The notes under the pieces were generated by a model. It was not told the origin of the DNA, ran no database searches, and saw only the letters and a program-made list of their open reading frames with translations. DNA of 27,983 nucleotides, taken from positions 1-27,983 of IMG/VR virus record IMGVR_UViG_3300028840_001224. One strand, written 5' to 3'. Positions 1 to 27,983 of the stretch are shown in pieces. The position numbers and the translations under genes are program-made. How positions within the stretch are numbered: the stretch's first letter is position 1; each line of letters starts with the position of its first letter. The DNA comes from a virus.

Positions 1-114
1 GGCCCGATGAGGGGCCCTTCTGCTGCTGACGGTCAGCGCATCAACGCTGAGAGATTGGCTGCGGCGCAGGGAGACCCGAATGCGCCACAGGGATACGGTG
101 GATACGGAGGATAG
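1..114 (+). CDS. C-terminal end of an unidentified protein (5' end outside window)
   Basis: Frame 1 is open from the first base to a TAG at 112-114 and encodes 37 residues. The segment is rich in Gly, Ala, Pro and Gln and ends in GYGGYGG, a low-complexity tail. Its last codons contain GGAGGA at 106-111, which can serve as the ribosome binding site of the next gene, so the two are probably in one operon. Position just upstream of other basic plus-strand proteins fits a structural gene, but nothing in the visible part identifies it. Confidence 0.6.
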   Translation, partial: GPMRGPSAADGQRINAERLAAAQGDPNAPQGYGGYGG

Positions 115-116
115 AA

Positions 117-284
117 ATGAAGGGTTACAACAAGCACATGAAGACGGGCCAGCAGCCCTCGGGCTCCAGGATCAAGACCACCCGTCCCCCAGGCAAGGCC
201 ACCAAGGGCTCTCAGAGCAACAGCGCCAAGCCCAACATGAAGACCGGGCCGAACTACGGCGGGCCCCACGAGAAGGAGATGTAA
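117..284 (+). CDS. Small basic hypothetical protein, 55 aa
   Basis: This ATG at 117 follows GGAGGA by five bases and the frame closes at TAA 282-284. The product is rich in Lys, Gly, Ser and Asn, with the short repeats HMKTG and NMKTGPNYGG, and has no hydrophobic segment. It lies 2 bases after the preceding stop and 2 bases before the next ATG, so translation is likely coupled. I do not recognise a family. Composition and position suggest a small virion or DNA-associated protein (inference only). Confidence 0.65.
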   Translation: MKGYNKHMKTGQQPSGSRIKTTRPPGKATKGSQSNSAKPNMKTGPNYGGPHEKEM

Positions 285-286
285 CC

Positions 287-661
287 ATGGCGAATACGAA
301 GAGGGGTCAGGCGGTCGAGTCCTTCGACAACATGATGAAGGAAGGCGTCAGAAAGAGGCGGGCGAAGACGAAGAGGGGCCAGGCGGTCGAGTCCTTCGAC
401 AAGATGATGAAGGAGGGCGTCAGAAAGAGGCGGAAGGGGCAGACCCTCTCCGAGTACACCAAGGGGCTCAAGAAGAAGAAGAAGAAGCCGTCCCTGGACG
501 AACTCTCCCTAGGCAGAACAAGCGTGTCCGACATGGCGAAGAGGGCGAGAAGGGGCGTCATGAGCAGCGGCGGTACGCGTGCCAAGAAGAAGAAGGGCGG
601 CATGTCGATTGACGACAAGCTCAGGTGGGGCGTGTACAAGAGGAAGAGCGGTAAGTCATGA
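287..661 (+). CDS. Lysine/arginine-rich protein with tandem 24-residue repeat, 124 aa
   Basis: The start is ATG 287, two bases after the previous stop, with AGGAG (274-278) upstream; an open frame further upstream overlaps the preceding gene and is not needed. The N-terminus contains two near-identical 24-residue units (TKRGQAVESFDNMMKEGVRK and variant), encoded by adjacent 72-base units at 296-367 and 368-439. The rest has Lys-only runs followed by PSLDELSLG and a GMSIDDKLRWGVYKRK tail. The extreme positive charge suggests nucleic-acid contact, perhaps a packaged DNA-binding protein. No family recognised. It overlaps the next gene by ATGA. Confidence 0.7.
   Translation: MANTKRGQAVESFDNMMKEGVRKRRAKTKRGQAVESFDKMMKEGVRKRRKGQTLSEYTKGLKKKKKKPSLDELSLGRTSVSDMAKRARRGVMSSGGTRAKKKKGGMSIDDKLRWGVYKRKSGKS
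296..439 (+). repeat. 72-base tandem duplication within a gene
   Basis: Two adjacent units beginning ACGAAGAGGGG differ at only a few positions over 66-72 bases and encode the 24-residue repeat of the 124-residue basic protein. Differences are mostly silent or conservative. Confidence 0.8.
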
Positions 662-879
662 AGAAGCCAGTTGGCAAGAAGCCAGGCCGCAAGCGGAAGA
701 AGAGCCTCAGTCTCGACGCCCTCTCTGAGGCGCTGGAGAATGAGAAGGCCATGAAGGTCCCCGCTCCACCTCGGAAGAAGCGCAGGAGGGCCCCGAAGAT
801 GAAGCAGGGGAAGTGGGGCACTCAGGAACCAGCAGCGAAGCCCAACTACAAGGGCAATCGCATGGGAGAGGGCTACTAG
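658..879 (+). CDS. Small lysine/arginine-rich protein, 73 aa
   Basis: ATG 658 overlaps the previous stop (ATGA), a classic coupled start. The N-terminus is strongly basic (KKPVGKKPGRKRKK) followed by SLSLDALSEALE, which echoes the KKKKPSLDELSLG stretch of the upstream protein, so the two may share a short linear motif. The C-terminus is Gly/Asn/Tyr-rich. No membrane segment or known domain is visible. This is the last gene of the plus-strand run; a minus-strand tRNA begins two bases after its stop. Confidence 0.65.
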   Translation: MKKPVGKKPGRKRKKSLSLDALSEALENEKAMKVPAPPRKKRRRAPKMKQGKWGTQEPAAKPNYKGNRMGEGY

Positions 880-881
880 GC

Positions 882-955
882 TGGAAGGGGCGGGGGGAGT
901 CGAACCCCCGCTGCCTGGTTCAAAGCCAGGTGCTCTGCCGTTGAGCTACGCCCCT
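882..955 (-). tRNA. tRNA-Gln (anticodon TTG)
   Basis: The minus strand folds as a full cloverleaf: 7-bp acceptor AGGGGCG/CGCCCCT, anticodon loop CTTTGAA, T-loop TTCGACT, discriminator T and encoded CCA (882-884). It lies about 2.7 kb from the main array and its first two bases overlap the stop codon of the upstream minus-strand gene. It supplies one of two Gln anticodons in the window. Confidence 0.95.
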
Positions 956-1280
956 AGTAGCAAGCGGTTGCTTCTCCGATGGTAACGCACACGGTCAACT
1001 CGCCCCGCCTCCAGATGCTGGTAGCGGGGCCGTTCTTCGTAACGACAACTCCACGCTCCATGGGGATGACAAGGTGAGAATCCTTCTCGGACTTCAGAAC
1101 GACATAGCCCGCTTCGCGGCGTGGACGATAGCTGCCGTACTTGCGTTCGCACTCTTGAAGTGCTCTTTCGATAACGCTCGTTCCCTGGACCCTGGAGACC
1201 AGGTCGGGGGGAGCGGTGAGGTCGAGGTCGGATCCGAACGCTGGGGTGGCAAGCAGGGCAACAAGCAGGAAGATTCGCAT
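954..1280 (-). CDS. Small exported hypothetical protein, 108 aa
   Basis: The start codon at 1280 is preceded by AAAGGA, and the product begins with a short basic end and a hydrophobic stretch (MRIFLLVALLATPAFG) ending in a plausible signal-peptidase site, so it is probably exported by Sec. The mature part contains three Cys residues (ALQECERKYG, TVCVTIGEATACY). I do not recognise the family. The gene is divergent from the plus-strand gene at 1313, with only 32 bases between them, and its TAG overlaps the first two bases of tRNA-Gln. It is a minus-strand island between plus-strand genes. Confidence 0.65.
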   Translation of the reverse strand: MRIFLLVALLATPAFGSDLDLTAPPDLVSRVQGTSVIERALQECERKYGSYRPRREAGYVVLKSEKDSHLVIPMERGVVVTKNGPATSIWRRGELTVCVTIGEATACY

Positions 1281-1312
1281 ACTGTTATCCTTTCAGGGAA
1301 AGGGGTTCTCTC

Positions 1313-1609
1313 ATGATCACAGGAAAGCTTCACACTGGCACGGGTGCAGCGGTAGCACTATCCACGGTGGGTGTTCCGGCGCAGTTCAAAAAGCTGGACA
1401 TCCAGGCCAACGACGGGAACAGCGCAGACGCCTATCTGGGCGGCTCCACGGTCGCGGTGGACGGGACGGTGAACGCGTGGCTACAGCTAGCACCAGGCAA
1501 GTCGTACCACATCGGGGCCGAGTCCGGCGACCTGTTGGGGATCGACACCGCCAACACGTACATCATTGCCGCCTCCAGCGACCTCATCCACTTCATCGTC
1601 CACACCTAG
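1313..1609 (+). CDS. Hypothetical protein, probably virion-associated, 98 aa
   Basis: ATG 1313 has AGGGAAAGGGG upstream. The product is rich in Gly, Ala, Thr, Asp and Asn with alternating hydrophobic residues, suggesting a small all-beta protein, and it lacks a signal peptide. It sits directly before the fibre-like gene, whose AGGAGG ribosome site overlaps its stop region, so the two are co-transcribed. Size and position would suit a head decoration or small structural protein, but no diagnostic motif is visible. Confidence 0.65.
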   Translation: MITGKLHTGTGAAVALSTVGVPAQFKKLDIQANDGNSADAYLGGSTVAVDGTVNAWLQLAPGKSYHIGAESGDLLGIDTANTYIIAASSDLIHFIVHT

Positions 1610-1616
1610 GAGGGTC

Positions 1617-3299
1617 ATGATGAAGAGAGCACTTTTCGCACTCGCCGTCCTTCTCCTGGCCGGAACGGCTTCGGCTCAGATCAGCGGTGGCATTGACGAT
1701 GGCACGGTAACGGGAGATCTCCGGGTGACCGGGGACTTGACCGTTGATGGGGCCGTCTCCAGCACTGGCGTGAACACAGCCCCTTCCGGCTGCTCAACCC
1801 CAGGGTACGCCTGGACAGACGACACCGACACGGGGCTGTGCTTCGCTGCCGACGACTCGCAGGACACCTGGAGCGTTGACTACATGGCACTCGCCCTCGG
1901 TGGCGAGCCAGTAGCCCAGGTCTACACGGCGTCTGGTGGTGAGTACTTCTTCGAGGTACAGAACCCGAATCAGGCGGGAGCCCCAGGAGCCCCAAAGAGG
2001 ATGTTCAGGGTTAGGGGAGACGCCGACCTGACAAGGATCTACGCATACGCGCCAACAGAGGCTGCCGCAAGCATGGATCATGTGATGACCAGCACGTCCC
2101 ACACGTTGACCTATTACGATGCGCCGGACGACTCGGACTTCGTCATGTCCATGGACGGGATCATCAAGGTGGGTAACGGGTCTGCGTCCATTCCGTCGTA
2201 TTCGTTCCAGGGCGACCCCGACACCGGCTGGTACTACGGCACCGACGGTGAGGCGTCTGCCGAACTGTGGGGATCGGTTGCCGGGAACGAGACCTTCAAG
2301 ATGTGGGACAACGGTGAGGCACGCTACGTTGAGTTCTTTGGAACGTATACCGACTCCAGCAACTATGAAGGTTTCCAGATTGGCCTCGACACGGCTGGGC
2401 AGGTCAGCCTGCGTACGACCACGGCGGGCACCGGAACAGACAACATGTCCCTCAACCTATTCGGGGCTGGAACCGGAGACATCAACGCTTACGCGGACGT
2501 TGTCCCAGGGGGTGGAGAGGGGACGAAGGACTTGGGTGCGGACGGAACCGGGTGGCAGACCCTCTACCTTGGTGACGACTCCACGGGTGGCACGATCATC
2601 TTCGAGGGGATAGCCGGGGACGGGAACGAGGTCACTCTCGCCGCAGCGAACGCTTCCAGCGACACCACGTTCACCATCCCCAACGTGACCGGGACTGCGC
2701 TTGTTGCTGGGGTACAGAGCATCGCCGCAACGACCACGTTCAACATGGGCGGTAACACCTTCACGATTGATGGCGGCATCACCCAGATGCAGAACGTGGC
2801 CGGTGATCTTCCGGATGAAGGTGGCGTTGCCACCTACGCCCAAGTCTCCAACCAGACTGAAGATATCGGCGGCACTGGTAAGGAGTACTGGGTCACCCTC
2901 ACAGACAACACCGCGACGACGATTGCCGACATTGAACTTGCGGAGAATCGCCAGACGACCGGCGGGACCGTGAACCTGACAGCCACCTGTACAGACGCTA
3001 CGAACTATGCGTCTGGCACCCTCACTGCGACGTTCAACTGCACGACGTGGAACGCCGGGTCGGGCAACCCGTCCTGCGCTGTGACTGAGGCCGCAGAGGC
3101 GGTGACCACGGACGGAACCGCAACCATAGACACGATGACGATCAGTTTCTCAGTCTCACAAGACTATGCGGCGATGCAGGCAACAGTGGACTGCGGGGGT
3201 GTCACCCCATCGGTCCTTCGCGGGTACGCCCACATCACCACGGCTAGGTCGGAGAATCAGGGAAACTGGAGCATGTATAACGACGCGACAGCGCCATAA
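1617..3299 (+). CDS. Fibre/spike-like repeat protein with N-terminal Sec signal, 560 aa
   Basis: AGGAGGG (1608-1614) precedes tandem ATG codons at 1617 and 1620; spacing slightly favours the second. Residues 1 to about 21 form a signal peptide (KRALFALAVLLLAGTASA). Next come TGDLRVTGDLTVDGAV strand repeats typical of phage fibres and adhesin stalks. Two segments end in the DxDTG pattern common in phage tail and virion proteins (TDDTDTGLCF, FQGDPDTGWYYG), followed by long beta-rich Gly/Thr/Asp sequence. A paired-cysteine region lies near the C-terminus. Family knowledge points to an extended trimeric fibre. An export signal on such a protein is odd and raises the alternative of a phage-encoded surface adhesin. 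Confidence 0.75.
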   Translation: MMKRALFALAVLLLAGTASAQISGGIDDGTVTGDLRVTGDLTVDGAVSSTGVNTAPSGCSTPGYAWTDDTDTGLCFAADDSQDTWSVDYMALALGGEPVAQVYTASGGEYFFEVQNPNQAGAPGAPKRMFRVRGDADLTRIYAYAPTEAAASMDHVMTSTSHTLTYYDAPDDSDFVMSMDGIIKVGNGSASIPSYSFQGDPDTGWYYGTDGEASAELWGSVAGNETFKMWDNGEARYVEFFGTYTDSSNYEGFQIGLDTAGQVSLRTTTAGTGTDNMSLNLFGAGTGDINAYADVVPGGGEGTKDLGADGTGWQTLYLGDDSTGGTIIFEGIAGDGNEVTLAAANASSDTTFTIPNVTGTALVAGVQSIAATTTFNMGGNTFTIDGGITQMQNVAGDLPDEGGVATYAQVSNQTEDIGGTGKEYWVTLTDNTATTIADIELAENRQTTGGTVNLTATCTDATNYASGTLTATFNCTTWNAGSGNPSCAVTEAAEAVTTDGTATIDTMTISFSVSQDYAAMQATVDCGGVTPSVLRGYAHITTARSENQGNWSMYNDATAP

Positions 3300-3311
3300 T
3301 CCTAGGCTCCC

Positions 3312-3692
3312 ATGCCTCAGCGTGAAGCGAGGACGATCTACGACCTGGTGGACCGCCCAGAGGTGCGGACGCCAGACGGCCCCGCCACGCTCAATTCCAT
3401 TGGGATCGGGACGGATCGTGGTGAGGTTCTCATCCCACAGGTCCGACGCGGCCTAGACAGGCTGATGACCCCAGACGAGGCTTTCCAGCACTACCTGGCC
3501 ACGGGGGAACACCTCGGCATCTTCGATACGCCGGATGAGTCCACCGCCGAAGGGGCGAGGCTCTCCCGTGAGCAGGCTGGGATTGGAAGGGCTAAGGCTC
3601 AGATGGCCGCTGCCCACGTTCGGATGGGGCCCATGGCTGGTCTACTGATGAGCCTGTTTGGAGCGCCGGGAGGGATTCGAACCCCCGAATAG
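3312..3692 (+). CDS. Hypothetical protein ending antisense to tRNA-Cys, 126 aa
   Basis: The frame starts at ATG 3312, 12 bases after the fibre gene stop; no strong ribosome site is visible. The N-terminus resembles a linker (IYDLVDRPEVRTPDGPATLN) and the middle holds charged helical sequence (LTPDEAFQHYLATGEHLG-like) followed by an Ala-rich helix. Proteins of this kind, with a short segment about moderate-length helices and the phrase GIFDTPDEST, occur beside phage structural genes, but I cannot name the family. The last 11 codons lie antisense to tRNA-Cys, so the gene and the tRNA array converge and overlap by 34 bases. Confidence 0.65.
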   Translation: MPQREARTIYDLVDRPEVRTPDGPATLNSIGIGTDRGEVLIPQVRRGLDRLMTPDEAFQHYLATGEHLGIFDTPDESTAEGARLSREQAGIGRAKAQMAAAHVRMGPMAGLLMSLFGAPGGIRTPE

Positions 3693-3733
3693 TAGGGTTG
3701 CAGCCTACCGCGTTTCCGCTTCGCCACCGACGC
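3659..3733 (-). tRNA. tRNA-Cys (anticodon GCA)
   Basis: Acceptor GCGTCGG/CCGGCGC, anticodon loop CTGCAAC, T-loop TTCGAAT, discriminator T (usual for Cys) and encoded CCA. It is the last tRNA of the leftward array and overlaps the 3' end of the convergent plus-strand gene. Confidence 0.95.
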
Positions 3734-3740
3734 TTCTTGT

Positions 3741-3805
3741 TAAGGCTCTGTTTTACTTACCTAACAACCTGGTTCGTTTAGTAAAGGTTCAGGCCTGAGC
3801 CTTTA
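3741..3805 (-). other. Structured spacer with two nested/alternative hairpins
   Basis: The gap between tRNA-Cys and tRNA-Ser contains no open frame. An outer inverted repeat TTAAGGCTC / GAGCCTTTAA encloses a hairpin (3757-3784) with stem TTAC-CTAA/TTAGTAA and a 13-base loop. A second stem AAAGGTTCAG/CTGAGCCTTT (3783-3804) competes with the outer repeat. The 13-base loop recurs in reverse orientation at 7692-7704. It could be a stable RNA, a processing signal or a weak bidirectional terminator between convergent units. Confidence 0.4.
3783..3804. terminator. Candidate bidirectional terminator hairpin
   Basis: A near-perfect inverted repeat with AAAGG/CCTTT ends and a GGCC turn lies where the plus-strand gene at 3312 and the minus-strand tRNA array converge. 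Each side ends in only three T residues, so the call rests mainly on position. Confidence 0.3.
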
Positions 3806-3808
3806 ATA

Positions 3809-3895
3809 TGGCGGAGGGCACGGGACTCGAACCCGCAAGGCCCGAAGGCCACACCCGGATTCCAACCGGGCCGCTTTCCAATTCGCCTACCCTCC
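3809..3895 (-). tRNA. tRNA-Ser (anticodon GGA)
   Basis: Acceptor GGAGGGT/GCCCTCC, anticodon loop TTGGAAT, long class II variable arm, T-loop TTCGAGT, discriminator G and encoded CCA. One of four serine tRNAs in the array. Confidence 0.95.
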
Positions 3896-3897
3896 GT

Positions 3898-3985
3898 TGG
3901 CGGAAAATGGAGGATTCGAACCCCTACGCACTTCTGCGTACCCCGGCTTTCAAGGCCGGTTGCGAACCGATTCGCGGCATCTTCC
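3898..3985 (-). tRNA. tRNA-Ser (anticodon TGA)
   Basis: Acceptor GGAAGAT/ATTTTCC, anticodon loop CTTGAAA, long variable arm (TACGCAGAAGTGCGTA), T-loop TTCGAAT and encoded CCA. The preceding protein gene reads 62 bases into it on the same strand. Confidence 0.95.
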
Positions 3986-4463
3986 CCTTGTGACGTACGA
4001 CGTGGTCCGCAGCGTGGGTTGCAGCCCATGCGTCGGGCTTCCACAGCGCCTTGAACCCCTGCCCTACGACCATGCCTACAAGCTCCTGGAGGTACTTGCT
4101 GGACATGTGCTTCTCGGACGCGTTCGCGTCGATGTGGACTGTGAGTTCCGGCTGCTCGGGAAGCTTCATGGCTAGCTCCACGGACATCCAGACTTCCTTC
4201 GTGAGCCTCTCCCTGAGAGAGGTGATGCGAGGGTAGACCTCGCGGTAGTACGCAACCCTCCCACCCTTCGGAGGGTTGAGGACCACGACCACGGTCACGA
4301 ACTGGGTGTAGCGTCCGGTCTGGAGGGAGTCCGTGCCCACATGAACGACCTGGCCACGTCGCGTGGACTCCTTCACCCACTGGACGATGTCTTCGATCTT
4401 CTCCCCGGCTTCGAGCTTCTCCCCGCCGAGCGTCTTCCATTTCGACTTGTAGAGTGGCTTCAT
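3924..4463 (-). CDS. Predicted RNase H-like protein, DUF458/YkuK family, 179 aa
   Basis: The sequence matches the DUF458 (YkuK-like) family of predicted RNase H-fold nucleases. Visible signatures are the early acidic motif HVGTDSL (residues 41-47), a strand-rich segment, the second acidic strand VHIDANAS (109-116) and a conserved Ala/Asp-rich C-terminal helix (AWAATHAADHV). Asp45 and Asp112 are candidate metal ligands. The substrate is unknown; in this array RNA or tRNA handling is an inference. Its ATG overlaps the TGA of a stranded upstream tail (4460-4483). The last 20 residues are encoded inside tRNA-Ser(TGA), after the conserved domain has ended, so the natural C-terminus may have been replaced. 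Confidence 0.8.
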   Translation of the reverse strand: MKPLYKSKWKTLGGEKLEAGEKIEDIVQWVKESTRRGQVVHVGTDSLQTGRYTQFVTVVVVLNPPKGGRVAYYREVYPRITSLRERLTKEVWMSVELAMKLPEQPELTVHIDANASEKHMSSKYLQELVGMVVGQGFKALWKPDAWAATHAADHVVRHKGKMPRIGSQPALKAGVRRSA

Positions 4464-4503
4464 AGGTTGATCTTCCTCTTCGGTCTCTCGACTGCCTTGA
4501 AGG
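4460..4503 (-). pseudogene. Stranded 3' tail of a lost gene (PKRKINL-stop)
   Basis: Between the CCA end of tRNA-Ile(TAT) and the DUF458 start, the minus strand reads ERPKRKINL followed by a TGA that overlaps the DUF458 ATG (ATGA). The same C-terminal peptide ends the protein encoded at 20870-21766 (KPKRKINLREEA), and a relative ends the one at 8030-8746 (KKRKISLKEE). No start codon or body remains upstream because tRNAs occupy that space. The simplest reading is a gene body replaced by tRNAs with only its tail left. The alternative is a chance or functional leader sequence. Confidence 0.4.
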
Positions 4504-4578
4504 TGGTCCTCCCGATAAGCTTCGAACTTATACCCTGCCCCTTATAAGGAGGCTGCTCTTCCCTTGAGCTACGGGAGG
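4504..4578 (-). tRNA. tRNA-Ile (anticodon TAT)
   Basis: Acceptor CCTCCCG/CGGGAGG, D-stem GCTC/GAGC, anticodon stem GCCTC/GGGGC with loop CTTATAA, discriminator A and encoded CCA. The TAT anticodon reads AUA directly, without the lysidine-modified CAT tRNA that most bacteria use. Confidence 0.93.
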
Positions 4579-4584
4579 CCAGGT

Positions 4585-4669
4585 TGGCGGAAGGTGGAGG
4601 AATCGAACCCCTGCGCGGTGCGCACCCTGGTATTCGACACCAGTTGCCGACCATTCAGCGGCACCTTCC
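4585..4669 (-). tRNA. tRNA-Ser (anticodon CGA)
   Basis: Acceptor GGAAGGT/ACCTTCC, anticodon stem CTGGT/ACCAG with loop GTCGAAT, class II variable arm and encoded CCA. Its first base directly follows the CCA of tRNA-Ser(GCT), with no spacer. Confidence 0.95.
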
Positions 4670-4754
4670 TGGCGGAAGAGGGGAGAGTCGAACTCCCTCG
4701 GGCTATACCCTTACCCGGTTAGCAGCCGGGCTCCTGACCGTTCGGATCTCTTCC
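4670..4754 (-). tRNA. tRNA-Ser (anticodon GCT)
   Basis: Acceptor GGAAGAG/CTCTTCC, anticodon loop CTGCTAA, class II variable arm, T-loop TTCGACT and encoded CCA. It abuts tRNA-Ser(CGA) without a spacer. Confidence 0.95.
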
Positions 4755-4755
4755 A

Positions 4756-4831
4756 TGGAACCCCCCGCCGGATTCGAGCCGACGCCTCGGAGTTAGAAGC
4801 TCCGTGTGCTTGTCCATTACACCAGGGGGGC
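4756..4831 (-). tRNA. tRNA-Arg (anticodon TCT)
   Basis: Acceptor GCCCCCC/GGGGGGT (G1-U72 wobble), anticodon stem CGGAG/CTCCG with loop CTTCTAA, T-loop TCGAAT and encoded CCA. Reads AGA/AGG. Confidence 0.93.
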
Positions 4832-4868
4832 GATTTGCACCCTGTGAGGGCGCGTACTGCACTCGAAA

Positions 4869-4944
4869 TGGAACTCCCGTCGGGATTCGAACCCGAGGCC
4901 TTCTCCTTAGGAGGGAGATGCTCTTCCATCTGAGCTACGGGAGC
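4869..4944 (-). tRNA. tRNA-Arg (anticodon CCT)
   Basis: Acceptor GCTCCCG/CGGGAGT, D-stem GCTC/GAGC, anticodon stem TCTCC/GGAGA with loop CTCCTAA and encoded CCA. A 37-base spacer without visible features separates it from tRNA-Arg(TCT). Confidence 0.95.
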
Positions 4945-4946
4945 GT

Positions 4947-5021
4947 TGGAACCCCCTACCCGACTCGAACGGGTGCGCGTAGGTTCGTAGCCTACTGCTC
5001 TTCCATCTGAGCTAAGGGGGC
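4947..5021 (-). tRNA. tRNA-Arg (anticodon ACG)
   Basis: Acceptor GCCCCCT/AGGGGGT, D-stem GCTC/GAGC, anticodon stem GTAGG/CCTAC with loop CTACGAA and encoded CCA. A34 would need host TadA deamination to inosine to read all of CGU/CGC/CGA. Confidence 0.95.
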
Positions 5022-5026
5022 TCGGT

Positions 5027-5100
5027 TGGTAGGGACATGGGGACTCGAACCCCAATCGCCTGGTTGAAAGCCAGGTCGCTTGCCTTTAGCGTATGCCCCC
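5027..5100 (-). tRNA. tRNA-Glu (anticodon TTC)
   Basis: Acceptor GGGGGCA/TGTCCCT, D-stem CGCT/AGCG, anticodon stem CCTGG/CCAGG with loop CTTTCAA and encoded CCA. Confidence 0.93.
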
Positions 5101-5174
5101 GTCCAGCCCTACCCCGGTTGCGACTGGTCACAGGAACTCATTAGGGAGTGACTCTTCATGAGCCGGGGAGTCGC
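5101..5174 (-). other. Spacer with inverted repeats, no gene seen
   Basis: This 74-base gap between tRNA-Thr and tRNA-Glu has no credible tRNA or reading frame. It contains CCCCGG (5112-5117) paired with CCGGGG (5163-5168), GTCAC (5127-5131) with GTGAC (5148-5152), and CGACT (5121-5125) with AGTCG (5169-5173) in crossing order. It may be a stable non-tRNA transcript like the small RNAs found in the phage T4 tRNA cluster, or a degraded tRNA. Confidence 0.35.
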
Positions 5175-5245
5175 TGGAGCCCCACCAGGGTATCGAACCC
5201 TGCGAGCGCTGCTTACAAGGCAGTGCCGGTCCCTGACCGTGAGGC
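5175..5245 (-). tRNA. tRNA-Thr (anticodon TGT), minimal D-arm
   Basis: Acceptor GCCTCAC/GTGGGGC, anticodon loop CTTGTAA, T-loop TTCGATA, discriminator T and encoded CCA. The D region is abnormal: CGGTC-AGG-GACCG makes a stem with a loop of only three bases and leaves no normal position 8-9 linker. The length is 71 bases. It abuts tRNA-Phe without a spacer. Confidence 0.85.
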
Positions 5246-5321
5246 TGGTGGCTTCGAGTGGATTCGAACCACTATCGCCGTGCTCTTCAGGCACGCGCTC
5301 TACCGTTGGAGCTACGAAGCC
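5246..5321 (-). tRNA. tRNA-Phe (anticodon GAA)
   Basis: Acceptor GGCTTCG/CGAAGCC, D-stem GCTC/GAGC, anticodon stem CGTGC/GCACG with loop CTGAAGA, discriminator A and encoded CCA. Confidence 0.95.
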
Positions 5322-5326
5322 AAGTC

Positions 5327-5398
5327 TGGAGCCAACGCGGAGAATCGAACTCCGTCCTACTCCTTACGAAGGAGGTTGGACACCATGTCCTCGCTGGC
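5327..5398 (-). tRNA. tRNA-Thr (anticodon CGT), minimal D-arm
   Basis: Acceptor GCCAGCG/CGTTGGC, anticodon loop TTCGTAA on a CTCC/GGAG stem, T-stem CGGAG/CTCCG, discriminator T and encoded CCA. As in tRNA-Thr(TGT), the D-arm is a stem with a three-base loop (GGACA-TGG-TGTCC). The length is 72 bases. Confidence 0.83.
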
Positions 5399-5469
5399 GT
5401 TGATGGCTCCCCTGTGCTCAGGGCCTCTCCCCTTGCCAGAGAGCACGCGCACCACGCAGCCATCAATTC
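5399..5469 (-). other. Spacer forming a long stem-loop, no gene seen
   Basis: A perfect 9-base inverted repeat TTGATGGCT (5400-5408) / AGCCATCAA (5458-5466) closes a structure with an inner GTGCTC (5414-5419) / GAGCAC (5441-5446) stem. There is no tRNA cloverleaf or reading frame. Candidate stable RNA in the array. Confidence 0.4.
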
Positions 5470-5544
5470 TGGTCCCAGAGGTTGGGGTCGAACCAACAGC
5501 CTCTCGGTTATCAACCGAACGCTCTACCATTGAGCTACTCCGGG
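5470..5544 (-). tRNA. tRNA-Ile (anticodon GAT)
   Basis: Acceptor CCCGGAG/CTCTGGG, D-stem GCTC/GAGC, anticodon stem TTCGG/CCGAG with loop TTGATAA, discriminator A and encoded CCA. Confidence 0.95.
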
Positions 5545-5546
5545 GA

Positions 5547-5620
5547 TGGTGGGACGCCAGAGAATCGAACTCTGCCCAATGGGTTAAAGGCCCAACGCTC
5601 CGCCTTGGAGCTAACGTCCC
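5547..5620 (-). tRNA. tRNA-Lys (anticodon TTT), with C33
   Basis: Acceptor GGGACGT/GCGTCCC, D-stem GCTC/GAGC, anticodon stem TTGGG/CCCAT and encoded CCA. The anticodon loop is CCTTTAA, so the near-universal U33 is C. Shifting the loop by one base to restore U33 would give anticodon TTA, but the stem then gains a C-C clash. It abuts tRNA-Asn without a spacer. Confidence 0.82.
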
Positions 5621-5695
5621 TGGCTCAGGAGCCCAGATTCGAACTGGGACGATCTGATTAACAGTCAGACATGCTCCCGTTGACATCACTCCTGA
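5621..5695 (-). tRNA. tRNA-Asn (anticodon GTT)
   Basis: Acceptor TCAGGAG/CTCCTGA, anticodon stem TCTGA/TCAGA with loop CTGTTAA, T-stem CCCAG/CTGGG, discriminator G and encoded CCA. Its first ten bases contain the last codons and TGA of the upstream HNH gene. Confidence 0.95.
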
Positions 5696-5952
5696 ACATA
5701 GTTCCCGTGCTCGTCTCGCGCCTGGGAGAGCGCGTGGCTCCGAGAGTGCTCCGCACGGGAGGACAACTCTAGGTTCGCCGGATCGTTGTCGCGGCGATCA
5801 CCGTTCTTGTGGTGGATCGTTTCATCGCTGGCCGGGAGCACGCCGTGCTCCTTCCAGTACACCAGCGTGTGCTCGTAGCAGTAGCGGCCACGGTACTTCT
5901 TGCCGGGGAAGTCCTCCGGCGCTACGACGAGTTCGTATGGGCCGTTCTTCAT
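5686..5952 (-). CDS. HNH endonuclease, 88 aa, inside the tRNA array
   Basis: The start is the ATG at 5952, five bases after AGGAG; two GTG codons upstream in frame are too close to the ribosome site. The product has the compact HNH signature: YEHTLVYWKEHG (26-37), then IHHKNGDRRDNDPANLEL (46-63) with catalytic and metal candidates His47/His48, Asn50 and Asn60. Small proteins of this kind are common as free-standing homing-type nucleases in phages, and tRNA arrays are frequent sites. The gene lies between tRNA-Gln(CTG) and tRNA-Asn and its TGA falls at positions 8-10 of tRNA-Asn. Homing activity is inferred, not shown. Confidence 0.85.
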   Translation of the reverse strand: MKNGPYELVVAPEDFPGKKYRGRYCYEHTLVYWKEHGVLPASDETIHHKNGDRRDNDPANLELSSRAEHSRSHALSQARDEHGNYVQE

Positions 5953-5965
5953 CACCACTCCTGAA

Positions 5966-6039
5966 TGGCTGCCCCCCGCAGATTCGAACTGCGATTGTCC
6001 GGGTCAGAGCCGGGTGTCCTACCATTGAACGAAGGGGCA
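5966..6039 (-). tRNA. tRNA-Gln (anticodon CTG)
   Basis: Acceptor TGCCCCT/GGGGGCA, anticodon stem CCCGG/CCGGA-type with loop CTCTGAC, T-loop TTCGAAT, discriminator G and encoded CCA. Confidence 0.93.
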
Positions 6040-6040
6040 T

Positions 6041-6114
6041 TGGTCGGGAAGCGGGGAGTCGAACCCCGGCTGCATGGTCCCAAACCACGCGTGCTGCCGT
6101 AACACTTCTTCCCG
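6041..6114 (-). tRNA. tRNA-Pro (anticodon TGG)
   Basis: Acceptor CGGGAAG/CTTCCCG, anticodon stem CGTGG/CCATG with loop TTTGGGA, T-loop TTCGACT, discriminator A and encoded CCA. It is the only proline tRNA here. Confidence 0.95.
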
Positions 6115-6115
6115 T

Positions 6116-6189
6116 TGGGGTGTCCGAGCGGAGTTGAACCGCCATCATCAGGGCCACAACCTGACGCTCTTCCATTGAGCTACGGACAC
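6116..6189 (-). tRNA. tRNA-His (anticodon GTG)
   Basis: Acceptor GTGTCCG/CGGACAC, D-stem GCTC/GAGC, anticodon stem TCAGG/CCTGA with loop TTGTGGC, discriminator C and encoded CCA. The base before position 1 is T, so the G-1 normally encoded for bacterial tRNA-His is absent. Confidence 0.93.
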
Positions 6190-6346
6190 AACGAAACCGA
6201 CGACGACACCAGACACCAGAGCCTCCGTGTGAACTGGTCTGTCGCTCCCGAGCTACCCTTGGAGCGGGATATTGGCTCTCTTATCACCCACCCACGATGC
6301 GTCTCGGATTCACTCGTCGTCAGTCGGCTTCGTTGTAGCCGTAGGT
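6190..6346 (-). other. 157-base spacer enclosed by an inverted repeat, no gene seen
   Basis: A roughly 20-base imperfect inverted repeat at 6188-6207 and 6316-6336 (ACAACGAA-CCGAC arms) encloses an inner CGCTCC/GGAGCG hairpin. The left arm overlaps the first two bases of tRNA-His. No cloverleaf and no convincing reading frame are present. It could be a structured RNA or the footprint of a small mobile insertion. Confidence 0.4.
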
Positions 6347-6422
6347 TGGTACTCCCCCAGGGACTTGAACCCTGACAGTGCTGGGTGTAAACCAGGTGTT
6401 CTGCCACTCGAACTCGGGGAGC
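6347..6422 (-). tRNA. tRNA-Val (anticodon TAC)
   Basis: Acceptor GCTCCCC/GGGGAGT, anticodon stem CTGG/CCAG with loop TTTACAC, T-loop TTCAAGT, discriminator A and encoded CCA. Confidence 0.93.
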
Positions 6423-6423
6423 A

Positions 6424-6498
6424 TGGTCGCACTGGAAGGATTCGAACCTTCAGGGCAGCCTCGTTATGAGCGAGCGCCAGTCACCAATCAGCAGTGCG
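6424..6498 (-). tRNA. tRNA-Met (anticodon CAT), copy 1
   Basis: Acceptor CGCACTG/CAGTGCG with a C1-G72 pair, anticodon loop CTCATAA on a CTCG/CGAG stem, T-loop TTCGAAT, discriminator A and encoded CCA. The normal 1-72 pair suggests an elongator rather than an initiator. The D-arm is hard to fold canonically. tRNA-Ile2 cannot be excluded from anticodon alone, but an AUA-reading tRNA-Ile(TAT) is already present. Confidence 0.87.
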
Positions 6499-6499
6499 A

Positions 6500-6575
6500 T
6501 GGTAGCGGGGGGAGGAATCGAACCTCCGGGGGTCATGGGTATGAACCACGCTTGGCTACCAACAGCCTCCCCGCA
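6500..6575 (-). tRNA. tRNA-Met (anticodon CAT), copy 2, mismatched 1-72
   Basis: Acceptor TGCGGGG/CCCCGCT leaves a T1-T72 mismatch. The D-stem is GGCT/AGCC, the anticodon stem CGTGG/CCATG with loop TTCATAC, and CCA is encoded. An unpaired 1-72 is a hallmark of bacterial initiator tRNA, but the three G-C pairs expected at 29-31/39-41 are not complete, so initiator identity is only possible. Confidence 0.87.
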
Positions 6576-6669
6576 TCAGGCCCCGAAGTTCTGCCATACA
6601 CCGTGCCGGTCTGGGCCTCGATGCGTAGGCTAGAGAGTGCTCGGGGTAGGCACCCTACTGCGCAGAGCC
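6576..6669 (-). other. 94-base spacer with stem-loops, no gene seen
   Basis: Contains CCCCGA (6581-6586) paired with TCGGGG (6641-6646) and a tight hairpin GTAGG-CAC-CCTAC (6646-6658). There is no tRNA cloverleaf and no convincing reading frame. Confidence 0.35.
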
Positions 6670-6746
6670 TGGTACCGCTGCCGGGGCTTGAACCCGGACT
6701 CTCCGCCTTGAGAGGGCGGCGTGTTGGCCAGTTACACTACAGCGGC
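6670..6746 (-). tRNA. tRNA-Glu (anticodon CTC)
   Basis: Acceptor GCCGCTG/CAGCGGT, anticodon stem CCGCC/GGCGG with loop CTCTCAA, T-loop TTCAAGC, discriminator A and encoded CCA. Confidence 0.95.
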
Positions 6747-6749
6747 ACT

Positions 6750-6825
6750 TGGTGGACCCGGCGAGATTCGAACTCGCATCGTGCAGCTTGCAAGGCTGAC
6801 ATGTTCCCGTTAGCACCACGGGCCC
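6750..6825 (-). tRNA. tRNA-Ala (anticodon TGC)
   Basis: Acceptor GGGCCCG/CGGGTCC with a G3-U70 wobble, the main alanine identity element. Anticodon loop CTTGCAA on a CAGC/GCTG stem, discriminator A and encoded CCA. Confidence 0.95.
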
Positions 6826-6832
6826 ACGATTC

Positions 6833-6911
6833 TGGCGGGAGTGACGGGAATCGAACCCGCCTGGTATTCCGCGCTGACAACGCGGTGGCCACCCATGCAG
6901 CCCCCACTCCC
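6833..6911 (-). tRNA. tRNA-Asp (anticodon GTC)
   Basis: Acceptor GGGAGTG/CACTCCC, anticodon stem CCGCG/CGCGG with loop TTGTCAG, T-loop TTCGATT, discriminator G (usual for Asp) and encoded CCA. The D region and variable region are slightly long, giving 79 bases. Confidence 0.93.
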
Positions 6912-6913
6912 GC

Positions 6914-6990
6914 TGGTCCCTCCCCTGGGATTCGAACCCAGACTGTCCGGGGTTTGAAGCCGGTGCCTCTGCCAGTTGGACTAGAGAGGG
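6914..6990 (-). tRNA. tRNA-Leu (anticodon CAA), short variable arm
   Basis: Acceptor CCCTCTC/GGGAGGG, T-stem CTGGG/CCCAG and encoded CCA. The anticodon stem CCGG/CCGG leaves loop TTCAAAC if a C-C clash at 31-39 is allowed, giving CAA. The alternative register gives TCA (UGA-reading) with poorer pairing. The 3-bp D-stem with loop CAACTGGCAGA is of the leucine type and is shared by the two neighbouring Leu tRNAs, which supports Leu. The variable region is only five bases. Confidence 0.78.
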
Positions 6991-6991
6991 T

Positions 6992-7069
6992 TGGTGCGAG
7001 CGGGGAGAGTCGAACTCCCAAGCGACTGGTTCTAAGCCAGCCAGGTATGCCAGTTCCCTTCACGCTCGC
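6992..7069 (-). tRNA. tRNA-Leu (anticodon TAG), short variable arm
   Basis: Acceptor GCGAGCG/CGCTCGC, 3-bp D-stem AGG/CCT with loop GAACTGGCATA, anticodon stem CTGG/CCAG with loop CTTAGAA, T-stem GGGAG/CTCCC, discriminator A and encoded CCA. Only about six bases separate the anticodon and T stems, where bacterial leucine tRNAs normally carry a long extra arm. Confidence 0.9.
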
Positions 7070-7070
7070 A

Positions 7071-7147
7071 TGGTCCCACCGAGAGGATTCGAACCTCCAC
7101 TGTCAGGAATCTCAGTCCTGTTCCTCTGCCAGTTGGGATACGGTGGG
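7071..7147 (-). tRNA. tRNA-Leu (anticodon GAG), short variable arm
   Basis: Acceptor CCCACCG/CGGTGGG, D-stem TCC/GGA with loop CAACTGGCAGA, anticodon stem CAGGA/TCCTG with loop CTGAGAT, discriminator A and encoded CCA. The variable region is five bases. The upstream zinc-finger gene ends inside it. Confidence 0.92.
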
Positions 7148-7336
7148 TTTGTGAGACGGTGCGCACTTGAAGCAGATGCGTACCCTCTCGCCGTTACGTC
7201 TTGTCCTGTCGGAGCACCCGTTGCAGACGGGCCTTCCACAGTACGTGCAGCGTACCCTGGTCTTCCTCTTGAAGAAGTAGTCGCCAGGATTCGCTATACA
7301 GAGTGCGCTCTTGATCGCGCACGGTTCCGCCTTCAT
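7112..7336 (-). CDS. Small zinc-finger protein between two tRNAs, 74 aa
   Basis: The frame begins at ATG 7336, two bases after the CCA of tRNA-Lys(CTT), so any ribosome site (a run of G) lies inside that tRNA. It ends in the anticodon region of tRNA-Leu(GAG); the last 11 residues are encoded by tRNA sequence. The core has paired cysteine knuckles, CTYCGRPVCNGCS and ICFKCAPSHK, preceded by a basic segment, consistent with a treble-clef or ribbon zinc site binding nucleic acid or protein. The N-terminus has two further Cys. No family can be named; a later internal start is possible. Confidence 0.65.
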   Translation of the reverse strand: MKAEPCAIKSALCIANPGDYFFKRKTRVRCTYCGRPVCNGCSDRTRRNGERVRICFKCAPSHKPTVSQLAEEQD

Positions 7337-7338
7337 GT

Positions 7339-7414
7339 TGGTCCCCCCGGAAGGATTCGAACCTTCACCTCAACGGTTAAGAGCCGCGTATGCCATCCGT
7401 AACACCTCGGAGGG
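7339..7414 (-). tRNA. tRNA-Lys (anticodon CTT)
   Basis: Acceptor CCCTCCG/CGGGGGG, anticodon loop CTCTTAA on a GCGG/CCGT stem, T-stem GAAGG/CCTTC, discriminator A and encoded CCA. U33 is normal here, unlike in tRNA-Lys(TTT). Confidence 0.92.
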
Positions 7415-7415
7415 A

Positions 7416-7490
7416 TGGAGCCCCTGCCGGGAATCGAACCCAGACTGACTGCTTACCAAGCAGTTGTGCTTCCGTTATCACTACAAGGGC
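7416..7490 (-). tRNA. tRNA-Thr (anticodon GGT)
   Basis: Acceptor GCCCTTG/CAGGGGC, normal D-arm (GTGA/GCAC), anticodon stem CTGC/GCAG with loop TTGGTAA, discriminator T and encoded CCA. Unlike the other two Thr tRNAs it has a normal D-loop. Confidence 0.94.
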
Positions 7491-7492
7491 AT

Positions 7493-7581
7493 TGGTGGAG
7501 CAGGAGGGATTCGAACTCTCAAGTGTCCTTGGGACTCCGGGGTTACAGCCCGGTGCCGGCACCAGTTCCGGCGTCTGCTCC
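7493..7581 (-). tRNA. tRNA-Tyr (anticodon GTA)
   Basis: Acceptor GGAGCAG/CTGCTCC, anticodon stem CCGGG/CCCGG with loop CTGTAAC, long class II variable arm, T-loop TTCGAAT, discriminator A and encoded CCA. Total 89 bases. Confidence 0.95.
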
Positions 7582-7582
7582 A

Positions 7583-7657
7583 TGGAGCGGTCGGCGGGAC
7601 TCGAACCCGCACCACAAGGCTTGGAAGGCCCGCTGCTGCCAGTTACACCACGACCGC
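7583..7657 (-). tRNA. tRNA-Gly (anticodon TCC)
   Basis: Acceptor GCGGTCG/CGACCGC, anticodon loop CTTCCAA, T-stem GCGGG/CCCGC, discriminator T and encoded CCA. It is the only glycine tRNA in the window. Confidence 0.95.
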
Positions 7658-7732
7658 TCGCGGGGGCATTGCGCCCCCGTTACGTCTTTGAACGAACCAG
7701 GTTGTCAAAGACCACGCGGCATCTATGGCCGA
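7658..7732 (-). other. 75-base spacer with two hairpins, no gene seen
   Basis: A G+C hairpin CGGGGGC-ATTGC-GCCCCCG (7661-7679) is followed by TCTTTGA/TCAAAGA (7685-7711) with the 13-base loop ACGAACCAGGTTG. The same loop occurs, inverted, at the far end of the array (3765-3777). Candidate structured RNA, attenuator or processing element between tRNA-Trp and tRNA-Gly. Confidence 0.4.
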
Positions 7733-7806
7733 TGGCGGGCTCGCCAGGATTCGAACCTGGGTCTTCGGTTTTGGAGACCGAAATGCTTCCGCTACACCAC
7801 GAACCC
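7733..7806 (-). tRNA. tRNA-Trp (anticodon CCA)
   Basis: Acceptor GGGTTCG/CGAGCCC, anticodon stem TCGGT/ACCGA with loop CTCCAAA, T-loop TTCGAAT, discriminator G and encoded CCA. It is the first tRNA of the leftward array, following the 64-residue gene. Confidence 0.96.
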
Positions 7807-7816
7807 ATCACGCCTC

Positions 7817-7835
7817 ACAGGATACCAGATCCTGT
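7817..7835. promoter_or_regulatory. Perfect palindrome ACAGGAT-5-ATCCTGT
   Basis: A 7-bp perfect inverted repeat with a five-base centre spans the stop codon of the 64-residue gene and lies 11 bases before tRNA-Trp. It could be an operator, an RNA hairpin that guides 5' processing of the tRNA transcript, or a weak terminator; no U-run follows it. Confidence 0.35.
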
Positions 7836-8029
7836 CAAGTCGTGGTTGTGTAGTACGGGCCGAGTCGGTTCGGGGTGAGTTCCAGTTCCTTGACAGCCGC
7901 AGCCTTGGCCTCCTTCTCGGTGGGGCCGGTCCCAGCCACCTCTGCGACGTAGACGCCGACGGTCTTACCGGACAAGACCTTCGTCACATGGACGTTCAGC
8001 TTCACGACGAAGCCACTCTGCTCTTCCAT
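7835..8029 (-). CDS. Small protein with HicB-like or dsRBD-like fold pattern, 64 aa
   Basis: The ATG at 8029 directly follows the upstream TAG, and AAGGAGGAG in the last codons of that gene is the ribosome site. The predicted order is strand (GFVVKLNVHVTKVL), strand (KTVGVYVAEVAG), then a helix beginning GPTEKEAKAAAVKELEL. The pattern G-x-(S/T)-E-K-E-A-x-x-A resembles the last strand and helix of HicB-type antitoxins and of double-stranded RNA-binding domains. Sequence alone cannot decide between them. Position next to the tRNA array makes RNA binding attractive but unproved. Confidence 0.65.
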   Translation of the reverse strand: MEEQSGFVVKLNVHVTKVLSGKTVGVYVAEVAGTGPTEKEAKAAAVKELELTPNRLGPYYTTTT

Positions 8030-8746
8030 CTACTCCTCCTTCAGTGAGATCTTCCTCTTCTTCCGGCCTTCTGCCGGCGGGATCTTCTTCTTGGGCGCGA
8101 TCCTCTTCGGGATCGGGTTCACTTCTTGCGGCATCGTGCCAGTGCGGCGCAGTGTCTCCTCGTCCCAGATGGCCTGCGTCGATGGCGCGTAGAAATCTTC
8201 TTCGTTCCAGTGCCATACGTTGGTCTGGGTTGAGTACCTCTGCTGCCTCGCTACAAACCGTGCGTAGTCGTCCTCTGCGCGTCGCGCAGCCTCACGCTCC
8301 GCGTTCGCGGCGCCGACCTCCAGCGCCTCCTCTGCACGCGCAACACCCAGGAGGCGCTCCAGGTACTCGATCTGGGACTCGCCTTCACGGTGCCTGTGGA
8401 GCCCGGACTCAATGATGCTCATCATGCGCTGTTCGTAATGGGCCGCGTCGATGGGGTGCCTGCGCTGGAACTCCAGTACAGCCTCGTTGCTCTCCTCTGA
8501 GAGGCGGTTCCAGGCCTCCATGGTCCCGCGCTCCACGTAGTAGGCTCTCTCCTCGGTCACGGCGAACCTGTCGAAGATTCGCACAGACAGGCTCTGTACG
8601 GGAGAGATGTCCAGGGTGTCAGACGGGTCGTATGCGGTGGCAGCGGTGATAGGATCCTCATCCTGGATTCGAAGCTCCATCGGAGGTGGGTCAGGTACAG
8701 TCGTGTCCCTCTGGAAGCCGTTTCTCCCCGTCAGCCTTGCCAGCAT
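8030..8746 (-). CDS. Hypothetical helical protein ending in KKRKISLKEE, 238 aa
   Basis: The start at 8746 has GAGGGAGACAG upstream and overlaps the end of the HNH gene by 56 bases; an internal Met (MELRIQDEDP) lacks a ribosome site. The middle (about residues 100-165) is a long charged, Ala/Glu/Arg-rich helix, possibly coiled-coil. The C-terminus is basic and Pro-rich (IPKRIAPKKKIPPAEGRKKR). The closing KRKISL tail is shared with the protein at 20870-21766, and the final LKEE codons double as the next gene's Shine-Dalgarno. No family recognised. Confidence 0.65.
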   Translation of the reverse strand: MLARLTGRNGFQRDTTVPDPPPMELRIQDEDPITAATAYDPSDTLDISPVQSLSVRIFDRFAVTEERAYYVERGTMEAWNRLSEESNEAVLEFQRRHPIDAAHYEQRMMSIIESGLHRHREGESQIEYLERLLGVARAEEALEVGAANAEREAARRAEDDYARFVARQQRYSTQTNVWHWNEEDFYAPSTQAIWDEETLRRTGTMPQEVNPIPKRIAPKKKIPPAEGRKKRKISLKEE

Positions 8747-9257
8747 CTGTCTCCCTCTGTAGATGCATCAGTACCAGGTCGATGTCCATCTTGGTCTTGC
8801 ACAGCGACCTGAGTCTTAGCTGTTCGTACTTCTCAGCCCCCAGGAACCGAATGCAGAAGTCCCTGTGGGCCTCGTGATCGTTCGTTAGTCGGATGTGACA
8901 ACCGGGGCAACCAGGAGCCCCGTTGTCGAGGTCGAACCGGATGTGAGGGTACTTCCCCTTCGGGAAGAGGTGCATCGCCTGCAACCCTCTCGTCGTCCCA
9001 CACACCGCACACGCCCCAGTGGGTCTGGCCTTCTTGTAGATCAGATGCCGCCATAGGTCGTTCGCCCTCGTCATCTTCTGACGCCGCTCGTTCTGAGTCG
9101 GCGTTCGGTACTTCTTCTTCTTCCGTCCCGACAGCGGCTTCGTGATCCCATCGCAGTGGATGCACAAGAAACGACTGCGCCGCCCGCCTTCTGGCCTATC
9201 CTTGATCCATAGAACGTCCTTCTTGCAGCGTGGACAGTACCGAGGCATCTTCGGCAT
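8691..9257 (-). CDS. NinG-like HNH protein with N-terminal zinc ribbon, 188 aa
   Basis: The start ATG 9257 overlaps the stop of the 26-residue gene (TGATG). Residues 8-35 form a zinc ribbon (CPRC ... CIHC). A basic stretch (GRKKKKYRTPTQNERRQK) follows, then an HNH/treble-clef region: CAVC (83-86), LQAMHLFPKG (92-101), RFDLDNGAPGCPGCH (107-121). The order CxxC, His, RFD-x-x-N, CxxCH matches lambda NinG (Rap)-type recombination nucleases, which act on branched DNA. The gene sits in a block with ParB-like and replication genes, which fits. General HNH activity is well supported; Holliday-junction activity is family inference. Confidence 0.75.
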   Translation of the reverse strand: MPKMPRYCPRCKKDVLWIKDRPEGGRRSRFLCIHCDGITKPLSGRKKKKYRTPTQNERRQKMTRANDLWRHLIYKKARPTGACAVCGTTRGLQAMHLFPKGKYPHIRFDLDNGAPGCPGCHIRLTNDHEAHRDFCIRFLGAEKYEQLRLRSLCKTKMDIDLVLMHLQRETDAGKADGEKRLPEGHDCT

Positions 9258-9337
9258 CAGCGCCTCTTCAGCCACCCGAGAAGGGCCAAGAGTACAGCCG
9301 CCAGGACGCAGAGTCCGCCGTCCGCGCAGCCCCTCAT
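9257..9337 (-). CDS. 26-residue single-pass membrane peptide
   Basis: A tiny frame starts at ATG 9337, overlapping the upstream stop (ATGA), and its TGA overlaps the next ATG (TGATG). Both junctions are of the coupled type used throughout this operon, which is the main argument that it is real. The peptide is one hydrophobic segment (LCVLAAVLLALLGWL) capped by LKRR, predicting a single transmembrane helix with a positive-inside C-terminus. Function unknown; small phage membrane peptides include lysis and host-takeover factors, but nothing here specifies a role. Confidence 0.5.
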   Translation of the reverse strand: MRGCADGGLCVLAAVLLALLGWLKRR

Positions 9338-9498
9338 TGTCCGTAGGGCTCCCACGGCTTCGGGTGCTCCCTCCTGCGCTTGTACGCCTGGCGGAGCTTC
9401 TCCGCGACCTCCTCATCGCGCTTCTTCTCCTCCTCGGCCCGCTTCTTCATGCGCTCCTCGAAGCGCTTCATCTTCTCGTCCATGGTCAACTCGGTCAT
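9334..9498 (-). CDS. Small charged helical protein, 54 aa
   Basis: ATG 9498 overlaps the ParB-like gene's TGA (ATGA), with AAGAGG five bases upstream. The product is almost entirely Lys, Arg and Glu in heptad-like order (MKRFEERMKKRAEEEKKRDE), predicting one long amphipathic or coiled-coil helix, and ends in HPKPWEPYGQ. No family recognised. It may be an accessory to the ParB-like protein with which it is coupled. Confidence 0.6.
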   Translation of the reverse strand: MTELTMDEKMKRFEERMKKRAEEEKKRDEEVAEKLRQAYKRRREHPKPWEPYGQ

Positions 9499-10007
9499 AG
9501 GGGCCTCTTGCACTCGGGGCAGATGTTGGACTCGGTGATCGCTCCACCCCTAGGCTGGTCGGCTGCGGTCATGCTGAACTCCTTCGCCTCGAAGCCCCAG
9601 TCTAGGAGCTTGTCGGCCTCGAACTCGTTCGCCAGCATGTCGAAGTCCCACTCGCCCTGGTTCTTGTTCAGGCGGATGGCTAGCTCCTCCCGCTCCCCAT
9701 CGGTGAGGGGTCGGTTGGGCATCCGCACGTCCACTACGGCGCTCTCGTCCACCAGCATCCGGTGGAGCATGACACGTCGTCTCTGGTGTCCCCCGATGAT
9801 CGTCTTCCCGTCGTAGTCCACGACGATGGGCTCGACGTAGTCGAACTTCCCGAGGGAGGCTCGGAGGTCATCGGCTTGCTTGGCGGTAAGCTTCCGTGGG
9901 TTCTTGTCCCACTCGATCATGTCACCGAGGGGCTTCCGCTCTGTGTGCCAGGTGAGAGGCTCCAGCGGCTCCTCTTCAGGGTCCAACGACGTTACCTCTG
10001 TTGACAT
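9495..10007 (-). CDS. ParB-like nuclease/NTPase-domain protein, 170 aa
   Basis: GGAGAGG precedes ATG 10007, which is preferred over an upstream in-frame GTG. The ParB N-terminal domain signature is clear: EWDKNPRKLT (32-41), PIVVDYDGKTIIGGHQRR (60-77) and the following helical segment with LAIRLNKNQGEWD. GGHQRR corresponds to the GGHRR CTP/phosphate-binding box. The C-terminus ends abruptly in CPECKRPL, as if half a zinc ribbon had been kept. Phage proteins of this type often pair with DNA methylases; none is visible here. A role in DNA modification, partition or regulation cannot be resolved. Confidence 0.8.
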   Translation of the reverse strand: MSTEVTSLDPEEEPLEPLTWHTERKPLGDMIEWDKNPRKLTAKQADDLRASLGKFDYVEPIVVDYDGKTIIGGHQRRRVMLHRMLVDESAVVDVRMPNRPLTDGEREELAIRLNKNQGEWDFDMLANEFEADKLLDWGFEAKEFSMTAADQPRGGAITESNICPECKRPL

Positions 10008-10185
10008 CCACCTCTCCCTTCCCTTCGCAGTACTCACACTGGTACTGCTCCTGCTCCGGGCACCGCCTCATGCACATCTCATCGGTGCCGTCACACGCGT
10101 GAACGTCACGAGCGAACCAGCCTCGCCCGTCGCACATCGGGCATTCTATCAAGGTCAGATCTTCTTCGTTCACGGGTCCCCTCAC
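9976..10185 (-). CDS. DnaJ-type zinc-finger-like small protein, 69 aa
   Basis: Two CxxCxGxG-type knuckles, CPMCDGRGWF and CEYCEGKGEV, flank a middle with CDGTDEMCMRRC. This is the pattern of the DnaJ cysteine-rich zinc domain, here free-standing. A GTG at 10185 overlaps the radical SAM stop (GTGA); a second GTG at 10173 has GAGGGG just before it and could be the true start. The 3' end overlaps the ParB-like gene by 32 bases. Function unknown; such mini zinc proteins are common in phage early operons. Confidence 0.65.
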   Translation of the reverse strand: MRGPVNEEDLTLIECPMCDGRGWFARDVHACDGTDEMCMRRCPEQEQYQCEYCEGKGEVDVNRGNVVGP

Positions 10186-11048
10186 ATTAGGATGGCACCG
10201 GGGTACTGCCAGTCGTACCGGAGGTGCCCGTCCGGGAAAAAGATCGCCTGGCGGATCCTGTCGCCCTTGGGGAGCGTGAGGCAGTCAGTGAGGCAGACGT
10301 TCTGCCCGTACACGTCGTAGACCTCAGCCCCGTGCTGGAGCTTCAGGACCATCGTGCCGTTGGTTCTGATGTGCTTCCGAACCAGCGCCACCCTGGCCTC
10401 GCTCAGCGAGTGTGCCCTCGTCCAGTCCGCCTCCTTCTGGCTGCGGGAGTGGTTTGCCACCGCCACTGGCCGCAGGGAGAGTTGCTCCACCTCGTTCTGG
10501 CGTGCGAACTCGATGAGGGCTTCCACCTCGAAGGAACTGTCAATCCCGCCGGCCAGCATGACCACCGAGAGCCGAACGCTGAGACCGGCGTCGTGGATCT
10601 TCTTGATGAGGTCCGCCAGGTTCGGGTACTCGTAGCCGGGACGGTGCCCGAGGTAGACCTTCTGGTTGATGTCCCTCTTGTAGCTGGCGATGGAGAGCGC
10701 CACGGTCGTGAGCCCGCGCTCCCTCATCATTGGCAACCCGACGTAGTCGTCTTCAGCCATCTTTAGGCCGTTCGTCTGAAGCTCCACGAACGGGAAGAAG
10801 TGCCCGACGTTGTCGAGGTAGTCGAGTAGCTGTCTGGGGTACAGGGTGGGCTCACCCTTGCCGGTGAGTATCACCGTGCTCACGTTCATGTTGTGAGCGA
10901 ACTGGATGGCCTTCGCCAGGCGTGGCCCGTTGATCTCGGGCTCTTCCGGCGTGACGCCAAGGGGTGGCGTCATCTTCGACACACAGAAGGGGCAGGACGC
11001 GTTACACGCCGCACCCCCCACCACCAGGCTCAGGGTCTCTATCTTCAT
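10182..11048 (-). CDS. Stand-alone radical SAM protein, 288 aa
   Basis: The cluster-binding motif CNASCPFC (C15, C19, C22) is the canonical CX3CX2C that holds the 4Fe-4S/SAM cofactor. GKGEP (63-67) matches the GGE-type SAM-binding strand, and the following ELQTNGLKM is typical of the core barrel. Length and architecture resemble MoaA/NifB-like barrel enzymes rather than QueE, which is shorter. A late Cys pair (NVCLTDC) may help bind substrate or a second cluster. The start is ATG 11048 after GGGAGAGAG. The substrate is unknown; no queuosine or molybdopterin genes accompany it in the window. Confidence 0.85.
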   Translation of the reverse strand: MKIETLSLVVGGAACNASCPFCVSKMTPPLGVTPEEPEINGPRLAKAIQFAHNMNVSTVILTGKGEPTLYPRQLLDYLDNVGHFFPFVELQTNGLKMAEDDYVGLPMMRERGLTTVALSIASYKRDINQKVYLGHRPGYEYPNLADLIKKIHDAGLSVRLSVVMLAGGIDSSFEVEALIEFARQNEVEQLSLRPVAVANHSRSQKEADWTRAHSLSEARVALVRKHIRTNGTMVLKLQHGAEVYDVYGQNVCLTDCLTLPKGDRIRQAIFFPDGHLRYDWQYPGAILM

Positions 11049-11178
11049 CTCTCTCCCTCACGTATGGCCACACAGGCCAGTCTTCTATCGCTGGGCATTC
11101 ACAGTCGTAGACGTGCATCTGGTGCTCGGTACACCAGTAGTCTTCGCACATCTCGCACTTGACCCAGCAGGGCTTCAC
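11002..11178 (-). CDS. Small Cys/His-rich phage protein, 58 aa
   Basis: A GTG at 11178 overlaps the upstream TGA (GTGA) with GGGAG upstream; an earlier in-frame ATG lies inside the previous gene. The core CEMCEDYWCTEHQMHVYDC provides four Cys and two or three His in a tight zinc-finger arrangement followed by CPAIEDWPVW. Short proteins with a WC-x-EH-x-MHV-x-DC core recur in phage genomes as hypotheticals. The 3' end overlaps the radical SAM start by 47 bases. Function unknown. Confidence 0.65.
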   Translation of the reverse strand: MKPCWVKCEMCEDYWCTEHQMHVYDCECPAIEDWPVWPYVRERDEDRDPEPGGGGCGV

Positions 11179-11429
11179 TTCCACCACTCCCACCATCGCC
11201 GCTTTGGCTGGTAGGGAATGTAGACCCCCTCCATCTGCGCTCGCGTGGCTGCCTTGAGTGCAGACGCTTCCAGTCTGCGCTCGTACTCGGCGTCTCCCAG
11301 GACTGATCTGAACAACTCCTCTTCGGTCATTGTCACATTGACGTACCTGCCCGTTGCCTCATGGAAGGTAACCGTAGTCATCTCAGGCTTGCGGCCAGTT
11401 GACACAGCGACAGTATCAGTAAATATCAT
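11175..11429 (-). CDS. Hypothetical protein, 84 aa
   Basis: ATG 11429 overlaps the preceding TGA (ATGA) and has GGGAGG seven bases upstream. The sequence is soluble and mixed alpha/beta, with an acidic central helix (TMTEEELFRSVLGDAEYERR) and an aromatic basic end (KRRWWEWWK). No motif or family recognised. It is coupled at both ends to its neighbours. Confidence 0.65.
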   Translation of the reverse strand: MIFTDTVAVSTGRKPEMTTVTFHEATGRYVNVTMTEEELFRSVLGDAEYERRLEASALKAATRAQMEGVYIPYQPKRRWWEWWK

Positions 11430-12151
11430 CGTCCGCCTCCCTGGAGGGCCTTGACCGTGGGGCAGGGCCACTCGGGCTTGTCCTCCGCCACCTCAGCATC
11501 AGTAGCGCACCCTCGACAACGCTGCTTGCCATCCCAGTAGACAGGCGTGTGCAGTGCCAGCGCCGCCTCGATCTTGGCCTTCAGGCCAGCATTGAGCGTG
11601 ATAGCCTTGCCCTTTTGCTGGCGCAGCCGCGACACAAGGTCACCACAAGCGTGTAGCCTCTGATCCCTGTCGGCTATCTCGACCCGCAGCCGCTCGATCT
11701 CCTCTTGCAGTGGTTTCGTTTGCTCGCAAACCGAGTGCCCGTGAACGCCGACCTTGATCCAGTCCTGGGCCTCGTCGCTCATGCGGTCCAGAATCTCTCG
11801 ACAGGCACCATATGGATCTTTTTCCCACCTGCCTCCGACCTTCTTCACCACCCGCACCCACTCGGCGTCTCGCTCCCGCAGCCGCTCGATCTCCTGTCCA
11901 GCCTCCGTCCACTTCTCGTAGTAGGGATGAGAAGACTCAGCCTCCTCTCGCAACCGCTCGTTCTCCTCCTCGGCCTTGACCGCTCGCCGCTCGTACTGCT
12001 TGCACGCATCGGCCAGGTTCTCGTTGTTGGCAAGGTGACCCCGGTTCTCAGCCCGCAGCCGCTCGTTCTCCTCCTCCAACCTCCGCACGTTCTTCAAGAG
12101 GTGGGGACAGTCGTGTACATGGTCATCACACAAGACAACCTCACTCGGCAT
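11426..12151 (-). CDS. Coiled-coil protein with Cys-rich C-terminus, 241 aa
   Basis: GGGAGGTGACG precedes ATG 12151. Residues about 20-190 contain repeated heptad blocks (RRLEEENERLRAENRG, KAEEENERLREEAE, PLQEEIERLRVEIADRDQRL), predicting long coiled coils. The C-terminus (CRGCATDAEVAEDKPEWPCPTVKAL) has a Cys cluster ending in WPCPTV, a tail common in small hypothetical proteins of actinobacterial phages. The upstream gene encodes a related coiled-coil protein with the same KALRGD/KALQGG region, so they may be paralogues or partners. Role unknown, possibly scaffolding or regulatory. Confidence 0.65.
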   Translation of the reverse strand: MPSEVVLCDDHVHDCPHLLKNVRRLEEENERLRAENRGHLANNENLADACKQYERRAVKAEEENERLREEAESSHPYYEKWTEAGQEIERLRERDAEWVRVVKKVGGRWEKDPYGACREILDRMSDEAQDWIKVGVHGHSVCEQTKPLQEEIERLRVEIADRDQRLHACGDLVSRLRQQKGKAITLNAGLKAKIEAALALHTPVYWDGKQRCRGCATDAEVAEDKPEWPCPTVKALQGGGR

Positions 12152-12626
12152 CGTCACCTCCCGGCAAAATCCGAACATTTCCAGACAGTCCCCAAGGCTT
12201 CCGGTCGTCTCCCCGGAGGGCCTTGACCAAAGCCACACCTACTCCCGCCATTGGCTGGTCCCGCGTCTTGAGCCTCTCTGCAATCGCCAGCGCCGCCTTG
12301 TTCTTGGCCTCGGCTTGCGTTGCCCGGTACAGCACGTCTGAGAAATCCTCGGCTCCTTCGATGGCCCTCAGTCGCTCGTTCTCCTCGGTCGCCCGCTTCA
12401 GCTTCCATCCCTGCTCGAAGTGGATCTCCTCGTTGGCATCAACCTTGGCCCGCAGCCGCTCGACCTGGTCCAACACCCGGTCGTACTCCTCGACAGCCAC
12501 ACAACCATCGTTGCACTCTGCCTTGTCGAGTCGGGCCAGCACCTCACGGATGTCGTCGCAGTTGTCGCACGTTCCGGGCTCGCAGTCGTCGATGTACTGC
12601 TTCAACCTCTCCACCGCGTCACTCAT
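12141..12626 (-). CDS. Coiled-coil protein, 161 aa
   Basis: AGAGG with nine-base spacing favours ATG 12626 over an upstream ATG at 12635. The N-terminus contains Cys pairs (CEPGTCDNCDDI) and the middle has heptad sequence (YDRVLDQVERLRAKVDANEE, ATEENERLRAIE). The region ALAIAERLKTRDQP ... VALVKALRGDDRK parallels the end of the downstream coiled-coil protein, which it overlaps by 11 bases. A tandem duplication of a coiled-coil gene followed by divergence is plausible. No enzymatic motif. Confidence 0.6.
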   Translation of the reverse strand: MSDAVERLKQYIDDCEPGTCDNCDDIREVLARLDKAECNDGCVAVEEYDRVLDQVERLRAKVDANEEIHFEQGWKLKRATEENERLRAIEGAEDFSDVLYRATQAEAKNKAALAIAERLKTRDQPMAGVGVALVKALRGDDRKPWGLSGNVRILPGGDDAE

Positions 12627-12682
12627 CGTTCGCATCCTCTGGAATCGGCTGCGGCTCGCAGCCCTCGAACATCACCAACTGG

Positions 12683-14035
12683 TCAGTCGTCTTCTGGATC
12701 GTCGTTCTGGGAGAGCCCTCTGTCCTCGAATCGGTAGCACTCTCCTCGGTAGACGACTGGGACCTTCCCTTCCGATCCCGCTCGTGTCTTGTCGCAGATG
12801 ATCCAAGAGTCCGTGATGTACGTCTCGTCATCGACCTCCTCCTTCTCGTGCCAGATCAGCATGACGACCTCGGCGGGGTTCACGATGTCCTTCGACTCGC
12901 GGACCATGTCCTTGCTGGGCCTCTCCCCCTTCGGCGGTGGGTTCAACTGCCCGGTCAAGACCACAGCCACACCTAGGTGCTTCGAGATGGCCCGGAGGCC
13001 CTCGGCCACGTCCTTGACCTCTAGGTAGCGTGGGCGGTTCCGCTTCTCTGAGGCGCTGGGAGCCGCCACCTGGGCGTGATCCACGGCGATCATGTCGATG
13101 GGACCGCCCCTCATGGTCTCGGTCAGAATCGCCTGTCTGATGCCCTCTACGCTCATAGGCTCGCCGTAGATGATCTTCCCTGCCCCAGAGGTAACAATTG
13201 CCATTTGAGCGGCCAGGAGAGCCTCCTGGGCCTCCTGACGGCGATCCTCGTTGAAGGACCGGAGCTTCCAGCGGGAGACCCCAGCCTTCCGCTCCACATC
13301 TCGGATGAACACGTCCACCGGGTCCACCTCCATGGAGAACATGATGGCCCGCTTACCCCTCCTGACAGCCTCGTCGCACATCTGGGAGGCGAGGGCTGTC
13401 TTCCCGCTCCCGGTGCTCCCAAGGATGACATGAAGCTGTCCGGGGCGCAGACCACCACCCAGCTTCCGGTCCAGGCGGGTTAGTCCGGTTGGGATCGAGC
13501 CCTCGGCTGGGCCGGCGGCTAGCTGGTCGAAGTACGCAGAGACCTCGGACCCGAGATCCTGGTACTCCGCACGGTTGTTGGTAACGTCCGACCTGGCGGC
13601 GATGTCGATGGAGAGGCGAGCGATCCTGCCGTCCAGATCTTCCACGTCACCGTCTGGGGACTTGAGTTGCTCCTTGCACTCGGTTGCGATGGCTCTCATG
13701 TCTTCAATCGCTCTGCGCATTGTGCCCCGGCGATGCACTCTCTGCGCAGCAACTACAAGTGAGGTGAGCCTCGGAACATCGAGAAGCTTGGCCAGGTACG
13801 CCATCAGGTTGTTGCGTGCTTCTGGGTCGTCTGTTGCCCTGCGGGCTATGGCGACGGCGTCGATCTCTTCGAGTGACGCTCCTTCGTTCAGCATTCCAAC
13901 CACTACACGCCAGACCGCGCCGAGCTTCCTGTCCTCGAAGTCGGATGGGTCTACGTACTTCGCTGCCTCCGGGGCAAGCTGAGGGCTAACGATAGCGCCG
14001 GCCACCAGCATCACCTCGGGGTCGTTGTAGTTCAT
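12683..14035 (-). CDS. dnaB: Replicative DNA helicase, DnaB family, 450 aa
   Basis: The RecA-type helicase core is complete: Walker A GSTGSGKT (206-213), the SMEV strand (234-237) of the SLEM type, Walker B IDMIAVDH (313-320), a sensor-like VVLTGQLN (358-365) and the conserved RESKDIVNPA (379-388). An N-terminal helical domain (residues 1-110) with LAKLLDVPRLTS matches the DnaB N domain. It should unwind DNA at the phage replication fork as a hexamer. ATG 14035 overlaps the previous stop (ATGA). The upstream coupled gene may encode a loader or initiation partner. The length is normal. Confidence 0.92.
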   Translation of the reverse strand: MNYNDPEVMLVAGAIVSPQLAPEAAKYVDPSDFEDRKLGAVWRVVVGMLNEGASLEEIDAVAIARRATDDPEARNNLMAYLAKLLDVPRLTSLVVAAQRVHRRGTMRRAIEDMRAIATECKEQLKSPDGDVEDLDGRIARLSIDIAARSDVTNNRAEYQDLGSEVSAYFDQLAAGPAEGSIPTGLTRLDRKLGGGLRPGQLHVILGSTGSGKTALASQMCDEAVRRGKRAIMFSMEVDPVDVFIRDVERKAGVSRWKLRSFNEDRRQEAQEALLAAQMAIVTSGAGKIIYGEPMSVEGIRQAILTETMRGGPIDMIAVDHAQVAAPSASEKRNRPRYLEVKDVAEGLRAISKHLGVAVVLTGQLNPPPKGERPSKDMVRESKDIVNPAEVVMLIWHEKEEVDDETYITDSWIICDKTRAGSEGKVPVVYRGECYRFEDRGLSQNDDPEDD

Positions 14036-14478
14036 CTCGTCTCGATGGTCACTCCCTGGCGCTTAAGAAGCTCCCGCTCGCTCTCTCTCATGTCCTCGGG
14101 GAGTGTATCGAGAACGATACCAACGAGGCGGGAGTTCATCTCTGGGGCTCGTGACGACAGGTCGTCTAGCCAGCGTACTGCCGGCTTCCCGGTGGTGGTG
14201 TTCATGCCGCCGTGGAACCTGAGGACGACGTGGGCCGGAAGCGAACTCTGAAGCTCGCTCCCGATCCACTCACCCTTCAGGCACCTGGCAGCCCAGAACG
14301 CGATGCGAAGCTCGTCGGCGTCGTAGCCGGCGTCAAGAGCGTCTACGACTGCGTCGAACACTGCCCTTGACGGACGCAGCCTTCTTCCGAACACCTCGTT
14401 GACGAACCTTGTCAGGTGCTCGGTCAGCTTCCACTCTCTGCTGCTTTTGTCGATTGTCTTGGGCCTCTTTCTTGCCAC
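14032..14478 (-). CDS. Hypothetical replication-associated protein, 148 aa
   Basis: The start is a GTG at 14478 after GAGGGGAGAG. The product is basic at its N-terminus (MARKRPKTIDKSSREWK) and predicted helical, with FGRRLRPSRAVFDAVVDALD and a middle WAARCLKGEWIG. No motif is diagnostic. It is coupled by ATGA to the DnaB helicase, a position often held by helicase loaders or initiator proteins, so that role is a reasonable but unproved guess. The first 146 bases overlap the end of the upstream gene. Confidence 0.65.
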   Translation of the reverse strand: MARKRPKTIDKSSREWKLTEHLTRFVNEVFGRRLRPSRAVFDAVVDALDAGYDADELRIAFWAARCLKGEWIGSELQSSLPAHVVLRFHGGMNTTTGKPAVRWLDDLSSRAPEMNSRLVGIVLDTLPEDMRESERELLKRQGVTIETR

Positions 14479-14617
14479 GCTTCTCTCCCCTCTTCTCGGC
14501 TGCGCTCAGGTGCTCTCGGACAATCTCCCAGGCGTCCTCGTTCGACAGGGGCCAGGGGCTGAGTGCCTCGACCAGAGCCTTCTCCCACTCGTTCGCTTCC
14601 AGCGATGCGATGCTCAA
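14333..14617 (-). CDS. Hypothetical protein with long 3' overlap, 94 aa
   Basis: The start ATG overlaps the previous TGA (ATGA). The first half (SLEANEWEKALVEALSPWPL ... VREHLSAAEKRGEKRG) looks like normal coding sequence and occupies otherwise empty space. The second half is an Arg/Lys-rich run (VRKKAASVKGSVRRSRRRS) in a shifted frame over the next gene. The 146-base overlap is unusually long for this genome, so the C-terminus may be an artefact of a frameshift or a truly overprinted tail. Function unknown. Confidence 0.5.
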   Translation of the reverse strand: MSIASLEANEWEKALVEALSPWPLSNEDAWEIVREHLSAAEKRGEKRGKKEAQDNRQKQQRVEADRAPDKVRQRGVRKKAASVKGSVRRSRRRS

Positions 14618-14847
14618 TGCCTCGTCTCCTCGTGATCGCAGTCCTCACCGTCGCAGCCGCTTATGGCGATGCGCTGGAGGTTCTCAGCGACCTCCTTGTT
14701 CTGCCAGTAGAGAATGATCGACTCGTGCTTGTGGCACACGATGCGAAGGTCTCCTGAGCGAGTGACGAAGACGCCGAGTTGCCCCGACTCGCCTTCGTTA
14801 ATGCACTCGCCGCAATCGATGACCAGGTCACTACCCAAAGAGTTCAT
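14614..14847 (-). CDS. Small Cys/His protein, 77 aa
   Basis: ATG 14847 overlaps the last codons of the RecT-like gene by 17 bases; a TTG three codons later is an alternative. The product contains CGEC, VCHKHES and CDGEDCDHEE, which could form a zinc site, plus beta-strand sequence (GQLGVFVTRSGDLRIV). The strand motif SGDLRI-x-Y/C recurs in the 86-residue protein at 21916-22176 (ESGDLRLIYD), hinting at a shared small fold. Function unknown. Confidence 0.6.
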   Translation of the reverse strand: MNSLGSDLVIDCGECINEGESGQLGVFVTRSGDLRIVCHKHESIILYWQNKEVAENLQRIAISGCDGEDCDHEETRH

Positions 14848-15688
14848 CGATCTCGTTCTGCCCTCCCTTCTTCGCTGGCTTCTTGACCTTCACCTTGCCG
14901 CCGAGCTTCTGCCCTGCGGGCTGGGCGTCCACGGGATCCGAGTCGCCATCCGGCTCCTCTTCTGCCTCGGGCTCCACCTCGACCGGGGTCGGCTCAGGCT
15001 TCACAGTCGAGCCCCTGGTGTGCTCCGGGGGATCGTCCTCGGCCTCGACGCTGGACGTAGGCAGAAGCTCATCGAGAGACTCGACGGGCTTCTCTTCCGG
15101 CTTGCTCGCTGCGATCTGCTCCACCTCATCGATGGACTGGACTCCGAGCACGGCTTCCGGCATGTGCCGGCGGGCCCACTCGCGAGCCCCACGGTACGCG
15201 AGCATCTGGTCGGGCATGTCGCGCCACTGCTTGTTGTTGGTGCCCCAGACCGAGATGTCGCCCTCGACCGTGCGGTCCTCGTCCTCGCCCTTCAGGCGAC
15301 CCGAGACGACCACTCTGCGCCGGCCACCCTCGCCCGAGTAGTGGTAGTTGAGCTTGCGCTCCATCTGCGGCTGGGCGTTCACGATGGCTGCGACCAGCTT
15401 GCCCTCGTAGCCCACCTTTCCGCTCACCACGTACGAGGACTGCGCGACACCGAAGGGGTCCATGCCCCAGCGGAACGCCTGGGCCGCGACGAGGAAGCAG
15501 TTCGAGACGTTCTTCTCGCCCTGGAGATGGTCTGGGACCAGCCCGCTCTTCGCCATGAGCATCGAGACCCGCTGAAGCTGCACGAACACGCTCTCGTTCA
15601 TGTACAGCGACACAGGGTCGTTGGGGTCGTACTTGACCGGGGTCGTGGGCTTCGCCACCACTAGGTCGTTCGTCTTCTTATCCGACAT
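14831..15688 (-). CDS. recT: RecT-family single-strand annealing protein, 285 aa
   Basis: GGAGG sits five bases before ATG 15688, overruling an upstream alternative start. The conserved RecT/Bet-type core is visible: VSNCFLVAAQAFRWGMDPFG followed by VVSGKVGYEGKLVAAIVNA and the later AREWARRHMPEAVLG, as in RecT proteins that anneal complementary ssDNA. The last 90 residues are a low-complexity acidic/Pro linker (EPTPVEVEPEAEEEPDG) ending in a basic patch (KVKVKKPAKKGGQ) and DELFG, resembling SSB-like tail organisation. It lies in one operon with a PD-(D/E)XK nuclease, the usual exonuclease partner. Confidence 0.87.
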   Translation of the reverse strand: MSDKKTNDLVVAKPTTPVKYDPNDPVSLYMNESVFVQLQRVSMLMAKSGLVPDHLQGEKNVSNCFLVAAQAFRWGMDPFGVAQSSYVVSGKVGYEGKLVAAIVNAQPQMERKLNYHYSGEGGRRRVVVSGRLKGEDEDRTVEGDISVWGTNNKQWRDMPDQMLAYRGAREWARRHMPEAVLGVQSIDEVEQIAASKPEEKPVESLDELLPTSSVEAEDDPPEHTRGSTVKPEPTPVEVEPEAEEEPDGDSDPVDAQPAGQKLGGKVKVKKPAKKGGQNEIDELFG

Positions 15689-15879
15689 CAATTCCTCCAG
15701 TCGATCTGGTTGCACCTCAGGCAAATCCTGAAGTCGTAAACCCTGCCGTACTTTATAGCAGGGTCACTGGACACGAGAGGTCTGTAGGTGGCGCTCCACC
15801 TATGTCCATCTGATTTGCAGTTCCTCCCAGTCCTCTGGTGCTCGTGAAACCTCTTCGCTAGGTTCCCGGAGTTCCTCAC
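15688..15879 (-). CDS. Small zinc-type hypothetical protein, start uncertain, about 63 aa
   Basis: The 3' end is secure: the TGA overlaps the RecT ATG (TGATG) and the tail YDFRICLRCNQIDWRN carries a CxxC knuckle, with CKSDGHRW upstream as a likely partner. The 5' end is not: no in-frame ATG has a ribosome site. A GTG at 15879 follows GAGGAGG too closely, and the frame overlaps the upstream gene by 80 bases. A shorter product from a non-standard start near GGGAGG at about 15830 is possible. Function unknown. Confidence 0.45.
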   Translation of the reverse strand: MRNSGNLAKRFHEHQRTGRNCKSDGHRWSATYRPLVSSDPAIKYGRVYDFRICLRCNQIDWRN

Positions 15880-16078
15880 CCTCCTCGTTGCTCCCGGAGC
15901 CCGGTACGAGGATGAAGGTCTCATACTCGAAGGCCGTGGCAACAATCTCTCCCTTCTCGTCCATCACGTACCAGGAGTGGACGGTATGCCCCTGTGGGCA
16001 TTCCAGAACCTCACCTTGTGACCCATCTCTCGAAGTGATCTCATCTAGGTGTCTACGGCACGCACGGTAGTAGCTCAT
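15800..16078 (-). CDS. Small zinc-type hypothetical protein, 92 aa
   Basis: The start is ATG 16078, with no strong Shine-Dalgarno. The first half has CRRH and CPQGHTVHSW (Cys/His pairs spaced for one zinc), then strand sequence with MDEKGEIVATAFEYETFILV. The second half is acidic and low-complexity (SNEEGEELREPSEEVSRAPE). No family recognised. It lies between the nuclease and RecT genes and may accompany the recombination module. Confidence 0.6.
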   Translation of the reverse strand: MSYYRACRRHLDEITSRDGSQGEVLECPQGHTVHSWYVMDEKGEIVATAFEYETFILVPGSGSNEEGEELREPSEEVSRAPEDWEELQIRWT

Positions 16079-16097
16079 GTGAGCACCATGAGGGCGA

Positions 16098-16964
16098 TCA
16101 CTTCCCCCTCCTTCGGACGTACTCGCACGTCCCGTCGTTGAACTCGCACCATCCGCACGGGGAGCCTGGGACACCCTCAGCAGCAGGCACGAACACGCCG
16201 GCCTCGACGGCACGCACGGCGTTGCGGATCCGCTCGACCATGCGCTTCAGGTCATCGATGCTGCGCGTCGTCTCCTGCACGTTGACGGTCATCTCGTGGG
16301 CCTTCGGCGTGCGGACCAGCGTGACCAGGCGGGAGCCCTTGGGTGAGTGGCCCACGTCCTTGTGCCGGATGAGCGTGTAGAGGGTCAACTGCTGAGAGGT
16401 CTCTGCTTCATCCTTGAACGGTGCCTTCTCCTTGGTCTTCAGGTCTCGGATGTACTCGTTCCCCTCCTCGTCCTCCACCAGGTCAAGGTAGCCGGTGAGC
16501 GTGATGTCCAGATCCTTCGGCTCCACAATGACCTTCCGCTCCACCGCCGTTGGGATAATTGGTGGGGCTACGTCACCTACGTACAGCGCGGAGAAGTCGG
16601 TGGCTGCGTCCTTGTTGTGCGCGTAGATGGCGTCCTTCTCCTTCAACTCCTCCTTGGAGAGGTGTACCTCGTTGCCCTTCCAGAGCCTGTCGAACTCTGT
16701 CGCGGCCAGGTCCCTGGCCTCCTGAAGGGACTTCCCGGAGCCCGGTAGCTCCTCGCACTTCGGGATTTCTCTGTCCTCCTCCCATGTCCCAAGCTCCACC
16801 ATCTGTCGCTTGTGGGTTTCCTTCGCAACGAAGTGTGCGGCGCGGCCACGGGCTGCGGCCACGCCGCTGGGTCGGTAGTCCTTCTTGATGTGCTTGAGAT
16901 AGAACTTGTGACCGCACACTCCGACAGTTGTGAGACTGGAGTTACTCCAGCGCCTGAAGCTCAT
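16098..16964 (-). CDS. PD-(D/E)XK nuclease with Fe-S cluster motif (RecB/Cas4-like), 288 aa
   Basis: The nuclease core is visible: ARGRAAHFVAKETH (38-51), LTGYLDLV (156-163) with Asp161, then YIRDLKTKEKAP with Asp174 and Lys176, and Gln191 in TSQQLTLYT, matching the RecB/Cas4-type GxxD...DxK...QxxxY order. Cys17 (VCGHKFYLKHI) and the C-terminal trio Cys270, Cys273 and Cys280 (CGWCEFNDGTC) fit the four-Cys iron-sulfur cluster of AddB/Cas4 nucleases. It probably resects DNA ends for the RecT-like protein in the same operon. The start overlaps the previous stop (ATGA) with GGAGGG upstream. Confidence 0.87.
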   Translation of the reverse strand: MSFRRWSNSSLTTVGVCGHKFYLKHIKKDYRPSGVAAARGRAAHFVAKETHKRQMVELGTWEEDREIPKCEELPGSGKSLQEARDLAATEFDRLWKGNEVHLSKEELKEKDAIYAHNKDAATDFSALYVGDVAPPIIPTAVERKVIVEPKDLDITLTGYLDLVEDEEGNEYIRDLKTKEKAPFKDEAETSQQLTLYTLIRHKDVGHSPKGSRLVTLVRTPKAHEMTVNVQETTRSIDDLKRMVERIRNAVRAVEAGVFVPAAEGVPGSPCGWCEFNDGTCEYVRRRGK

Positions 16965-17242
16965 CGTCCCTCCGCGTCGTACTTGCGTGCCTCATCAGCC
17001 AGGGCCCGAACCAGACGTGCGGCCCAGAGAGGCACTAGGACCCTTCCGGCCTCCCATCTGTACACCTGGTAGTTCTTCACTTCGGCTCCCGTGTTGGGGT
17101 CGATCATCTGTTCGGCCAGTTGCTTCTGAGAACAGCGTATGACGTTCTGTCTCAGATGTCTCATGTCCTCTGGAGTCATGAACGAGCGACGAGGGGGGCG
17201 AAGGCTAGGCTTTCGCATGACGACGATTGGGTCGTCTACCAT
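16961..17242 (-). CDS. XRE-type helix-turn-helix regulator, 93 aa
   Basis: GGGAGG precedes ATG 17242. The region MRHLRQNVIRCSQKQLAEQM ... VKNYQVYRWEAGRVLVPLWA is a Cro/CI-type helix-turn-helix, with SQKQLAEQM as the first helix and NYQVYRWEAG as the recognition helix. The insertion DPNTGAEVK in the turn is slightly long. Such proteins bind operators as dimers. Being in the recombination operon, it may autoregulate this block or act as a phage early repressor. Its target is not identifiable. Confidence 0.78.
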   Translation of the reverse strand: MVDDPIVVMRKPSLRPPRRSFMTPEDMRHLRQNVIRCSQKQLAEQMIDPNTGAEVKNYQVYRWEAGRVLVPLWAARLVRALADEARKYDAEGR

Positions 17243-17393
17243 GCTGACCTCCCTTCCTGTAGCACCGATGACAGAGCCATTGCTTGCCGTTCCAGGCGTA
17301 GAGCCCGTCATCCCTACAGTCGTTACAGCCCTCGCACCCGAGGCACAGCGGTCGTACCTCGGGTGCGGGGGGCGTGAAGTGCTCTCTGGGCAC
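17205..17393 (-). CDS. Small Cys-cluster protein, 62 aa
   Basis: A GTG at 17393 shares a base with the upstream TAG (TAGTG). The core CLGCEGCNDCRDDGLYAWNG followed by QWLCHRCYRKGG gives six to seven Cys in CxxC spacing, typical of a two-zinc ribbon. It ends in an Arg/His-rich tail and overlaps the regulator gene by 38 bases. Function unknown; probably nucleic-acid or protein binding. Confidence 0.6.
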   Translation of the reverse strand: MPREHFTPPAPEVRPLCLGCEGCNDCRDDGLYAWNGKQWLCHRCYRKGGQHGRRPNRRHAKA

Positions 17394-17638
17394 TAGTCGA
17401 GGTCCAGGGCCGAGAGAAGCAGTGTGACATCCTGTGTCTCCACCAGCTTCATCGCGGGCCTGGTCTCATTGACTGACGGTGTCTCGAAGTGAGCAGTGCC
17501 ATTCTTCATCATCAGGCGAACGCAGAGGATGTAGTCGTCAAGGCCCCTGAACGGATCGCCCTTGGACTCCTTTCTTCCGCGTACGTACTCACCAGCGAGG
17601 TTGAGTCGCTCCTCTGTGGAGACCTCTGGATCCTTCAT
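17393..17638 (-). CDS. Hypothetical protein, 81 aa
   Basis: AGGAGGCTAG gives a strong ribosome site before ATG 17638. The protein is soluble and mixed alpha/beta, with no Cys cluster beyond one residue and no recognisable motif; the end is Leu-rich (VTLLLSALDLD). It lies between the lipoprotein gene and the Cys-cluster gene and is coupled to the latter by TAGTG. Function unknown. Confidence 0.65.
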   Translation of the reverse strand: MKDPEVSTEERLNLAGEYVRGRKESKGDPFRGLDDYILCVRLMMKNGTAHFETPSVNETRPAMKLVETQDVTLLLSALDLD

Positions 17639-17646
17639 CTAGCCTC

Positions 17647-18831
17647 CTACCGATTGTTGCATCGCGGATCGGACTGCCCAGGCGTCAACTGAAACTGCCT
17701 GAACGTGTCCGAGTAGATGCCAGGAACTGTGAAGCGGCAGTGATCGGATGGCGGACCATCCGGCCAGCGTCCCCACTGCCCGAAGGCGAGCGGGTTGCCG
17801 CCGAGCTTGAGCCGGCACGTCGCCTCCTTGATGCGACCGCTCACGTTGTAGAAGCAGTACCCCTCGGCATACGGGCACTCGACCTCGCACTTCTCGGTGA
17901 GCACCCTCTCCTCGCGCTTTGCCTCACGTCGCTCCTTGGTGCAGGACGAGGTCTCGTACCAGACCAGGATGTCGGTGCGAGTGCGCTCACCGTAGCAAAG
18001 CTCTGGCGCCGGGGTGTGGGTCGATGCCGTCACGCCTGCGAACGCTGCGAATGCGCTCTCATCGAACGGCTCCTCTGGAGCGACGCACTCGGACCACTTG
18101 CCTTCGATGATCTCGGGTTCCTGCTCCATGCGCCACTCATCGACGCACGGGCACTCGCAGCGCTCGTACTCGGGGCGCGTCTCGGTGGTGGTCCAGGTCT
18201 TGTCGCACTGCTTCCAGTGGGTGATGAACTCGACCTCTCGGCTCTTGGAGCACTGAGGAACGTCGGTGCTCGCTTCGGCCTCCGGTCGAGACTCCTCGCA
18301 CTCACCCCAGTCGCCCTCCTCGCCACGCTCGACCTTGACGATCTCGGCCTCCTCCTCGCACTCGGCGCACTCGGGGGCCGGCGGAAGCGGATCGAGGATG
18401 CGAGCCGCGATGGGGCTCAGGCCGTGCGGAGTCGGCGGACAGGTCTTGGCGTCGATGATGTCTAGCTGTGGCTTCTGCTCCTCGCACGTCTCGTTCTCGT
18501 ACTCCATCGGAGTGCGGCCCGCCTTCACGAGCCACTGGTCCGCGAGCTTGCCCTCACCGTACGGGGCGTCGAACAGGCACGCTGTGTAGGTCGTACCGGA
18601 GTTGTTCACGACTGTCCCGTCGCCCTTGATCTTGATGTCGATGTTCGTTGGCTCGGCTGGGGTGACTGCCGGGGTTGTGGTGTCCGATGGGCTCACCGTC
18701 CCAGGCTGAGACGTTGCGTCTCCTGGTAGGGACGGCCCCGTTGGGCTCGACTTGCTGTTACAGGACAGCATGAACGACATGGAGATCCCCACGATGAACG
18801 CGAGGATCAAGACGGCGTAAGTCTTTCTCAT
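17647..18831 (-). CDS. Cysteine-rich surface lipoprotein, 394 aa
   Basis: AGGAG precedes ATG 18831. Residues 1-23 (KTYAVLILAFIVGISMSFML) form a signal peptide ending in lipobox MLSC, so Cys is lipidated and the protein anchored outside the cytoplasmic membrane. A Ser/Thr/Pro linker follows. The mature part has about 20 further Cys, an even number consistent with disulfides, in repeated W-x-x-C and CxxR blocks (GDWGECEE, HWKQCDKTW, GKWSECVAPEE, CYGERTRTD) reminiscent of thrombospondin type 1 repeats. No enzyme motif. A phage lipoprotein like this could alter the infected cell surface, for instance by blocking superinfection (inference). Confidence 0.75.
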   Translation of the reverse strand: MRKTYAVLILAFIVGISMSFMLSCNSKSSPTGPSLPGDATSQPGTVSPSDTTTPAVTPAEPTNIDIKIKGDGTVVNNSGTTYTACLFDAPYGEGKLADQWLVKAGRTPMEYENETCEEQKPQLDIIDAKTCPPTPHGLSPIAARILDPLPPAPECAECEEEAEIVKVERGEEGDWGECEESRPEAEASTDVPQCSKSREVEFITHWKQCDKTWTTTETRPEYERCECPCVDEWRMEQEPEIIEGKWSECVAPEEPFDESAFAAFAGVTASTHTPAPELCYGERTRTDILVWYETSSCTKERREAKREERVLTEKCEVECPYAEGYCFYNVSGRIKEATCRLKLGGNPLAFGQWGRWPDGPPSDHCRFTVPGIYSDTFRQFQLTPGQSDPRCNNR

Positions 18832-18839
18832 CTTCTCTC

Positions 18840-19094
18840 CTAAGCCCACCCTTCGATGGACTCCGCAACTTCCGGGTGGCCACTGTCGCGGAGTGCCCCC
18901 AGCGCCTCGGCAAGCTTCTGCCTGTAGAGTTCCAGTTCGGCGTTCGAGACTCTGAGCTTGCGGTCTAGGCAGGAGACGACTTCCCCGAGGTCGATTGGCT
19001 GCGTCTTTTCGAGAGCCTCTCGGATCTTCAACCTCGTGATCATCTCCGGTTCCTCCGAAGTGTAGGGCTCGACTTCATCAACGGGAGTGAACAT
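18840..19094 (-). CDS. Hypothetical acidic helical protein, 84 aa
   Basis: AAGGAGGTACA is one of the strongest ribosome sites in the window and fixes ATG 19094. The product starts with an acidic segment (MFTPVDEVEPYTSEEPE) and continues as amphipathic helix (LRVSNAELELYRQKLAEALG). No family recognised. It ends eight bases before the lipoprotein ATG and follows the hairpin at 19127-19158, so it may begin a new transcript. Confidence 0.65.
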   Translation of the reverse strand: MFTPVDEVEPYTSEEPEMITRLKIREALEKTQPIDLGEVVSCLDRKLRVSNAELELYRQKLAEALGALRDSGHPEVAESIEGWA

Positions 19095-19126
19095 TGTACC
19101 TCCTTATCGGTTTGGGGAAGGTGGGC

Positions 19127-19158
19127 TCGCCCCCAGCGGAGGGAGTAGCTGGGGGCGA
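19127..19158 (-). terminator. Candidate terminator hairpin after the AIPR gene
   Basis: A perfect 11-bp inverted repeat TCGCCCCCAGC / GCTGGGGGCGA with a 10-base loop begins eight bases after the AIPR stop codon. No long U-run follows, so it may need a factor or serve as an RNA-stability element. Confidence 0.5.
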
Positions 19159-19166
19159 ACCGGGTA

Positions 19167-20288
19167 CTAACGGCTGAGCTTGAGTACGGCCTTCTCCACG
19201 GCGCTGTAGCAGGCGTTGTACGTCGAGGAGAGACGGGCCACCCTGTCGGGGACACCGTCACAGTCGGCGTGAGCCAGCTTGAGCGTCTCGTAGATCTCTG
19301 GGATGGCAGTCTCGATCAGCTTCTCGTTCGAGACCTCCCAGACCGGAGCGCCACCGTTCCAGACCAGGTTGGCCCGGAAGGCGGCGAGGGACGGGAGGAT
19401 CCATGCTTCGGAGATCTTCCCGCGAACCCTCTCACCGGAGAAGAACTGCTCGTACTTCCGGCGGAGGTTCATGTAGAAACCGGGCTTGCGGCCTGGGCTA
19501 AGGAACTCGGCCTCGATGCGGTCGCGCAGGAGGAGGATGTCCTTGGCCAAGGTGATGAGGACCGGGAGAGAGTCACCCGGCTGTGGGCTAGCCGCCTGGT
19601 CCGCGAAGAACCGCACGGCGTTGTTCTTCCGACCGTAGAGCGGGGTGGGGTGCTGGTGGCCGTGGTACTGCGTGCAGTCGAACACGGCGAGGTACTGGAG
19701 AATCACCCGCACGTCGATGGGCTTCTTCTCGTTCATCTTGTACGCCACCAGGCCGGCGTAGGGAGTGTCAGCGATCTCTGCCTTCAGAGCGTCGAAGCTC
19801 CCCTTGAGGTTCTCCAGGCTCTTGAGGTCCACCTGCTGACTCGTGTTGAGTCCGCCAGCGATCTCCACGATCTGGTCCTCATTCACGCCCGTCACCGCAT
19901 GGATGAGGACGTAGGCCTTGCGGCTCAGGACTTCCTTCTCGAAGGAGAGGATGGCGTCGAGGGTGTGAGCCCCGTCGATCACGCCGTGGATCGAGGGGTT
20001 GGTGAGTTCGAGGATGACCTCCTTGCGACGGGAGTCGTACGACATCCCGAGTGCGGCGATGGTGATCCCACGGTTGCGTTCGTGGAACTGCTCGGGGACC
20101 TCGTCCAAAGAGCCCACGATGTCCCGATAGACGGCTGTGTTGCGACTGATCTCGCGAGGGTTCACGTCACGCCAGTCCATCAATTCGCCTGGTACGGACG
20201 TGGCCTCTACGAAGAAGAACCCGTCCTTCTTCGAACCGGACGGGCTGGGGATGGCCCGGAATTGGGCCGAGGGGAAACGGAATTGCAT
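19167..20288 (-). CDS. AIPR-family protein (abortive-infection phage-resistance type), 373 aa
   Basis: The AIPR pattern is visible: the HERNRGITIAA strand (69-79), the signature GVIDGAHTLDAI (102-113), the Asn/Gln segment GGLNTSQQVDLKSLENL (145-161), then a long helical C-terminal half. The family name comes from a plasmid-borne phage-resistance gene; its biochemistry is poorly defined. AAAGGA lies before ATG 20288. The gene is flanked on both sides by G+C hairpins, unlike its tightly coupled neighbours, so it may be a self-contained cassette. In a phage it could serve as superinfection exclusion or counter-defence (inference). Confidence 0.78.
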   Translation of the reverse strand: MQFRFPSAQFRAIPSPSGSKKDGFFFVEATSVPGELMDWRDVNPREISRNTAVYRDIVGSLDEVPEQFHERNRGITIAALGMSYDSRRKEVILELTNPSIHGVIDGAHTLDAILSFEKEVLSRKAYVLIHAVTGVNEDQIVEIAGGLNTSQQVDLKSLENLKGSFDALKAEIADTPYAGLVAYKMNEKKPIDVRVILQYLAVFDCTQYHGHQHPTPLYGRKNNAVRFFADQAASPQPGDSLPVLITLAKDILLLRDRIEAEFLSPGRKPGFYMNLRRKYEQFFSGERVRGKISEAWILPSLAAFRANLVWNGGAPVWEVSNEKLIETAIPEIYETLKLAHADCDGVPDRVARLSSTYNACYSAVEKAVLKLSR

Positions 20289-20328
20289 ATACGTCCTTTC
20301 TGCCGCATGGAAGCGGCGGTTGAAAGGC

Positions 20329-20348
20329 GGGGGGGCCCAATGCCCCCC
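20329..20348 (-). terminator. Candidate terminator hairpin before the AIPR gene
   Basis: On the minus strand a GGGGGGC / GCCCCCC stem with an ATTGG loop lies 12 bases after the stop of the 168-residue gene and is followed by CGCCTTTC. A similar GGGGGCATTG-GCCCCC hairpin occurs at 7661-7679. Confidence 0.5.
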
Positions 20349-20360
20349 ACGCCCGGTACG

Positions 20361-20867
20361 TCAGTTGATCGACTTGCGAACGTTGTCGATGATCTCCATG
20401 CTGGACTTCTTGGGCGGATCGACGTTGAGTGAGGACCCGAGGGAGTAGATCGACTGCACCATCATCTGGTGGACGAGAGGTTCACCGATCTGCTCCTTCG
20501 CCTGGTACTTGAGCATGGCGACCATGATGAGGAACAGCCCCACGCGGTCCATGATGGGGATCTCCTTCGCTGTCGCCGTCTCCTGGTTGGGGAGACTCTC
20601 GAAGATCCTGGCCATCGCCCCGTAGAAGACACCAGAGACCGGATCGGTCTCCTTCTTCGAGACCTCGTGAAGGGCCTCGATGGCCGTCTTCAGAGTCGGC
20701 TTCGGAGGGTTGATCATGGCCTGGAGCATCTCCTTGACCTTGGAGCCGTCTCCCCCGCAGCCCTCGCAGTTGGGATCACCGCAGCCTCCGATCTCCTCTG
20801 CGGCCTTGTCGAGTTGGTCTTCGAGGGAGGACATCCCTCCCTTCCCGTCGATGATGAGCACCTTCAT
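20361..20867 (-). CDS. Hypothetical protein with Cys motif, 168 aa
   Basis: GAGGAGGCGTAGAC precedes ATG 20867. The N-terminus (MKVLIIDGKGGMSSLEDQLD) is followed by a Gly/Cys-rich insert CGDPNCEGCGGDGSK that could hold a metal, then helical sequence with a hydrophobic stretch (RVGLFLIMVAMLKYQ) that is probably buried helix rather than membrane. No family recognised. It follows the DUF3150-like gene by two bases and precedes the hairpin and AIPR gene, so it is probably the last gene of that transcript. Confidence 0.65.
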   Translation of the reverse strand: MKVLIIDGKGGMSSLEDQLDKAAEEIGGCGDPNCEGCGGDGSKVKEMLQAMINPPKPTLKTAIEALHEVSKKETDPVSGVFYGAMARIFESLPNQETATAKEIPIMDRVGLFLIMVAMLKYQAKEQIGEPLVHQMMVQSIYSLGSSLNVDPPKKSSMEIIDNVRKSIN

Positions 20868-20869
20868 GT

Positions 20870-21766
20870 CTACGCCTCCTCTCGAAGGTTGATCTTGCGC
20901 TTCGGCTTCTGCATGACGAGCGAGTCCAGAGTCTGGGCCACCCGCTTGAAGCCCTCGTGAACGTCCTGTCGGAGCGAGTCGCTCTTGCGGAGGTCATCCG
21001 GCTGGACACCCTCCGTGAGCTTCCGCATCCGCTCCACCTGTGACTGGAGTTCCTCGCTGGAGCCCACGTCGCGGAGCTTGAAGTTCGCCAGGAACTCGGT
21101 GATGTTCGACACCATGGAGTTGCGGAAGATCTTCGGCTTCCCGTCCTCGTCCGGCGTCAGGCGGTCCACCATGTGGTCCGCCAGGCCCTTGGCTTCCAGC
21201 GTGAGCATGTTCGTGATCTCGTGAACGGCCTCCTGGAGGGCCTCCTCCTGCTTCTCGCGCTCCCGCTCGAAGAACTGGACGCTGATCTTCTTGAGGCTGT
21301 CCGGCGTGCTCATTGTGAGCCACTTCCAGTCGATGCGGTAGAGAGCGTTGATCTGCTCTGCGGTCGGGTAGAGGCCGGGGTTGAATGCGGACCCGAGGCG
21401 GGCGCGGCTCTCCTCCTTCCGCTCGTCTGCCACGGCGGCGAAGGCCTCGACCAGGGGCCGGAAGTCCTCACGCGCCTTGAAGAGGAGAGCGTCGATCTCT
21501 TCGACGGCCTCCACCTTGACCATGTACATCCCGCCCTTCAGGAAGGACGGCACGGTCTTGGATCGCACCGCCAGCTTCAAGCTGGTGAGGAAGCGCCGGC
21601 ACGCCTTGAGTTCGGGCGCGTCGTACAGGTCGATGCCGACGTGCAGCATGTCCCGGTCGATCTCGGTCTTGATCGCCTCGGTGGACGAGGACAGCTTCCG
21701 GCGGTTGCTCACCTGGCCCAGCGTGAGGGCCAGCACGACGGTGTTCTCCGACAGGTTCTGTGTCAT
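20870..21766 (-). CDS. Hypothetical phage protein, possibly DUF3150 family, 298 aa
   Basis: AAGGAGATGGAG gives a clear ribosome site for ATG 21766, which shares a base with the upstream TAA (TAATG). The N-terminal segment (VVLALTLGQVSNRRKLSS) and the alternating helical body with DLYDAPELKACRRFLTSLK resemble DUF3150-type proteins, which in other phages neighbour AAA+ ATPases; I hold that at moderate confidence. The C-terminus MQKPKRKINLREEA repeats the tail seen at 4460-4483 and 8030-8746, and its last codons supply a Shine-Dalgarno for the next gene. Probably soluble and helical. Confidence 0.7.
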   Translation of the reverse strand: MTQNLSENTVVLALTLGQVSNRRKLSSSTEAIKTEIDRDMLHVGIDLYDAPELKACRRFLTSLKLAVRSKTVPSFLKGGMYMVKVEAVEEIDALLFKAREDFRPLVEAFAAVADERKEESRARLGSAFNPGLYPTAEQINALYRIDWKWLTMSTPDSLKKISVQFFEREREKQEEALQEAVHEITNMLTLEAKGLADHMVDRLTPDEDGKPKIFRNSMVSNITEFLANFKLRDVGSSEELQSQVERMRKLTEGVQPDDLRKSDSLRQDVHEGFKRVAQTLDSLVMQKPKRKINLREEA

Positions 21767-21915
21767 TACTCCATCTCCTTCAACGCGGCCTGAAGCCGCT
21801 CCAGACGGGACTGCTCGGACTCCTGGCCCTCGGGGGCCACGTAGCCCTTGGCGATGCGACGCTCGCACTTCTCGATGCGCTTCTTGATGATGTCTGCCGG
21901 GGTCTTCTTCTTCAT
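21766..21915 (-). CDS. Small charged helical protein, 49 aa
   Basis: ATG 21915 follows GGAGAGATAG, and the TAA overlaps the next ATG (TAATG), so the reading frame is well bounded. The sequence is Lys/Arg/Glu-rich (KKKTPADIIKKRIEKCERRI) with a helical end (SRLERLQAALKEME). No family recognised. Likely an accessory or regulatory peptide coupled to the 298-residue protein. Confidence 0.6.
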   Translation of the reverse strand: MKKKTPADIIKKRIEKCERRIAKGYVAPEGQESEQSRLERLQAALKEME

Positions 21916-22176
21916 CTATCTCTCCGAAGGGGTTGGAACGTCGTTGGACTTGAGCCACGCCACCTCTGCGGCGAGGGCTTCCTTGCGAGTGGTGAACGGA
22001 CCAAGAAGGGGACCTTTGACCGGAGACAGGTCTGCGGCCCACTCCCCATCCGGTGCCGGCTCGACGTGCGAGGCGCGGCGGACTGTCACTGTCCCGAGGG
22101 GCTTGACGAGAGCGACGAGGTCATCGTCGTAGATGAGTCTGAGGTCTCCGCTCTCGTTGAAGATGATGGTGCTCAC
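21916..22176 (-). CDS. Hypothetical protein, 86 aa
   Basis: A GTG at 22176 overlaps the DUF2997 stop (GTGA). The product begins with STIIFNESGDLRLIYDDDLV and has a later GPFTTRKEALAAEVAWL helix; the phrase GPF-x-T-x-x-EA-x-x-AE resembles small phage proteins that fold as strand-strand-helix. No known function. It is co-translated with DUF2997. Confidence 0.65.
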   Translation of the reverse strand: MSTIIFNESGDLRLIYDDDLVALVKPLGTVTVRRASHVEPAPDGEWAADLSPVKGPLLGPFTTRKEALAAEVAWLKSNDVPTPSER

Positions 22177-22355
22177 TGGGTCACCAATGCCTTCCTGGCG
22201 GTGCCCTTCATCTCGGGCTTGTCCTCCCGCTTGAACGTCTTCCCGATGGCTTCCTCGATGGCGCGGGTGGCGTCGAGGCACTCTCTCCCGGAGAACCCGG
22301 AGGCCTCGACCTTGGTCTGTCCCTGGCCGTCTACGATGATCGTGATCTTCTTCAC
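22173..22355 (-). CDS. DUF2997 family protein, 60 aa
   Basis: A GTG at 22355 overlaps the upstream TGA (GTGA) with GGAGG six bases before it. The sequence KKITIIVDGQGQTKVEASGF followed by SGRECLDATRAIEEAIGK fits DUF2997: a beta-hairpin, then Gly-Phe-x-Gly-x-x-Cys-Leu-x-Ala and a helix ending in a Lys-containing tail. In cyanobacteria such genes neighbour Ycf35 (DUF1257) and Ycf46, and both have counterparts nearby here. The single conserved Cys suggests metal or redox chemistry. Function unknown. Confidence 0.75.
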   Translation of the reverse strand: MKKITIIVDGQGQTKVEASGFSGRECLDATRAIEEAIGKTFKREDKPEMKGTARKALVTQ

Positions 22356-22699
22356 TTCTTCCTCCACTTGAGGGCTGGGTACATCCCCTCCTCCTTCTTG
22401 ATCTGCCCCTTGAGCCACTTGTACCTGGCCCCACGGCTCCCGGTCCACTCGGGCCAGATGTAGTCGTCCGCGAGGGTGTACCCTGGCCCCTTCCTGCGCC
22501 GGCCCTCGTCCCGAAGGAGCTTCCTGATTCTGTCTGTCATGTTCCGCGAGGCGTAGGGGATCTCGATGTGCCCGTAGTAGCTGCCGCCCCTGTCTCCGTC
22601 TATGTCGTCTAGGGCTGAGCAGAGCCCTCCCACGTAGCCCCGACTGACTGCCTCGGCTAGGAACTCCAGCACCTCCAGCTTGGTTGCGTACTTGCTCAT
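22352..22699 (-). CDS. Hypothetical protein, 115 aa
   Basis: GGGAGAGAG precedes ATG 22699, which overlaps the preceding TGA (ATGA). The first third is helical (KLEVLEFLAEAVSRG), and the rest is basic and aromatic (WPEWTGSRGARYKWLKGQIK). No motif recognised. It is coupled to DUF2997 downstream by GTGA. Confidence 0.6.
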   Translation of the reverse strand: MSKYATKLEVLEFLAEAVSRGYVGGLCSALDDIDGDRGGSYYGHIEIPYASRNMTDRIRKLLRDEGRRRKGPGYTLADDYIWPEWTGSRGARYKWLKGQIKKEEGMYPALKWRKK

Positions 22700-22860
22700 G
22701 ACTCTCTCTCCCTCCGAAGCTCCTCCTTCAGGAACTCGATGGTTGACTCGATCAGTAAGTGGTCCTTCCTCTCCTGCTCGGTCTGTTCTGGGTTCGTGGC
22801 CAAGCTCTTCAGTTCGGCGCGAACATGGTTGCTCGTGATCTTCCTGGGCTCGCTGCTCAT
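22696..22860 (-). CDS. Small helical protein, 54 aa
   Basis: AGGAGG eight bases upstream supports ATG 22860, which overlaps the previous TGA; its own TGA overlaps the next ATG. The sequence is charged and helical (NPEQTEQERKDHLLIESTIE, FLKEELRRERES). No family recognised. The coupled junctions on both sides argue that it is real. Confidence 0.6.
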   Translation of the reverse strand: MSSEPRKITSNHVRAELKSLATNPEQTEQERKDHLLIESTIEFLKEELRRERES

Positions 22861-23057
22861 CCCCTTAGCCTCCTGAAGAGCCAGCCGAGACAGACGACCG
22901 GCCAGAAGAGAGACAGGATGATCAGGATGACGTGCCCCGCCGTGTTACTGACCTCGGGGGCCTTCGACGGAGGGGACGTGCTCTCCAGCGTCCAGGCCAT
23001 TGCGATCACGCCGGCCAGGTACGCCACGACTTCGATGCCTACCAGTGTCTCGATCAT
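22857..23057 (-). CDS. Small membrane protein with two predicted helices, 66 aa
   Basis: ATG 23057 overlaps the DUF1257 stop (ATGA). Two hydrophobic segments, VGIEVVAYLAGVIAMAW (7-23) and AGHVILIILSLFWPVVCLGW (40-59), flank a polar loop and end in RRLRG, predicting a hairpin membrane protein with the C-terminus inside. Function unknown; holin-like size, but no lysis genes are nearby. Confidence 0.65.
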   Translation of the reverse strand: MIETLVGIEVVAYLAGVIAMAWTLESTSPPSKAPEVSNTAGHVILIILSLFWPVVCLGWLFRRLRG

Positions 23058-23437
23058 CGGACCATCACCTCCAGTTCCACCTGGTTGTCCTTGCGAGGAA
23101 CCTCGCGGACGTTGTAGCCACGAATGCGAGCCATCCGCTTCGCAGCCTCGACAGCGTACGCCTGGGAGAACTTCCCTCCGTTATGCCCGATGAAGGGGGT
23201 GAGTCCACCCGAGGCCCAGGCGTCGAAGTTCAGCGAGTACGTGCCGTCCTTCTGCTTGATCAGGCCCACCGAGTATCTCGCGCCAGGGAACTCGATCATT
23301 GCGTCGCACGAGGACTTCCCTTCGTACCAGGTGTACTTCTTCACGTTCTCGTGCAGGACGCCACCCAGCCGCTTCGCCGCGTTCTTCGCGTCACGAAGAC
23401 TCTTGATCACTACCTTCGCCGTCGCGATGTGGCTCAC
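23054..23437 (-). CDS. DUF1257 / Ycf35-family protein, 127 aa
   Basis: GTG 23437 has GGGAGG six bases upstream. The opening MSHIATAKVVIKSLRDAKNA matches the MSH-x-x-x-x-x-T-x-I-x-D/R start of the Ycf35/DUF1257 family. So does the central YSVGLIKQKDGTYSLNFDAW strand pair and the later helix FSQAYAVEAAKRMARIRGY. Ycf35 is a conserved plastid and cyanobacterial protein of unknown biochemistry that occurs with Ycf46 and DUF2997. Here all three are within 3.2 kb and in one operon, suggesting a conserved functional unit. Confidence 0.8.
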   Translation of the reverse strand: MSHIATAKVVIKSLRDAKNAAKRLGGVLHENVKKYTWYEGKSSCDAMIEFPGARYSVGLIKQKDGTYSLNFDAWASGGLTPFIGHNGGKFSQAYAVEAAKRMARIRGYNVREVPRKDNQVELEVMVR

Positions 23438-23679
23438 GCGGCACCTCCCTTGTCCCAGAAATACGGATTGTCATCGAGCATGAGGCGACGCCTCGAACGT
23501 CTGATACACCTACGGACAGCCGCCTCATCCACGTCTGTACACGGTCTGTAGACCTGTGGACTCTCCTCTGTCTCACGTAGTCCAACTTCGACCCCCTCCC
23601 AGAATGCGTCGTACCAGCCCCCCAGGACCCCTGAGATCAGCTTCAGGAGCCCCAGGGCTACGACCAGCCTCCAGAACAT
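23434..23679 (-). CDS. Small membrane-anchored protein, 81 aa
   Basis: ATG 23679 directly follows the AAA+ stop, and its TGA overlaps the DUF1257 GTG (GTGA). The N-terminus is hydrophobic (FWRLVVALGLLKLISGVLGG), predicting a membrane anchor or uncleaved signal. The rest is charged with two Cys and an Arg-rich end (VRRCIRRSRRRLMLDD). Being between the ATPase and DUF1257, it may anchor the complex to the membrane (inference). Confidence 0.6.
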   Translation of the reverse strand: MFWRLVVALGLLKLISGVLGGWYDAFWEGVEVGLRETEESPQVYRPCTDVDEAAVRRCIRRSRRRLMLDDNPYFWDKGGAA

Positions 23680-25263
23680 CTAGTTCGCTCCCTTCAGAGC
23701 AAGCTTGCGACCGCTGGACTTCTTGGGCTTGAAGTCGCAGGCCTTGCTCATCTCGTAGGTGCCGGGGTAGGAGGCGGAGAGGAACGTGCCGTCTGCCTGC
23801 TTCCGAAGGGACCGAACGGAGTCCGGTGCGCTCTTCGTGACAGGGACGATGTAGCTCTCGCCCACTTCCTTCACCGGCTTGTTGAGCTTGTATGCGATCT
23901 CGCACGCGTTGCGGATCTCGGCTCCCGTCCACCCGGTGTCATCCGGGAGGGGAGAGTCGAGGGGATGCCCGTACTTCTTCAGGTACACGGGCCACAGGCT
24001 GGAACGCTCCTCGTCAGTGAGGAGGTCGAAGTACCAGATCTGGAGCTTGAAGCGACGAAGAAGCTCAGGAGGAAGCACGTCGAGCTTGTTGCAAGTGGCC
24101 AGGACGAGGACGTTCTTGCCACCGATGCTCTTGATGGTGCGGAAGGCCTCGCGGAATGCCTGCTCGGACTCCCCGACGTGCTTGCCCTTCATGGACCCGG
24201 TGTCCATCACGATGGTAGGCACGTTGTGGTGCGCTCCGATGGACTCGGTGAGCACCGTCTTGCCGGACCCTCGGATGCCCACCAGGATGGCTCCGTTCCA
24301 CTCGTTGCCTTCCATGTTGGTGAGGAACTGCTCGTGGAGATCCTGGGTGACTCCGGTGTTGTCCCCCGCACCGCCACCGGAGCCGAGTCCTGCGAGAGCC
24401 TTGTCGATCTCATCGATGCGAACGACAAGCTCCGGGGGTTCTGGCCCAGCCCAGAGATCGTTGAGCATCCCGGTGACCTGGTCGAGGCCACGGAGATCCT
24501 TGAGGTCCGGGCCGTCGAGGGTCATGGTGAGACCCTTGACCTTGCTCACCGCCTTCTGCTTGAGGTCCCAGGCGTGCGCGAGGTCGATCTCGCCGGCATC
24601 CGGGTTGAGCGCAAGGGACATGGCGAGCACCTGTTCCGCCTCGAAAGCGGAGAGCCCACGCACGCTGCGCGTGACCTTCTTCAGGTACTCGTCATCGGGC
24701 TTCGACAGGTCAGCCGAGTCATGTAGCTCACGAACGATGGTGGCGTAGCCCTCGTGCTCCGGGAGGGGATCGTCCAGCAGGATCACATCGTGGACGATCT
24801 CATCCGGGAAGGTGAAGTCAGGAGAGAGCATGATGAGCATATTCCCCTGCGCCTTGAACGTGTCCCTGGTATTGAGCACCAACTGGACGAGTTCGTTCTG
24901 GACCTGAGAGTCATGCAGGAAGCGGTTGAAGCTGTGAGCGATGAGCACAACCTCCTTCTCTGCCTGGCCCTCGACCTGGCCCAGCTTCGATGCCGTGCGG
25001 ATGGCGGCGACGGGATCGGACGTGGCTGTCTTGATCTCGTCGGCGTCCATGTCCAGCGAGTCCGCCAGTTCCTGGAGCACGACCTCGGCGGTCTTGTTGA
25101 GGGCCATGTAGCCGTTGCCCCGGTCCCAGGAAACGACCGGGAGGCCACCGTTGAGGCTCTCCGCGATGGTCTGCGCGAGGGCCGGCTGGTCCGGCGTAGT
25201 GACCGCGATCAGCGGCGTGGAGACGCGCTTCGCAGCCTTCAAGGAATCAATCAGGGACTTCAT
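23680..25263 (-). CDS. Ycf46-like AAA+ ATPase with permuted motif order, 527 aa
   Basis: The N-terminal half follows Ycf46: LIAVTTPDQ (18-26), VVSWDRGNG (43-51), AHSFNRFLHD (109-118), IMLSPDFTFPDEI (144-156), DPLPEHE (165-171), RGLSAFEAEQ (202-211). The AAA+ core is out of order: Walker-B-like ELVVRIDEIDKA (278-289) plus the following helix (307-318) comes first, then Walker A GIRGSGKT (329-336), VMDTGSM, VGESE (363-367), then sensor 1 LATCN (388-392), LPPELLRRF (397-405) and GWTGAEIRNA (444-453). In ordinary AAA+ proteins Walker B lies between VGESE and sensor 1. AAGGAGGACAG fixes the start. It is probably an oligomeric ATPase working with the nearby DUF1257 and DUF2997 proteins. Confidence 0.88.
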   Translation of the reverse strand: MKSLIDSLKAAKRVSTPLIAVTTPDQPALAQTIAESLNGGLPVVSWDRGNGYMALNKTAEVVLQELADSLDMDADEIKTATSDPVAAIRTASKLGQVEGQAEKEVVLIAHSFNRFLHDSQVQNELVQLVLNTRDTFKAQGNMLIMLSPDFTFPDEIVHDVILLDDPLPEHEGYATIVRELHDSADLSKPDDEYLKKVTRSVRGLSAFEAEQVLAMSLALNPDAGEIDLAHAWDLKQKAVSKVKGLTMTLDGPDLKDLRGLDQVTGMLNDLWAGPEPPELVVRIDEIDKALAGLGSGGGAGDNTGVTQDLHEQFLTNMEGNEWNGAILVGIRGSGKTVLTESIGAHHNVPTIVMDTGSMKGKHVGESEQAFREAFRTIKSIGGKNVLVLATCNKLDVLPPELLRRFKLQIWYFDLLTDEERSSLWPVYLKKYGHPLDSPLPDDTGWTGAEIRNACEIAYKLNKPVKEVGESYIVPVTKSAPDSVRSLRKQADGTFLSASYPGTYEMSKACDFKPKKSSGRKLALKGAN

Positions 25264-25272
25264 CTGTCCTCC

Positions 25273-25662
25273 TTACTCCTGGCCGTAGACGATGCGGTTC
25301 ACGCACTCGTTCGCCTCGACCTCTGTCCAGCAACCAGGCCTGCCGTACTTCTCCTTGCAGCCGCCAAGGTGGCAGACCTCGTGGCCGGCGAGTTCGTTCA
25401 GGTAGCTGAACGACCCATCGTGGATCGTCTGCCTGTGTGCGTTCACAACGTTCCCACCAGGCGTAGCCCATGCGGCCATCCAGCCGCCGTTCGGATTCTC
25501 GTGGAACTCCACGTAGCAGGGGCCATGCTCCAGCACGCCGCAGTAGTGCTCGACCTTGGCGATGAAGAACGCTTCCTGCTCGTTCACGGGATCGGGGGAT
25601 GAGAACTCGGCGTGGCCGCACCCAATCCCCCAGAGTGCGAGCGCCGCGATCAGGATCCGCAT
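25273..25662 (-). CDS. Lipoprotein with HExxH zinc-metallopeptidase motif, 129 aa
   Basis: ATG 25662 shares a base with the upstream TGA (TGATG). Residues 1-15 (MRILIAALALWGIGC) are a signal peptide with a lipobox, so the mature N-terminus is Cys15. The mature protein carries LAGHEVCHLGG (91-101): His94, Glu95 and His98 form an HExxH zinc site, with Glu114, Glu116 or Glu119 as candidates for the third ligand. Six further Cys may form disulfides. The domain is small for a metallopeptidase, so an inactive or minimal version is possible. It is predicted to act in the periplasm or at the cell surface. Confidence 0.72.
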   Translation of the reverse strand: MRILIAALALWGIGCGHAEFSSPDPVNEQEAFFIAKVEHYCGVLEHGPCYVEFHENPNGGWMAAWATPGGNVVNAHRQTIHDGSFSYLNELAGHEVCHLGGCKEKYGRPGCWTEVEANECVNRIVYGQE

Positions 25663-26051
25663 CAGTGAAACTCCGTTGGGGACACAGACTCGCCACCCTC
25701 GCAGGGGAAGTGGCGGATCAGCATGGCCGAGGTGATGAGGCGGACGGCCCCAGGCTTGTTCCACATCTCTGGGAACTCGTTCGCTATGTTGATCCACATC
25801 CGGGCGAGTTGCCCGTTGGTCTCGCTGGTCAGACCCTGGTAGCACTTCATGGTCACGAACATCCCGTCATCGACTCCACGGATGTAGCCGAGGGCGTAGC
25901 CGTAGTGGATAGCCTCCCATCCACTCGGCCCATCCTGCTCCAGGGCGCGGATCATGCCCTGGACGCTGTTCATCGGCATGGGCGGGGGCTCACCGGCGGT
26001 TGCGATTGCTCCCGCCAGGCAGAGAGTCACGGCGATCAATGCTTTCTTCAT
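25662..26051 (-). CDS. Exported Rap1a/Tai-like protein, 129 aa
   Basis: The start ATG follows the previous TAG directly. Residues 1-19 (MKKALIAVTLCLAGAIATA) are a Sec signal. The mature part matches the Rap1a/Tai immunity-protein pattern: YALGYIRGVDDG (52-63), a first Cys (70), a Gln-containing helix (QLARMWINIANEFPEMW) and the ending AMLIRHFPC (109-117) with a second Cys. In Serratia and others such periplasmic proteins neutralise peptidoglycan-cutting T6SS effectors. A phage copy could protect the cell during infection or control a phage lysin. It is coupled to the HExxH lipoprotein downstream. Confidence 0.7.
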   Translation of the reverse strand: MKKALIAVTLCLAGAIATAGEPPPMPMNSVQGMIRALEQDGPSGWEAIHYGYALGYIRGVDDGMFVTMKCYQGLTSETNGQLARMWINIANEFPEMWNKPGAVRLITSAMLIRHFPCEGGESVSPTEFH

Positions 26052-26216
26052 CTACTCGTCTCCTTCTTCGTTGTACTGGTTGAGGCACTTCTTGTTGCAG
26101 ACCCAGGCCTCGTAGGGCTCCCCCTTGGTAGCGACGAGGAAGCCTAGATAGATTGCGCTCCTGGAGTTGGTGCGGATCGTCTTGCGGCAGTGGTAGCAGG
26201 CCCGCTTAGAAGTCAA
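26052..26216 (-). CDS. Small treble-clef-like zinc protein, 54 aa
   Basis: A TTG at 26216 sits six bases after AGGAGG and is the best start; a GTG two codons earlier abuts the ribosome site. The product has CYHC near its start and CNKKC near its end, a CxxC...CxxxC pattern of treble-clef zinc fingers, around a strand-rich middle (SAIYLGFLVATKG). It overlaps the upstream gene by 11 bases. Function unknown. Confidence 0.6.
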   Translation of the reverse strand: MTSKRACYHCRKTIRTNSRSAIYLGFLVATKGEPYEAWVCNKKCLNQYNEEGDE

Positions 26217-26397
26217 CGTCACCCTCCTGCATCGGGTAGAACTCGACGCTCTCAAACTCTGGGCGTGGGGGAGTGAAGAGGTCCCGTAGGATCCGCTCCT
26301 GGAGCGCGTCCTCGTGGAGATCGTCAATGATCTCCCGAAGCGCGGCCTGATCGGTGAGACTCTTCGAGTGCTTGAGGTCCATGAGGTACTGGTTCAT
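26206..26397 (-). CDS. Hypothetical acidic protein, 63 aa
   Basis: GGAGGGTTGAT precedes ATG 26397. The protein is acidic and mostly helical (DQAALREIIDDLHEDALQER) with an acidic C-terminus (QEGDVDF) whose codons contain AGGAGG, the ribosome site for the next gene. No family recognised. Confidence 0.62.
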   Translation of the reverse strand: MNQYLMDLKHSKSLTDQAALREIIDDLHEDALQERILRDLFTPPRPEFESVEFYPMQEGDVDF

Positions 26398-26432
26398 ATC
26401 AACCCTCCACTAGAGAGACGCGCCAGCCGTTG

Positions 26433-26849
26433 CTATCTGACACGCTCCAGGTAGCCACCGTAGTAGCCGTTGCTGGAGTTGCGGTACTCGACCTTGATGG
26501 ACTCCCCGTTGTTGAGGCGCAGGATGGTCTGGTAGGACTGGAGGTAGTCCCCCATGTCCTCCTCACCGTCCCATCCGTGCTCCATGCGCTGATCCTCGAC
26601 GGCCAGAACCTCCAGCCCCTCGACGGTGTCGGGAGCTTCGAGGTGCTCGAACCAGGAGTGGGAGCAGCAGTCTCCCTCGGCGGTGAACTCGGCCTTGCCC
26701 CCATCCTCGAACTCGAACACGAGGACGGTCTTGTCGTCACGCAGGGACACGGCCTTGAGCTTGCGGTTGGCGAAGTCTTGCCAGTCGCCCCCGAAGTCGC
26801 CAGTCAGCCTCATAAGGTTCCTCGCGAACCCCTCGTCGTACTCTTCCAT
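26433..26849 (-). CDS. Hypothetical phage protein, possibly DUF7448-like, 138 aa
   Basis: ATG 26849 shares its last base with the upstream stop (TGATG), and AAGGAGGAG lies upstream. The core pattern is beta-rich: LKAVSLRDDKTVLVFEFEDG, then AEGDCCSHSWFEHLE, then EVLAVEDQ and ILRLNNGESIKVEYRNS. The CCS-x-SWFEH motif is characteristic of a small group of phage hypotheticals that I associate, with moderate confidence, with DUF7448. It may bind metal through the Cys pair. Function unknown. Confidence 0.68.
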   Translation of the reverse strand: MEEYDEGFARNLMRLTGDFGGDWQDFANRKLKAVSLRDDKTVLVFEFEDGGKAEFTAEGDCCSHSWFEHLEAPDTVEGLEVLAVEDQRMEHGWDGEEDMGDYLQSYQTILRLNNGESIKVEYRNSSNGYYGGYLERVR

Positions 26850-27001
26850 CACTCCTCCTTCAGCGTGACCTTGAGGAAGGTCTCCGCCTGGTCGAACGTC
26901 TTGTTCCTCTTCTTGGGGTCTACGTCCCACGATGCGCGGTGCGTCACGATCTCGATGCCGTCATCGTTGGTGACCTCGACTGTGATCTTCACCCGCTTCA
27001 T
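26849..27001 (-). CDS. Small hypothetical protein, 50 aa
   Basis: ATG 27001 overlaps the previous stop (ATGA) and GGAGG lies upstream. The sequence MKRVKITVEVTNDDGIEIVT predicts a beta-hairpin followed by a short basic helix, and ends in VTLKEE, whose codons carry the ribosome site of the next gene. No family recognised. Confidence 0.6.
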   Translation of the reverse strand: MKRVKITVEVTNDDGIEIVTHRASWDVDPKKRNKTFDQAETFLKVTLKEE

Positions 27002-27219
27002 GGGTCCTCCTTCGTCTTCGCAATGTCCAGGATGCTCGGCTGCGGGTCGATCTCCTGTAGCACGCGCAGCGCAGCCTGAGTCTTCGAGGCGTGGATCCAC
27101 TTCTTCTCCGGCCAGGCCCCGGTCATGGCGCGGAACGCTCTCACGTCATCCGCGATCCGCTTGCGCCACCGCTTGTAGCGACGCCTCTCCTCTGGGGTTG
27201 TCGTCTCTGCGTACCTCAT
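26998..27219 (-). CDS. Small basic protein, 73 aa
   Basis: AGGAGG six bases upstream favours ATG 27219 over an in-frame ATG at 27234. The N-terminal half is very basic (PEERRRYKRWRKRIADDVRA) and helical, followed by GAWPEKKWIHASKTQAALRV. It may bind nucleic acid by charge alone. No family recognised. Confidence 0.6.
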   Translation of the reverse strand: MRYAETTTPEERRRYKRWRKRIADDVRAFRAMTGAWPEKKWIHASKTQAALRVLQEIDPQPSILDIAKTKEDP

Positions 27220-27230
27220 GTCTGGCCTCC

Positions 27231-27554
27231 TCACGCCGTGAACGAGAGGTCTGAAATGAGCCGAAGGGACTCGCTCCCGTCGTACTCCTCGATGATGAAG
27301 GCGGTCCCCTTGTCGAGCCAGTGGACCTCCACCTGGTCGAGGCCACCCGAGTAGGGGTACTCCTCACCGAACCAGGCCTTAAGGTCATCCTCGGTGACCT
27401 CCTCGTTGGCGAGAACCTTCTCGACCAAGCGGCTGTCGAACATGGCCTGCTCCTGGTGCTCGCGGCCGGCCCAGGTGCTCCAGCCCGCGCCGAATCCGGG
27501 GGACACCAGTACGGCCACCTGATCACCTCGCTCGTACTTCTTCCACTCGCTCAT
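27231..27554 (-). CDS. Hypothetical acidic protein, 107 aa
   Basis: The start ATG directly follows the preceding TAG. The product has a strand-rich N-terminus (DQVAVLVSPGFGAGWSTWAG), an acidic helix (EKVLANEEVTEDDLKAWFGE) and a second strand pair (VEVHWLDKGTAFIIEEYDG), indicating a compact alpha/beta domain. No motif or family recognised; similar small acidic proteins are frequent at the start of phage early operons. Confidence 0.65.
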   Translation of the reverse strand: MSEWKKYERGDQVAVLVSPGFGAGWSTWAGREHQEQAMFDSRLVEKVLANEEVTEDDLKAWFGEEYPYSGGLDQVEVHWLDKGTAFIIEEYDGSESLRLISDLSFTA

Positions 27555-27764
27555 CTAGTCCTCCCACCACTCCCACTCGTCGTAGTCGTCAAGCTCAGGG
27601 ATGTACTCTGGGTATCCCTCTCGGTCTACGCCTTCCGCCTGGAGCGCGGCTTCCACGTCTCTGCGCTCGTTCCTGGCCTTCCCACGAGGCGCACGGCGGT
27701 CCTTCATGGCCTTGCCCTTGCCCCGCAGGGCGAGAGCGTAGGCGACGGGGTTGCGTCCCTTCAT
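27555..27764 (-). CDS. Small phage protein, first gene of the leftward operon, 69 aa
   Basis: AGGAGGCGCAACC precedes ATG 27764, so the longer upstream extension of this frame is not needed. The N-terminus is basic (KGRNPVAYALALRGKGKAMK, then DRRAPRGKARNERRD) and the C-terminus acidic and aromatic (DDYDEWEWWED). The opening RNPVA-x-AL is common in small hypothetical phage proteins. Being promoter-proximal, it would be expressed first. Function unknown. Confidence 0.65.
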   Translation of the reverse strand: MKGRNPVAYALALRGKGKAMKDRRAPRGKARNERRDVEAALQAEGVDREGYPEYIPELDDYDEWEWWED

Positions 27765-27983
27765 GGTTGCGCCTCCTGGAGCGGCGGACGGGAGCCGCTG
27801 ATATAACCCCCGCCCGCCAAGTTCCTGCCAACTATCAGCTATCGGGGCGTGACGCGTTGAGGGTGCCCCAAGTCCCTCGCTCCGGTGCCTGTGTGTTTCA
27901 GTTGGCTTTACGTCACCAACGCATCGATTCACCTCCCGCGTTGAGTTGAATGCAGAGTAGTAGAGGCCACCCTCAAGTGAGAG
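27765..27983 (-). promoter_or_regulatory. Upstream region of the long leftward operon
   Basis: These 219 bases hold no convincing gene. On the minus strand a TTATAT (27801-27806) 36 bases before the first ATG could be a -10 box; the nearest -35-like TTGGCA (27827-27832) is 20 bases away, longer than usual. A 9-base inverted repeat TTGAGGGTG (27857-27865) / CACCCTCAA (27968-27976) and a second GCGTTGAG copy suggest operator-like sites. The promoter call is tentative. Confidence 0.35.

What the first reader, a model, noticed from the sequence alone, without database searches (positions are those of the whole stretch)
23680..25263. AAA+ ATPase whose Walker B strand precedes Walker A
Read in order, the core runs ELVVRIDEIDKA (278-289), a helix with FLTNMEG (313-319), then ILVGIRGSGKT (326-336), VMDTGSM, VGESE, then NVLVLATCN (384-392) and LPPELLRRF. 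In ordinary AAA+ proteins, including Ycf46, the order is Walker A, VGESE, Walker B, FxTWM helix, sensor 1. The beta3-alpha3 unit appears to have moved ahead of beta1. The frame is continuous and all motifs are intact, so this is not a frameshift artefact. I do not know of a described AAA+ subfamily with this permutation; permuted P-loops are known in YjeQ/YlqF-type GTPases.
Basis: partly seen in the sequence, partly recalled or inferred. Interest (0 to 1): 0.88.

Follow-up and report, generated by a model that had tools for sequence, protein, structure and literature searches.

The report
Phage ATPase with rearranged core order
A soil-phage protein related to the chloroplast/cyanobacterial protein Ycf46 has two building blocks of its ATP-burning core joined in swapped order, and dozens of related phages carry the same intact rearrangement, so one of biology's commonest motor folds can apparently be rewired in nature.

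Summary
The gene lies on the minus strand (25263-23680, 527 aa, intact). The Walker B/alpha3 block (278-319) precedes the Walker A/VGESE block (323-381); sensor 1 follows at 384, and no second Walker B exists. A profile of ordinary relatives matches in four shuffled blocks. Undoing exactly this swap raises the match from 53 to about 185 bits, the best of 10,660 swaps tested.

It is not an artefact. The same order occurs in 77 IMG/VR contigs, the isolated Tunturiibacter phage Tunturi_3 and three Acidobacteriota genomes, with no exception found. Walker A Lys, Walker B Asp-Glu, sensor 1 Asn and both arginines are invariant in the 25 aligned. The permuted proteins form one clade (100/100), sister to canonical-order Ycf46-like phage/plasmid ATPases in the same DUF1257-DUF3150 gene module, so one derived event is likely.

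The AlphaFold2 model is confident (pLDDT 88.8). Its strands and helices match the canonical ones element by element.

Best reading: a working, topologically permuted AAA+ ATPase. I found no description of one; only open-access literature was searched.

The parts
23680..25263 (-). Permuted Ycf46-like AAA+ ATPase, 527 aa (P0001)
   Evidence: Pfam AAA PF00004 1.2e-13
24484..25263 (-). Residues 1-260: N-terminal degenerate AAA-like domain plus the start of the segment leading into the core; order not permuted
   Evidence: canonical profile 6-183 matches residues 92-265; model elements; Foldseek aligns the whole chain with two-ring AAA proteins p97 and Rix7
24307..24432 (-). Residues 278-319: displaced block, beta3 (279-283) with Walker B (VVRIDE 280-285) and alpha3
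   Evidence: matches canonical profile 266-303; D284/E285 invariant in 25/25; SS
24121..24297 (-). Residues 323-381: beta1, Walker A, alpha1, beta2, VGESE, alpha2
   Evidence: matches canonical profile 205-263; K335 invariant 25/25
24256..24279 (-). Walker A GIRGSGKT, residues 329-336
24049..24114 (-). Sensor 1 (NVLVLATCN 384-392) and arginine-finger region (LPPELLRRF 397-405)
   Evidence: T390, N392, R403, R404 invariant in 25/25
23794..24015 (-). Residues 417-490: helical lid with GWTGAEI (sensor-2 region of classical AAA proteins)
23054..23437 (-). DUF1257 (Ycf35)-like partner, 127 aa
   Evidence: found by the family HMM in 12/28 permuted loci; 5 of 11 aligned members hit Pfam DUF1257, best 1.3e-8; the window copy alone gives no Pfam hit
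22173..22355 (-). DUF2997 partner, about 60 aa
   Evidence: PF11211 1.2e-12; 12/28 permuted loci
20870..21766 (-). DUF3150-family helical partner, 298 aa
   Evidence: homologue in 28/28 permuted loci; 8 of 19 aligned members hit PF11348 DUF3150, best 2.7e-21; the window copy alone gives no Pfam hit

Best explanation
This is a Ycf46-like AAA+ ATPase whose catalytic core has undergone an internal segment swap. The chain runs beta3-alpha3-beta1-alpha1-beta2-alpha2-beta4-alpha4-beta5 instead of beta1-...-beta5. Most likely the fold and active site are kept: all three rewired joints (into beta3, beta1 and beta4) are short loops on the face of the sheet away from ATP, so Walker A, Walker B, sensor 1 and the arginine fingers come together as usual. 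I infer that it hydrolyses ATP, probably as a ring, and works with the DUF1257, DUF2997 and DUF3150 products encoded beside it, standing in for the canonical-order ATPase that occupies the same module in other phages and plasmids. The swap probably arose once, for example by in-frame tandem duplication of beta1-alpha3 followed by loss of one copy of each half. Shown here: order, homology of blocks, invariance of catalytic residues, single clade, shared gene module, confident fold prediction. Inferred: active-site adjacency in 3D, ATPase activity, ring assembly, origin by duplication, partnership with the neighbouring products.
For: Block-wise homology to two canonical profiles, with gain in 25/25 members when order is restored. 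Element-by-element match of predicted secondary structure: permuted beta3 279-283, alpha3 305-319, beta1 323-329, alpha1 335-345, beta2 350-353, alpha2 365-381, beta4 385-391 against canonical beta1 269-274, alpha1 280-290, beta2 295-298, alpha2 310-325, beta3 328-332, alpha3 353-365, beta4 370-376, with equally short linkers. Invariant K335, D284, E285, T390, N392, R403, R404. Purifying selection, dN/dS about 0.08-0.40. 77 IMG/VR contigs, an isolate and three Acidobacteriota genomes with the same order. Permuted clade 100/100, sister to a canonical clade with the same partners at 100/99. Canonical AAA-DUF1257-DUF2997-DUF3150 operon on a Manganitrophus plasmid.
Against: No coordinates were available, so Walker A/Walker B adjacency was not measured. 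Foldseek, which aligns sequentially, gives only TM 0.29-0.47 to p97/Rix7 in the listed matches for the permuted model, against up to 0.64 for the canonical control; this is expected for a permutation but is not proof of it. 11 of 25 members have Ala or Ser for the last Walker A glycine (0 of 34 canonical rows), so some may have altered nucleotide handling. No biochemical data exist, and no duplication intermediate was found.
Confidence: 0.86

Rival explanations
1. Assembly or binning chimera, or a frame artefact, that only looks like a permutation.
For: The window is from a metagenome virus record.
Against: Single open frame. The same order at 60% identity in another dataset, in a sequenced isolate (Tunturi_3) and in 77 contigs from many datasets without exception. 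dN/dS well below 1. The window also agrees base for base over 12,301 bases with a 92.5-kb contig, probably the same virus.
Confidence: 0.01
2. Three-dimensional domain swap: the displaced beta3-alpha3 unit completes the active site of a neighbouring subunit, so the permutation enforces oligomerisation.
For: The displaced block now hangs from the N-terminal domain; AAA+ proteins form rings (general knowledge). Nothing measured here excludes it.
Against: The alpha3-to-beta1 linker is only 3 residues (319 to 323), which favours packing within one chain. A single-chain model is predicted with high confidence (pLDDT 88.8, pTM 0.82).
Confidence: 0.06
3. A degenerate, non-hydrolysing AAA-like scaffold in which the swapped block no longer serves catalysis.
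For: 11 of 25 members have A or S in place of the last Walker A glycine; the aromatic of pore loop 1 is usually absent (L or H at 362).
Against: Walker B DE, Walker A K and S/T, sensor 1 N and both R residues are invariant across 25 diverged members. MCM helicases also carry Ala in Walker A (general knowledge).
Confidence: 0.07

Closest known systems
Ycf46-type AAA ATPases (Synechocystis Slr0374; Pseudanabaena WP_281009472; Corndog-type mycobacteriophage AAA-ATPase)
   Same: Same two-part architecture (degenerate AAA-like N domain plus classical AAA domain), same motifs, significant block-wise homology; partners Ycf35/DUF1257 and DUF2997 occur with both. PMC7496141 reports slr0374 = Ycf46, a stress-operon gene of unclear biochemistry.
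   Different: Ycf46 proteins have canonical order; the window clade has beta3-alpha3 before beta1 and lacks the linker before beta1.
Canonical ATPase of the AAA-DUF1257-DUF2997-DUF3150 module (Ca. Manganitrophus plasmid CP114554 WDT73634 and IMG/VR loci L092-L117)
   Same: Sister clade (100/99), same partner genes.
   Different: Walker A before Walker B in all 25 loci where both motifs could be read.
Circularly permuted GTPases (RsgA/YjeQ, RbgA/YlqF, YqeH)
   Same: P-loop NTPases with permuted motif order (G4-G5-G1-G2-G3; PMC6912228).
   Different: GTPases of the TRAFAC class, not ASCE/AAA+. There the whole domain is circularly permuted; here an internal two-block swap is flanked by unpermuted N domain and beta4-beta5-lid.
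p97/Cdc48 and Rix7/NVL double-ring AAA ATPases
   Same: Best solved-structure matches to the model, tandem AAA domains.
   Different: Canonical topology; sequential superposition is poor (TM up to 0.47 in the listed matches).

Membership tests
AAA+ ATPases (classical AAA, Pfam PF00004) | Walker A with catalytic Lys | tested here: met
   GIRGSGKT 329-336; K335 25/25, S/T336 25/25
AAA+ ATPases (classical AAA, Pfam PF00004) | Walker B hhhhDE | tested here: met
   VVRIDE 280-285; D284 and E285 25/25
AAA+ ATPases (classical AAA, Pfam PF00004) | Sensor 1 Asn and arginine finger | tested here: met
   N392, R403, R404 25/25
AAA+ ATPases (classical AAA, Pfam PF00004) | Helical lid with GxxGAE/D region | tested here: met
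   GWTGAEI 444-450, G447 24/25; helices
AAA+ ATPases (classical AAA, Pfam PF00004) | Chain order beta1(A)-alpha1-beta2-alpha2-beta3(B)-alpha3-beta4(S1) | tested here: not met
   beta3-alpha3 precede beta1
AAA+ ATPases (classical AAA, Pfam PF00004) | Sheet order beta5-beta1-beta4-beta3-beta2 in space | not testable with these tools
   no model coordinates returned; definition from PMC5039278
AAA+ ATPases (classical AAA, Pfam PF00004) | Ring oligomer and ATP hydrolysis | not testable with these tools
   needs bench work
Ycf46-like ATPases | N-terminal AAA-like domain homologous to Ycf46 | tested here: met
   canonical profiles match N-terminal residues 92-265 and 16-264 in unpermuted order
Ycf46-like ATPases | Canonical motif order | tested here: not met
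   against Ycf46-like P0007
Circularly permuted GTPases | GTPase-family domain | tested here: not met
   Pfam scan gives AAA only above cut-off, no GTPase family
IetA (IetAS defence) ATPase | IetA profile over its full length, with an IetS subtilisin-like protease beside it | tested here: not met
   only weak partial PADLOC hits (1.5e-4, residues 383-457); no peptidase among ten flanking ORFs scanned with Pfam

The most novel reading that the evidence does not exclude
A naturally evolved, catalytically active AAA+ lineage with a permuted core that arose once in mobile elements. Because the N-terminal domain is now wired to the Walker B strand instead of beta1, it may couple its N domain or partners to ATP hydrolysis differently from all known AAA+ machines.
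Probability: 0.5. Interest if true: 0.87.

Novelty: new variant of a known kind. Interest (0 to 1): 0.77.

Why it matters
AAA+ proteins are among the most abundant molecular machines, and their clades are defined by insertions on a fixed chain order. A clade that keeps every catalytic residue but swaps two core blocks would show that the order is not obligatory, would give a natural test of which connections carry allosteric signals, and explains why annotation tools see only fragments of the domain. It also draws attention to a little-studied mobile module, Ycf46-like ATPase with DUF1257/Ycf35, DUF2997 and DUF3150, whose cellular versions are conserved in cyanobacteria and plastids but have no known biochemical role.

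Tried and rejected
Frameshift or chimera: rejected. A hidden second Walker B between 367 and 384: absent, and a motif scan finds only one in the window protein. Duplication intermediates or members of the clade with canonical order: none among the 64 permuted loci of the second scan; the two flagged 'mixed' (L166, L167) carry an extra chance GxxGxxK match before the Walker B. PHROGs: no family covers the permuted order; phrog_8638 matches in broken pieces. Defence-system identity (IetA): only weak partial hits. A scan seeded with Tunturi_3 alone found no relative. Non-sequential superposition could not be done because models are returned without coordinates. Covariation contacts were not attempted: too few sequences for the method. 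DUF3150 has no literature in the library. The 'restored order' constructs were made inside scripts purely as an alignment device.

Full report
THE OBSERVATION. The ORF runs on the minus strand from 25263 to 23680 (527 aa, one open frame). Between VGESE and sensor 1, where ordinary AAA+ proteins carry Walker B, the sequence is EQAFREAFRTIKSIGGKN. A BLASTP alignment with a canonical relative shows the reciprocal gaps directly.

IT IS A REAL BLOCK SWAP. A profile built from 18 canonical-order phage relatives (A5) matches the protein in four separate, non-overlapping blocks: profile 6-183 on residues 92-265, 266-303 on 280-319, 205-263 on 323-381, 307-439 on 384-501. Using restored order as an alignment device, the best single-domain score rises from 52.8 to 182.6 bits, and all 25 aligned family members gain (mean 142 bits). 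An exhaustive grid of 10,660 adjacent-segment swaps, not assuming the breakpoints, puts the optimum at 281 / 321 / 386 with this profile (188.9 bits) and at 276 / 321 / 381 with an independent profile of the sister clade (79.6 to 245.7 bits). Against the sister profile almost nothing is missing between blocks (225 to 236, 295 to 299, 333 to 339).

IT IS NOT AN ARTEFACT. Three of 297 Acidobacteriota genomes carry full-length matches to the permuted family, and their order is permuted by inspection (in L076 the Walker B reads VLVDEGEK). No clade member had canonical order. All 31 canonical loci and all 16 have Walker A first. Pairwise dN/dS is about 0.08-0.40 (the higher values come from pairs with high synonymous divergence).

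ONE DERIVED CLADE. Trees on re-ordered sequences put all permuted proteins on one side of a 100/100 branch (27 rows; 25 rows). With bacterial and cyanobacterial Ycf46-like proteins included, the permuted clade and a canonical clade (P6: Manganitrophus plasmid plus phage contigs) together form one side of a 100/99 branch. Since everything around it is canonical, the simplest history is one swap in mobile elements. The branch leading to the permuted clade is long (1.3). No intermediate was found, so origin by tandem duplication of beta1-alpha3 with complementary losses is a proposal only.

STRUCTURE. AlphaFold2 with 25 permuted sequences gives pLDDT 88.8 and pTM 0.82; a canonical relative gives 83.6 and 0.71. 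The strands and helices correspond one to one in permuted order, with similar lengths and linkers (alpha3-beta1 3 residues, alpha2-beta4 3 residues). In the AAA+ sheet order beta5-beta1-beta4-beta3-beta2 (PMC5039278), alpha3 now enters beta1 instead of its neighbour beta4, alpha2 enters beta4 instead of its neighbour beta3, and the N-terminal helix enters beta3. All three changes are at loops entering strands, i.e. on the edge opposite the nucleotide (inference from the general AAA+ fold). Foldseek, which is sequential, matches the chain to p97 and Rix7 (best E 7.9e-14) more weakly than the canonical control (best E 3.0e-24). This is the main gap.

CATALYTIC RESIDUES. Over 25 diverged permuted proteins K335, D284, E285, K288, T390, N392, R403, R404 and D413 are invariant. 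The last Walker A glycine is Ala in 10 and Ser in 1, but Gly in all 34 canonical rows; the pore-loop position 362 is mostly Leu or His. An active ATPase is therefore likely for most members, with some variation in nucleotide handling.

CONTEXT. A DUF3150-family gene occurs near the permuted ATPase in 28 of 28 loci examined. DUF1257 (Ycf35-like) and DUF2997 genes each occur in 12 of 28, with flanks often cut short. The canonical sister clade sits with the same partners: AAA, DUF1257, DUF2997 and DUF3150 in a row on a Manganitrophus plasmid, and DUF1257 in 25/26 and DUF3150 in 18/26 of its phage loci. Ycf35 and DUF2997 are also neighbours in Synechocystis (PMC4284462), and Ycf46 (slr0374) is part of a stress-induced operon there (PMC7496141). 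The permuted ATPase thus appears to replace the canonical one in an existing module. The module's task is unknown; a ring ATPase remodelling a protein or nucleoprotein substrate with these partners is my inference.

NOVELTY. Permuted P-loop proteins are known among GTPases (RsgA, RbgA, YqeH; PMC6912228). Full-text searches for a permuted AAA+ domain, P-loop or Walker order returned no such description. Subscription journals and preprints not held were not searched. I file it as a new variant of a known kind: clearly descended from Ycf46-like AAA ATPases, but failing the defining chain order of the fold.

Noticed in passing
window 882-7806, minus strand: 32 tRNA genes, most packed between 3659 and 7806, an unusually large phage tRNA array.
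   Followed up: no
window 19167-20288, minus strand: AIPR-family protein (PF10592, 2.8e-20), a family named for abortive-infection phage resistance, encoded by the phage beside the ATPase module.
   Followed up: no
G294:C3 (388,610 bases), loci L086 and L089: A permuted ATPase (L086:11238-12740) and DUF3150 gene about 15-30 kb from TraC/TraG-like and coupling-protein genes, suggesting that the permuted module also rides on conjugative elements in Acidobacteriota.
   Followed up: partly
permuted loci such as L009, L011, L014, L016, L017, L019, L022, L023: The last Walker A glycine is Ala or Ser (GxxGxAKS), reminiscent of MCM helicases; 11 of 25 permuted against 0 of 34 canonical rows.
   Followed up: partly
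window 25665-26051, minus strand: Small protein with a weak Rap1a-immunity match (PF18602, 1.9e-4, below cut-off) upstream of the ATPase gene.
   Followed up: no
window 15683-27983: Identical over 12,301 bases to IMG/VR contig 3300017971_000019 (92,489 bases), so the window is probably a fragment of that phage.
   Followed up: partly
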